Assembly (NCBI RefSeq): GCF_030247195.1
Contig: NC_080670.1
Location: 157,492,580-157,556,579 of the forward strand
DNA from: Topomyia yanbarensis
Taxonomy: Eukaryota; Arthropoda; Insecta; Diptera; Culicidae
Direction of reading: 5' to 3'
DNA length: 64,000 nt
Shown: positions 1 to 64,000 of the stretch, piece after piece
Position numbering within the stretch: position 1 is the stretch's first letter
Layout of the letters: each line of letters opens with the position of its first letter
Position numbers and translations under genes: made by a program
The notes under the pieces: model-generated
What the model was told of the DNA's origin: nothing
The model's database searches: none
Seen by the model: the letters and a program-made list of their open reading frames with translations, nothing else

Positions 1-2430
1 TTGTCGTTTTTGAAGGAGCCAAAATTCACACGGTTGGTGTCGGATCGGATGATGAAAGTACCCGTGCTTTTGTCGCATTTAAACGGTGAACGGAATTCCA
101 CCTACATCGTGCGTTTGTATTCAAAGCGATCCTTTGTTTTGATACAGATTTGTTCGCACGATACGATAGAGGGAGAGAGAGCTAAAACTAATCAATAAAC
201 AAGCTCATTGGCTGATTTTTGACATTTTGTAGCTTTTATCCAAAACGTCAATAGTAAGCTAATCCAGAAGTGAAATTTTTCTCACTGCTGTGCTAGTAAC
301 AGTATCAAAATTGTTTTTTTATTGTTTCGCCATGGTTTGGTGTCTTTATTCATCCTTGGCTATATTTGATTGTTTCTTATTCTTCATGAGTCCAGTTGGC
401 GAATTATTTCGCCAAAAATATTTATAAAGAAAATTTCGTGTTCAAAAGATCAACCTTATCTTCAATGAATCATATCCAAGATATTTCAATATCTAGAGAC
501 CAGTCGACATCATTTGATTTGCATGCCGTCCATTTGTAACTACTCAAATCCTCCCGTTTTTAGTGTCGAACTGATTTATCGAGATAAATAAAATGCAGAG
601 ATCCACTGGAAACCAATTAAATCAGCTTCGAGTTTAACCGCATCAGGTCCAGGCAATCTAGAACCAGAAGCCCGCGTCAAAATTGAAAAAAAAAAGACGG
701 ATAGAATATCCTACTCACAGCGGCGATACTCTAATCTTGCCCCGATTTCCAACTTGTTTATTTGTATTTAAATTTATAGCGCACACATTTTAATTTGTCC
801 ATCTCGTCTCATTTACCCTCCACCCTTGCTCGATGGATCGTGTCATCAAATTTCTTAAGGTTCACATCTTCTTTTCAAAGTTCCCCGGTTGCCAGTCCGC
901 GTCGCCTCTCGCACTCATCATTGTTCTAGCTTCGTTCCGCTTTCCTCCCTTCCGCACCTTCATCCACCACTCAAAGAGACACACATGCAAACCAACCAAC
1001 GCCTCGTTGACGGTTTCCCCAAGTTCTGTCCCGCGAGGCAAAAACCAGTTTCCGAAACACGTGCATCGCATGATGTGCCTCCTGTCTTGCCTCGCTCAAC
1101 CCACCCCGCAGAAAACACCACGTTCGACCAAAGTTGATCCTCCTGCTGTATGCATCTCTTTGCACCATTAGTCCCAAGGAGTAGCGTAGTTGTCTTTCAG
1201 TTGTCCTAAGCCAGCTTCATTTGTGGCCTGCTTTTCCCTTCCAACACTTCCTCAAACCCGACCGGCCATCTATTCCATCGTGACTTGTGTTTATTTATGC
1301 CACTTTTTGATTGTCTCACTCTCGGCTCATTTTCCTATTGCACATCGTCGTACACCCAAGCATCACTGCATCTCGGTCTATCCAGCTCGAACGGAGCCCT
1401 AGTTTGAGCGAGATGCAACGAAAACAAATCAAGTAAACCAGCGTCACCCGTCTCGACCCCAAGCGGACAGGCCTGTCCGGGGCCCTAGTTTGGGACCCTC
1501 ACTCACCACCGACCTACTGTTGAAGACCTGTTCACCTCCTCGCCTGCTGCAGCCGTCACCCGATCCCTGAGACGCTTTATGTTTTGATTGCAGTTTTTGC
1601 GTCGTAGAATTCTCCAGCTTCAAATAATATACGCGATAAGTGTGCTACGGTAGGGTTGTCCTTTGAGCACTTTGCTTTACCTCAGCGACACATCCCGCAG
1701 AACAACCCGACCGAACGATGAGTTCAGACATCACGACGAAGAAAGCGAAGAAGAGCCAACGTCCAAAACAGAACTGACGAAGGTTCTCGACCTGTATTCA
1801 CATACACACAAATACACGAGTGATTCTTCTTTCACTTTTCACTCTTGATAATTTTGTGATTTTTTATTTTGTTGCCTTATCGCTTTTTAGGCGCGCTTTT
1901 TTCCCTCATAATGGACCCAAAGACGCTACCACACGATAAACGAAGCAGTCCGTAAAAGAGCAAATAAGCATGAAGTGAGTGGAATACACGGAAGGACGGT
2001 AAGAAGGGAAGAACTAAAAGATAACCCAGAGAACAATCGAAAACACAACAAATCACGTTGGAACAGGTCCCTTCTGAAATTCAATGAGCTGTTGTATTGT
2101 AAGTCTGGTTATATGTATACTACTATCACATTGGAGGTAAACCAAACCGAAGAACGGTCACTTTTTATGGTTTGTTCCACTCTCAGCAAGTGGTCGTCGT
2201 CGTCGAACCGCTGCAGTCTGCGCGGACAGTGTCCAGAATATTGTGCAAGTTGCGTGTTCGGACCATCGCGGCCAAGTAGTGAGGAGACGAAGGGGTGCAA
2301 TCGAGGATTTGTTGACTGTCTTCCGTGTAAGCGGTAGACCGCTGCCGGATGGTGGTGTGGTGGTGGTAGGGGTCAGCTTTGGAACCGGTGTTGGTGCTGC
2401 TACTGCCGTTGGGGGTTTAAAGTAGGTTTT
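1..2430. other. No recognisable gene; pyrimidine-rich stretch
   Basis: No open frame here resembles a known protein. From about 830 to 1620 the + strand is C/T-rich and less AT-rich than its surroundings, which could mark an untranslated exon or regulatory DNA of a host gene, but I see no convincing start, splice pair or poly(A) signal. Around 2160-2425 there is a short GC-richer block giving Pro/Thr-rich or Gly/Val-rich frames on either strand, typical of low-complexity DNA. A 16-bp perfect palindrome lies at 1464-1479. Confidence 0.5.
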
Positions 2431-3734
2431 CAGAAAAATTAAAGAACCGAGAAGCACTGCAATGAAAGGGAAGCGATAATGAGAAGTGATACAGTGGAGT
2501 ACTTAGTGCTCTATATGGTGGAAAGCGGAACGGAGCCGGGGTAATCGGAGCTGGACAGGCTGGGGTTGCGGTAAAAGGCTGCACATAATGTAGGTAAAGT
2601 GAGGCTTACGAAGTTAATAAAAGGACTTAGTTTAATGGGTATATGTACGAGGTCAAGTTGTTTGATTTCTCTTGTCGATTACAGTATGGTACTAAAATTC
2701 CTAATATTCATAAATATGCGAGCTACTTTTACAACGATAATGTGTTTCGGTTTCTCTTATCTTACATATTTCAACGGATTGATATTGTTCTATAAGTACC
2801 CTGTTTATTTGACACGGTACTCTGCGTTAGCATTTATATTCCTAAATTATAGGCAACTTGAATTTTCCCAAAACTATGGTAGGTATAATATAAACTCATT
2901 TTAATGTTGATAGACAATTTTATTGTTTCTATTAAGGCTAAAGGAAGCAATTTGAGATTTTGCAGAACTAGGTGAACAATTTTATGGTTTTTGGTTGATA
3001 CCAAGGGGAGTAATTTTCGACTAAAACTTGTGAAAAGAGTGCTGAAATCAACAGTCAAAATTCACTTTCAGGGAAATTTTTGGACAAACTCACTATCATG
3101 TGCCAGGTGTTGTGCTGCACACCAATTTTCAGGACTGCGGGCTCGATGATCAGCAACACCGTGAATTTTTAAATTGGTCACAAATTTACGGAAGTAGATG
3201 TTCTCCGGCCAAGTGCCTTTGGACCCCAAGTTATTAATAGGCAAATAATATCTTCAGCAAAGTTACTCCAAATGAATTGTTCTACTGAAGTTAGAGAAAA
3301 ATATATTTTAATGAAAATAAATTTTCCAAAAATAACCCTCTTAAGAAAAATTAAGGCGCTAATCGATTTTGATGCGTAATCAAGTTTCACGAAACAACCG
3401 TGCGTAGCTTACATCTAAACATCGACATCAAAACTATATTATGTGTTCATGAAAGTTATGTAATTCGTTGGTGTATTTAACTTTCTAAAATAAACCTATA
3501 TATGATGATGATGATGATGATGATGATGATGTAGTGAACCCACCATCAGTGCAAGGTCTATGCCAGTGGTTGCAGGTGCTTTTAACAGCAAAGCCAAATC
3601 TTTCTAGCAAACGACATTCAATTGTATGAAGGGCCAAAAAGGGTTGGATCCATAAGCAGAAGTTCTTATGCGCACTCCACAGGGACAAAGAATCCCCTTC
3701 CAACAATAAAATCCAGCGGCATTTGCAATACTCG
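2431..3734. other. AT-rich DNA without a gene
   Basis: No supported gene. The segment 3231-3290 resembles 29301-29353 (shared core ATCTTCAGCAAAGTTA), so at least part of it is an unclassified dispersed repeat. A perfect trinucleotide microsatellite is listed separately. Confidence 0.5.
3502..3531. repeat. (ATG)10 microsatellite
   Basis: Ten uninterrupted copies of ATG (equivalently GAT) are read directly from the sequence. Confidence 0.95.
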
Positions 3735-4130
3735 TTAAGGGATTATATACAAAGTTGAAACTAAAAAGATCGAAAAAAAATTTATTGATTATTCTGAAAG
3801 TACATACTTTTGAAAATATCTGTGCGAAATTTCATCCAGATCGGAGCACCAAATTTCAAACTATAGCCATTCGTAGCGCACAGGTTCTTTTACGAATGAT
3901 GTGGACACAAATTTTTAAACGCAAATGTCACGAAATTAATTTTTTTTGTTGAAAAGTACCGTAGCAGTGAACGTGATATCTATTCATCCGATTTTCATAA
4001 ATTTTTATTTTAAAGTGATTATATTTACATTCTCGTGTACTTGAACGGTTCATTTTTCATCCAAAAAAAATTGAATCTTTGTTTAAAATTTTGAACACCA
4101 CAAAGCTCAATTTTTTGGTCAGCATGGTTT
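3735..4130 (-). mobile_element. TTAA-bounded inverted-repeat element, one-end fragment
   Basis: The segment begins TTAAGGGATTATATACAAAG, matching the terminal repeats of the fuller copy at 41501-43429. Reading inward it matches the reverse complement of that copy's right part: the block with GAAATTTCATCCAGATCGGA and, further in, the block around ACGTTCAC/GTGAACGT and the core ATTCTCGTGTACTTGAA. The match fades near 4130, so only the right end, inverted, is present. It carries no coding capacity. The terminal TTAA suggests a TTAA-targeting DNA transposon family, but the superfamily is not established. Confidence 0.65.
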
Positions 4131-4315
4131 TTTCACAGACAAACAGACGTAACACGAGATGAATTTTCATCGCCTACTGAAAAAACGGTCGATTTAAATT
4201 ATAAAAAATGCGCCATCTCACCGAGCGTGGCGCTTGTGAATCGATTTTGACACATAGACATAATGCATCACTTCGTTACCGCAAGCACTTGAAAACCAAG
4301 ATGAAGGGAAAAAAA

Positions 4316-4865
4316 CCTGTTTTAATCCACCTAGTGGTGCAATTGTGCCTTTCTCATTTCTCCAAACTATGACTCCATGGCTCCACGTTCAATGTAATTG
4401 TGGAAATGTCTATTACATTCTCAGTACACTTTGCACTTGTACACAATGGCTCGCCAGCCACGAACTTGATGAGCTACGTGTCGATAGTGAAACACTTGAA
4501 ACAAAAAATATAATCTTTAATTTTCACTCATTTAAATACATTTTGCATCACTTTGATACTGGTGATAGTGGTATAATAGTGGTACCAGTTTAAATAAAAA
4601 AATTGCTTTGTGACCGCACTTTTCAAACCGTAACTCCGAAACCGGAATCCCGATCGAACCGAAATCGATACCAGCCGCTGGGAAGGTTGTACCTTTCATT
4701 CAAGAGTAAGTTTGTGCCAATCGGTCCAGCCATCTCTCAGGAATATATACACACAAACATTTCCGATATTGTCGAACTGAGTCGATGGTATCTAAGCTCC
4801 GTCTCTCCGGGCCTTGGTTAAAAAGTCGATGTTTGGAGCGATTGCATAGAAAGGCCAATTGGTCA
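4316..4865 (+). mobile_element. Short diverged copy of the modular (Helentron-like) family
   Basis: The start CCTGTTTTAATCCACCTAG, followed by GGTGCAATTGTGCCTTTCTC, is almost identical to the start of the array at 6737. One internal module follows (Pu-rich TAACTCCGAAACCGGAA, then CCAGCCATCTCTCAGGAA), then a short CA-rich tract, then the family's 3' region (CGAACTGAGTCGATGGTATC, CTCCGGGCCTTGGTTAAAAA). The terminal hairpin is degraded. It has a single module, against three in the array units. Confidence 0.7.
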
Positions 4866-5666
4866 ATTTCTCAAAATAGCCCCGTGTTACCGAGAGTGGA
4901 GCGAGTAAAGTGATTATAACTCATAACCAAATACATCACGTGGTTTCTACACGCACCCTAAAACGATATCACATTTAAAACGTACGCAAACAGAAACAAA
5001 CAAAATAGGCCAAGGAAATTTGTCGATCATTAGATCTGGTGAAGAAGTATAAACTATGCTGGGACAGAAACTACGGAATCTGAAGATAATATCAGCTCAT
5101 TTTCGATCTGACATGTTTAAAGAGACGACAACTAGTTGTGTGATTATTTATAAATGATAATAATAACTACAAATTTAGGATGCATCAAGATTCAGCTCAG
5201 ACATGCACAACAAACATACTTTGTAATCGAGATATTTTCACGTATCCGCTAATAACTCGAATCCAAAACTACACAAAGTTCATTTGACAGTCGGTGTTGG
5301 CAATGTTGCCAGAATTTCGATCAAAATCAATTTATTTACCGTGCTTGCAATAATCACATTTTGTGGTTTGTAACTGTTAAAGTATTATGATGGAAGGGGT
5401 AGACTGGAAATTCCCATGAGACCACACTAACCACCTAAAGTCAGATCGGGATCAAATTCAACAGCAACCAATTAAAGCATTGCATCAATCATTTCAAATT
5501 GGGAAGATTATGAATATGGGTCAGTTTGTCTTCACATCTCGCCCTGAGCAGAAGCAAAAAATCGTCCCCCGCAAGTGAAACAGTCAATTCTACCTAAAAA
5601 TCAATCGGTGCCTATCACACAAGCAGTCCATATAACAATAGCCTATACCTACTGTGCGATTTAGTG
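4866..5666. other. No gene seen; probably includes 5' leader of the next element
   Basis: No supported open frame. The last 100-150 bases may be the 5' untranslated leader of the LINE-type ORF1 that starts at 5667, but its 5' boundary cannot be fixed from one copy. Confidence 0.4.
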
Positions 5667-6641
5667 ATGAGTGACGGTGCCCAGCAAAAGCAACCCAGAT
5701 ACGGCCGAACTGTGTTGCTGTTGATTTTTCGAAATGCCCCGTAAGACCAGCCATTCGGGAAGTGGAACAGTTATTAAAAGTGCAGATGAAACTCAATCTG
5801 GCTGAAGTAAAAACCCTACAAATGCATCATATCAAACATTGCGTGCTGATTTCGTTCAACAACATTAACCAAGCTGAGTCATTCGCCTCGCGAAACAACA
5901 TGCAGCACACCGCCGAATGCGGCAATGTTAAATATAGCATTCTCGTATACATCGAGAACGGCGCCGTAGAAGTTCGTGTTGGCTACGCGTACCCCTGACG
6001 GCGCGATTAAAAAATGCTTGCAAAAATACGGAGAAGTAGACTCCGTTACACATGAGACTTGGAGGAATTTTTTCCCGGGCATCCCTAACGGTGTTCGTGT
6101 GGTGAGAATGCGTGTGACCAAGCCAATTCCCTCATACATAACCGTCACAGCGTTAGGAAGTGACGATGTTCTCATTCATCAAACATCACTAGTCACGTAC
6201 CCAGGGCAAATTCCTACGTGCCAGTTCTGCACGAAGAAGCTGCACCTCGGAAAACCTTGCGTAGAAACTGTTAAGGAAAACTTAACCAATCCAACTGAAA
6301 TCAGCCCAGAACCATCTTACGCTAAACCACTAACAGCTGCAAAACCAACATCTTCGGATCAAGCACCAACAACCAGCAACAACAACAACGAAACGAATGC
6401 TGAAAAATACGAACATACAATGACGACCGATAAGAGTAAGACACAAACTGGAACATCTGACCGCGAGCAGCAGGAAAGTAGTACGGATGAGGACATGGAC
6501 ATGAACGACAACGCAAAAGAAGACAAACGGATCGAACCTCAAATGGCAGTGGACAACACTGGCAATATTTCGCCCCCTAGAAAAAGGATCTCAACACGCA
6601 GCAGAAAGCTGCGTCTAAACGAGACAAAAAACTTAACATAG
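5667..6641 (+). pseudogene. LINE ORF1 (gag-like RNA-binding protein), frameshifted
   Basis: This encodes a nucleic-acid-binding ORF1 protein of the type that coats non-LTR retrotransposon RNA. The likely start is the ATG at 5667 (MSDGAQQKQPRYGRT...). The frame moves near 5735 into the frame read by 5740-5990 and moves back near 5985, so two small indels break the protein. After the second shift 200-odd residues read cleanly. They include a single zinc knuckle CQFCTKKLHLGKPC (CX2CX4HX4C) about 80 residues into that segment, then a low-complexity Thr/Asn/Glu-rich tail and a basic C-terminus (RKRISTRSRKLR). The family is recognisable from other mosquito genomes, but the exact LINE clade is uncertain. 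It is not expected to make functional protein. Confidence 0.7.
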
Positions 6642-6736
6642 TTGTTTTTTTTTATTTATTGTAAAAAACAAACAATCGGCCTCGTTGAGCTACCGCATTT
6701 GGGCCTAAATAAATTTAATAATTATAAATATAAAAA
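5667..6736 (+). mobile_element. ORF1-only LINE-type element
   Basis: An ORF1 (gag-like) coding region (5667-6641) is followed after only about 70 bp by AATAAA within CTAAATAAATTTAATAATTA, then an A/T-rich simple tail that runs straight into the array start at 6737. No endonuclease or reverse transcriptase follows. Either this copy lost ORF2 by internal deletion or it belongs to a non-autonomous ORF1-only lineage mobilised in trans. A related 3' end is seen at 56480-56560 (TTTATTGTAAAAA, then GGCCCTCGA/GGCCTCGTT, then AATAAAT), also without its ORF2. Target-site duplications were not identified. Confidence 0.55.
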
Positions 6737-8074
6737 CCTATTTTAATCCACCTAGCGGTGCAATTGTGCCTTTCTCAATCATGAATCACGAGAATGTGTG
6801 CGTTGTTTATATTCATTAAAAGAGTTCGAGTTCTAAAATTTTGAAAAAAAACAGCCACGGTAATATTGAACTGAAAAAAGGTGCGAAATCGGCAAAGTCC
6901 CAAAAAGTCGATTTTTACAAAAAAAAATTTTTTCGAGATAACATAAAATCTCGACGTTTCATGCATTTTAAAGATGTTTGGCATCAAAAATACGAATTCG
7001 ATTTCTGAAATTTCATGGGGTCCCCCCTTTGAAAAAAAAATTTGAGTTCTGGCTTATATGGGAATTTCATATGTGACCGGACGATTTAGTCTATATTTCC
7101 GGACCCATATAAGCGATCCGTACGAAATTTTATAGACATCTGTGGGGATATTATAGCTATCATTTGGAACTAAGTTTGTGAAAATCGGCCCAACCATTTC
7201 AGGGAAACTGATGTGAGTTCGTAAATTTTGAAAGATGGCCGCTTTTCCCGGGCACTTCCGGAACCGTCTATGGTGGTCAATGTAGTCAACGAAAGTTTGG
7301 TTGGCCGTCGGTGACCTAGAACAGCAAATTTAAGTTGTTTGAGAGACATTTTAGCGAAATTTTTACCTTTTTTGCTTTCATCGGAGTATCGGTTTGAATC
7401 ACAATTTGCTATGTGATCGCACGCCACAACCTGTAACTCCGGAACCGGAAGTCGGATCGGGATGAAATTAAATAGCCATTTACGGGGACGCAATACCTTT
7501 CATTTGAGGCCAAGTTTAGTCGAATCGGTCTAGCCATCTCCGAGAAACCGATGTGACTGTTATTCTGAATTTAGATACTTCCGCCGGGGCTTCCGGAACC
7601 GAGGATGGTGGCCAATGTGGCCAAATAGACTTTGAATGGATGTTAGTGACCTAATACTACAAATCGAATCAGTTGTGGTCATATTTTGGAAATTTTTTCA
7701 CCTTTATACATTCATTGCAGAATTTATTAAAATCGACATTTTCTGCGTGTTCGTACTTATCACCCTGTAATTCCGGAACCGGAAGTCGGATCCATTAGAA
7801 ATTCAATAGCAGCCTATGGGAACGTTGCACCTTTCATTTGAGACTAAGTTTGTCAAAATCGGTTCAGCCATCTCTGAGAAAAATGAGTGACATTTTTGGT
7901 CACATACACACACATACACACACACACATACATACACACATACATACACACACAGACATTTGCCGAACTCGACGAACTGAATCGAATGGTATATGTCACT
8001 CGGCCCTCCGGGCCTCCGTTAAAACGTCGGTTTTCAGAGCAATTGCAATACCTTTCTATTGAGAAAGGCAAAAA
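6737..8074 (+). repeat. Array unit 1 (with complete 5' end)
   Basis: This is the only unit in the tight array with the family's 5' terminus. Its subterminal TGCCTTTCTCAAT (near 6768-6781) is the exact reverse complement of ATTGAGAAAGGCA at the 3' end (about 8059-8071). Three modules begin near 7060, 7400 and 7745. The microsatellite is at about 7904-7955. It is non-coding. Confidence 0.85.
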
Positions 8075-9267
8075 GGTGCGAAATCGGCAAAGTCCCAAAA
8101 AGTCGATTTTTACAAAAAAAAAATTTTTCGAGATAACATAAAATCTCGACGTTTCATGCATTTTAAAGATGTTTGGCATCAAAAATACGAATTCGATTTC
8201 TGAAATTTCATGGGGTCCCCCCTTTGAAAAAAAAATTTGAGTTCTGGCTTATATGGGAATTTCATATGTGACCGGACGATTTAGTCTGTATTTCCGGACC
8301 CATATAAGCGATCCGTACGAAATTTTATAGACATCTGTGGGGATATTATAGCTATCATTTGGAACTAAGTTTGTGAAAATCGGCCCAACCATTTCAGGGA
8401 AACTGATGTGAGTTCGTAAATTTTGAAAGATGGCCGCTTTTCCCGGGCACTTCCGGAACCGTCTATGGTGGTCAATGTAGTCAACGAAAGTTTGGTTGGC
8501 CGTCGGTGACCTAGAACAGCAAATTTAAGTTGTTTGAGAGACATTTTAGCGAAATTTTTACCTTTTTTGCTTTCATCGGAGTATCGGTTTGAATCACAAT
8601 TTGCTATGTGATCGCACGCCACAACCTGTAACTCCGGAACCGGAAGTCGGATCGGGATGAAATTAAATAGCCATTTACGGGGACGCAATACCTTTCATTT
8701 GAGGCCAAGTTTAGTCGAATCGGTCTAGCCATCTCCGAGAAACCGATGTGACTGTTATTCTGAATTTAGATACTTCCGCCGGGGCTTCCGGAACCGAGGA
8801 TGGTGGCCAATGTGGCCAAATAGACTTTGAATGGATGTTAGTGACCTAATACTACAAATCGAAGCAGTAGTGGTCATATTTTGGAAAATTTTTCACCTTT
8901 ATACATTCATTGCAGAATTTATTAAAATCGACATTTTCTGCGTGTTCGTACTTATCACCCTGTAATTCCGGAACCGGAAGTCGGATCCATTAGAAATTCA
9001 ATAGCAGCCTATGGGAACGTTGCACCTTTCATTTGAGACTAAGTTTGTCAAAATCGGTTCAGCCATCTCTGAGAAAAATGAGTGACATTTTTGGTCACAT
9101 ACACACACACATACACACACATACATACACACATACATACACACACAGACATTTGCCGAACTCGACGAACTGAATCGAATGGTATATGTCACTCGGCCCT
9201 CCGGGCCTCCGTTAAAAAGTCGGTTTTCAGAGCAATTGCAATACCTTTCTATTGAGAAAGGCAAAAA
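8075..9267 (+). repeat. Array unit 2
   Basis: A 1193-bp unit nearly identical to unit 1 from 6880 onward, lacking the 5' terminal ~140 bp. It differs from unit 1 by scattered substitutions and a different microsatellite length. Confidence 0.85.
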
Positions 9268-10375
9268 GGTGCGAAATCGGCAAAGTCCCAAAAAGTCGAT
9301 TTTTATAATAAAATTTTTTTCGAGATAACATAAAATCTCGACGTTTCATGCATTTTAAAGATGTTTGGCATCAAAAATACGAATTCGATTTCTGAAATTT
9401 CATGGGGTCCCCCCTTTGAAAAAAAAATTTGAGTTCTGGCTTATATGGGAATTTCATATGTGACCGGACGATTTAGTCTGTATTTCCGGACCCATATAAG
9501 CGATCCGTACGAAATTTTATAGACATCTGTGGGGATATTATAGCTATCATTTGGAACTAAGTTTGTGAAAATCGGCCCAACCATTTCAGGGAAACTGATG
9601 TGAGTTCGTAAATTTTGAAAGATGGCCGCTTTTCCCGGGCACTTCCGGAACCGTCTATGGTGGTTAATGTAGTCAACGAAAGTTTGGTTGGCCGTCGGTG
9701 ACCTAGAACAGCAAATTTAAGTTGTTTGAGAGACATTTTAGCGAAATTTTTACCTTTTTTGCTTTCATCGGAGTATCGATTTGAATCACAATTTGCTATG
9801 TGATCGCACGCCACAACCTGTAACTCCGGAACCGGAAGTCGGATCGGGATGAAATTAAATAGCCATTTACGGGGACGCAATACCTTTCATTTGAGGCCAA
9901 GTTTAGTCGAATCGGTCTAGCCATCTCCGAGAAACCGATGTGACTGTTATTCTGAATTTAGATACTTCCGCCGGGGCTTCCGGAACCGAGGATGGTGGCC
10001 AATGTGGCCAAATAGACTTTGAATGGATGTTAGTGACCTAATACTACAAATCGAATCAGTTGTGGTCATATTTTGGAAAATTTTTCACCTTTATACATTC
10101 ATTGCAGAATTTATTAAAATCGACATTTTCTGCGTGTTCGTACTTATCACCCTGTAATTCCGGAACCGGAAGTCGGATCCATTAGAAATTCAATAGCAGC
10201 CTATGGGAACGTTGCACCTTTCATTTGAGACTAAGTTTGTCAAAATCGGTTCAGCTATCTCTGAGAAAAATGAGTGACATTTTTGGTCACATACACACAC
10301 ACATACACACACACATACATACATACACACATACATACACACACACAGACATTTGCCGAACTCGACGAACTGAAT
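9268..10375 (+). repeat. Array unit 3, left part (split by two insertions)
   Basis: Nearly identical to unit 2 up to CGACGAACTGAAT, where the CR1-like LINE is inserted. The unit resumes as 16 bp at 14805-14820, is interrupted again by the errantivirus, and continues at 22151-22234 (ATATGTCACTCGGCCCTCC...). Removing both insertions restores a unit of about 1.2 kb, which confirms the nesting order and boundaries. Confidence 0.85.
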
Positions 10376-10493
10376 TTATTTATTTATTTATTTCGTCAAT
10401 CTATGTAGACTACAGATTTCCTTAATTACTAATGTGTATATTTCGTGAATTTAGTGTAAATGAAGCAATTTCGGCTTTTACAGAATCATCCTC

Positions 10494-12401
10494 TTACGCG
10501 TTAGAATTTCTTTTGTGTATAAAATATTGCTTTAGTTTCAGTTTAGACATTGTAAAATCAATTGAGTCGCAATAGTGATTATAAATAGACATCATTCGAT
10601 TTATGGGGCTATATTTTGCATAGTTTGTGCGAAAAGGAGTTATTGAAAATATACTTCGATTTCGTAGCTGTCGTGAAGGTGCATAAAAGTTCAATTTGGA
10701 TAAAATTTCAGCTGAATCGATACGATGCGAAACGATATTATTAATGAATGAGAGCATTGCAAATTCGCGACGCTCCTTTAATGTTTGAATATTGATAAGC
10801 AAGCAGCGTGCTTCATAAGATGGCAGAGGGAATGCTGTCCATCCTAATTTACGAAGGGCAAATAATAAAAACTGTTTTTGTACCGATTCTATTCGTTCTT
10901 CATGTCTGCTTGAAAAAGGGCACCAAATAATACTGCAATATTCCAATATCGACCTAACATATGCAATATATAATATTTTTATTGTATAAGGATCTTCAAA
11001 ATGATAGCTAAAGCGTTTTATAAAACTGAGCATGTTGTTAGCTTTGTGTATAATTGTGTTATAATGATCAATAAAATTTAACTTTGAATCTAATATAACA
11101 CCTAAATCCCTAATTCTTTCACACTTTACTACAGTCTGATTTCCTAAGGTAATCTCAACATTCGGTGTTTGTCGTTTTCGACTAAAGGTTATTGAATTAC
11201 ACTTTTTCACGTTCAGTTGTAAGAGGCTTTTTTGACACCACATGTGGAAAATTTGTATTTCGTTTTGAAATGTATTAATATCCTCGGCATTTCTTATCTC
11301 CAAATAAAGTTTCATATCGTCTGCATAAATTAGTATTTTCAGTTTTTTGAGAATGAAGGAGATATCGTTCACGTATAAAATAAACAATAGAGGGCCTAAA
11401 TGAGAGCCTTGTGGAACTCCTGAGGTGACTTTAATTGGATTAGATTGCTTTCCTTTAAATTTAATTATTTGCTGACGTTCGGAGAGATATGATTCTAACC
11501 ATGTAAGTAGCCCAGGCTCAATGCCGATCTTTGTCAATTTATAAAGTAACATTGGGATGTCAATGCGATCAAATGCTTTACTAAAGTCTGTATAAAGTGC
11601 CTCCACGTAGTTTCCATTATCCATTGCAATCAGTGTATAATTAATAAATTCTAGTAAGTTTGTTGAGGTCGAACGACCTTTGAAGAAGCCATGCTGGAGG
11701 TTGGAAATTCTGTTTTTTATTTGAACAAATATTTTTTCGTTAATGATTGATTCGAAAAGTTTCGGAATACAGGAGATTATGGCTATCCCACGATAATTAC
11801 GTACGTCAGATTTTTTGCCAGATTTATATATAGGCACTAAAAAAGATTTTTTCCATATTTTAGGGAACTGTCCAGATTGCAAAGACATATTAAACAGCCA
11901 GAACAATGGGGCAGTTAACTCGGTTGCTAGGTTTTTCATAAATAATGGTGGGATTCCATCAGGGCCAGAACCTTTTGATACATCTAAATGTTTTAGAGAA
12001 TTGAAAATGTCTTCGACTATGACATGATTGACACTAATATCCAAAGGAAAATCGGGAAGAAAAGCGAAGTAATCGCGATCACGGTCTTGTTCAGAAAAAG
12101 TCGTATATATTTCTTGGAAGAATGTTGCAAATAGGTTGCAGATTTCTTCCGAGCTATCACGTACGTTGTCATCCAAGTGCATTGTTGATGGGAAATTGTC
12201 TGATTTTAATTTAGTTTTGACGTAGTTGAAAAAATTCTTTGGACAAGATTTGATCTGCTGTTCCGTTTTTGAGTTATAATCCGCAAGTGCAGAATCTATG
12301 GCCATATTTAGTTTATCGCAAATGTCGAAATATTTTTCCAAGTTCTCATTATTCTGGTTTTTCTTATATAGCTTATGGGCTTTTTGCTTCCTATTTTTCA
12401 A
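10494..12401 (-). pseudogene. CR1-like reverse transcriptase (C-terminal part of ORF2)
   Basis: This encodes the RT that primes cDNA synthesis at the nicked target. Visible motifs are SGPDGIP (~145-151), the palm motif FSKAFD (273-278), GVPQGSHLGPLLF (328-340) and the catalytic YADD (359-362), followed by the thumb and a C-terminal region to residue 635. The frame stays open upstream of 12401 only to a TGA near 12419 that replaces an expected tryptophan codon, so the true start is not here. The segment is the C-terminal two-thirds of a broken ORF2 whose N-terminal half is at 12550-13260 in another frame. The RT catalytic core itself looks intact. Confidence 0.85.
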
Positions 12402-12549
12402 ACTCTTAATTTGTCTATTATATCAAACGGGATGCTTCGAGTTGCCGTGGCGTCTTTTTTTCTTAATAGGCACCTCTTCATAAATTATCTTGAAAATAAT
12501 TTTGTAAAATACGTCCACTGCGGTTACAATATTTCCTTCATTTCTAAGG

Positions 12550-13260
12550 CTATTTGCTAGCAGTTTTGTCGAAAATATACTGCAATGTTTCGTTTTCTCC
12601 CACGACTGGGATTAAAATATGTTCGTTTTCAGAGTCCGGAATAAAATCTGCGTTGCGTTGGTTAAAGTCTCCGTAAATGTGAACTTTAACCTCGGCTGGG
12701 AGTTCAGATAAAATTTGTTCAGCAATTTGGAAAAAAGCTTCGTACGATGTTATATTAGCATGCTCTGGTGGGAAATATACAGAGGCAAAAACATGCATTT
12801 CGCCGGCAATGTTTGATTTAACCCACACATGTTCAAATTCTTTAAACTTCACTGTGACTAGAATTTCTGAATTAAATTGAGCCGAAATACCCACAAGAAC
12901 TCCCCCGCCAGACTTCTTTTGAGATTCGTGAAGATTTCGATCGTCTCTGAATACATTAAAGCCACTGCCGAAAATTTCTTCACTTATTACGCTATCGTCC
13001 CAGCTAGTTTCAGTTCCTAATATAACCAAAAATGACGAACCTAATATACGTTTATGAATTTCTGCCATTTTGGCTGGACTTTTCATCCTATTAAAATTTT
13101 GACAATACATTAATAATTCTGTCGCAGTCTTTTTTGTATTGGAAAGTCTACCATCATTATCTAATTCTTGGAAAACACTGTGCTCAACAGCAAACTCGTC
13201 TTTTTCTTCTTCTAAGGAAAGTGTCGAAACTACCGAAAACACGAATGTTGAAAGCGGCAT
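12550..13260 (-). pseudogene. CR1-like APE-type endonuclease (N-terminal part of ORF2)
   Basis: The family nicks target DNA to start target-primed reverse transcription. Residues consistent with the family are visible: a YCQNFNRMKS stretch (~52-61), GTETSW with the catalytic Glu (~82-87), and GDFNQR (197-202). The later catalytic SDH motif is absent because the frame ends after KTASK at 12550. The sequence immediately downstream matches the endonuclease-RT linker, so the C-terminal part of the endonuclease was deleted. The frame overlaps the end of ORF1 by about 30 bases. Not expected to be active. Confidence 0.75.
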
Positions 13261-14609
13261 GCCTCACACTGTGATGATGATGGCGAACATTCCTTATTTA
13301 CTGCATTTAATTGATGCGATGATCTTGATGTATCACGTGCTGGGTAGGGATTCAAAATCTCGCCTCGTGTAAATTGAATCGATGGAATATAATTTGTAGA
13401 TAGGCCGGAAAAACGATCCTTGGCTGCTGCAAGAAGCACTCTATCCGGTGGTAGAAGATTCGTGTTGCAGCTATGATTGGGATGACGGTTTTGGTTATGA
13501 CTGGAGCTACTGGCACGACTAAAGAAGTTGCGATTGGAAAAATTGGCCGGCGGGCCATAATAACGATCGTTTATTGTTGCAGGGGGTCTCCGATCAGGTG
13601 GAAAAATATTGTTGTTGTTGTTGTTTTTAATATTAGTATTCCGGTTTCTAAATATTTGTTTCTTTTTACGCCTTCTAGCCTTATCCGCCTGTTTTTGTTG
13701 ATTCAATCGATTTATTTCTCGCGCATCGTACTCACTCCAGTCAGCTTTCCATACTTTTTTCGTGCCCAAGAAACGCCATCCTGAGTTGATAGCGTTATTT
13801 AGTTCAATTTCCAAACTGGGGCGTGAGTCATTCGGCGATAGCAATTGCGCGGTCTTATTATTCGCATATACATATGCTGACATCGATTTAACCTCGTTGA
13901 GAATTTCTGGCAGCAACGTTGATTCATGTGGCGACCGTAGTTGCCTGGTGCTTTTGTTTTCATTGAGGGCAACTGAGACCGACTTCAACTCGTCGAGAAT
14001 CTCGTATCCTAGGGTGGAATTTGGAGGATTGCTGTTGGCTGTGTCTAAAGACAGCTGACTAAGCTGACTTATTTCCGCGTTCATGTCACGCAAATCAGCG
14101 GATAATTCCGAAGTAACTGTTTTCAACGATTCGTATACACTATCTGATGTTGACTTAATTGCTGTGTCAAGCATAGAGGTAACGTGGTTTTTTATTGCAA
14201 TAACGCTGCCGGCTAGACTACTATTTTTGTTGATTGCAATCAATTCTTGTTTAACAGTAGTGAGAAGTATTTCTAGGCCTTCGAGTGCCTCATGTACTAG
14301 GTCCGGCTTGTTTTGCTGAAATGTTAGTTGATGAATCACTTCAGTATTCTCCCGTATTTGTTTTTCCAGAAGTTTTTGCTGCTCGGCGAGTCCGTTGAAA
14401 GCAATTTTCCCATGTAGTAGTTCCTGACACGAGTCGCAGCATGGCAGTATGTACGAGTTGACATCAACCAATCTCCTGTCCTTTCTCCTTAGTGATCCCC
14501 GCTGCACGGTAACGCCAATGCAAGCTGCATGATACTTCCTTGGGCATTCAACACACGTCCACAGAATCGAATCCGCAGAGGCGTCCAAGGCACAAATTTC
14601 GCAGTTCAT
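13230..14609 (-). CDS. CR1-like ORF1 protein with PHD finger
   Basis: A 459-residue open frame with an ATG start. The N-terminus carries a complete C4HC3 zinc finger of PHD type: C3, C6, C19, C22, H27, C30, C58, C61 (NCEIC, CVEC, KYHAAC, CCDSC). A long coiled-coil-like middle follows (Leu/Ile-rich heptads about residues 75-260), then a basic patch (QADKARRRKKKQ, ~300) and an Asn/Pro/Arg-rich C-terminus. PHD-bearing ORF1 proteins are known in CR1-like LINEs. They presumably bind the element RNA and perhaps chromatin; the chromatin role is inference. Reads without interruption here, unlike ORF2 downstream. Confidence 0.8.
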   Translation of the reverse strand: MNCEICALDASADSILWTCVECPRKYHAACIGVTVQRGSLRRKDRRLVDVNSYILPCCDSCQELLHGKIAFNGLAEQQKLLEKQIRENTEVIHQLTFQQNKPDLVHEALEGLEILLTTVKQELIAINKNSSLAGSVIAIKNHVTSMLDTAIKSTSDSVYESLKTVTSELSADLRDMNAEISQLSQLSLDTANSNPPNSTLGYEILDELKSVSVALNENKSTRQLRSPHESTLLPEILNEVKSMSAYVYANNKTAQLLSPNDSRPSLEIELNNAINSGWRFLGTKKVWKADWSEYDAREINRLNQQKQADKARRRKKKQIFRNRNTNIKNNNNNNIFPPDRRPPATINDRYYGPPANFSNRNFFSRASSSSHNQNRHPNHSCNTNLLPPDRVLLAAAKDRFSGLSTNYIPSIQFTRGEILNPYPARDTSRSSHQLNAVNKECSPSSSQCEACRFQHSCFR

Positions 14610-14649
14610 TTTATTATCGTTCGCACTTTTTTTTTAAATCGGTCACTTA

Positions 14650-14770
14650 AAACAAAACAAACTTTAGCACGCGGCGCGCGGTCAAATTGAAACAAAACAA
14701 ACTTTAGCACGAGGCGCTTGGTGAAATTAAAATTAAACAAACTTTAGCGCGCGATACCGAGAGCGAATGC
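14650..14770 (-). repeat. Three 40-bp repeats in the LINE 5' leader
   Basis: ACAAACTTTAGC recurs with exact 40-bp spacing (the ACTTTAGC core starts at 14661, 14701 and 14741), followed by GC-rich variants such as ACGCGGCGCG and ACGAGGCGCTTGG. Repeats upstream of ORF1 are common in LINE promoters. A promoter role is inference. Confidence 0.7.
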
Positions 14771-14820
14771 AAAACACGTCCACACTTATTGACGACTAAA
14801 TATCGAATCGAATGGTATAT

Positions 14821-15108
14821 AATAATAATATCAACCCTACATTGGGTGTTTTAAAAAACTATGTTTATTATAAATTCGGAAATCACTGCACTTCACTCGA
14901 ACGTTTCTAATACAAGACTGACTTCTGCTGCTCCTAACACGATCGATTTATTCGATCGTTCTGTCTAGTTTGCAATTTTACGTTGGCCACGTTGTTCAGG
15001 GTCCGAATTGATGACGGTGCCGTTGTGTTGCCATGTGGTGGAAGTGCCCGTGCCATGTGGTAGAACTTGCTGATGCCGCGTGGCGTGTTCGGAGGCTTCC
15101 TTGTAATT
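14821..15108 (-). repeat. 3' LTR of the errantivirus
   Basis: 288 bp, same sequence as 21863-22150. On the element strand it starts AATTACAAGG and ends GATATTATTATT. It contains an Inr-type initiator TCAGTC (14916-14921) and, about 50 bp downstream, AATAAA (14864-14869), giving a U3-R-U5 layout with a short R region. There is no obvious TATA box upstream of the initiator, as in other gypsy-group LTRs. Confidence 0.93.
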
Positions 15109-15120
15109 CCTCCGGGGGGT
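15109..15120 (-). other. Candidate polypurine tract, short
   Basis: On the element strand the bases just before the 3' LTR read ACCCCCCGGAGG. Only GGAGG is purine, so the plus-strand primer tract is unusually short or non-canonical. The position next to the LTR is right for the role, but function is inference. Confidence 0.4.
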
Positions 15121-15134
15121 AAAAAAGCGTGTCC

Positions 15135-16655
15135 TCACGCGTTGGTGACTTCGTCTGTGTGTATTCCTGATGTGGGTGGCTTTCGATTTTTCCTGCGGGA
15201 CAGCTTGGTTAGAATCCTGTGAATTTCTTGTCTAAAATAGAGAAGGGCAAATGTTGTTAGGGTTAGGCTGAGCGCCGTTGAGATTGAGATTCCGCTAAGC
15301 AGGCTCCAGTTCCAAACATCATGATTGAACTGTTTCAGATGAATGTGATCCAGTAGCTTCCGGTTTTCTAGACTCCTGTTGTCGAGAGTTGTTATGTTGT
15401 GTGTTGGTACCAGTTGTTGTTTTATGACTAGGTCATGCATGGCTCCTTGGAAGACTGATTGTTTAATGGTTATGTTTTGGGATACGAAAATTTCCGTTTT
15501 GAAATGTATTTTGCAGTTCCAGAAGGAAATGATGAAGTTGCCGTTCAACTTCCGATTGGCGGGGCCACAATTTGATATTAGTTCGTTATTTTTTGCGTTG
15601 TTTATGAGAAGTGTGTTATCAGAAACGAGCTTAGCTATTGTTTCATTTTCTGTTTTTGTGTTACATTGACTGTTCACTCCCAAGATGATTGGGTAGATGC
15701 AGTCATCGTTGAATGGTTTGATGAATGTACTTCGTTGAACGTAGTTGTCTGGTTGTGAGGTTGTGTAAAGATTTCTCCGATCTTTGATGATGAATTTTGG
15801 GTAGTCTGTAATGATCGAATTGTTGTTGATTAGCGGGTGAATTTCTAGTACGATGGCTTCCCTTTCTTATAGTTTTGGCACACCCAATATGTATAATAGT
15901 GTGTCCTTATTGAGAGCGATTTTGGGAGTTAGATATGACAGAGCTTGGTCCGGTATTTCGATTTTGACACCCTGTTCTTCTAACATTGTTTTCATAAGAT
16001 GAATTTCCTTTAGGGATAAGACTTTGTTGCTTGGAATTGAAGCTTTTGCGAGAGTTACCGTTTCTAGTATGTTTTCTAGTATTTTGTTGACTGTTTCTAT
16101 GTTGATTATTGTGTTTATGAGTTGAATTTCGTTTAAGATGAGGTTATTGTCGTTTGCATTCTCTATTAGTTTGTTAATAGTTTTTGTGACGTCCTGGATT
16201 CTTTTACCAAGTTGTGTGTTAATCCGAGTCTGTTGATTATTTCCGTCGACTAGTTTATTGAGCGTGTCGTTTATCAGATGAAGGTCTTGGGCGTCCGGGC
16301 TTCCTCCGATCCATTTCCATACTGTTCCTACGGTGTCCCATCTTTTTTGGCGATGTGGCTTAATTTGCAAGAAATTATTGTAGAGTTCCTTAACTTTGTA
16401 TTGAATTATGGTAGATAACTGGGAATTAGTTTTGCTGTATGCTATATTTATCAAACTGTCTATTGTAGTCTCTATATCTGTCAAGTTTATGGGGTGTATA
16501 ACGTTAATAACTCCTGTCTGAATTTTACATTGACCTTTCTCTAATACCAATAACGGTTTTTTGTTAAGGTTAGTTAGTTCTAATTCTTGGCTTTTTATTA
16601 TTGTTAAAATTGTTGTGAAAATTAAAGCTATATGAATTGTTTTGAATTGTCTCAT
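15135..16655 (-). pseudogene. Errantivirus env (fusion glycoprotein), one in-frame stop
   Basis: The envelope protein of insect errantiviruses mediates membrane fusion and is related to baculovirus F proteins. The open frame extends up to 16736, but the likely start is the ATG at 16655, because the splice acceptor at 16718 would remove the earlier ATG. A hydrophobic signal-like segment (IHIALIFTTILTII) follows that start. A furin-type site RQKR lies at residues 129-132 counted from 16736, followed by a hydrophobic stretch. A membrane anchor (LLSGISISTALSLTLTTFAL) and a basic tail are near the C-terminus. A TAA at 15867-15869 divides the frame; both sides are in the same frame with no other stop, so a single nonsense codon truncates Env before its anchor. 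Confidence 0.8.
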
Positions 16656-16715
16656 TTTCCTGACGTTTCGTGTCGAGTGAAGGAGTTTGGGGGATTTTAA
16701 TCTACGGCTTGCGAT

Positions 16716-16735
16716 GGCTGAAACGAGAAATTTCA
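16716..16735 (-). promoter_or_regulatory. Candidate splice acceptor for env mRNA
   Basis: On the element strand TGAAATTTCTCGTTTCAG ends at 16718: a pyrimidine-rich tract followed by CAG, between the end of pol and the first useful env ATG. Combined with the donor at 21655 it would produce the subgenomic env message typical of gypsy-group elements. Not proven from sequence alone. Confidence 0.65.
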
Positions 16736-16838
16736 AAAGTTTTTAGTGTTTATATTCTTTTTTTTTTTGTCTCCGTGTGGTTTGAGGCCCCTTTGGAATC
16801 TGAAAAAGGAAAGTGACAGGTATTATTAGGTGATTAAA

Positions 16839-19800
16839 CTAGTTGTTTTTTCTTAATCTTTTTAGTTTGTTTTTATTGCGCTTAACATTCCTATTAATCT
16901 TTATAGTTTTATCGTGGTTTTCCAAGCATTTTGTAGCTATGTATCTGGGGTCGATTTTCTTCCTAGTGCCCTTTTTAATATGAATGTCGCTGTTTACGTT
17001 AATATTTGGTGGTTCTTCCTTTTTGTGGTTGTATTTTTTCATATTGTTTTGTGCTTTTTCCAAATTGAGGATTATTTTATCGAATAATTTTTGGGCTGCT
17101 TCCGAAATTTCTGCCGGGTTCGTAATGTTTCTCTGATTGAACACTACTTCGTTGGGAGTGAACGAGGTAGCTGAATGTACTGTTTCGTTGTACAATGCGT
17201 TTACAACGGACATGATTTCTAGGGAGGATAGTTCAGGGTATTTGTGTTTATTGGTATTAAACATTTCTATTATAGTACTGTGGGTCTTTTCTATTTGCCC
17301 GTTCGATTCGGATGAGGATGCGAATTCAATATTAATTCCTAAGTTTGCCAGGAAACCTTTAAGCTGAATGCTGGTAAAGGTTGCCTCATGGTCGCACACA
17401 ATAGTTTTTGGTAATCCGAAATTTCTGAAATAGGAAGTCAAGGCGTTTTGAATGTCCGCCGTGTTTCTTGTGGGTATTTCAATTAATTGTAAGTGCTTGG
17501 AAAATGCACATATGAATGTTAGGTAGTTACTTTTGTCCATACCAAAGATGTCCATGTGAACTCTCTGGAAGGGAGATTTTTCGATTGGCCTTGGTGAAAT
17601 TTTAATGTTGTATGGCTTTCGCTCATACTTGTGTTGCGCGCATATGGGGCAAGAATTGTTGAAGGTTCTTATTTTCTTTATCATGTTGGGGAAGTAGTAT
17701 GATCTCTTTATTTGTTTTTCTATTTCTTGAATTCCGCGATGGGCCCTTTCGTGCTCTTTTTTCACGATTGCGTCTTGTCTTTGCTCCGACAGGACGTCTT
17801 CCACCATGTTTTGTGTGAGTACGAAGTGTGAGGGTGAACCTGAAAAGTGTTCTCGGTATACTTCTTGTATGAGTTGTAGAGTGTCTTCGGGGGCGAGGAT
17901 AGCGGTTTGCTTTCCATTATGATATTGTTTGATGGTGTTTGTTATCAAATCTTTGTTAAGATTGTCACTACAAATAATGGTTCGGGTATGATGAGGAAAT
18001 ATTGTCTCATGGATAGTTGTGTTGATTCTGGCGTGTTTAAAAATTATTTGATTTCTGTAGATGTTAATTGGTCGTTCCGTAAAGTGTAGGAAGAAGTCTG
18101 AAGAGGTGTCTGCAGAGTGGACTGTGCTATCATCGGTTTCTGTCATATTGATTTCTACTTTTCTACTCAAGGCGTCAGCGACGACGTTTGTTCTACCTGT
18201 CTTGTATTCTATGGTGTAGTCATAGTTTTCCAGCTCAAGCCTCCATTTCAGTATTTTGGTGTTTTTGTTCGAGGTTTTTATAAATGTTAGTGGTTTGTGG
18301 TCTGTCACTAGTGTGAACTTATGGCCGTATAGGTAAGGTTTAAATTTTTCGGTAGCCCAGATTATGGCAAGGGCTTCTTTTTCAATAGTCGGGTAGTTAA
18401 CTTCATGTTTATTTAGTGTTCTTGAAGCAAATGCTATCGGGTGGTCTTTGTTATCCTGTATTTGCGACAATTCGGCACCTATTGCGTAATTAGAGGCGTC
18501 TGTTGTCAAAATAAAGGGTTTCTCGAAGTCGGGGTAAATTAATATGGGATCTGATGTTAGCATCTTTTTGCATTTGGCGAAGGCTTCAACGTATTCTGGG
18601 TCTTTTGTGTTGAGTATCATTCCTTTTTTTAGGTATTTTGTCATTGGTCTTGCTATTTTTGAAAAATCCATGATAAATTTCCTGTAGTAACTAAGCAGTC
18701 CTAGAAATTGTTTTATCTGTTTTTCGTTCTGTGGCAGAGTCCAGTTGAGAATTTCTTTGATTTTATCTGGGTTTGGCTTAACGCCTTTTTCTGTTATTAT
18801 GTGTCCTAGGAATTCACATTCTTTTCTTAAGAATTCGCACTTATCCACCTGGATTTTCAAATTTGATAGGGTTAGTCTTTCGAGAACTTTTGCAAGATTT
18901 TCTAAATGGTGTTTCAAATTCCTGCCAAACACTATTATGTCGTCTAGGTATACGTAACAAACTCTTCCGATTAGGTCGCCTAGTATTGAGTTCATAGCTC
19001 GTTGAAATGTCGCCGGTGCGTTTTTTAATCCGAACGGCATTCGTAGAAATTCATAATGTCCTTGATCCGTGCTGAAAGCAGTTTTATTTCTTGAACTTTC
19101 GTCGAGTTCAATCTGGTGGAAACCTGATTTTAAATCTAGAGTGGTGAAGTATGTTGCTTTCCCCAAACTGTCGAGTATGTCTTCAATTTGTGGTATGGGG
19201 TGTTTGTCCTCGATCGTTTTATCGTTCAATTTACGATAATCGATGACAACCCTGAATTTCCTTTTCCCAGATGCGTCCAATTTCTTGGGAACTACCCAAA
19301 TTGGTGCGTTCCACGGAGATTCTGAGTGTGTTATGATGCCGTTTTCCAGCATATCTTTGACTTGTTCTTTTACGGTTTCTTTATGAGCGTGGGGGTATCT
19401 GTAGGTTTTTGTATAGACCGGGAGGTCGTCAGTTGTGTTAATTTTATGTTTAATTTTCGTAGTTGCAGTAAGTTTTTCGTTTTCTTTAAGTATTACATCG
19501 CTATGGTTCTTAAGGGTATCTAGTAGTCGGTCTCTTTCGAACTTGGAAAGGTGTTTTGTTCTGATTAGTTCGTCGAATGGGTGTGGTTCCAATTTTTTCA
19601 TATTCGGTTTGTCTGAGAAGAAACTGCGTGTTTCGAAGTTGTTAACTTGTAATTTTAATTCCGGGAATGAGTTCTGTGAGATTGGTTTCTTGTTTGCTCG
19701 AATTACGACTGTGGTTCTATTATTTTTAGCTCTATAGATTCCGGGTTCGATGATTATGTTTTCATTCAATTTTGAAGGTTTAGTTACAAGCCAATCACCG

Positions 19801-20270
19801 TTTTTATCGGTGCCAAGGGTGAGAAAATGATTTTGTTCGGTTCTCGTTGGTTCGATGTTGTATTTATGAACCGGGAATATTGTGTCGCCCACTGTTAGTG
19901 TGAGATTCTGATAATTTAATACGGCGTTGAATTTGGAAAGGGTTTCTGTGCCTATAAGACCATCGAACTCGGGGTGGAAATCTAATTCATATAGGGTAAT
20001 TGGTGGTAATTTTTCACTTAGTACTTTACATTTACCCTTTTTGTTTACTATTCTATTGCCTGTAATGTTTTTAGTGGTGGTAGGTATGATTGTTTTTGTC
20101 TTACTAAGTATGCCAGGCTTCACAATGTTCTTGTTGGCTCCTGAATCAATTAAAAATTTAAAGGTTTGGCCCGTATTTTGTTTGGTGATTACGAGATATG
20201 GTAAAAAATTGTGTGACTTCAGTTGCTTTGTTACGTCTCTGAGTTCTGAGTTGAAATACAACAAAAATTT
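16839..20270 (-). CDS. pol: Errantivirus Pol polyprotein (PR-RT-RH-IN)
   Basis: About 1140 residues, reached from gag by a -1 frameshift at 20264-20270 rather than by its own ATG. Numbering from the TTG at 20264: aspartic protease DSGA (40-43); RT with FRVVIDYRKLN (337-347), TLDLKSGFHQI (375-385) and catalytic YLDD (439-442); RNase H with TTDAS (587-591), the acidic EKEAL helix (~628) and TDHKPL (654-659); integrase with an HHCC zinc domain (H838, H842, C872, C875) and the catalytic triad D905, D958, E992. The C-terminus is Lys/Arg-rich. All catalytic residues are present and the frame is open, so this Pol could be functional. Arrangement and YLDD are typical of the Ty3/gypsy errantivirus clade. 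Confidence 0.93.
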   Translation of the reverse strand, partial: KFLLYFNSELRDVTKQLKSHNFLPYLVITKQNTGQTFKFLIDSGANKNIVKPGILSKTKTIIPTTTKNITGNRIVNKKGKCKVLSEKLPPITLYELDFHPEFDGLIGTETLSKFNAVLNYQNLTLTVGDTIFPVHKYNIEPTRTEQNHFLTLGTDKNGDWLVTKPSKLNENIIIEPGIYRAKNNRTTVVIRANKKPISQNSFPELKLQVNNFETRSFFSDKPNMKKLEPHPFDELIRTKHLSKFERDRLLDTLKNHSDVILKENEKLTATTKIKHKINTTDDLPVYTKTYRYPHAHKETVKEQVKDMLENGIITHSESPWNAPIWVVPKKLDASGKRKFRVVIDYRKLNDKTIEDKHPIPQIEDILDSLGKATYFTTLDLKSGFHQIELDESSRNKTAFSTDQGHYEFLRMPFGLKNAPATFQRAMNSILGDLIGRVCYVYLDDIIVFGRNLKHHLENLAKVLERLTLSNLKIQVDKCEFLRKECEFLGHIITEKGVKPNPDKIKEILNWTLPQNEKQIKQFLGLLSYYRKFIMDFSKIARPMTKYLKKGMILNTKDPEYVEAFAKCKKMLTSDPILIYPDFEKPFILTTDASNYAIGAELSQIQDNKDHPIAFASRTLNKHEVNYPTIEKEALAIIWATEKFKPYLYGHKFTLVTDHKPLTFIKTSNKNTKILKWRLELENYDYTIEYKTGRTNVVADALSRKVEINMTETDDSTVHSADTSSDFFLHFTERPINIYRNQIIFKHARINTTIHETIFPHHTRTIICSDNLNKDLITNTIKQYHNGKQTAILAPEDTLQLIQEVYREHFSGSPSHFVLTQNMVEDVLSEQRQDAIVKKEHERAHRGIQEIEKQIKRSYYFPNMIKKIRTFNNSCPICAQHKYERKPYNIKISPRPIEKSPFQRVHMDIFGMDKSNYLTFICAFSKHLQLIEIPTRNTADIQNALTSYFRNFGLPKTIVCDHEATFTSIQLKGFLANLGINIEFASSSESNGQIEKTHSTIIEMFNTNKHKYPELSSLEIMSVVNALYNETVHSATSFTPNEVVFNQRNITNPAEISEAAQKLFDKIILNLEKAQNNMKKYNHKKEEPPNINVNSDIHIKKGTRKKIDPRYIATKCLENHDKTIKINRNVKRNKNKLKRLRKNN

Positions 20271-21466
20271 TCTTCCGTTTCGCTTTGCTCACTTTCCGTA
20301 TCTCCATCGGAAATTTCGTTATTATTTATTTGTTTGTTCAGTGTCAATTTGCTTCGTATTGAGGAATCGACGTCCATTGGCTCGGTTTTAAATTTTTGTT
20401 GAGATGGTTCGAATTTGGGTTGATTGAACTTGTGCCGGTTTGGTTTGACTTCGTCGTTCCGGTTTTTTAAATTTTTATTGAAGTTGCTGTTTTCTCCAGA
20501 TGGACTGTATTTAGCATATTGTTTCTGTTTATCGTATTTTTCTTCGACTGTTATTTTACGGGTAGTTTCATTGGAGGTGAATTTGCAAAGAAATGCGTAA
20601 GCTTGTTCGATATCTTTAGGACCGTTTGCCTGGACATAGCCGAAGTAGGGTTTTTGTAGGCCACTAATAAATGCTGCCAGGCTGTATTCGTCTATAAATG
20701 AATTTATGGCGTCCCAATTGGAGTTGTATTTTGTATTTTGTTTTGCGATCGATTTTATATTCTGTATTAATTGTTTGGTTTTCTGGTAATATTGATTAAC
20801 ATTACCATCCATTTTTGTATGCCAGAGTTGACAGTTGTATGTGGATAATTCTTGTTTGTCGCCTAGGCAGGCGTTTAGAATTTCCTTAATTTCAGTGAAG
20901 GTTGTAGGGCTTCCGTTTGTACACAAGATGTCCCTTGCTTCACCTTCAATTTTATTTGCCACTGCTGTGACGTACATTTGGAATATAGGTGGACTCACTA
21001 AGGGTTCAAATACACTCAAAGTTTTTTCTGCTGTCTCCAGCCAGCTGTTTAATTGTTTTTTGCTCCCTTTAAATGCGGGTAGCATTTTGATTGGGTCAGG
21101 TATCTTGAACGGATCACCTGACGTAGTTAAGTATTGTGGTGATTGCGGCGTCGGCATAAATTGTCCGGCACTCGCGCTGCTATTAATTTTTGCTTGTATA
21201 GCACCTAAGAATGTTTCTTGCTGTTGTTGCCTGTTACTAATTTGTTTTAGTGCAGCTAAGATATCATCCATGGTGGGGTGATCAACGGGTTGATCATTAG
21301 TGTTGTTGAGCGACATAATGTTTGTCAGCTCGTCAATTTTTCTTTGGTCGATGGGAACGTGTGAATGTCCTCCGGACTCGATGGAATCGATAGATTCTTC
21401 TGAAGAGCTCAAATTCCTGCTGCACAGAAATTTGTTTTGCCTTGCGTCTTTCAGTGTTTTTGGCAT
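20231..21466 (-). CDS. gag: Errantivirus Gag
   Basis: A 411-residue structural protein that would form the capsid around genomic RNA. It starts at an ATG (MPKTLKDARQNK) 15 bp downstream of the leader stem-loops. The central part (~110-290) has the helical capsid-like layout, including TFTEIKEILNACLG. The C-terminal third is basic (KPNRHKFNQPKFEPSQQKFK) and then acidic (DGDTESEQSETEE). There is no CCHC zinc knuckle, which is normal for gypsy-group errantiviruses; RNA binding probably uses the basic region. It ends at a TAA (20231-20233) after ENFCCISTQNSET and overlaps pol by about 30 bases. Confidence 0.88.
   Translation of the reverse strand: MPKTLKDARQNKFLCSRNLSSSEESIDSIESGGHSHVPIDQRKIDELTNIMSLNNTNDQPVDHPTMDDILAALKQISNRQQQQETFLGAIQAKINSSASAGQFMPTPQSPQYLTTSGDPFKIPDPIKMLPAFKGSKKQLNSWLETAEKTLSVFEPLVSPPIFQMYVTAVANKIEGEARDILCTNGSPTTFTEIKEILNACLGDKQELSTYNCQLWHTKMDGNVNQYYQKTKQLIQNIKSIAKQNTKYNSNWDAINSFIDEYSLAAFISGLQKPYFGYVQANGPKDIEQAYAFLCKFTSNETTRKITVEEKYDKQKQYAKYSPSGENSNFNKNLKNRNDEVKPNRHKFNQPKFEPSQQKFKTEPMDVDSSIRSKLTLNKQINNNEISDGDTESEQSETEENFCCISTQNSET
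20264..20270 (-). promoter_or_regulatory. -1 ribosomal frameshift site between gag and pol
   Basis: On the element strand the heptamer A AAT TTT lies in the gag frame (GAA AAT TTT TGT). It fits X XXY YYZ exactly. Slipping back one base leads into the open pol frame (TTG TTG TAT TTC). The gag and pol frames differ by -1 and overlap only here, supporting its use. I could not evaluate a downstream pseudoknot. Confidence 0.8.
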
Positions 21467-21480
21467 TCGTTAATTTCAAA

Positions 21481-21609
21481 GAACGACACCTATCTAGTAG
21501 TGTGTTGTTCGAATTAGCGCCTATCTGGTAGTACGCCAATTAGAAGATCGTCTATTTAGTAGTGCGATCTTCTGGTTGGATGAGCGCCTATCTGGTAGTA
21601 CGCTGATCC
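21481..21609 (-). promoter_or_regulatory. Four tandem stem-loops in the errantivirus leader
   Basis: Stem-loops at 21481-21510, 21512-21541, 21542-21573 and 21578-21609. On the RNA (minus) strand each apical part reads CTA-CYARA-TAG (CCAGA, CTAAA, CCAGA, CTAGA loops closed by CTA/TAG). The lower stems have different sequences but stay complementary: AGAAGATCG/CGATCTTCT (perfect 9 bp), GGATCAGCG/CGCTCATCC (8 of 9), AATTGGCG/CGCTAATT (8 bp with one G-U), GAACAACAC/GTGTCGTTC (8 of 9). They lie between the splice donor (21655) and the gag ATG (21466), so only unspliced genomic RNA carries them. A packaging or dimerisation signal is the natural inference; control of gag translation is an alternative. 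Confidence 0.75.
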
Positions 21610-21649
21610 GAAATGAGTAATGTTTTTCTTTGAAATTAAAAAAAAACTC

Positions 21650-21660
21650 ACTCACCTGTC
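21650..21660 (-). promoter_or_regulatory. Candidate major splice donor
   Basis: On the element strand GACAG|GTGAGT, with the intron starting at 21655, is a near-perfect donor. It is located after the primer site and before the stem-loops and gag. The exon upstream (21656-21862) holds no ATG, so a spliced message would initiate in env. Confidence 0.7.
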
Positions 21661-21849
21661 GTGGTGTAGGTAGCTGAAGAACGCTGGTGGTGCTCCACGT
21701 GTTTATCGGCGGGGGATCCTCGAATCACTCTGGCGGCTGTTGCCTTCAGCCAGCGATGCTAAGTTTTATTTTAGCGGGTATCACTGTTTTTCACTTTGTT
21801 AGGATGAAAGTCCACTGTTTTTCCGATAAATCACTTCTTCACTTCCTAA

Positions 21850-21863
21850 TACCGGCTGCGCCA
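21850..21863 (-). other. Primer binding site, tRNA-Ser-like
   Basis: The + strand reads TACCGGCTGCGCCA, which looks like the 3' end of a tRNA (…CGGCTGCG plus CCA). The element strand therefore has TGGCGCAGCCGGTA directly after the 5' LTR. This is close to the tRNA-Ser primer known for the 17.6/297 errantiviruses. Confidence 0.75.
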
Positions 21864-22150
21864 ATAATAATATCAACCCTACATTGGGTGTTTTAAAAAA
21901 CTATGTTTATTATAAATTCGGAAATCACTGCACTTCACTCGAACGTTTCTAATACAAGACTGACTTCTGCTGCTCCTAACACGATCGATTTATTCGATCG
22001 TTCTGTCTAGTTTGCAATTTTACGTTGGCCACGTTGTTCAGGGTCCGAATTGATGACGGTGCCGTTGTGTTGCCATGTGGTGGAAGTGCCCGTGCCATGT
22101 GGTAGAACTTGCTGATGCCGCGTGGCGTGTTCGGAGGCTTCCTTGTAATT
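21863..22150 (-). repeat. 5' LTR of the errantivirus
   Basis: 288 bp, identical by eye to 14821-15108. It contains the initiator TCAGTC (21958-21963) and AATAAA (21906-21911). It would drive the genomic RNA running toward lower coordinates. Confidence 0.93.
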
Positions 22151-23430
22151 ATATGTCACTCGGCCCTCCGGGCCTCCGTTAAAAAGTCGGTTTTCAGAGC
22201 AATTGCAATACCTTTCTATTGAGAAAGGCAAAAAGGTGCGAAATCGGCAAAGTCCCAAAAAGTCGATTTTTATAAAAAAAAATTTTTTCGAGATAACATA
22301 AAATCTCGACGTTTCATGCATTTTAAAGATGTTTGGCATCAAAAATACGAATTCGATTTCTGAAATTTCATGAGGTCCCCCCTTTGAAAAAAAAATTGAG
22401 TTCCGGCTTATATGGGAATTTCATATGTGACCGGACGGTTTAGTCTATATTTCCGGAACCATATAAGCGATCCGTACGAAATTTTATAGACATCTATGGG
22501 GATATTATAGCTATCATTTGGGACTAAGTTTGTGAAAATTGGCCCAACCATTTCCGGGAAACTGATGTGAGTTCGTAAATTTTGAAAGATGGCCGCTTTT
22601 CCCGGGCACTTCCGGAACCGTCTATGGTGGTTAATGTAGTCAACGAAAGTTTGGTTGGCCGTCGGTGACCTAGAACAGCAAATTTAAGTTGTTTGAGAGA
22701 CATTTTAGCGAAATTTTTACCTTTTTTGCTTTCATCGGAGTATCGGTTTGAATCACAATTTGCTATGTGATCGCACGCCACAACCTGTAACTCCGGAACC
22801 GGAAGTCGGATCGGGATGAAATTAAATAGCCATTTACGGGGACGCAATACCTTTCATTTGAGGCCAAGTTTAGTCGAATCGGTCTAGCCATCTCCGAGAA
22901 ACCGATGTGACTGTTATTCTGAATTTAGATACTTCCGCCGGGGCTTCCGGAACCGAGGATGGTGGCCAATGTGGCCAAATAGACTTTGAATGGATGTTAG
23001 TGACCTAATACTACAAATCGAAGCAGTTGTGGTCATATTTTGGAAAATTTTTCACCTTTATACATTCATTGCAGAATTTATTAAAATCGACATTTTCTGC
23101 GTGTTCGTACTTATCACCCTGTAATTCCGGAACCGGAAGTCGGATCCATTAGAAATTCAATAGCAGCCTATGAGAACGTTGCACCTTTCATTTGAGACTA
23201 AGTTTGTCAAAATCGGTTCAGCCATCTCTGAGAAAAATGAGTGACATTTTTGGTCACATACACACACACATACACACACACATACATACATACACACATA
23301 CATACACACACAGACATTTGCCGAACTCGACGAACTGAATCGAATGGTATATGTCACTCGGCCCTCCGGGCCTCCGTTAAAAAGTCGGTTTTCAGAGCAA
23401 TTGCAATACCTTTCTATTGAGAAAGGCAAA
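22151..23430 (+). repeat. End of array unit 3 and complete unit 4
   Basis: 22151-22234 completes the split unit, including the hairpin CCTTTCTATTGAGAAAGG. The next unit begins at 22235 with GGTGCGAAATCGG and ends at 23430 after its own microsatellite, GGCCCTCCGGGCC block and hairpin. It is slightly more diverged from units 1-3 (for example GAGGTCC for GGGGTCC near 22372). Confidence 0.85.
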
Positions 23431-23880
23431 AATTATGAATATGGGTTAAGAATTTTATGAGGAATAGGTGTGAAAGTAACTGTGAACATTGGCAAGCTCT
23501 CCTGGGGTCAAGACCGTCCTAGGTGGCGAATGTGATCAAAACGGCAAATTTATGTAATTCAACACCTGTTTTAATAGGTTTTTCATCATCTAGGTATCAT
23601 AGTGGTTCCAGTTTATATGGAGATTTACTGTATTACCGCCCTTCTTATCCACTAACTCCGGAACCCGATGTAGTATCAGAAATAAATTCAATAGCAACCT
23701 ATGTCTCATTTGCGACCAAGTTTGAGAAAATCGATTCGGTTATCTTCGAGTAACCGATGCGCTTGTTGGTAACATACATACACACATACACTCGTAAGCA
23801 CACACACATTTTCCGAACTCAAGGAATTGAGTCGAACGTGTGAGATGAAGATTTAATCATCTAGTCTCTTACCCCTCGCT
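23431..23880 (+). repeat. Diverged array unit (one module)
   Basis: Joined directly to the end of the preceding unit. It retains a module (CTAACTCCGGAACCCGATG, then AAATTCAATAGCAACCTATG, then GAGAAAATCGATTCGG), a CA-rich microsatellite (about 23770-23810) and CCGAACTCAAGGAATTGAGT. The 3' hairpin is not recognisable. Confidence 0.65.
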
Positions 23881-23953
23881 AATGCTACTTATGGCATACT
23901 TGCTCTGTTGGCAGCACTGTCATTGCCCACTGGATGTCAAATATGGTTTACAC

Positions 23954-24548
23954 TAGAGATGGGCGAAACAGTTCACTTCGAAGAACCATTCCCGACTGAA
24001 CAGTTCTATAAAAAGAACTAGTTCAGATGAACCGTTTTTCCGTTCAGCTGATATTTTACTTTTATCTAGCGAATGTCTCTCAAAACATTCGATTCTTGGA
24101 GAGGGACCAAACAGATGCTGCCCAAACTATTATACCTCTGTATGCTTAACAAGTTCATCAAGGGCTCGATTTCTTCATTATGTATAATAGAGATGGTCGG
24201 GTTTCAATTTTTTCGAACCCGAACCCGACCCGAACCCGAGAGCTTGAAAATTGAAAACCCCGAACCCGACCCGAGCCCGAAATTATAAAATTTGAAAAAC
24301 CCGAACCCGACCCGAGCCCGAAAATTTTAAAATTGAAAAACCCGGACCCGAGTTGTACCCGAGAATGAAAATTTTGTAAAAAAAAAAAAAATTAAAATTT
24401 GTTCGCTAAACGGCTTTGGGTCATATTCAGTTCATTCGCTTTGAAGAGAATTGAGAACTACCGTTCTTTTAAAAAGAACTTCCGTTCGCTCATTCTCTTC
24501 AAAGAACCAGTTCACTTCAACCGTTCGCGAACGAATTGCCCATCTCTA
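23954..24548. mobile_element. hAT-type non-autonomous element (MITE)
   Basis: Perfect 11-bp terminal inverted repeats, TAGAGATGGGC at 23954-23964 and GCCCATCTCTA at 24538-24548, are flanked by an exact 8-bp target duplication GTTTACAC (23946-23953 and 24549-24556). An 8-bp duplication and a T/CAG-type terminus are hallmarks of the hAT superfamily. The ~595-bp interior has no transposase. It contains further inverted GTTCA/GAACC-rich motifs near both ends and a block of CCCGAACCCGA-type simple repeats (24188-24370). Confidence 0.85.
24188..24370. repeat. CCCGAACCCGACC-type repeat block nested in the hAT MITE
   Basis: Repeats of CGAACCCGACCCGA/GCCCGAA are spaced by A/T-rich linkers such as AATTGAAAAACC. 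The left edge TAGAGATGGTCGGGT again begins with the TAGAGATGG seen at the MITE terminus, suggesting a second hAT-like element inserted in the first, but no matching right terminus is seen. It ends in a run of 14 or so A residues (24380s). Confidence 0.6.
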
Positions 24549-24629
24549 GTTTACACTGTCCATCTTCATCCTCGTTATGCAGCAGCCGTCCATAGAGATA
24601 AGTCTTGTTCTTGTGTCTTTTGTGTCGAG

Positions 24630-24748
24630 AGATTTCTTCCGAACTCGTGGGATTTCACAGAACGGTATGAGCTTCGGCCCTTCGGGCCTCTGTTACACGG
24701 TCGATTTTCAGTGTGATTGCATAACCTTTCTCTAAGAGAAAGGTAAAA
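24630..24748 (+). repeat. 3' end of a further array-family copy
   Basis: This matches the family's 3' block: CCGAACTCGTGGG, CGGCCCTTCGGGCCTCTGTT, GGTCGATTTTCAGTG. It ends with the hairpin CCTTTCTCTAAGAGAAAGG. Here the stem is 8 bp (CCTTTCTC/GAGAAAGG), one more pair than the unit-1 hairpin, so the fold is kept although the loop and stem differ. Confidence 0.7.
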
Positions 24749-26412
24749 TTTTACATGGGAAATTCACATGTGAACGGATTCTTTTCCTTAACTCCGGAAC
24801 CAATACTTCGTTCAAATGAAATTCATTAGCAATAAATGGGAGTACTATAATCTTCATTTAAGACTAAGATTGTGAGCATCGAGTTAGCAATATATGAGAA
24901 ACAGGTGTGAATCTAATTTTGGAACTTAGCCATTTCCACGAATATCTGGGATCTTCGACAGTTCTCAATGTAGTCAAAGAGACTTTGATTTGCGATCATT
25001 GTTCTGGACCAACAATTTCAAGAAATTTAAAACTCATTTCGATTAGTTTTGCATCATGTAGATATAATGATTATACGGTTTGTATTGGAATTTCGCATAT
25101 TTCCGCATACTTCAACCTGTAACACGAGAACCAGAACTCCGATTCCAATGGAACTCAATAACAGTCAATAGGGATGCTGTAGCTTTCATGTAAGACTGAA
25201 TCTGAGAAAATAGTCAGAGATTTCTAAGAAACAGATGTGAATTCACTTAAGGAACTTAGCCACTTTCCCGGACCTTTCGGATCCGCCGAAGGTGTCCAAA
25301 GTGGTCAATATGGGTTTGATTGGGAGCCAGTGAGCTGAAACCATAAATTCAAGCAATTTAGAACACATTTTATGAAATTTTGCATATTTTAGATAATATG
25401 CTGATACCAATTTATATGGGAATTTCATGCGTGATCGCACTCTTCAACCCGTAACTCCGGAATCGGAAGTCGGAATTGAATGAAATTCAATAGCAGCTTA
25501 TGGGAGTACCTTTCATATGAAACTAATTTTGATAAAATCGGTTCAGCCATCTCAGAGTAACCGATGTGCATATTTTTGATCACAAACTTACAATTTTAAA
25601 AGATGGCTGCTTTTCCCAGGCACTTCCGGAACCGTCTATGGTGGTCAATGTAGTCAACGGAAGTTCGGTTGGCCGTCAGTAACCTAGAACTGCAAATGTA
25701 AGTTGATTGACATTTTAGTGAAATTTTTACCTTTTTTGCTTTCATCGGAGTATCAGTTTGATTCGGAATTTGCTTTGTGGCCGCACATCACAACACATTA
25801 CTCCGGAGCCGGAAGCTGGATCGGAATGAAATTTAATAGCCATTTACGGGCATAAAACACCATTCATTTGAGACTAAGTTTGGTCGAATCGGTAAAGCCA
25901 TCTTAGAGAAACCGATGTGACTGCTAGTCTGAATTTAGATACTTCCGCCGGGGCTTCCGGAACCGATGATGGTGGCCAATGTGGCCAAAGATACTTTGAA
26001 TGGCTGTTAGTAACCTAGTACTACAAATCCAAGCAGATGTGCCCATATTTTGGAAAAATTTTCACCTTCATATATTTGTTAAAATCGACATTTTCTGTGT
26101 GATCGTACTCATCACCCTGTAATTCCGGAACCGGAAGTCGGATCCATTTGAAATTCAACAACAGCCTATGGGAACGTTTCATTTGGGACTAATTTTGTGA
26201 AAATCGGTACGGTCATCTCTGAGAAAAGTGAGTGAGATTGTGTTCGCGTACACACACAGACGCACATACACACAAACATACATACAAGCATACACACACA
26301 GACATTTGCCGAACTCGACGAACTGAATCGAATAGTATATGGCACTCGGCCTTCCAGGCCTCCGTTAAAAAGTCGGTTTTCAGAGCAATTGCAATACCTT
26401 TCTAGGCAAAAA
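24749..26412 (+). repeat. Diverged array-family copy with five ~335-bp modules
   Basis: It starts right after the preceding hairpin (TTTTACATGGGAAATTCACA). Modules begin near 24760, 25085, 25420, 25765 and 26095. The last three are close to the three modules of the main array unit. A short CA-rich tract (26245-26300) and the 3' block (CGAACTCGACGAACTGAATC, GGCCTTCCAGGCC, AATACCTTTCTAGGCAAAA) close it, but the hairpin's second arm is deleted. Module number is therefore variable in this family. Confidence 0.75.
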
Positions 26413-27376
26413 GGTGGGAACATTCGTCACTTTTGAGTGTATTGTTTTATACATGTCAATTTGAACATGGCGTCCGCGACCCATAAAATAAGTAAACAGA
26501 AAGATCCGAACGAGCATCCTAGTTCTTTGATGCACGATAAAACTCGAACACTTAGGAACACTTTTTATATCTCGAAACTACCAATAAAAATATTTATGAA
26601 TAAACTGAATTAAAACCTGTGGTCACAGAAAAACCCACTATTTTATTTGTTTATGTTTTTCTTCTTCTTATCCGTTTGTTTTATCGGTTTTATCGAAGAA
26701 AAATGCCAACAGTACTTAAACTACAATGTGGACACCTGTACCGTCTTGCCCGAAAAAATTACCGCCATTTCCATTTCATGCAAACCAAAACAAACAAAAA
26801 TGTGAAATGTATTCCTGCCGAAGTGTCCAAAGTAAGAATTATTCAAAATCATTTCGTAGTTTCCTGCACGATGCCGATTGGTCAGCAGATACATTTTAGG
26901 ATCTTGCCAATTAAACTGGTTCGGTGTAACGAATCTAACCGGATAAATGCAATAGATTCGAATTTGTCGGTCAGTTTTCACTTACGGAAAACATAAAAAA
27001 TGAAATCTTTGATGCGAATTGATCCTAATATTAGCAAGGAAATTTTAGGGGTTGTGTTTCCGCGATCTGGATCCAATGATGACCTCGATAGCACAGCCGA
27101 CTCTTTAACAATAGGCTACATAGCTTTGTTCTTATAGTTAACAGTAAACGCCAGCCTGGAAAATAAAATAAAGAGTACTTGATGTCTCAGGGGCTCCAGA
27201 GCACATAGAGACAAAAATCAATCATACGACCAATTAACAACAAGAATTGATTTCTTCGCACGACAAGTAAAATAATTTTGGCGTTGCTTAATTTCCCGTA
27301 ACAATAAATGGTTATGTTGGCTTTCAAAAATGTAGTCGTAGCTCTGCATTCTTTAAATTTGTCAATTGCAATCATT
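26413..27376. other. No supported gene
   Basis: AT-rich DNA. The longest frame (26703-26996 from its first ATG) resembles nothing I know and has no supporting context. Confidence 0.45.
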
Positions 27377-27785
27377 ACTCGATCAGAAGGGCATAACTGA
27401 TTTATAACAACTGGAGTTACTTATTTCAAAAATATTTTGAAACAGAACCTGTTCTAAATCCGGCTGGTTAGTTGTTAAAATAACAAAAAATAAAACAAAA
27501 AAGTGGCTAATCATATCAAAATTGTAACAAAATTTGATATTATTTTATCAAAGTTATAACTAAATGAGATATAATTTTTTTCCAAAAGATTAGATAAAAA
27601 CTATATAACAAAGTATCAATTCATAAATTGATCGTTTCATTACAGACTGCGTTATAATACTGATAGTATAGAAAACTGTCCGCAATTCACTTTCAATTCC
27701 ATTATCTAAACATAACACCAGCTGTTATAAATATCAACCATAGTTATAAGAGTGTAACTGTTTTGTTATGCTCTTCTGATCGGGT
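27377..27785. mobile_element. Inverted-repeat element (MITE-like), ~409 bp
   Basis: The ends are ACTCGATCAGAAGGGCATAAC at the left and the reverse complement of ACCCGATCAGAAGAGCATAA at the right, so about 19 of 21 positions agree. The interior is AT-rich with many TTATAAC/GTTATAA motifs in both orientations and no coding frame. No clear target duplication is seen. Superfamily unknown. Confidence 0.65.
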
Positions 27786-28019
27786 CTGCCATGGAAAATT
27801 GAAGTACGTGAAGTGACATAAGCGATTTTTCTATTTTGCCCTTCAGATTCAACAACAGCAACAATGCTCCTACCTTTCATCTACATGGAAAAGTGAAACA
27901 ACCCACAGAATAAGTTCTTTTAACTTAAAGGTTAGGTAGTTATCAGTTTGGCGTCGCTTTCGCACTTATTAGTGTTGTTAAAAACAAAGAGAGAGATTCG
28001 ACTCAGTCCGGGTCTTCCA

Positions 28020-28196
28020 TGGAATAAGGTACTTTTGAGTTGTTCGAAGTTTACTCAAAATTAGGTAGATTCAACTTAAATTTAAGTATATTTAACTCAA
28101 GGTTGAGTATAAAAAACCTTTCAATGAGTTGTGATTTTTGCCGTGGTTAAAGGGAAATTACCTTCAACACGGTTTACCTGATTTTACCTTATTCCA
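28020..28196. mobile_element. Small inverted-repeat element, ~177 bp
   Basis: TGGAATAAGGTA at 28020-28031 and its exact complement TACCTTATTCCA at 28185-28196 bound an AT-rich interior with several ACTCAA/TTGAGT pairs. Too small to code. A target duplication was not identified, so mobility is inference. Confidence 0.5.
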
Positions 28197-28378
28197 CGAT
28201 ACCCCGAGATTGAGTCAAAAGAGCTCAACTTTTGGTAGTTTTTCGTATCCGTGAACTATCTTGCAGTTAACAAACGGTGTGGATATTGTTGCTAGGACTT
28301 GGGTTAAAAATAATTATTTCCCATGGTTACCAAAATCAAATTTTGCGCAATGTGTTCAACAGATGTCGCTAGTATACC

Positions 28379-28709
28379 GTGGGCGGTTTATTGGGAAACC
28401 GATCCGTTCAAGTACATCACCATACATTTTTCTTCAATAATCGTACTTTTTTGATATCCGTTGAAAGGTTCAGCTTGGAGAGCGTTCACTACAAACCTCT
28501 GCCAACAAAACGCTTCGGGGGAAAGGCCATAACACCGCCAACCTTGAATATATATTTTTAATTCAACTTGTTTTTTCGAACTTCTATAGTACTACCAACG
28601 AACTGTCTTTCACTTTTTCAAATACAATTTGCATAAAATACTTTTAAAAATTCACGAACTTCGCTCACTTTTTCGCCACAACTTTGTATATAACCCCTCA
28701 AGGCATTGC
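28379..28709 (-). mobile_element. TTAA-bounded element, left-end fragment in reverse
   Basis: The right edge CAACTTTGTATATAACCCCT is the complement of the left terminus at 41501 (GGGGCTATATACAAAGTTG). Inward it shares AGCGTTCACTACAAACCTCT and the CTTCAATAATCGTACTTTTT region with 41600-41800. The expected TTAA has become TCAA here. The other end is missing. Confidence 0.65.
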
Positions 28710-29645
28710 CTGATGGTTTGTGTGAGAAGAGCGCGTCAAACTTGCCGTGCCGTGACAGATAGAAATATTTACAATAACTCCATAATTCCAAAGAATTAGG
28801 AAGGCAGTGCAGACATTATTATCTTCTGGCTAGGGACAGGCGATCCACGTACCCTAATCCATGATACAGTTCATGCCCTGATGCAACCTTCCTGCCCAAG
28901 CAATGAAATAAATAAATGTCACGGACAAAATACATACAACAAATGTAATTAATATGATTCAAATAGTAAACAAAAAAATAATTAAATGCTTAGAAGGAAT
29001 ATACGAATATAATAAAAATGATACAATATATACTGCCCATTAAAGCATAAGAGTCTCATATTAGAAAACAACAAACCGAGAAATATACTATTCAAGATTT
29101 TCATTTTCATTGAATCTTATGGATGGGACAACCATGTTTTGGTATGTTTCTTGATAATTTTTAAACAACCCTAATAAAAAAAATTATACACGAATTTTAA
29201 CCCATATAGCGCAACGATTCCACATATTGGTTGGATCATACCCTGAATAGGTCATTAGGAGGTACCCCTACCAATATATGGGTATATATCCCCTAAATAA
29301 ATTAATAGGTAAATAGAATCTTCAGCAAAGTTAATCCAAATAAACTATTCTACATACAAGGTTGTAGGAGAAAAAATACTTTTTTGCAGAATGAAATTTT
29401 CATTCCGAAAATGGGAGCATGTTAAAGAAATATGCAATTTGCAATTGAGCAAATCAGGTGAAAAATATCTTTTGATCACCCACGAAGAACAATCGTGGAG
29501 TATTCAGTACTAGATGTACATCATTGAAGTACAGCAGAAACATCAACAGTCCCAGGTGGCCAGCTAGAGGTATTGCTGACCTTGAAGCAATTGCATGGGT
29601 ACCTGACAATCTCCTGCGACAATCCCCATTGAGTATCTGTGGGTA
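28710..29645. other. No gene; contains an unclassified dispersed repeat
   Basis: No supported open frame. 29301-29353 resembles 3231-3290. Confidence 0.4.
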
Positions 29646-29960
29646 CACACCAAAAAAATCTGAATTTTATCGTTGACGTAATTGCAAACATGACACAATT
29701 CAACAAACCGTAATTTACGAAATGACGGAACATTACCGTGTTCCGTTTAATTTTACATGAAACATATACTTTACATGCGCAATAACATAAAATTACACTT
29801 CCTACCATTCAGAACAAACGCTGTACGTGGAGTAAAATTACATGATTTACGAAATTAAACGTCATGTAAAATTAAAATCAAACGTAAAACTAAGTCATTT
29901 TTGATGCTCGTATATGTCAGGCTCAGGAGACGTAAATGTACACTGTTTTTTCTAGGTGTG
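29646..29960. mobile_element. TA-flanked MITE, ~315 bp
   Basis: CACACCAAAAAAAT at the left and the complementary type TTTTTTCTAGGTGTG at the right are directly flanked by TA on both sides (29644-29645, 29961-29962), as for Tc1/mariner-like MITEs. The interior is rich in ACGTAA/TTACGT and TTACATG motifs in both orientations. Non-coding. Confidence 0.7.
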
Positions 29961-29962
29961 TA

Positions 29963-32900
29963 GGATCGAAACCACTATAAAATACCACCATTTGAAAGCC
30001 AAACATGACCGGATCGCAGAGGAGTTATCACATATTTCATAGAAAGTTAAATTATCATGTCTTCTACTGTACAGTATCACGTGTAGCTAATTGCAGTCTG
30101 TGTTAAACTGTTCAACCTAATAAGCGTAAAAATTTATATACATACTTCATTTTGTTCAATATAATTTCTTAAATGCACTCCCAAAACTTGTTTTATGTAG
30201 AAATACGTATACAATTATCAACAATTATTTTCTCGATTGGTGTATTTCAATAAGCGCTTGAATCCATCTCAGCGTTCAATTTGACTAAAATGTACAAAAT
30301 TCTTACTCAAAGAAAACAGTGCCTTTCTTTGTTATTTTGAGAACGCTCTGCCATATGACAAACTGTACTGCACGTGTTCATACCTTCGATCCGTTCGAGT
30401 GTAATTACGGCTCAGCAATACCGTGTAATCAGCAGGCTAAAGTGTATCGTTGTAATAATCACCCAAGCGGCGGGCGATGATCATATCCTTGGTTGTGTAA
30501 TTCTTAGCAATTTATCCTGCCACGCGAAACCCGTATGAAGCAAGTAGGCACACACCATATGGTCAATTGCATCCCTCAGCCTAAGCGACTTGACTGTGCG
30601 GAATTTCCCGAGCTTCCGGTACCCTTCAGTTTTAAGAAATACCTTTTTTGGCACTGTAAAAAAACTTTCTTCAAGGTGCCGTTCCAATGAACTTAAGAGA
30701 TGGTGAGGTGATTTTTTCTCGCATGATTTAGTATTTTACCGCAAAATTTAATTATCATTAAATGCATAATTTTTAACAGTGTTTTTTCAGTAGCCCTGTC
30801 TGTCAGTCCGTCAATCCACCGACGACTACGACGACGACGGCCCCGTATCAGAATTTACTGCACTGTGAGAAGGGGGAAAATTACAGCAACCTGGTCTGGA
30901 GCAGACGAACAAAAAATGTACACCAAAATGAAACAATCATTAAATAAATACTTTAAGTAGTTATTTTTGTCTAGATAGGTACCGCAAACCCTCCCTTTCT
31001 AGCCGATACGCCATACACACATTAGCTAGTCCGGGATGGGAGAGGAAATCCTTGTGAGCAGCTAAATAAATATCAATTTTTGAGCGACGACGAATTATAA
31101 GCTGAAATGGTTTCGGGAAAAAAGCGAACCATTCGTCGAAAGAGGATAATAACAAAATTAAAATCGTTTGGTTTTATTGCCACGCTGCTGACTGTGAACT
31201 CGCGAAAATCGAAAAGTAAGAGGATGTATTTTGTTTTCGCCGGGAAACAGAGATAGTGACAGGACGGGCGAGCTGTAACAATTCATTAAACCGATTAAAT
31301 GTTATGGAAATTCTACGGTTGCTGGGTCATACGGGAGAGTTCCACGCGGATCGGACCAGCAGAGGGTTGTTTTATGGGGATTTCTGCAAAGAAAAGATAT
31401 CCGCGCGAATCGTCTTAAGAAGCTCACGGCAAGGCAGTAACGGTGTGTGGCAGGAGAGTAATTGTTTAATTTTGCGAAAAATACAGTTGCGCTCATTATG
31501 AATGCGAAATCGGGCTAAATTATAGCTGTCGGGATTTGTTACACTTCAAATTTTACCTGGCGTGCAAATTTGAATAGTTGTGGATTTCTTTGACATATGA
31601 TCTTATTACTAGAAATTGAATTATTCTTCTATGTTAATTAAACGATGAATCCTAGTATCAGCAGATATACAGAGAACAAATTCAAATTGGTTAGAATTTT
31701 CTAATATCCTGTTAGACGCCTGGGTTGCACTGGATTACTATAAGACAGAATATTTGATTTTTCTTCCCGCATCTATAAATATGATTTTCCAGTAAATTTT
31801 ATCCCAATGCACACTGGGTCGGGCTTGGTGTCTCTGGTATAACAATATTAGCACAATAAATAACACTATTGATGAAAAACCCACTACAAAATCTAAGACA
31901 CTTCTTTCATATGGGACTATTTTTAAAATGTTCTATCTAGTGTTCTACAGCATTTATATTTTTTCAACAAGCTGAACATTTTAGGCTTGTTTTTTAATTA
32001 TTGATTCTGAAAGATCTTAATTTTTGGGGGATTAATTAATGGATCGCTGTTTCACAAGAAGGCTTAATGCGCACCCAAAATCCTTCGAAGACACCAATCA
32101 CATGAATTGGGCCAGTACCGTGCTAGTAATTAAGCTTTTATTTTTTGAATTATGGAGTTAATGTCACTGATAGCAAAACGTTATCACAAAAAAAAACGGT
32201 TTCGCCGAGACACTCCCTAATTGAAAACTTTTATTGATAGTTCTCTTTCATATGAAACAAGTTCTGTAATGTTCTATCAGAAGGTCCAGAGTAGGGGATC
32301 CCACGGCTAGTTGGTGGTTGGGGTAAGTTGCGGAATCCCCTTTTCTCTGTTTCTATTAGAAATAAAACGTTGCCTCTCGTTGTGAACCTCAAGTAGCGTG
32401 AAACACATAATCCAATGTGTTTTTGTTGCAAATCATTTTGTTTAGTAGAAGTTGTGGGTGATATTGTGTTTTTAAGCATACTTTAAAAATTTCCTTAATT
32501 TTAAACATTTTGTTATTTAAGGTGATTTTCAATCTATTCCCCGAAGGATCATATTTTTAGATAGTGCATGAAAAGAGGTTTCAGTATCGGTATAGATATG
32601 ACACTTATTCACAAACAAAACTTATTTTTTAAATACTTTTTTATAAAATATACGGTTGGGTTAAGTTAGCGGTGAAGTACGCGGGGTAAGTTGGCGGTAC
32701 TATTTACAGTGCAAAAAATAGTCATCAAATATTTTAATTTCAAGGATTCATTCCAAAGTAAGATAATCTTTTTCTTTTGTCTCTCATCAATGCATGGGAC
32801 ATTTACATTTTAATACGTGTAGAAGTCAAAATATCGGTGTATTGAGACTGAAATTTAATGGAAAGCGGTTGTTGAAAAGACAGTCGGCACATTTCATAAG

Positions 32901-35012
32901 GACAACTGATGTAATTGCATATGGGTCATTCCATGCGAAGTTATCAAAAAAAGAAATCGACCTTCACGGATTTGAACCAAATTTGGAGGAATTGTTCATC
33001 TAGGGCCAATATATAAAAACCCAAATTTTTGTGTCAATTAAACCACCCCTCGGGTCATGGGAGCACCCCCCGTTTTGGCAAATTGCCAAAACCTTTGATT
33101 TTCTTTTGATCATATCTTCGGTTTTATTTACTCTAGAATCAAACCGCCAATTGGCTTTTGAAGAAAATTGTTCAAGGAATCTAGAAAAAATATTGCTTTT
33201 GCCGGCAGTGCTGCCAACTATGCGATTTTTTCAGTTAAATATTTAAAGGTAATATTTCTCTCAATACATATATTTTAATTTTGAAAATTTTAATGCCATC
33301 GCGTTCCTCAGGCATTTTTACATAAAAAACAACTATCATCCCAATATAATATGAGCGCATCCTGAGATACACCGTTTTGAAGGGAAAAACTCCCATTTTC
33401 TCATTTTGGCAATTTCTCTAGACAGTGATATCTCAATTTTCTCCGAGGTTGTGTGGTTCATTCGTTATTTTTCCCTCTTAGCTGCTGTTGTTGGCTCGCT
33501 GACCGGCCTTTGTTGTGCAACTGATATACACAAAACCAGACTTCCCATGAACATCAACAAAGTTTGTACCTGTGTACAAAATTTCGCGCACGCGTTCAAC
33601 CTCAAACTCTCGATGTACAGGTTCACCTCAAACATCGAACCCAAGCGAACGATATACAACCTCTAGCTGAAAGACCCGTGTACGTAGACTAGGTGCGTCC
33701 ACGAGAACGATTAGCACAAGGCAGAAAGAGCCAGCGCATGGAATTATGAGTGAGAAAGAGTAAACTAGTACCACGAACCTATGTGTACACACAGCGTGTA
33801 CGTACATGGGGTTCGGTTGTGCAGGCGAACAGGCGCACGTGTTTTGTTACGAAATTGCGTGTTTGAGTTCGAACACAAAGTGTGGGTTTGATATGAGCAC
33901 AGAACCAGAGCGAACGTTGTGTTCATTTAGACTGCTCAAAACTGTTGCTAATATTGATGCCGACTAACTTGACTTACATTCTTTTACAAATACCCTCGCA
34001 GGATTTCTCCAAAGACTTGTTTTTAAAATGATAGAATTCAAATGACACTGTCTGTCAAAACGACTCGAAATATAAACTTTTTATTTCCGATTAGGAAGAT
34101 TTCAAAGTCATTTAAATATTTCATGGGAGCGCACTGGCCTGGATTGTTTTATCTGATTCATTTATTTTTTCATGTTTCGACTTTATTCGGCAAATGAGGA
34201 TATTTGCGAACACTAGGTTTCTAAATTGAATCAATTTCACATTTCATATATGAGTAAATTCGATACAGGAAGTAATCTGCATTTTGCCTATTAATAAATA
34301 AATATTCCACTTGACGAACAGAGGGACGCGTACCGCACAAAATCAATTGTCATTTTAAATCTTCGCAACGAGGACCTTATAAGGAAACTAGTTTAATCTT
34401 CTAAACTTATTCTTAAAAACATTACAAGAAGATACAGCAGAAAAGTCGACAAGGTCAAACAGACAATTAAAACGGAAAGTTCCGTGGCATATTAATATTA
34501 ATTTATCAGAGAGAAGCTGGGTATCGATTTGGTCAGTACAAAAACTGCCTCTAGATATGTTCCGTCTTTTAGATGGTAACGATCAATGTATAGTGGCAGC
34601 TCTGTCGGGTTGCACCAAGGTAAAGAACGCAGGAATTCCATTCAATTGATATTATATTGTTGAATCATTAATATTGAACCGATTAGTAATTATACCATAT
34701 AGGTATAATTTTCAAACGTTGTTTTTATTGGTAAAGGTATATAATTGATTATTAACAAGCGCAAATGTAAATCAAGTTGAAGGATTTCCCTAATTCCATT
34801 CTTTTGCTTATAACTATGTATCGTAATTCAGATCGAGAATCATATGAAACGATCCGAACCTTGACGGCACGACAACCCGCATAAATGTGTATTATATCCC
34901 AACCATTGCATCAAACGTTTAAAAACCATTTTCAATATGGTTCGTTCAACAGCAGATTAGTTTGGTACAATATCGAACATAACCATTATCGTTTTTCCAA
35001 TCTCGACCATAC
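29963..35012. other. About 5 kb without a recognisable gene
   Basis: Only short frames with no family resemblance. Two minus-strand frames (30481-30687 and 30961-31155) read like protein but match nothing I know. Segments around 32300 and 32655 contain GGGGTAAGTTG-type motifs that resemble the repeats at 55442 and 63058. The rest looks like unique AT-rich DNA. Confidence 0.45.
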
Positions 35013-35888
35013 AAACAACGGGTTTTTTTTTTTTTTCAATTCGTTTATTTGATAAGGCAGGTTTGCGTTAGCTTAAAGGTGCCAATTTTGTTTTGTTTTA
35101 CATTTTAAATTACTTAAAACTAGGGGCTTACATATTGATTTTTGAAATTAAACTAAGGCTAATTTATAGCTATACATATACACAAGGGGGTAGTATAATT
35201 TTCGTAAGATTAGAGGGGTCATTTAGTTTTTATGGCAATACGGTTTGACATTTTTAGCAATGAGATTATTGGAGCAAATAATGTTTAACTAAGGGGGAAA
35301 ATTTTTACGACTATCTTAAAAGTAGAAATAATTAGAGGGCGTGATTAAATTTTGTAAAGATTCGGAGACATTAATTAGAGTTATTTTATGTGGTAGTAGA
35401 GTTGGGCATTTTCAACGAGATCATATAATATAATAGTTAAAACTAGAAAAGGCAAGAAGAGCTAAATGCTTCATGAAGATATTTGTGGGGGGGGGGGGGA
35501 AGGGGTGTTACTTCTGTGTATAAGAGTCAGGGGAAGTAGGGTGGACAAACATGGCAGGGGGAGAACATTATTTCAGTTTCAGACTTCGGGAGATCAACGG
35601 ATGGATTACAGAATCAGGGTGGTCTTCATCAGGAAGAATCATGTACTGGGACGCCGGGTGGTCGTTCTCGAGATGGCAGGGGTTTCTCCAGACGATTTCG
35701 TAGTGCGGCTCAGATGTTGATCGGCTACATTTCGAGTTGTGCGTGTGATGTTCGTGCTTTAGGTCCCGTGTTTGTTGGCTCATTCGACAGGGATGTTTTG
35801 TGTCGCCTTGGAGTCGCATCAAACCATCGTGGGTGTATGGTACAGGTGGAAGAGAGCGCTTCTGAGAATGATAAGGAAAAAGGGGCAG

Positions 35889-36656
35889 TTAAAGTTGGAT
35901 ATTGATGGTTTTTATGAAGGTGTATATAAGGGACATATAGAGGACATCGCGGCTTGCCAACACATCTCGAACCGGGACGTTGGGTGGTCTTCCTCGGGCC
36001 CGGAGGGTGTCCATAAGCCGAGACCTGGCGGAACTGTACTCGGTGCACGCCCAGACTATGTGCTCTATATCGTGATAACCGTCGCCACAAGCGCAGATAC
36101 CACTCTCCACGAGCCCAATACGTCGGAGATGTGCATCCAGCGTGTAATGGTTCGCCATGAGTCGGGACATCACACGAATGAAGTCACGACCCACATCCAT
36201 CCCCTTGAACCAAGGTTTCGTCGATACCTTAGGGACTATCGAATGTAGCCACCTTCCTAGCTCCCCATTGCTCCACGAGGTTTGCCAACTTTCGAGGGTT
36301 CTCTGATGAGTAATACTGAAAAATTCGTGGAAGCAAATTGGTCTTTCAAAAACGTCACCTTCAATGGCACCCACCTTAGCTAAGGAGTCCGCCTTCTCAT
36401 TGCCCGGAATGGAGCAATGAGAAGGGACCCACACCAAGGTAATCTGGAAAGATTTGTCAGATAAAGCACTCAGTAGCTCCCGTATTTTCCCCAAAAAACA
36501 CGAGGAATGCTTTCCATGTTTCATCGAGCGAATAGCGTCAATAGAACTCAGACTATCCGAGACGATGAAGTAATGGTCTGCGGGTAATGTGTCAATGACT
36601 CCAAGGGTATACTGAATAGCAGCTAGTTCTGCGGCGTAAACTGAAGCAGGGTCACA
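35889..36656 (-). pseudogene. RNase H and C-terminal domain of I-like ORF2 (shifted frame)
   Basis: Continues ORF2 after a frameshift near 36656. RNase H features: the acidic YAAELAAIQYTL, SDSLSS with the catalytic Asp, and NEKADSLAK. The first motif (YTDGS) is on the other side of the shift. After RNase H comes a Cys/His cluster CACGDGYHDIEHIVWAC found at the end of many LINE proteins. RNase H removes the RNA strand during cDNA synthesis. A one-base difference (an extra C or the loss of two bases in ACAAACTGTGACC) accounts for the break. Confidence 0.8.
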
Positions 36657-39573
36657 GTTTGTAGGAGGCGGTGAACTTTTGATTGAAAATACCGAAGCCA
36701 GTGGACCCTTCGAGGTTTGATCCGTCAGTATAAAACATCTTAGAACAGTCGACTTCTCGGAATTTATTATAAAAAATATTTGGAACCACTTGTGGGCGTA
36801 TATGGTCCGGAATTCCAATAATCTCATCTTTCATGGATGTGTCGAAGAAAACAGTAGATTCAGAAGTATTTATGAAATGCACACGGTTGGGATTGTAAGA
36901 AGAAGGATTAATATTTTGCGCCATGTAGTCAAAGTACAGGGACATAAAACGGGTCTGAGAATTGAGCTCAACAAGCCTTTCGAAATTTTCAATCACCAAC
37001 GGGTTCAAGATATCGCATCGAATGAGCAATCGATATGAGAGTTCCCAAAATCGATTTTTCAGCGGGAGAACGCCCGACAGGACTTCGAGACTCATCGTAT
37101 GGGTCGACTGCATGCACCCTAAGGCGATACGCAAACAACGATACTGAATTCTTTCGAGTTTGATGAAATGTATGTTCGCGGCGGATCGAAAGCAGAAGCA
37201 TCCGTATTCCAGTACCGACAGTATCGTTGTTTGATACAACCTAATTAGGTCTCCTGGGTGGGCACCCCACCACGTTCCGGTTATTGTACGAAGAAAGTTG
37301 ATCCTTTGCTGGCATTTCTGTTTCAGATACCGAATATGGCATCCCCAAGTACCTTTCGAATCGAACCAGACCCCTAGATATTTTTCTGTGAAGACCTGAG
37401 CTATAGTTTGACCCATTAATAGAAGCTGTAGTTGTGCTGGTTCACGCTTCCTAGAAAATACAACTAGCTCAGTTTTCTCCGTGGAGAATTCGATACCCAG
37501 CTTAATAGCCCATGCAGACAAATTGTCCAAGGTATTCTGTAATGGTCCTTGTAGATCGACAGCTTTGGGTCCCGTAACAGACACCACGCCATCGTCTGCA
37601 AGTTGTCTTAACGTGCAGGAATTGTCAAGACATTCATCAATGTCGTTGACGTAGAAATTGTATAACAGGGGGCTTAGACATGAGCCCTGGGGAAGGCCCA
37701 TGTAGCTAAATCGTGATGTCGATAAATCACCATGCGAAAAATGCATGTGCTTTTCCGACAACAAGTTTAGTAAAAAGTTGTTTAAAGTCGCTGAAAGACC
37801 ATGCTGGTGCAACTTCTCTGAAAGAATGTTGATAGAAACTGAATCAAAAGCCCCCTTTATATCTAGGAACACTGATGCCATCTGCTCTTTACTAGCATAG
37901 GCCATTTGAATTTCGGTTGAAAGCAACGCAAGACAATCATTCGTCCCTTTGCCTTTGCGAAAGCCAAATTGTGTATCTGACAGTAAGCCATTTGCTTCGA
38001 CCCAATTGTCGAGGCGGGATAGGATCATTTTCTCGAACAACTTCCGGATACAAGATAGCATTGCGATCGGTCGATACGAATTGTGGTCGGAGGCTGGTTT
38101 TCCTGGTTTTTGGATGGCGATGACCTTCACTTGCCTCCAATCGTGTGGGACAATGTTAGCCTCAAGAAACTTATTAAATAAGTTCAACAAGCGTCTCTTG
38201 GCAGAGTCTGGCAGATTCTTCAACAAGTTGAATTTGATTCTGTCTGACCCTGGAGCTTTATTGTTACACGACAAGAGAGCAAGTGAGAACTCCACCATCG
38301 AAAAAGGTGTTTCGTTCGCGTTATCGTGACGGGACGCGGCGCGGTAGATCTTCTGTGCCGGGGCGGAATCCGGACAAACCTTCTTGGCGAAATCGAATAT
38401 CCAACGGTTTGAATATTCCACGCTCTCATTAGTACTGTTTCGATTTCGCATACGTCGGGCTGTTCCCCAAAGAGTGCTCATCGATGTTTCTCTCGTTAAT
38501 CCGTCGACGAACCGGCGCCAATAACCGCGTTTTTTGGCTTTCATCAAACTCTTCATTCGCTTGTCTAACGTCGCGTACTGTCGAAAACTAGCGGGTAACC
38601 CGTCGTTCCGGAAGGTCTTAAACGCGGCGGCCTTCTCTGCGTACACGTCTGAGCACTCTTTATCCCACCAGGGATTGGGAGAACGTTTTTGTTTGTTCGC
38701 GCCGGGTACTGGCTTAGTCTGAGCTTGATTCGCGCTGTCGAGAATCAAGCCAGCCAAAAAGCTGTACTCTTCCTCCGGAGGAAGTTCTTGAGTAGATTCG
38801 ATGTTGTCGGATATCGCGGCAGCATAGCTCTTCCAATCGATATTTCGTGTGAGGTCATACGAAATATTGATTGTTTCCAATGGCCTTGAGCCGTTATTGA
38901 TTGAGACTATGATCGGCAGATGGTCGCTACCGTGGGGATCAGGGATTACCTTCCACGCGCATTCTAACTTTAGCGAGGTCGAGCAAAGGGATAAATCTAA
39001 TGCGCTTGGGCGCGCAGGTGGGGGAGGAATCCGTGTCATTTCACCCGTGTTTAGAATTGTCATGTTGAAGTTGTCGCAAATATTGTGAATTAAAGAGGAA
39101 CGGTTATCATCATAAAGGCAACCCCATTCCGTATCGTGAGAGTTAAAGTCGCCTGAAACTAGTCGCGGTGCAGGCAGGGATTCTATGATGTCATGTAGCC
39201 GGCGATGCCCAATCGCGGTGTTGGGGGGAATATATATGGAAGCTATGCAAAGATCTTTGCCTTTGGTTGTTACTTGACAAGCGACAACTTCAATACCTGT
39301 TATCGAGGGAAGGTTAATTCTGTAGAAGGAATAGCGCTTTTTGATCCCCAAAAGCACTCCTCCATAGGGGGTGTCTCGATCCAGGCGAATAATATTAAAG
39401 TCGTGGAAGTTGAGATCTATGTCGGAAGTTAACCAAGTTTCACATAATGCAAATGCATCGCAACTCCAATTATTTATTAAAATTTTGAAGGAATCGATTT
39501 TCGGGATGATACTTCTGCAATTCCACTGTAGAACAGTGATCAAATCCGTGACCTCGTTCGATGAGTTAGCCAT
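36652..39573 (-). pseudogene. I-like LINE ORF2: endonuclease and reverse transcriptase
   Basis: Starts at the ATG 39571-39573 (MANSSNEVTD), which overlaps the end of ORF1 by 8 bases (ATGGCTAA). Counting four residues further upstream as in the open frame: APE endonuclease with WNCRS (21-25), CETW (48-51), GDFN (145-148) and SDH (220-222); RT with LDIKGAFD (574-581), GLPQGSCLSPLLY (630-642) and LADD (662-665) in place of the commoner YADD; start of RNase H with YTDGS (~952-956). The frame ends at 36652 because of the one-base shift. All catalytic motifs are present, so the copy was active until recently. The 8-base overlap suggests termination-reinitiation to make ORF2 protein. Confidence 0.85.
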
Positions 39574-40891
39574 CGAGGGATACAATCGCTGAAAGGAGGG
39601 GCCATTTAGCAGTCAACTGCTTCAAAAATGTTCTTACTGTAGGGAGAAAAGCTAACATAAGACTTTTAATAGGATCAGTTATATTGAAAGTTTTTATTAT
39701 CCAGTCCACAATGTCCGAGAGTTTGATAATTCCAGTGCCGCGATTATTCTCGAACTGAAACAGAGGAACACTTGGGATTTTTGATGTTCCGGGAAGTGCT
39801 GGGAACTCCTTCTCTGAGTTTAATCCTCCGAGACCAGGAGCTAATTGCTTCGGTTTGGTTGCAACACTTCCAATAGATGTGACTTTCTGAGTCCCGTCAA
39901 GGGATACCTTCTGGCCTTTACAACGAACTTTAGGAGAGGAAATGTTCCTCCTCTTCCTATAACTTCTAGGCGCCCTAGTAGATGTTCCCTCTTGTGGGTC
40001 ATCAGCCTCGCCCTCGTTAGGAGGCAAGTGAGCATAGATGTTTGTTGAGGTTGGTGGTGTAGCTTTCTTTAGCATTTCTGCAAAAGAACGTTCGGATCGT
40101 CCAGCAAGGGAACGTTTTAGTTTATCCCCGCGTAGTTTGTACGCGGGACATGCCGAGATATCATGCAGATTCTCTGCACAGTAAGGACACTTCTCAGCAT
40201 TCTTACTGCACGAATCATCTAGATGATTCTCCCCGCATTTTCCACAGCGGGCCTTATTGCTACAATGGGTGGCTGTGTGACCCAATTGTTTACACTTTGT
40301 GCAATTCATGACCCGCGGCACAAACAGACGCACAGGCAGACGAACCTTGTGCAAGAGGACGTAATTTGGCAAAGCGGTACCAGCGAAGGTCAACCGATAA
40401 GAGTTTGATTGGGGGTACGTTTTTGAACCATCCCCCGCAACTACTACTGAGTGCAAACGCTTGCACTCGAGTATTTTCACTGGCTGAAGTAAGCGGTCTC
40501 TGAAACGGCCAACCCCGTACTGCAGCAGATCCTCGCATGTCAAACTGTCATCGGTGACAACGCCTTCAGACTGTACTTTCACAGCTGGAATATACACGTG
40601 ATAGTCCTTCGTAAAGTGCTCGCAGCAAGCAATATCGTTTGCCTGCTTTGAGTTAGTCAGCACGACCCTCAGCCTGTCTGAGCGGACCTTTTTTATTTCG
40701 ATCACAGCCGAGAACCGTTCCGTCAGGTCTTTTGAAATCTGTAATAGATTCAGCGATTTTGTTTTGGGCCGAAAGAAGACCACAAAGGGACCGGTCGAGA
40801 GCTCTGGATATTGTTTGGGTCGGGGGAGAGCCTTAGGAGTCGACTCGATCTCCATTTGGCCATCCGGGGAGGAAGCCATCGACACCGTCAA
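39566..40891 (-). CDS. I-like LINE ORF1 (gag-like, three zinc knuckles)
   Basis: A 441-residue open frame. The N-terminal half has an RNA-binding fold-like region (FVVFFRPKTKSLNLLQISKD; RLRVVLTNSKQAND). It is followed by three CCHC knuckles: CTKCKQLGHTATHC (197-210), CGKCGENHLDDSC (216-228) and CPYCAENLHDISAC (235-248). A basic Ser/Pro-rich tail comes after (RSYRKRRNISSPKVRCK). The protein packages element RNA. It reads without interruption; the upstream in-frame ATG at the 5' end of the frame is accepted as start, though a second Met (M5) is possible. Confidence 0.85.
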   Translation of the reverse strand: MTVSMASSPDGQMEIESTPKALPRPKQYPELSTGPFVVFFRPKTKSLNLLQISKDLTERFSAVIEIKKVRSDRLRVVLTNSKQANDIACCEHFTKDYHVYIPAVKVQSEGVVTDDSLTCEDLLQYGVGRFRDRLLQPVKILECKRLHSVVVAGDGSKTYPQSNSYRLTFAGTALPNYVLLHKVRLPVRLFVPRVMNCTKCKQLGHTATHCSNKARCGKCGENHLDDSCSKNAEKCPYCAENLHDISACPAYKLRGDKLKRSLAGRSERSFAEMLKKATPPTSTNIYAHLPPNEGEADDPQEGTSTRAPRSYRKRRNISSPKVRCKGQKVSLDGTQKVTSIGSVATKPKQLAPGLGGLNSEKEFPALPGTSKIPSVPLFQFENNRGTGIIKLSDIVDWIIKTFNITDPIKSLMLAFLPTVRTFLKQLTAKWPLLSAIVSLDG

Positions 40892-42063
40892 TGCACGGGG
40901 TCAGCACCCGCGCAGACGGGAAAAAGCCGTAAATGTATCAAAAAGGTAGATTTCACTTATCTGTATACTCGTTTCCCACGACGCACCAGTCCAGCTTAAA
41001 TAGCTGGTTATTGTTCAATCCTCGCTTTACGAACAAAAGGTTGAGGAATGTGGCCTAACGGTTAACACACGCACAAAAGAATAAAAGTCCAAACCTCGAA
41101 GAGGCAGAGAATGGCAAAATAACCTTGAACGCGGATTACTGCACTGTTCTTTTTCCAACAGACCGAAAACAAAACACTTCTATCTCGATCGAGCGATGCG
41201 TAGAGACTGAAAACAACGGGTTGTTAAGAACGGTTACCATACCTTATATGCTTTTTTCCAGATACATTTTGAGTGCTTGACAACGTACCATTCAAGAACT
41301 ATATAGTTTATGATAACATGCAAATTTTAGCGATGCATAAAATATTAGGCAGCGACAAAAAATCTCTTCCCTTCCACATTTCAATTCTATCGATTGATGA
41401 AGTTTCATTTAGTTACATGCCATCTTCTGAAGAAAACTTCGTAGACACTAGTAGTCGAGTAAAGCATTTTGAATGTTAGAAAGTATCAAAAAAAGCTTAC
41501 TTAAGGGGCTATATACAAAGTTGTAACGAAAAAGTGAGTTAAGTTAGTAATTTCTTATTGAGTTTTTGCGAATATTTATTTGAAAAAGCAAAAACTTTTT
41601 TTTGAAGTACTGTTAAAGTTCGAAAAATCAAGTTGAATTAAAAAAAATATTAAAGGTTGGCGAAGTTATGGCATATCCCCCGACGCGTGTTTTTTGGCAA
41701 AGGTTTGCGTTGAACGCTCTCCAAGCCAAACCGCTCAACTGAAATCAAAAAAGTAAAAAGATTATTGAAGAAAAATGTATTGTGGTGTCTTTAAATGGTT
41801 CGGTTTTTTTCCTTCAAAAAACAAGTTGAACAAAAAATTAAGTTTTATGGTGTTCAAAATTTTAAACAAAAAATCATTGCAATGAATCGAAAATTTTTAG
41901 ATGAAAAAGGAAACATTCAAGTACACGAGAATGCAAATACAAATAATTCAAAAAAAATATGAAAATCGGATGAATAGCTTTTGAGATATCACGTTCACCG
42001 CAACTTAGTTCCGAGATAATTGCGTTTAAAGTTTTGTGTTAACTTTGAGTATTATATCGACTG

Positions 42064-42457
42064 CACACAAAAAAATAATGAAATTTAAACGATATGTAAA
42101 TCAATACGAATGTAAACATACAAAGATTGAATCAAAACTTTGATTGAAAATTACGTTAAAATCAATGCACTCAATTGGAGCATCTAAAAGCATTCAATGT
42201 TACACTTTCATTCGTGTAATATTACATGCCATTCATTTTACAGCAATAAGCGTGTAAAAAATACATTGAAGTGCATTGGTTTTCCGTTTGAAGAAACTAT
42301 AATTTTCAATCCACGTGTAGAATTATAATAAAATTCGTTGAATAAAGCACGACAAGTCGGGTGGATTTTTAGTGGAACTTAATTTTACATTTATATTCAT
42401 GCTCCAAATATGTGCATGAAAATAAACTTAAAATTACAAAATATTTTTTTCTGTGTG
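42064..42457. mobile_element. MITE with CACACA/TGTGTG ends, ~394 bp
   Basis: CACACAAAAAAATAATGAAA at the left and ATTTTTTTCTGTGTG at the right form short inverted termini, reminiscent of the TA-flanked MITE at 29646-29960. The interior has TTACAT/ATGTAA motifs in both orientations. No clear duplication is visible, so the exact ends are uncertain. Confidence 0.5.
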
Positions 42458-42530
42458 GAACTGGAATTTCTGTGAATGTTTGGGGCTTTCTCAGTCAATG
42501 TAGCTTGAGCAAACGAAATGTTTTTAAAAC

Positions 42531-42572
42531 TGCCCGACGTTTCGACCGTGTTTGGCGGCCTTTTTCAAGGGA
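42531..42572 (-). ncRNA. Decayed hammerhead-ribozyme-like core in the Penelope relic
   Basis: The minus strand reads TTGAAAAAGGCCGCC, AAACA, CGGTCGAAACGTC. The arrangement resembles a hammerhead core: CUGANGA (here TTGAAAA, two changes), a stem II GGCCG/CGGTC, then GAAAC and GTC. Hammerhead motifs are known in Penelope-like elements. The core changes mean this copy should be inactive. The identification is tentative. Confidence 0.4.
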
Positions 42573-42848
42573 AACTAAAATAATTTGTTATTATGAGTGA
42601 ACAGGTGAAGCATAATAAAAAATACAACAAAACAAAACGTTTCCTTTTTCATCTGAAAAAGTCATCTGGAAAATCTTTGGTACAGAGCTCTATGTGTGCA
42701 CGAAGTGGTTCAACGTCTGGTTTGAAAATGGTGACCCACTGCGTATAGACTTTTCTACAGCTCATGTACGTGCACGTCACATGACACAAATACTACTTCT
42801 CTAGCTGGTAATAGTAAACAAAGTCGGCAAAAGTAAATGGGATTGTTT

Positions 42849-43267
42849 TCAACCAGTAAGCTGCCCTAGTGTTCGTGAGACTGGACGACAAGAACTCAAT
42901 GGTGGGATTGATAGCAATTGTGAGCCAAAACAACTGTCATCACTGGTTTCTGTGTTTCTATTCCGTCGAGTGCTGGTCGTTTTCAGTGTGTGTAGAATGC
43001 CTGCGTAGGTAGTGTTGAGGCCATCTACATCGGTGCGATGGTTGACGGTGTTGGTGGTGTTTGCGATATGGCACATTTCGAGTATTGGTAGAGCCGTCGA
43101 TCGATAGGTTTTATCAATGATCTTAGCTCTGGTGAGATCAAAATTGTGATCATGTGTTCGATGAGAGCGGTTTTCTCACCGAGACTGATCAGCTGTTCGT
43201 CGGTGGAGATTGCGCCGTCGGTTTTTAATCGTACATACTGGTTTATGTTGGTTTTGTGGCCGCACAG
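42849..43267 (-). pseudogene. Penelope-like GIY-YIG endonuclease C-terminus
   Basis: Reading the minus strand from 43267: a segment with CGHKTNINQY, then GEKTALIEHMIT, then after a frameshift ILEMCHIANTTNTVNHRTD and LNTTYAGILHTLKT. These are characteristic of the end of Penelope-like ORFs (GIY-YIG endonuclease used for integration). The catalytic GIY and YIG motifs are upstream of the truncation and absent. An in-frame stop near 43250 and a frameshift near 43120 mark it as dead. Confidence 0.65.
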
Positions 43268-43429
43268 TTTGTGTTAACTTCGTTCGTTCCGCAAAAGAAT
43301 CGTTGAAATCTGGTGCTCCGATTTGGATGAAATTTCGCACAGATATTTTCAAAAGTATGTGTTTTCAGAATATTCAATAAAAAAAAAATTTCGATTTTTT
43401 GAGTTCCAACATTGTATATAACCCCTTAA

Positions 43430-46142
43430 TACTATGATCGAGGCCTAAGTGCTGTTATCCAAAATGAGCAATATTTATGTAAAAATGTTTTATACAATCA
43501 TTCTAACTATTCGTATTCGAATTTCTGAACTCGTTTATATGAGAAAAACTACTTTAGAGCAACCTTATGCTGCCTCTTTTATAACAGTAGGGTCGAGTAT
43601 AACTTCAAATGTGAGTTTTGGGAAGAATTGCGGAAAAACAGATTCCACGTTTCGAGTGGTCGTTCTAATTATCTTTAATCGATTCCCTGAACTATTTTAC
43701 ATAAGCATTACCATCGCTTTCTTGGACTGTTTGACTTGACTATTACTAACATTGATCAGCTGCATTTATCCGCATTCTGGAAGGTAGAGCAGGGTCTATA
43801 CAACTTGACTTTTGCGAAGAATTGCTTTAAAACGGCTGAACATATTCCGTGTATGACACATCCAAATGTTATATGCATGAAGCGAAGAGAAAGTTTAATA
43901 AGCCCACAAACAACAACAGAACCATTATTGGCAGAAAAGAGAATTTAGTGTCAAGATTATCGAAAGCGAATTCATTATTCTCCAACTTAGTATTAAGGCA
44001 ATATTGATGCACTTTAACAACAGATACTTGATTTTGGTAAACATATTTCCTATATTCAAGTATACATTGAATTTTTTACAGTAACTCAAAAACTGTTCTA
44101 CTTGATTTTTTTTTAAAATCATTTTTGAATTGAGCACACGATTTTCCGTCGGTAACGGAATTCAAATATTGAAGGTTCGTATTTTTTGTAAACTAGTGTT
44201 ATCAAACTTTCAACACAATGAAGTCAGAGTAAAATTCATACTAAAAGCTTGAAACGATTTTGATCTTTAGATGAGTTTTACAATATTTTCTATCCAACAC
44301 CAATTTTGAATAAAACCGATTAGTTGAAACTGATCGTGTACTCCCATTATTAATATCGCACCCAACGGAGCAGCAACGCGGCGGTGCCATCCAAGGTGTC
44401 TTTTTCTTTGTGAGTTTGTTGTAAGTGCTCTTTATGGCCACTTTTATGGTCTTCGCTGCTTGTACATTGGCACCACCCCCACCTCCACGTCATACCCTCC
44501 CACCACCCCCAACTAACCAACCAATTTTGCAATTTAGTCCCTTATACAGTACTTGGAAAACCGTTGCACGTAGCAAATTTTTGCAGATTGAGGAGAGCCA
44601 GTCGCACCGGAAATAAAAGCGTGCAAACAAAGCCAAGGATATCAGTGCCCCGTTTCCGTTCCGGATCCACTACCACCGCCACCAGCGTCAGCGGGAACAG
44701 AGAGCAGCACCGGTGGCAATAATCGTAAAACTAAAGCAATCATTTTTAATGATTACAGTATCCTGACGCTCACTATAATTTATTGGAATTATTTATACGC
44801 TTGCTAAACCCCCAAATCGGGACACATTTGACGATGACGATGCACACGGGAATGCAGCGCTGTAAAACTTCTCACGCACGACGTGTCCTTTCCCACCTTG
44901 CGGAAAATAAATATTGACAGCAATAAAAATTAATACCAAACTCATTAGTCACCTAGCAGAAAAAAAGGATACGCTGCTGATGCGATCGCTGAAATCAAAA
45001 TAGAATATTATGCAAAGTGTCGGTCGGGATCGCCTGTGGTGAATCCTTTTTGCATCAATCTCAGCATCACCTTTCTGGGGTGAAGTTGATTGGTGGTGAC
45101 GAGATACGACCTAGCGGCCGACCGACGGTGGGAAAAAAGGACCCCTTTCTGGTTCCTTTTCTTTGCGGTACCTTGTACATACATACTTCTGAGACAGACA
45201 AGCTGATGCAAATCACCACCGGGAAGGAATGACGAATCACGATCATCAATTCGGATCATGATTTGACGAAAAAACCAGTTGCACTTGCATAACGGTGCAG
45301 CGGGAAACCTGCCGGTTGCTCTCGCTTTCGTGCGATTATGCTTTATTGTTAGAATATACCTAGGTGCAAGGTGTGAGGCGATGTGCATTTGAATATTAAC
45401 GAATATTTTGCGCTCACCTAGCGGAGCAGTGGAGAACCTGCTGTGTGCGGTATGGAACCGTTTAGAAATTAACATAACTGGATATGGGTAAAGCTTTTAC
45501 ATGCCATTATTCAGATGAAGCACTGGAAAGTCATCAATTTTAATTGTTGCCTATTCACTTGTATGTGCAAGGTGTTGCTGGTTCGTGATTTCCCGCGGAT
45601 TGGTAATGAGATTCATGTATACAGGTTGATATTTTTTTTACTGAGGGTGTCAAAAGGACAATGAATAATGTTTTTTTCTTGAGATTTAGACACTGTGAAC
45701 ATTTTTAAGACGAAGATATATATTGCTACGAATAGTTGAACAAGGGGAAAACATTGCAAGTGAATAGCAAAGTAAAACACACCGTTGAACAGATTCATGA
45801 CGCTTATTCGACTAATCGAAAGTTTTTTTCCTAAACGGTAGCTGGTAGCGTTCATTATCAAATAGAAGTGTGCGCCGTCGCGCCACGTCGCCGCCCCTCG
45901 TAATTTTTAAGATACGCCGACACTCAATGATAGGCCAGTTTCCCACGCCGATTATTTTGACGGCGAAAATTCCCAATATGCTGTCTTTGAAAAAAAAAAA
46001 AACAAAATAAACTTCTATGGCATCCATTCACTTAATTTCCGATAAATTCTGGCGTCCTTGTAGTCGTCAGACTTTTTCCGAACACTTTAATCAGGTATAT
46101 TGTATCGGTAAACCGGAACAAAGTGTGTTTCATATAGTAAGT
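43430..46142. other. No recognisable gene
   Basis: Mixed AT-rich DNA with a GC-richer part around 44350-44720, including a Pro-coding low-complexity stretch (CCACCCCCACCTCCACG). No family resemblance and no supported exon. Confidence 0.45.
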
Positions 46143-46329
46143 TAGGTTTTAAAGGCTTAAAAGATGGGCCTATAGTATGGTGGCACTGTGTGAGACTCAC
46201 TTTCGTGCGTAGCCACTATACTTTCATTGCATATCTTTCTTTTGCTCACGAGTTTTCCGCTGGTAACTTGGAAAACCTCGCTAGATCCATGAAATGGTCT
46301 TTGAGCCATTAGGCCATTTAAAACCTCTG

Positions 46330-46530
46330 CGAGCTTGTGTCATTTAGCTCCGAACTTCATTCGAATATTTCTCCAAGCCCTTTAGCTCCGGTTTACGTGA
46401 GCCAATTCGCTCTCGTTTTCATGGGCTATTCAGATTTCATCTCAGTGAGCCTTTTAGTTCCTGATTCCATGAGTCATTTAGCTCCCGTTTCCGCGAGTCT
46501 TTCAATTTCCAGTTTTGACGCGATCTATGC
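46330..46530. repeat. ATTTAGCTCC-type degenerate short repeats
   Basis: Motifs like CATTTAGCTCC, CCTTTAGCTCC and CTTTTAGTTCC alternate with GCGAGTC/GTGAGCC every 35-45 bp. The same motif series appears at 51180-51265 in the second 3' UTR copy. Confidence 0.65.
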
Positions 46531-47086
46531 GAATAGTCCCTGGTGGTGAATCTACATTACTCCGACTGAGACTTTCGCGCTGACAGAATTTCTTCTGATA
46601 CCAATATCGGTTTCCTGAAGCCATTTAGCTCCTAATTTTGTCCTAATCTTCTCCAGTATATCCAGGGGATAAAACGACCCTACTTCCCCAGAGTTCCCTG
46701 GCGACGAAATTTGTCTTGGTTCCGATGTCCGCTTCGTGCGCCATTGTGCTCCCATCATTGTCATGATATGCCCGTAGAGTTCCCGGCGGGTCATCTGCCT
46801 TACTCCGACTGTATATTCCTACTCAATATATTCCTCGGCGGTAGATCTAGTCCAGCCACGGAATACCCGGTAGTGTGTCGAGTTCGCTCCGTCGAATTCA
46901 GGTGGAGTGTGACAATCCACATCCGATGCATCTCGTGAGCTACTCGATGTAATCCCCGGCAGTGTATCTAGACTAATCCACGCCGACCGGTAGTTTGATC
47001 TTATTCGAGACTGTCAGATCTGGTCACTAGTTCTTTGATATCTTCTCCATTTCTTCTGCAGCTCCACTAGTTTCTGCGCCACTACT

Positions 47087-49050
47087 CTACTGCTTGCCTG
47101 CAGAAACAAATTCTGATGGGTTCGCGTTATCCCACTCTTTTTGCCAGTTGGCCATCGAGTCAACTCTTGTCAATCTCCTTGCACCTCTCCGTTGATAACA
47201 CTCGATATCATCGGCTGGAGTGATACCGATAGGCATCGTCCCGGTGATGACGTACACTGGCTCGCACGATATGGTTCTGCATGCTGGTGACTCGCATGGC
47301 CTTGAGTCGGAACAATTTCGCTTGGTCTTCAGCGCAGTCTCCCAGGCTAGACCACAGTATCTCAGGATCGAAGATGCCACATCAACCACAAGACGCCACT
47401 GACTGCATCGTGGACCAATAGTATTCGGCATAATTCTAGCCACCGCATTGGTTACCTTCGCCGCATTCGCACGGGCATACTCGATGTGGTTATTGAAGTT
47501 TCGCTAAAAATGCTTTAATGCTATTGTTACACCTTCTACGGCGATCTTAAACCGCTGAAGCATTTTACAAATGCTGACTAACTGCACCTCCGTTTTATGG
47601 TGGAGTGATGTAATTTGCCTCCATTCATCCAGTTTCGTAAGTCAATGCTCGATTCTAAAAGTAACATTTCAGAACGTTGCACAAATATCGTGGAAATTGG
47701 ATATTATGCAACGATTCTGCTATAGCCTTCCAGCTGGCGCGGCTGCTCTAAATACCCTTCCTTATTGCTTCGCTGTCCGGATTGCTTCCACCATCTAACT
47801 TCCGTTCTGGAATGCGAAATGTCTGTTTGACAAACCGCTCTCGTATTCCGTGCAATGCGTTACCCTGTTCAGAATATCCCTTTCCAAGAGCTTTCTGTGA
47901 TATCCAGCAGGCATACTGTATAGGTCTCTATAATTGGACAGCAGCACAAGCTTCTGGATTTTACATCTATCTTGGAAATAGCCTTCTTAGGCCCTTCGTC
48001 ACTGCCATCAGCTCGACATTGGTGACCAGCATATCTGCAGTAATTTCTGCTTCTCTCTCGCCGTCTGGTTTCCATGGACACGTCATTAGATTGTGCTTCG
48101 GAAAAGGAGAGTCTTTAAGTTTAATTGGGTACAATTCAGTCAGTGTGAACGATGCTTCGATCACGACTTACTAAGCGTTGTCCAAAGGATTGGCATCACC
48201 ATCTCCGCACAGCTATGTGTAGCAGTTCTATTAGCTCACCTTTATGACTTCATTGCACCTCTCTATCTGTTGAGACTCAGGTCCGTTGAACGCATCTTCT
48301 GGCTCTAATATAGGCAGCCTGGAGAGTACTTAGTGTCTCACTAATGTGCTCCACTGTCTATGCGAACTGCCTCAAGGAAACGTTCCTTGTCAAAGTATTT
48401 TGTCTTCCAAGTGGACGATGACAGACTTTGAAGTCCTTTCGACAGTTTTCGACCTCCGCATTGCCGTAGAGTTTCGTTGGCCAATACTGTAATGAATCGC
48501 CTGGTTGTAACTATATTTTTTACTAGCGACGAGTAACAGTATGTTACGTCGTTAATGAATTCCCGGCCGAATATGCGAAATGTGCTAGCAGTGCCTTCGT
48601 TACATAGCTTTACATCCAGCGATTCCAGAGCTTCCAGTAGGCTGGAGTCTCATGTGTTGGTTAGTCTGATACCACACTCCACCACCCAGGAATTGAAATC
48701 TTCTCCGATGACAACCGACCTTCGCTTAATCGGCTTGTTAGTTATCCAGCATATCCAGCTTCAGGATATACTGGTCCGCGATATTCTTGATGATGCGCAA
48801 CAACTGACAACGGAAACATCGTTGATTTTGACGATCACGAATCCTACGAATGAGTGCTTGACTACTTCTTGGATAGGGAATCCGCACATAACCTGTGTTG
48901 CCATACCCGAATTATCCGCCTTCCAGTTCCCGTTATCAGAAGGAATTCGATATGACTGCTATAATTGCGACGTCTATTTTTTGCTGTCATATTAGTTTCT
49001 GTGCAGCGACGCGGTGATTGAAATTCACTTGGGATCATCTCCATTACGTT
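47087..49050 (-). pseudogene. R1-type ORF2 remains (endonuclease and RT C-terminus)
   Basis: Endonuclease traces at about 48640-49010: SYRIPSDNGNW, then FPIQEVVKHS, then VVIGEDFNSW (the GDFN-type motif with one change), in two frames. The C-terminal RT region at 47087-47510: ARIMPNTIGPRCSQWRL, SSILRYCGLAW, CRTISCEPVYVITGTMPIGI and WQKEWDNA. These match the endonuclease and post-RT region of mosquito R1-type LINEs. The RT palm is largely missing, since only about 1.1 kb separates the two parts. Dead copy. Confidence 0.65.
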
Positions 49051-49079
49051 TGACCTGCAACCTCATTTTGGTATACAGG

Positions 49080-50220
49080 ACATTTGAAGCCTCGTTTCAT
49101 ATAGCCGTTTCTATCGTAAAGCCTCAAATGATCTGTGCAGTCCGTTTTCATCACGTTTTCTGCACAGGGCGCATCTGTTAGGACCGTTGCTGCTCCTGGC
49201 CTGTTTAGCGATACCCAGGTACTTAAGACACCTCTTCGTTTATTTAGTGCCTCTAGGGATTAATGGAGAACATGCTGACCATCCGATATTGAATATGCCG
49301 GTCACGATCAGCTGGTTGAGTACGACAGACAACAGGTGCATCACTACTATCTGTGTTTACCAATAAGCTTTACTCAATCTAATTGACGTCGGTTCTTTCT
49401 CCAGGCTACAATGCTCTAATAGTGCGCTCTCCTCTTTGCCTTCTGTTGTGATTTCGTCCAAATTACTGTACTCGACTACCGCTTCCTGCACTCTCACATT
49501 CTTACTACGTTCTCCTCCAGTTTGCGACCTTTCTCATCTTTTTTAGCGCATGTCGCGCCTTCGTTTGCTCTGACGACTCGAGAGTCTCCCTTATGTCTCA
49601 CCTGGCGCAGCCAAATATAGTTTTTTTTTTCTTTTTCTTCCTTCTCCTTCTGTGTTTCCGCCTCTCCTCCTGGGTTTTCTAAGGATCAACATCCGTTTTC
49701 TATTGTTCGGCCGCTCAGCTGTCAACCGCCACTTTGGTACCTTCGGCTCCTCTTAATATCCTTGCGTTTTCCTTGCTCTTTTCACAGAACTAGTATACCG
49801 GTCATTCTTCGGCGTCTCATGGACTTCTGTGTTTTCAGCTCGTTCCAACAACGCTGTATGTTTGCATTCAGCGTCTGTTATAGCGGAGTTGACACTAGAT
49901 CCCTAACATATCCATGCATATCGCCCTTGCTTTTTACAGACTTGTAGAGTTCCTTGCATTTTTGCATCAGTTTCATCTCTTTGGATAACCCGGCATGTTG
50001 ACCTTTTTGTTTTAAGCTTGATTGCGGTGCAAGCCCCTGAAACCGTGCCTTCCCCTGGCGCCCTAGTAGTTTTCTGTCGCTCGTGCTCAATGAGGTTTCC
50101 CAAGACTACTTTCACTGTTGCTGCTGCTGCGGCTGCATTTGCTGTTGCACTTGGTCGTTTTGCTGGGCCGGCAACACCTTTGGCGTACGGATTATTTTTG
50201 TTCTCTTCTTAACTCGTGGG
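49080..50220 (-). pseudogene. R1-type ORF1 remains
   Basis: About 49780-50220 encodes a gag-like N-terminal part with a Gln-rich run (QQQMQPQQQQQ) and KCKELYKSVKSKGDMHGYVRD. About 49080-49250 encodes a zinc-knuckle region reading RCLKYLGIAKQARSSNG then NRCALCRKRDENGLH, in which one Cys of the first knuckle is lost. Frames are interrupted repeatedly. Confidence 0.6.
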
Positions 50221-50881
50221 TCCCAACTCCAAGCCGCTAACTACCCCCTCTTTTTGATCCCACAGTTACCTTTGCAAGTAGTGAGGTAGTATGCGAGGGT
50301 TGATGTGGTCCTTTGTGGGGTACCGCGTCCAAAGCCGTATCGACGCTAGTAAGGAAGATTCAGCTGAACCTACTTTCATCGGCTATGATCTATGGCTTTC
50401 GATCGTACTTGGAGATATACCAAAGCTTGAATGGGGCGGGGAGCAGCCTACATCATTAGCCCACTCGGCGTTTCGAGGTGACGTACTGCAACCTTAGTAA
50501 GGTAGTGGAATAGCTTGACTGTCGGTCCGTGGTACCAATGAAATGATTATCCACATCCGTGATCTGCCGACAGTATGCTATAATTAGGATCTTACTAGTA
50601 GTGTTCTTAACCTTCCGGCAGACGCGCTAGTGTACTGAGTGCACATTGCTCTGAAAAACTAGTGAAATCGTCTTAGGGCATCAGAGACTGCTCGTTCAGT
50701 GACACTTCTGTGATTAGAGTCGGCTCGGCTCGGCTCGCATTCGTCTGTTAGAACTATTTACGAGTTTATGAAGCTTTTTATCGAGATTTATCAGAACCCA
50801 CTGTAGAACCCCAACCACATCCTGTCAATCTTCGGTACCCTGTTGCCCCTGTAGGTACATCGAATAGTTATTTTATATATA

Positions 50882-52030
50882 CTAAGGTTTAAAATGCTTC
50901 AAAAGCTTGATCTGTAATGTATTGGCATTCGGTGGAACTCACGACACACTTTCATGTCTAACCACTAAAAACACTTCTTACTCTTTTTTCACCCTTCGTC
51001 CCCACGAAACTACATCAAGGTATTACTTCGTGGAGGGGTGGGGGCTCGATGTGCTTTCGTCGCAACTTTTTTTTTTGCTCACGAGTTTGTCGCAGCTGTC
51101 TTGGAGCCTCACTTGATTCATGAAATGATTCGACCCTTGAATCATTTGGTTCTTCTCTTGCTTTTCGTTTGCATCGCTACATCGCCATTTAGCTCTCGTC
51201 TTATTGAACCGTTTAGCCGCCGATTTCATAAGCCATTTAGCTCCTGTTTTTGCGAGTCATTAAGTCCGAACTCAGGCGGTGAACTCATCCTACCCCAACT
51301 GAGAGTTCCCCGATGGAAGATTTTCTTCCGACACCGATACCCGCTTCATCCCCATATATCTCCCAACGTTATCGAGATATACTCGGATATGATCCGACGG
51401 CAAAACTACCCCTCTTCGACAAAGAGTTCTCCGATGGTGGAATTTCTCTTTGTACTGACGTCTGTTTCATGCGACAATTAACGCCCAGCCATATTAAAAG
51501 CCAACCTACTGTGTATTCCTGGCTGTGGATGTATGCCGATTCCGATGTTTGTTTTCGTGAGTGGTGTACTTAGCCTACTTAACGGGCCAGAAGTAGGTGC
51601 CGAGGTCTGTCCAGCGATTCCGGGTGGAGCGTAGGTTCCAGCTCACTGGCGCCCCAACGACCTGCTGCTGGCCGTTCGACGTGGTACTCTATCTAGTCCC
51701 CTGCGGCGGATCTAGCCTCTTCACGAGCTACCAGGTAGTGTGTCAAGGTCGATCCGACGATTCCGGTGGATCCTGACATCCGGTTCGCTGACGCCCCGAT
51801 AACCTGAACCCGATGCTGCGTCGTGTACTACTCAACTAGTCCCCGGCTGTGGATATAGTCTACTCTGGCGGAATATTTCCCGAACCCGATTTGTTGTTTC
51901 ATGGCGGCCTTCTAGTCGGTGGCGGTGCTTTAATGGTCCCTTCGACACTTCTTTTGCAGCTCGGAGAGTATACTCGTCACTAATCTGTTTATCACAACCC
52001 AGATATGCTCATGGCGGAACATTACTTCAA
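50882..52030 (-). mobile_element. Second R1-type LINE 3' end (5'-truncated copy)
   Basis: On + it starts CTAAGGTTTAAAATGCTTCA, parallel to 46143, and keeps the order of motifs: TTTTGCTCACGAGTTTG, GATTCATGAAATG, ATTTAGCTC repeats, CTCCGATGG blocks, and TTCTTTTGCAGCTC near 51950, matching TTCTTCTGCAGCTC at 47045. It ends before any coding part. Head-to-tail with the longer copy. Confidence 0.6.
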
Positions 52031-54615
52031 CGATATTGCCGATTGTCACTCCGGGCATACTCCCGTACATAGAATAGCACATACCGACATATATAGTAGG
52101 GGGATGCCGAAAACCACGAAAATCGAAAAATTAAGGTGCTAAAAATAATAAGTTAATCCATCCTAATTAACAGTGTTTTTAACATCCCCCGCATGGAGAG
52201 AGTTTTTGTATTGACTAGTAAAGTATTATAAAATTGCGCTCATATGATCCAAGGCGGATGCCAAACTTATTTATTAAGTAAGGTGACAATAGCATGAGCC
52301 ATACATTCATCGCAGTTTAATCAGTTGATTTTGATTAGCATAATAGGTTGATCAACATCCTTATACAGAATGCTTATAATAGGATCAAAATGGCTTGCCC
52401 TTGTTCCACTTCCCTTCATCCTGTTTTACTATGAATTCTCAAAACCATCAGTCTTTGCCATGTCAATCCTGACTGGGAAAAAGTTCGTTGATATAATCCT
52501 TATTAATTAACTTTCTACCTTCGGGATCGCATTTTCTGCTACAATCACCTTAAATTAATTAGAATTTCTTACTTCCAACTGATGGCGAATAACTCCAACC
52601 GTTCTGCAGCATATATTATCATGATAATTCCGGGCACAGATCTCATCCCATCGAAACACATCTATCGCCGTAACCTGCGTTGCAACGCGACAATTAATCA
52701 AATCGTCCCCGCCATCAAAAACCATACCGGCGGAACAAGCCGAAAATCCCGGAAACGCCATTAACCTCCGCAAAGATCATCATTTGTTTTTCTCCTACTT
52801 CGTCGGGTTCCGAAGCCCGGAAGGCCGTAACGTAATAAGTCATACAAACACTTTCGTCCCCTCATTCATTGTGGTCTGTCCCGGGACGACCGACGGTAGG
52901 AAACTTTCTCCTATGATGGTGCAGTGCGTACGGTAATTGATTTAACACAAACATTTATGCTTCGAGGTCACCGAATAAATCATTTCAACTACCTTGCCGA
53001 AGTCGATTCGCGGTAGTTGCAGCGGGAATACATTTTTTTCGGGTGCGCTGACTCTACAGGAATCCAGATGTATGAGAAGGAAGAAGGAATAGAAACCATG
53101 TAAATAAATGTCAGTGTCAGATGGTTTTCCCCCCAAAAAGGAACTGTCTGCAAGTTCAAAGAGCAGAGAAATTAGGAAAAAGTGAGGTTAAGACACTGGA
53201 AATTAATCTTTATTAATGAAGAGTTCTACTGGCTTAGAACTGAGTTTCAAGCGAAGCGGATAATTGGGTTGGCAGGAATCGGTTTAAATTCGGAGCCGTA
53301 CGGTGTATGTACCGTTAGTGATTGGAGTAGCCATTCTCGTTGTATGATATTAGCGTAAGTAGGGGGGATTTCAACAATTTTTCTCTTGAACTAGGTGAAG
53401 GATCTCTGAAACTTGCCATGGTGGAACATATCCAATAAAAACAGACTGGATCCAATTACACTCCCAAGAAAGTATTTAAATGCAATTGTATCGTCATTCC
53501 TTGCATAACTAAAACACAAAACATATCACCCGTTGATCTTTTGTTTCCCACCAGTTTACAAAATGCGGGTTGAGCGGCGGTGGTGGCCAGTTCACATATC
53601 AATGTCACCCGTAAGTAACTTTAATAAAAAGCATTGAATCGCATCTATTAACAGTCGCCATTGTTATGGAAAGTTTACACGCTTCGATGATGGATTTGGT
53701 AAGTGAGAAAAGGGATTTAATCCTTTCGTCCGGAACCAAAGCGGAACGCTCCCGTCATTAGAACTATTACATCCGAGAGGAAAAAAATGAACGCCTCGGT
53801 AGTTTAAATGAAAATTTTAAAACATGATACACAAGCACCGGAAAGCGGATTACAACCCGATGACAAGATTCGACATCGACGGCGTTTTGGCGGCCTAAGC
53901 CTCAAACCGTGTTTTTTTTCATTCATGATTCACTTCGACCGGCATTGTTGTTGTTATGTGTGTACCATATTCCGTCTGCGCTGGACCGTCGGTGCCGCCC
54001 GGTCACGTGACAGCCCACATTGTTTGTTTGCATAATTTAAAGGCTCGCGGCCGCTTTTTAGCCATGGATATCAATCATCGCGAAGTGAAGACGACGTCGG
54101 CGGCACGCGCCCGTCATTTTGGCGGCCGGTTCTAAATCGTTGGCATGGATAAAAAGGGTTCCCGGCAGCATTAGCTCACTTCCTGTGCTGACTTTAAACA
54201 CCGCGATGAATAGTTGATTTAAAATTTCAAGTGCATATTTTCGAAAAGATCTTTAAAATTGGCCAATATAGCTGTGTGGAATTATTCCATTGTTCATTTT
54301 AATCCTTACAATCACATCCAGCCAAAAACAAGGGAAACAATTTCAGATTTTGTACATTAAAATGATATTTCAATGGAGCTCTCAGCAAAAAGTTTAAAAC
54401 ATCGCGGCTGTTTGTAGTTATATTAAACATTTGCTGGATTGCACATTATTGATATATGATATTTTTTTCTAAAGTAAAAAATAGTTTTATAGTTTTGGTC
54501 ACCGTTGGTGAATGTTTATAAGCTTTGATTAATTTATGTTGTTGATATTTTCGAAGATAACGTTTCCGTTTACTTTAATTCAGCTATCTTTAGAACTATT
54601 TTATAATAATCAAAT
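52031..54615. other. No recognisable gene
   Basis: No supported frame. 53800-54170 is GC-richer, with CpG-containing motifs (GCGGCCGC), and could be regulatory host DNA. I see no gene model. Confidence 0.45.
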
Positions 54616-54625
54616 AATTAAATCT

Positions 54626-54793
54626 GGGGGGTGGGCGTAGCGTAGTTGGTAAATTGATTGCCTTGTACGACGCGCACCTGGGTTCGAGTCCCGACCCCGC
54701 ACATAGGGTTAGAAATTTTTCATAAGAGATTTTTCTAACCCGAAGAGGCGAATGACCTTAAGGTTAAAACCTCTATAATCGAAACAAAAAAAA
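54626..54793 (+). mobile_element. tRNA-derived SINE, full length
   Basis: The head is tRNA-like with pol III A box TAGCGTAGTTGG and B box GGTTCGAGTCC. Then comes a body with an inverted pair GGGTTAGAAA...TTTCTAACCC, the tail motif GAGGCGAATGACC..GGTTAAAACCTC, and an A-rich end. The target duplication AATTAAATCT (54616-54625, 54794-54803) is exact. It is a short retroposon transcribed by RNA polymerase III and moved by a LINE. It resembles tRNA-related SINEs of mosquitoes (Feilai type), but the family name is not certain. Confidence 0.85.
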
Positions 54794-54803
54794 AATTAAA
54801 TCT

Positions 54804-55441
54804 ATTCACTCACTTTTTAGCCCGTTCACTTCATGTTGGAAAACGAAAGGTAAAATATTCAAATCTAGTTAGAACGTAATAGTCACAGTGAGAGCATGAA
54901 GTGAACGGGTTAAAATGTGAGTGGATAGATTTAAGACGATATTCAAATGTAATAATGATTATACTTTTTGAATATTAATCGTTCTGAAGAAAGCTGAATT
55001 AAAGTAAGCTGAAACGTTTATTGCGGAAATGTCTTTCTTTCATAATCACAGAAACAAATCAATAAAACTATAAAAATTAAACACACGGAATGCTGTCGAT
55101 TGCATAGCCACTAAATTAAAAGTAGTAAAAAATACTCCACGATATCCATTAGTGAAACAAACTACCAATTCTATCTGCACTTTGTTGCTTATCCACTTTA
55201 CAGACAGTTTGATATCGTTGCCCTCGAATACGAAATACAGTTTCGATTAACTTTAAGCAAACTCGTGTTGACGTATAGCGGTGGAACATTTGCTGAAGAT
55301 GAAAATGAAGATTAACCTCACGGAAATAATCTTTACTCAGCTAAATCACGTGCGTAATTGTGTTCTGTTAATGTACAAAAGGTTAATCGAGGCAAAAAAA
55401 CTTCACTAAGAAGAATAATATGAAACATAGCGTTTTATATT
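54804..55441. other. No recognisable gene
   Basis: AT-rich. There are inverted stretches such as CACTTTTTAGCCCGTTCACTTCATG (54808-54833, first bases) and GAAGTGAACGGGTTAAAA (about 54898), forming a palindromic pair around 54805-54930. No coding signal. Confidence 0.4.
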
Positions 55442-55920
55442 AGGGGAGACTGAGGAGACTTATCCCCTTTTTTATTTTTCAATCCTACTCCGTGGAATGA
55501 TAAAAAAAACTATGTATTTTTTGTAGTTTTATATTGTTTATATGGTTGACAGATAATCATAAAAAATTACATGGAAATATTATACTGGACATGAGATATG
55601 AGCATTTTTGGAAAACAACAAAAAAATGGAAAATTCTTTGATTAGTGGAGACTCGATCCCTAATTTGGGGAGACTTGATTATTTTTTGAAAACGTGTTTA
55701 AGAGAGCATGTATGGTAACAAGCCTATTTTTACCCTGTTTCTATTATCACCCTACCCATCTGAAGCCTTTGGTTAGAACAGCGTCTGCCATCTTTGCTCA
55801 ACGCATTGGCTCAAATGGTGTTGCGATAATTGGGGTACTCGATTAGAGTTGTTGCTGCGCTCAAACAAAAGATTTTCACCATTCTCAAGACAATTTTGTT
55901 ATTATATTGGCTCTTAATAA
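55442..55920. repeat. GGGGAGA...TTATCCCC repeat family, copy 1
   Basis: Begins TAGGGGAGACTGAGGAGACT, very like TAGGGGAGAGTGAGGACACT at 63058. GGAGACTCGATCCC and GGGGAGACTTGATT recur internally. The right boundary is unclear. Probably a dispersed element of mosquito genomes; classification unknown. Confidence 0.5.
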
Positions 55921-55968
55921 GAGGCGAATGACCTTAACGTTAAAACCTCTATAATCGAAATAAAAAAA
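55921..55968 (+). mobile_element. 5'-truncated copy of the same SINE (48 bp)
   Basis: GAGGCGAATGACCTTAACGT, then TAAAACCTCTATAATCGAAA and an A-rich end, is the last 48 bp of the SINE at 54626. The flanks TGGCTCTTAATAA and TGGACCTTAATAA form an imperfect duplication, so this looks like a severe 5'-truncated insertion rather than a deletion remnant. Confidence 0.7.
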
Positions 55969-56394
55969 TGGACCTTAATAACAAATCAAAGAAGCTGAAA
56001 TAATAAAATTATTGTAGTAATAATGTGGTACCCTTCTTAATAGGGCAAAAATGGGTACATTACCCCATTCAATTTTATAAATGGATTGTAGTATTGATTA
56101 AATTATGATTAGATATTGTTATTTTTGTTACTACATATTACGCATCTCTCACAAGATTTTTTTTACGATTTCCCCAAATCTCCGTGCAATTATTTGAAAG
56201 CTGTCGTTATTATGGTTGAGGAACGTCAAATGTGGGGTGCATGGTTGCTATGTATGCTGTAGTAAACATTTACAGTTAAGTTTTTGTATGATGAAACGTT
56301 CATTTTTGACGGTTTTTTTTTGTTATTTTATGGCAACAATGAGTTCAATTGTTCTGGTTTGAATTTAGTTATTTTCAGTAGTGTGTATGAAGCA

Positions 56395-56440
56395 TGGCGA
56401 AGGGGAAAAAGTTAAAATATCTATAATCACAATAAAAAAG
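56395..56440 (+). mobile_element. Diverged SINE tail fragment
   Basis: GGCGAAGGGGAAAAAGTTAA, then ATATCTATAATCACAATAAAAAA, aligns with the SINE tail (GGCGAATGACC..GTTAAAACCTCTATAATCGAAAC) with several changes. Confidence 0.4.
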
Positions 56441-56477
56441 CGGATAAGAATAAATTTTAGTTGAATTTTGATCCTTT

Positions 56478-56570
56478 TCTTTGTATTTATTGTAAAAACT
56501 TAAAAGGCCCTCGACTCAATTAAACTACGGCATTAAAAGGTGATAAATAAATAATGAAAATTTGTTTTAA
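56478..56570 (+). mobile_element. LINE 3'-end fragment related to the ORF1-only element
   Basis: TTTATTGTAAAAACTTAAAA, then GGCCCTCGACTCAATTAAACT, then ACGGCATTAAAAGG and AATAAATAAT, parallels 6652-6720 (TTTATTGTAAAAAACAAACA, GGCCTCGTTGAGCTACCGCA, AATAAATTTA). Only the 3' end remains; no ORF1 is seen upstream. Confidence 0.45.
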
Positions 56571-57159
56571 AATAAGAAAGGAGAAAATGAATACAATAAA
56601 TAGAAAGAAAAAAATAAATCGGATGGCATAAGGTACTAAGTCACTTCACGCTTGTCCGAATACACCGCGGACTCAGGTGATTTGCATTTAAAAATGACAA
56701 AACATCCAGACTCCTGCGGTAGAAGACAAAGGATTAATTTGTCGGGAAACTCTAAGCTTGTGCATATGACCCTATTCCACAATTTTCTAAACTTTAGGCA
56801 TTGAAAATGCTTATAGTTAAAGCCTTCCGCATTTTTGATCGGGTAACCAACCCGGTGGAACCATGGTCGTATGCTGACAAGGAAGGAGGGCTCCTCTTTT
56901 CGGAGGGTGAGTCCATCCGAGCGTCTATTTCCCATGTTAGGGGCGGCTCAGAACAGCGTCTGTCCTCCATGTTAGGGGCGGCTGATGTATCGTCCTCGTG
57001 TCCTCAGTGTGGGACTCCAAACAGAGCTGACACGATGGTCCTCCGGCGAGACAGAGGGTTGGGGAAGGCCCAACAAACCGCCCTGGAAAACTAACCGTTA
57101 CAAACAATGCAGAAGAAAATACGAATCGGAACAATCGGCAAAGACCTACGCGACGAAAT

Positions 57160-57680
57160 AAGGACTACGATTGGAAACTCGGAACACGGAACTGCAGGTC
57201 GCTCTGCTTACCAGCTTTCGACAGGGTAATCTCCGATGAACTCCAACCACGCAACTTTGAAGCCGTAGCACTGCAGGAACTTTGCTTGACAGGACAAAAA
57301 GTATGGAAAAGCGGACATCGGGCGGCTACTTTCTACCAGAGCTGTGGCATCACCAACGATTTGGGAACCTCATCGGTGATATGAACGCTCAGGTACGACG
57401 GGAGGTAATGCTTAGACCGGTAATCGGGCCAAACAGCTTGCACACCGTATCGAATGACAACGGCCAACGATGCGTGAACTTCGCAGCCTCCCGTGGCATG
57501 GTAGTCCGAAGTACCTTCTTCCCCCGCAAAAATATCCACAAACTGGAGATCACCTGACCAACGCACCAAAAACCAAATCGATCACGTTACAATCGACGGG
57601 CGATTCTTCTCTGATATCACCAACGTTCGTACCTAACGCAGTGCGAATATAGATTCGGACCATTCCCTAGTTGCAGTATG
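57160..57680 (+). pseudogene. RTE endonuclease remains
   Basis: Traces in order: WKLGTRNCRSLCLPAFDRV, then a Glu-containing VALQELCLTGQ, then after a deletion IGDMNAQV (GDMN motif), NFAASRGMVVRSTFF, IDHVTIDGRFFSD and NIDSDHSLVAV (SDH motif). The order matches an APE-type endonuclease, but about 60-80 residues between the ELCLTG region and GDMN are missing and stops interrupt the frame. Confidence 0.7.
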
Positions 57681-58289
57681 CATGCGCTCAAACTCTCGAC
57701 GGTGTACAACACTCGTCGTAGTCGGACGCCAAGGCCCAATACCGCGCAACTTCGGAACGCCGGGGTTGCCCAAGACTATGCACAGCGGCTGGAAGCAGCA
57801 CTACCCACGGTAGAACAGTTGGGCGCAGCTACTGTTGAAGATGGCTGGAGGGGAGCCGCTCCGACATAGGAAGTACTACTATAGCGGCAGTAGATACAGT
57901 AATTCTGAATCGAGTAAACGACTGGTTCGATGACGAATGTAAGCAGTTAATAAAGGAGAAGAATGCAGCAGGGGCGTTCTGTGCTGCAGCACAGAACGCG
58001 ACAGAATGTGGAGCGATACAAACAAGCACGGAACAGGCAAACCTCGGTCCTCCGTAGAAAGAAGCGCCAACAGGATGAACGAGATCGCGAAGCGATGGAA
58101 CAACTGTACCGCGTAAACGACACATGAAAGTTCTACGAGAAGCTGAACAGTTCGCGCAAAGGCTACGTTCCGCAAGCCGATATGTGCAGGGACTTAGACG
58201 ACAGCCTTCTTACGAATGAATGTGAGGTGATTGAGAGATGGAGGTAGTACTACGACGAGCACCTCAACGGTAAAACAGCAGAGGACGAA

Positions 58290-59568
58290 GGCGGTATGAA
58301 AACGGATCTTGGAGCACACGCAGAAGACGATAGGCTGCCGGCCCCTGATCTCCAAGAAGTCAAGGAGGAGATCGGTCGGCTGAAAAACAACAAAGCTGTC
58401 GGTGTAGATCAACTACATAGCGAGCTATTAAAATACGGTGGTGAAACACTGACTAGAGCGCTGCACTGGGTAATCGCCAAAATGTGGGAGGAGGAGATTC
58501 TTCCGGAGGATTGGATGGAGGGTGTCGTTTGCCCAATCTACAAAAAGGGTGACAAGTTGGATTGCTGCAACTACCGCGCGATCACACTACTTAGCGCCGC
58601 GTACAAGATCCTCTCCCCAATTCTTTGCCGCCGATTGTCACCATTTGCAAGGGAGTTCGTGGGGCACTACCAAGCGGGATTCATGGGCTCCCGCGCCACC
58701 ACGGACCAAATATTCGCGATTCGGCAGGTTCCGTAGAAGTGCCTCGAATACAACGTTTGTTCATCGATTTCAAATCGGCGTATGACACAATCGATCGAGA
58801 TCAGCTATGGCAGATAATGCACGAGTACGGTTTTCCGGATAAGCTAACACGATTAGTCAAAGCAACGATGGATCGGGTGATGTGCGTTGCTCGAGGATCA
58901 GGGACACTCTCGAGTCCCTTTGAATCTCGAAGATGGTTACGGCAAGGTGATGGTCTATCGTGCCTGTTGTTCAACATTGCGATAGAAGGTGTAATAAGAA
59001 GGGGATAGACACGAGTGGCACGATCTTCAGGAAGCCCGTCTAGCTTCTTGGCTTCGCCGACGACATTGACATAATGGCACGGAACTTTGAGGCGATGTCG
59101 GATACGTACATCAGACTGAAAGCTGAAGCCAGCAGGATTGGACTTGCCATCAACGTTTCGAAAACATAATACATCACAGGAAGAGGTTCTAGAGACGACA
59201 ATGTGAACCTCCCATCTCGAGTTCGGATTGACGGTGACGAAATCGAGATGGTCGACGAATTCGTGTATTTGGGCTCACTGGTAACCGCCGACATTGATAC
59301 CAGCAGAGAAATTCAGAGACGGATCTTGGTGGGAAATCGTGCGCACTTTGGACTCCGGAGGACACTCCGGTCGAACAAAATTCGCCGACGCACGAAGCTG
59401 ATTATCTACAAGACGCTGATTAGACCGGTGATCCTCTTTTTTCGACCACGAGACCTGCACTATGCTCGTGGAGGACCAACGCGCCCTTGGAGTTTTCGTA
59501 CGAAAAGTGTTGCGTACCATCTATGGTGGCGTGCAGATGGAAGACGGAACGTGGCGCAGGCGAATTAA
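58290..59568 (+). pseudogene. RTE reverse transcriptase remains
   Basis: 58296-58736 reads RLKNNKAVGVDQLHSELLKY, YKKGDKLDCCNYRAITLL and ATTDQIFAIRQV, then hits a TAG. The frame continues shifted with LFIDFKSAYDTIDRDQLW and RQGDGLSCLLFNIAIEGVIRR, a further stop, then LLGFADDIDI (catalytic FADD at about 59052-59063) and VDEFVYLGSLVTADIDTSRE to TLIRPV. Further C-terminal sequence in other frames runs to 59870. The catalytic residues survive but the frame is broken at least four times. Confidence 0.75.
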
Positions 59569-59880
59569 CCATGAGTTGCATCAGCTGCTGGAAGAACCAT
59601 CCATCGCGCATACCGCAAAAATAGGACGTTTGCGGTAGGCTGGACACGTTGTAAGAATGTCGGACGACGACCCAGTTGACGCGAAGATGGTTCTTGAGGG
59701 TGACCGTAAAGGAACAAGAAGACGGGGCGCATAGCGAGCACGGTGGATCGACCAGATAGAGGACGACCAGCGAACCCTTCGAAGACTGCGAAGCTGGCGA
59801 CAAGCAGCAATGGACCGAGTGGAGTGGAGACGGCTTCTGCATACAGCAAGAAACAACAAGGCTCTAGTCTGAACGGTAAG

Positions 59881-62800
59881 GTAAGTAGTATTTGCACAAG
59901 GTCGCCACTTCTTGTTTTGAGACTAATTTGTACGTTTTCCGTAATACAGATTCGCACAGATTTTTAAATAGGCTGCGCACAGATTTCAAGAAATATGTCC
60001 TGGCATCCCTGCGCGTGCATGTTTGAATCAGCTTTTGCTCTTATGTCGAACGGCTGTGTAGCGCCTGGACGCTACAATAAGCGGTAGACGCTATGCATTT
60101 TCAGCAGCGGTGGCATCGCACACAGTTAAACCGTGTACGGATTTTTCGAGTACCAACACGGTGTCACAGAATGATTTGTGATAGTGGTAGGTGGGGTGGT
60201 TTGGATTGAGTTCAATACGGCAGTATGCGATTTGTGTGTGCTGCTTGAGAGTGTGCGTTTTATTTTTATACATGCGTGTGCGATATAACTCAATCCATGA
60301 TTACGGCGCTTTAGTAGGTGCGTATATTATTTCGGTTATATGTGATACGTTTTTTATCATTAAGGCATCCGACAACATGCTTCTGTAGTTATTTCTAAAG
60401 CACTGTTCAGGAGCGTAGTATTTTAAATAGGAGTATAATCTGACGTTTTGATTTATTATTTCGAACACTTGTTTCGTACTGCATAAAACTTAAAATTTTA
60501 AAACAAGAGCTTACTGTCTCAGCTGCAGTTTAAGCGGACGATCTTTTTTGATTAATCCCATGCCATATCTTAAGCATTACTGGACTTAAAATTATTTTTC
60601 CCATTTTATCCAGTCAGAGTATCTGTACTGCCCTCTTTTTTAGAATAATGTTCTAAACGCGTTTTAAATTAAACAATAAATAGAACGTGTGTATACCAAT
60701 TTAAATTTTAAAATAAATCTGTTTTAAATTATAAAACAAACTGCTATACATTGTACATTAATCAATCAAGAAATACTTAACCCAAAGATTGTTTACCAAA
60801 GTTCATTAGTACATTATTGAAAATTTAATTGGAAAAAGAAATTTCATATTTCGTGTAGAAACTGAATATTTCCTGTTGGTGGAAGTGGGCTTCCTTCAGA
60901 GCCACGAAATTTCAAAATCAGGTTCCTATTTCTGCTTGCATTTATCGAAACCGACATTCAGATTCAACGCCTCCCTCATTCATTCACTTTCCAACTGACG
61001 GAAATTTCATTCAGAATCGAATGCTTGAGTGCAGAGAAAATATAAATTCATTCACCAACCAAAGCATTCATTTGTTATTATGTCGACAGTTTGAAGGCAA
61101 AAGTTGGTATTTTCTACATTTTCGAGCATAAGTGAACTGCATAATCTATATCTGATGCACTTTTGCTCAATAATCTCTCTCAGAGCCAGCATAAAAACGA
61201 AATTCACTTTGCTACTGAAACCGAACACGTCCGAACCTGAATGCGCTGCGTCGGGTAAACGAATGACGAGGGAAACGAACCAAACATTTCATTCATCGCG
61301 GCGGGCATGAATTGAATTTCGTTTTGTTTCAAGTTCACTTAGAAATGTCAATTTTTTAGGCTCTGGCTTCCTTATCACTATTCTCAATATAGAGCTTTTC
61401 TTTTGAATATATTTTCTGGACAGGCCAGCCTATTTTTACTAGATGGATTAGCTAAATAATGCCAATCAACTAGTGACATACTTGATTAATTGAAATAATA
61501 GATTACCGTTAAATGACCTTCAATAAATTATGTCTTAATGGGGAATAGCAAATTGTAACATATGGGATCAGGAGAGTGAGCTAGAACGTGAGTCAATAGT
61601 TGTGATAGACAAAATTCATTTGCACGCTCTTGAAAAAAGCTTCATATTTAATGTCATCGTGGTCATGTCCTGTACACAACCTTTTCATATATTTTTTTCA
61701 TAATCTTCCCTAAATCAAAAACCAAAAACAGAAATGAAAATTGATAACTCCGCCTACTATCCTCGGGCTACCCTATATGCAGGACTGAATATTTCCATGC
61801 TCATGGAAAAATAACTTTTTTCACAAATTGATGCACTTTATTTATTGACTGTTGTTATAATTTCGAACATTGAGTGAACATTTTCATTAATTGAAAAACC
61901 AATACAGCTCAATTTTTTATGACATTATGACTAGAAGCTATTTTACGCATAACACCATATGTGTGAAAATATATTTTTCCAGTTACGTAAAGAAAAGTGT
62001 AGAAAGGTTGAAGACTAAAAAATAATGCATTCATTTAAAAACAGTTCTCAATAATAGTTTTCAAATTGTTAGGTAATGGGTTCATTTAATTTTAAACACC
62101 AATGCGTGACCCCTAATTACGCATATATTTTTGATTGAAAAGTAAAATAACAAGAAACAAAATTACGACATCGCGTGGCATCATGTTCCATTTTGGTTTG
62201 CTCTTAAGGAGGACCAAGGCGTAAATTTTCTTTCCATTCTCGATTCGGCTCTTCCGTCATGTTCAATGTTTTACATCATTATTGCGTTTATTGTATCGTT
62301 TTGAAATTTCAATCATTTACGGCCGCTCGGGTTGTGTCCAGCATAGCTACTGGTTCATTTTTCCGAGTCCCGTGTTTCGGGAAGCGTCCTGTATTCCTTG
62401 TTCTGTTTGCCTGCTTGTCCGGATGGTCGAGCGTAGTCCATTAGCAGGGGATAATAAAGATCTTCAGGATATAATTACTATATTGTTCTGCATTTATTGC
62501 TCTTTAGTACGAAAACATAATTTTGTACTTATGTTTTTCTTATGCATCTACAATGTGTGTTGTAATTATTTTCATTTATAAAAGCCGAAGCATGTCTTAC
62601 TGCTACAAAAAGTGCCGCAATTTGGATCGACTACAAAATAGTTCTATTAAATACCAACAAGATAAATAGGGAAAATACCACAAATCTACTAAAATTACAA
62701 GTCCTGAACATAACCCTTGTTTAGATATTACTTTGCATGATATAATTTTATATCATTAAAAATTATAGGTTGCCAAAAATTCGAGAAAAATGACATTTTC

Positions 62801-63057
62801 TAAACGCAATGGCATAAAAAATTGAAAATGAAAATACAAGTATTGCAGGCAAAATTCAGTTTTAGATTTAAACTGGAAATATTGCATATTTGGTAACAGC
62901 TTTTTCTAGATTCCTTACCAATTTCTTTTAAAATCAATCTCATTGTTGTTTCTTCACCATATTAGGCCAATGATATGAATATAAGTAAATAATTGATGCT
63001 TTTTTGTGTCGAAAATAATCGGTGTTAAGTGAAGTCAGACAGAAATAAGTCACATTG
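59881..63057. other. No recognisable gene
   Basis: About 3.2 kb of AT-rich DNA with only short, unremarkable frames and no repeat that I can match elsewhere in the window. Confidence 0.45.
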
Positions 63058-64000
63058 TAGGGGAGAGTGAGGACACTTGATCCTTGGGGATATTTGATTC
63101 CCTGGCCATATCTCATAATCTATACGCATAAAATTATCACAATATTCAAAGAAAATGAAATATTTCCTCGTTTATAATGTTTAAAAAACAAATATGATGT
63201 ATTACGTTTGGCTTGGAAAAGTTGTGTAATATTTAAAAAAATTTGGGTTTAAATCCAGCTCGAAGATCTTTTTGCAAATTTTTTGAACGGTTGTATGAGA
63301 TCGTCGAACTAATTATTTATGAATGTTTTCAAATACGATTACTTTCTAAGGGCTTTTGTCTAGAAAAAAACGTTTTTCGAATAAAAACTTTTACAACACA
63401 TACAAAAAAAAATTAATTTTGTTCACCTCATACAACAACAATCTTTGATCCCTGTAACATTGGGTATTCTTGATCCCTATCATTAGTTCTCTCAAACACT
63501 TTAGAAATGTATAGAAATAGTAAAACGTGAATTTCATAAAGTACCTGGCACTATTAATTGATTTAAAATATTTTTTCCGTGACCAAATAACGGTATAAGT
63601 TATTGAAGGTTGGAAAAGCCAGTTAAACAGCACTGATTTACCAAAAATACTTGTCTTGACTTTCTACTGTGGATAAAGTTTGTCGTGCATCTAAAATGGT
63701 AGTCTTATTAATTTATTTGTCAGGAAAGGTGGTTAGCTGAATTTTCGTGTCTATATGTCATAGTGTACTTTGTTTCTTTGGCCCTAGTAGACGGGGGATC
63801 AAGTTAAAACACGTTTTTACAAAAACCTCGTTTTGGCATGATTTTCAAAACTGTTCATATTACTGACAGAACATAGTATTCGGATTTACACATTATGCAT
63901 AGCTCTTAAAATTCGAATTGACAAGATGGCGAATTTGGCAATTAAAATTTTGATTTCATTGAAAATTTATGCAAAAAAAACAAGAGTGGGATCAAGTTTA
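63058..64000. repeat. GGGGAGA...CTTGATCC repeat family, copy 2 (runs off the window)
   Basis: Starts TAGGGGAGAGTGAGGACACT, then TGATCC. TTGATCCC recurs at about 63449 and 63473, and in reverse as GGGATCAAGTT at 63796 and 63988. Motifs in both orientations suggest inverted organisation. The right end is outside the window. Confidence 0.5.

Follow-up and report, generated by a model that had tools for sequence, protein, structure and literature searches.

We found that the leader of an errantivirus element carries, just ahead of gag, four tandem hairpins with a shared tip, and that hairpins of this kind occur before gag in several related element families of the same genome. Since the tip is the same, the stems differ and yet match, and the place is common to several related families, the array is a strong candidate for the packaging signal of the RNA of such elements. 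We regard it as very probable that a conserved functional cis-element exists in the errantivirus leader, and we lean towards the narrower reading that it is a cis-acting RNA element of the genomic RNA, recognised by Gag for packaging. Throughout, the window is the whole stretch of 64 kb that was analysed.

The element and its four hairpins

The element and its genes lie in the window as follows.

22150 to 14821, minus strand: errantivirus element
21863 to 22150, minus strand: 5' LTR of 288 nt, 100% identical to the 3' LTR
21850 to 21863, minus strand: primer binding site TGGCGCAGCCGGTA, read from the sequence, which we take to be of the tRNA-Ser type
20231 to 21466, minus strand: gag (411 aa), with its ATG at 21466, 14 nt past the last hairpin
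16839 to 20264, minus strand: pol, with RT, RNase H and integrase domain matches
15867 to 16736, minus strand: env reading frame, matching PF07253 over profile positions 11-234 of 472
14821 to 15108, minus strand: 3' LTR of 288 nt

The assignment to the errantiviruses made in the original prediction was borne out by the LTRs, the internal gag, the pol domains and an env of the PF07253 type, and Pitica errantivirus and Anopheles atroparvus entries are among the named relatives in the databases. The insertion is young, as judged by the identity of the LTR pair. The env gene appears interrupted, given the partial PF07253 match and a further ORF (15135-15683), downstream of the env frame, for which no Pfam match was found. 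The Gag of the window has no CCHC knuckle and carries a basic stretch within its C-terminal part; among the 120 listed of 141 Gag relatives, the CCHC pattern was found in none, and 114 had a net charge of at least +6 over a 60-aa stretch in the C-terminal 40%. We also looked for leader remnants in N-terminally extended Gag proteins, and discarded this idea because LPDR stood near the start of only one of 120 relatives, which we judged to be chance.

The hairpins, all on the minus strand, were located exactly where they had been predicted (21481-21609).

21578 to 21609, minus strand: HP1, lower stem, 5' bulged A, CUA/UAG upper stem, loop CCAGA
21542 to 21573, minus strand: HP2, lower stem, CA/A internal loop, CUA/UAG upper stem, loop CUAAA
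21512 to 21541, minus strand: HP3, lower stem, 5' bulged A, CUA/UAG upper stem, loop CCAGA
21481 to 21510, minus strand: HP4, lower stem, 5' bulged A, CUA/UAG upper stem, loop CUAGA

Common to all four are an unpaired A on the 5' side, the CUA/UAG upper stem and a CYARA pentaloop, so that the apex CTA-CYARA-TAG holds letter by letter in the form first quoted. In the alignment the A lies directly below the upper stem in every hairpin, as a bulge in HP1, HP3 and HP4 and within the CA/A internal loop in HP2. The motif CTACYARATAG occurs four times in the 64 kb, always in the array, against a mean of 0.10 in 100 shuffles. When the region 21470-21660 (191 nt) was folded on the minus strand, the first check that had been proposed, all four stems were part of the minimum free energy (MFE) structure (-59.6 kcal/mol; z -7.65; 0/200 shuffles), with apex pair probabilities of 0.69-0.92, and they formed as well in folds of the whole leader, of LTR plus leader and of leader plus gag start. 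The lowest z-score (-6.0) among 111 segments of 130 nt covering the element, each compared with 40 shuffles, was that of 21501-21630. Rfam 15 gave no match in the 64-kb window, and its best score for leader plus LTR was 17.4 bits against a cut-off of 70.

The lower stems had been said to differ in sequence and to remain paired. This held in the main: upon swapping 3' arms among HP1-HP4, the native set was the best of 24 (-39.0 kcal/mol, the next being -31.1), and any exchange cost at least 7.9 kcal/mol in total. Pairing is not perfect, however, as there is a C.C mismatch in HP1 and an A.C mismatch in HP4. Changes on both sides were seen in 6 of 13 pairs, a poor discriminator that 20 of 500 shuffles reach; the nine cells changed on both sides were reached by 1/500 shuffles, and the covariation score by none of 500. 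Because four related copies are few, the covariation evidence from the window taken alone is only suggestive.

Hairpins in other families of the same genome

All comparisons were made within a single genome (1.168 Gb, 1044 contigs, including contigs of 218, 470 and 429 Mb). The family of the window, named F1, gave 23 leader matches including the window's own, 95-100% identical. The differences among these copies were mostly private, and their stem changes broke 21 pairs and kept 8; such mostly pair-breaking changes fit decay after insertion, and the F1 copies thus give no within-family support for pairing. Other families (F2-F6) were sought with Gag, and since this search scored 101 of 703 candidates the family list is incomplete. 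Among the 42 leaders scanned, 14 carried hairpins of type A, 12 of type B and 16 neither. Type A comprises CUAC-N-AGA-UAG hairpins before gag with the same preceding A, found outside F1 in F3, F4 and F5. Type B comprises YUC-YNAR-GAR hairpins, loosely similar in plan, found in F2 and F6.

F3, type A: one hairpin at each of nine loci, the same in all
F4, type A: three hairpins in L073 and L092
F5, type A: four hairpins in L076, three in L078 and two in L098 (at the edge of the retrieved piece)
F2, type B: L059-L061, L063-L067, L072, L082 and L086, mostly with four hairpins downstream and one upstream of the donor-like site; one of the four downstream hairpins has the loop UAAGC
F6, type B: five hairpins in L074

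By tblastn, run with the F1, F2 and F3 gag frames, the Gag of the window showed 39-46% identity over long matches to F2, F3, F4, F5 and F6; its identity to a second F5 copy was 53% (205 residues). A model built from the window only (R1) matched other families at E values of 2e-9 to 8e-5 (best 15 of 23 listed matches). The leaders of the family representatives align only over 12-26 nt around the apices and over a block before the donor-like site, and across single copies this block extends to 58-99 nt at 78-81% (F3 or F5 against L092, L078 and others).

21681 to 21721, minus strand: second leader block, GGATCCCCC ... TGGAGCACC, next to the donor-like site on its upstream side; common to F1, F3 and F5

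This second block contains a GGATCC palindrome, and the F4 copy L092 also aligns there with F3 and F5.

We aligned 14 gap-free type A hairpins from F1, F3, F4 and F5, the four of the window included, leaving out L078, L092, L098, L069, L079, L080, L081, L083 and L084 as repeats or degraded copies and keeping three F3 rows that are near identical. In this alignment 85.7% of the 182 cells were paired (shuffles, 61.0, sd 2.7), 50 cells were changed on both sides (shuffles, 21.8, sd 3.5) and the covariation score was 0.644 (shuffles, 0.214), each value being reached by 0/500 shuffles. When partners were slid by 1-3 columns, at most 44.6% of the cells paired. Further pair types numbered 27 against 21.5 (6/500 shuffles), and the count of pairs with any both-side change did not discriminate (379/500). 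The shuffles take no account of relatedness, and three of the rows nearly repeat one another; more weight should therefore go to how large the effect is than to the zero counts. Selection on pairing, which had been claimed for the four hairpins of the window, is supported by a covariation score unmatched in 500 shuffles both there and over the 14 hairpins. The A below the upper stem was present in 14/14 rows although it was outside the search pattern; the constancy of the apex is in part by construction, the apex being the search key.

A screen that left the apex free (loop sizes 4-7, 20 leaders) recovered apices that recur with a 5-nt loop in F1 (4), F4 (3), F5 (4), F6 (4) and F2 (2), with 0/60 shuffles each; of the remaining 14 leaders, L097 and L101 showed TA repeats, and L090 had a pair with loops of 6 nt (1/60 shuffles). 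Shuffling the arms of 22 hairpins with the apex fixed gave a combined p of 2.5e-12, five of the 22 being weak (native energy reached by 183, 77, 85, 61 and 56 of 500 arm shuffles). The second F5 hairpin was outside the MFE structure and folded otherwise both alone and within its leader. Apart from this one, the type A representatives had a clean 5' bulge (6/12) or a small internal loop (5/12), and those of type B a clean 2-nt 5' bulge (4/10) or small internal loops; type B folding often adds a U-A pair that closes the loop to a triloop. We propose a common plan for types A and B, a loose one in view of the proportion of clean bulges in either type. A test of upper-stem covariation between the types (0/500 shuffles) was set aside, as the hairpins had been chosen by a pattern that favours pairing, the 15 apices were a subset and one row was one base off.

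Hairpins with covarying stems, which had been named in advance as support, are kept in several families but not in all. No array was found in L077 (Gag 48% over residues 114-399), where only 21 nt separate the donor-like site from the gag ATG, nor in eight leaders of distant families (L087-L091, L093-L095). In L070, an F3 copy, a long TA repeat stands in place of the hairpin. As to the other leaders with neither type, L085 is without that stretch, L096 and L097 end before the hairpin region, and L099-L101 match no family; L102 and L103 were outside the analysis. Leaders lacking the hairpins, changes that break pairing and folds in which the stems do not form had been named as grounds for giving up the reading; we looked for all three, and the reading stood.

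Pairing by itself cannot separate a sense RNA from an antisense RNA or from DNA. G.U and A.C combinations were equal in the lower stems (14 and 14), with no strand asymmetry, a result that counts against our reading, and the antisense fold was the more stable one in four of six families. As sense and antisense pair about equally, we assign the strand on position and biology, not on energetics.

Position in the leader and proposed function

Three features frame the array within the predicted transcript.

21650 to 21658, minus strand: predicted 5' splice site CAG/GTGAGT, last exon base 21656, first intron base 21655
21612 to 21656, minus strand: 19-bp hairpin burying the donor-like site (-15.9 kcal/mol; z -5.4; 0/1000 shuffles)
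16800 to 16822, minus strand: acceptor-like site, in which a tract with 17 pyrimidines in 20 positions (16803-16822) leads to a CAG whose last base is 16800; a second possible CAG closes at 16718

Reading on from either acceptor-like site by eye, one meets the first ATG at 16655, in the env frame. The hairpins lie where they had been placed, between a (predicted) donor and the gag ATG, inside the predicted env intron. GTRAGT was found upstream in one representative of each of the six families, and 21 of the 22 representative hairpins lie between the donor-like site and the gag start, the exception being the upstream hairpin of F2. The donor hexamer was predicted to be paired in 6/6 representatives (mean unpaired 0-0.17, among the lowest 0-17% of 6-nt segments), the 9-nt donor site being less marked (lowest 8-39%). 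The buried site at 21612-21656 might also serve in the control of env splicing. Regarding what defines a psi-type signal, the structured leader element is present, and its confinement to unspliced RNA is predicted from donor-like sites only. In excerpts from one source, the packaging determinants of HIV-1 and MLV are mainly downstream of the major donor and those of RSV and HIV-2 upstream (PMC5086612), and for this reason position is weak evidence for packaging.

On the packaging reading, the element would comprise between one and five hairpins. Every hairpin would have a lower stem that varies, unpaired bases (in type A, an A) on the 5' side right beneath the upper stem, an upper stem of three base pairs and a Y-N-A-R-A pentaloop. 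A single protein would read the tips, most probably Gag, which has no zinc knuckle in its basic C-terminal part. Several adjacent sites could allow Gag to load cooperatively on unspliced RNA only, and such loading would lead to packaging of the genomic RNA and not of the env mRNA. Bound just ahead of its own start codon, Gag could also slow gag translation as packaging starts, while the hairpin masking the donor would spare part of the RNA from splicing. There is close to an even chance, in our estimate, that types A and B descend from an old genome-recognition code of errantiviruses (unpaired bases, three upper pairs, YNARA, up to five copies, a knuckle-less Gag as reader) in which one lineage swapped CUA/UAG for YUC/GAR and kept the loop. 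If true, this swap would show an RNA signal and its reader changing together, and the array would become the first packaging element to be defined in errantiviruses. Being short, repeated and covarying, with a tip that stays the same, the hairpin poses a direct binding question, and the genomes of other insects can be searched for its signature.

The hairpins could instead bind a host protein that keeps unspliced RNA from splicing or exports it from the nucleus, as constitutive transport elements do in simple retroviruses. Their place just inside the predicted env intron, beside a donor-like site whose GTRAGT is predicted to be paired in six representatives, agrees with such a role, but export elements of the MPMV type sit near the 3' end and use internal loops rather than repeated hairpin tips. 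We hold this reading unlikely, even if the export signal of gypsy is, like its psi element, given as unknown in part of a 2014 review (PMC4276936). A control of gag translation by an attenuator, shunt or internal entry, with packaging unaffected, seems less likely still. HP4 ends 14 nt ahead of the gag ATG, the leader (396 nt from LTR to gag) is free of ATG (as are 1.35% of 2000 shuffles), and gypsy is reported to carry IRESs (PMC4276936, in part). On the other side, the distance from the last apex to the gag ATG varies among families (23 nt in F1, 34 in F6, 35 in F5, 53 in F2 and 124 in F3), the segment from donor-like site to gag contains ATGs in F4 (1), F5 (1) and F6 (5), and a simple structural block would have no need of a shared tip.

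The apex is also a repeated DNA motif of 12 bp and the pairing is strand-symmetric, which would suit tandem sites for a chromatin or transcription factor. The insulator in the 5' leader of gypsy is a parallel, a repeat array in an errantivirus leader, with 12 Su(Hw) repeats in the 5'UTR according to part of the same review (PMC4276936). The gypsy repeats, unlike ours, are DNA sites, and lower stems of 8-10 bp that differ and covary are needless for a binding site. As for Su(Hw), the only factor covered, its consensus was absent with up to two mismatches from 20616-22837, which includes leader and 5' LTR, and we consider a DNA-level element rather improbable. A dimer-initiation or RNA-localisation signal is the least probable of these readings. 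In retroviruses dimer linkage and packaging often overlap, and the CUAG of some loops is self-complementary; the loops CCAGA, CUAAA, CAAGA and UGAGA are not, so that kissing is not a shared property.

Known systems and neighbouring sequences

MLV and its relatives have a pair of GACG hairpins in psi, and the MLV Gag has a zinc knuckle. There as in the window, neighbouring leader hairpins share a loop; the packaging determinants of MLV lie mainly downstream of the splice donor (excerpts from PMC5086612). The present system differs in its YNARA pentaloop, in its 3-bp upper stem with unpaired bases below, in its number of copies (up to five) and in a Gag without knuckle; no GACG tetraloop was found in HP1-HP4, whose loops are CCAGA, CUAAA, CCAGA and CUAGA. 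The order of HIV-1, with the donor in a hairpin (SL2), then the psi hairpin (SL3) and then gag, resembles that of the window, but SL3 is single, with a GGAG loop, whereas the window has four repeats. The coat-protein operator hairpin of MS2, which serves translation control and packaging, likewise lies near a start codon and has a 5' bulged A, separated by a few pairs from a small loop in which A's are conserved. Its loop is of 4 nt with two pairs above the bulge, however, and of the type A hairpins only one half show a clean bulge; we do not suggest common descent.

Among open-licence papers on errantivirus packaging and stem-loops, the listed titles and starts of abstracts disclosed no described equivalent of these hairpins, and excerpts from a further source give the packaging elements of Ty1 and Ty3 as not clearly defined (PMC4974528). 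In viral contigs the apex-pair pattern was found in nine stretches, none matching the hairpin model. With pol as query, viral contigs yielded no relative and microbial assemblies yielded five contigs of distant retroelements, likewise without a match to the model.

Some further features of the window were noted in passing. Within the element, the second lowest folding z-score (-4.6) fell in the gag interior, at 21046-21175. Repeats with a period of about 1.19 kb flank the errantivirus on both sides (7484-10343 and 22150-23485), and resemble a tandem array invaded by a reverse-transcriptase element (ORFs within 10494-14609) and by the errantivirus. The ORF at 13230-14609, with a weak PHD-finger match below the cut-off, adjoins the RT ORF at 10494-12401 and perhaps belongs to a non-LTR element. 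Finally, the ORFs at 35889-40891, with endonuclease, RT and RNase H domains, probably represent a non-LTR retrotransposon.
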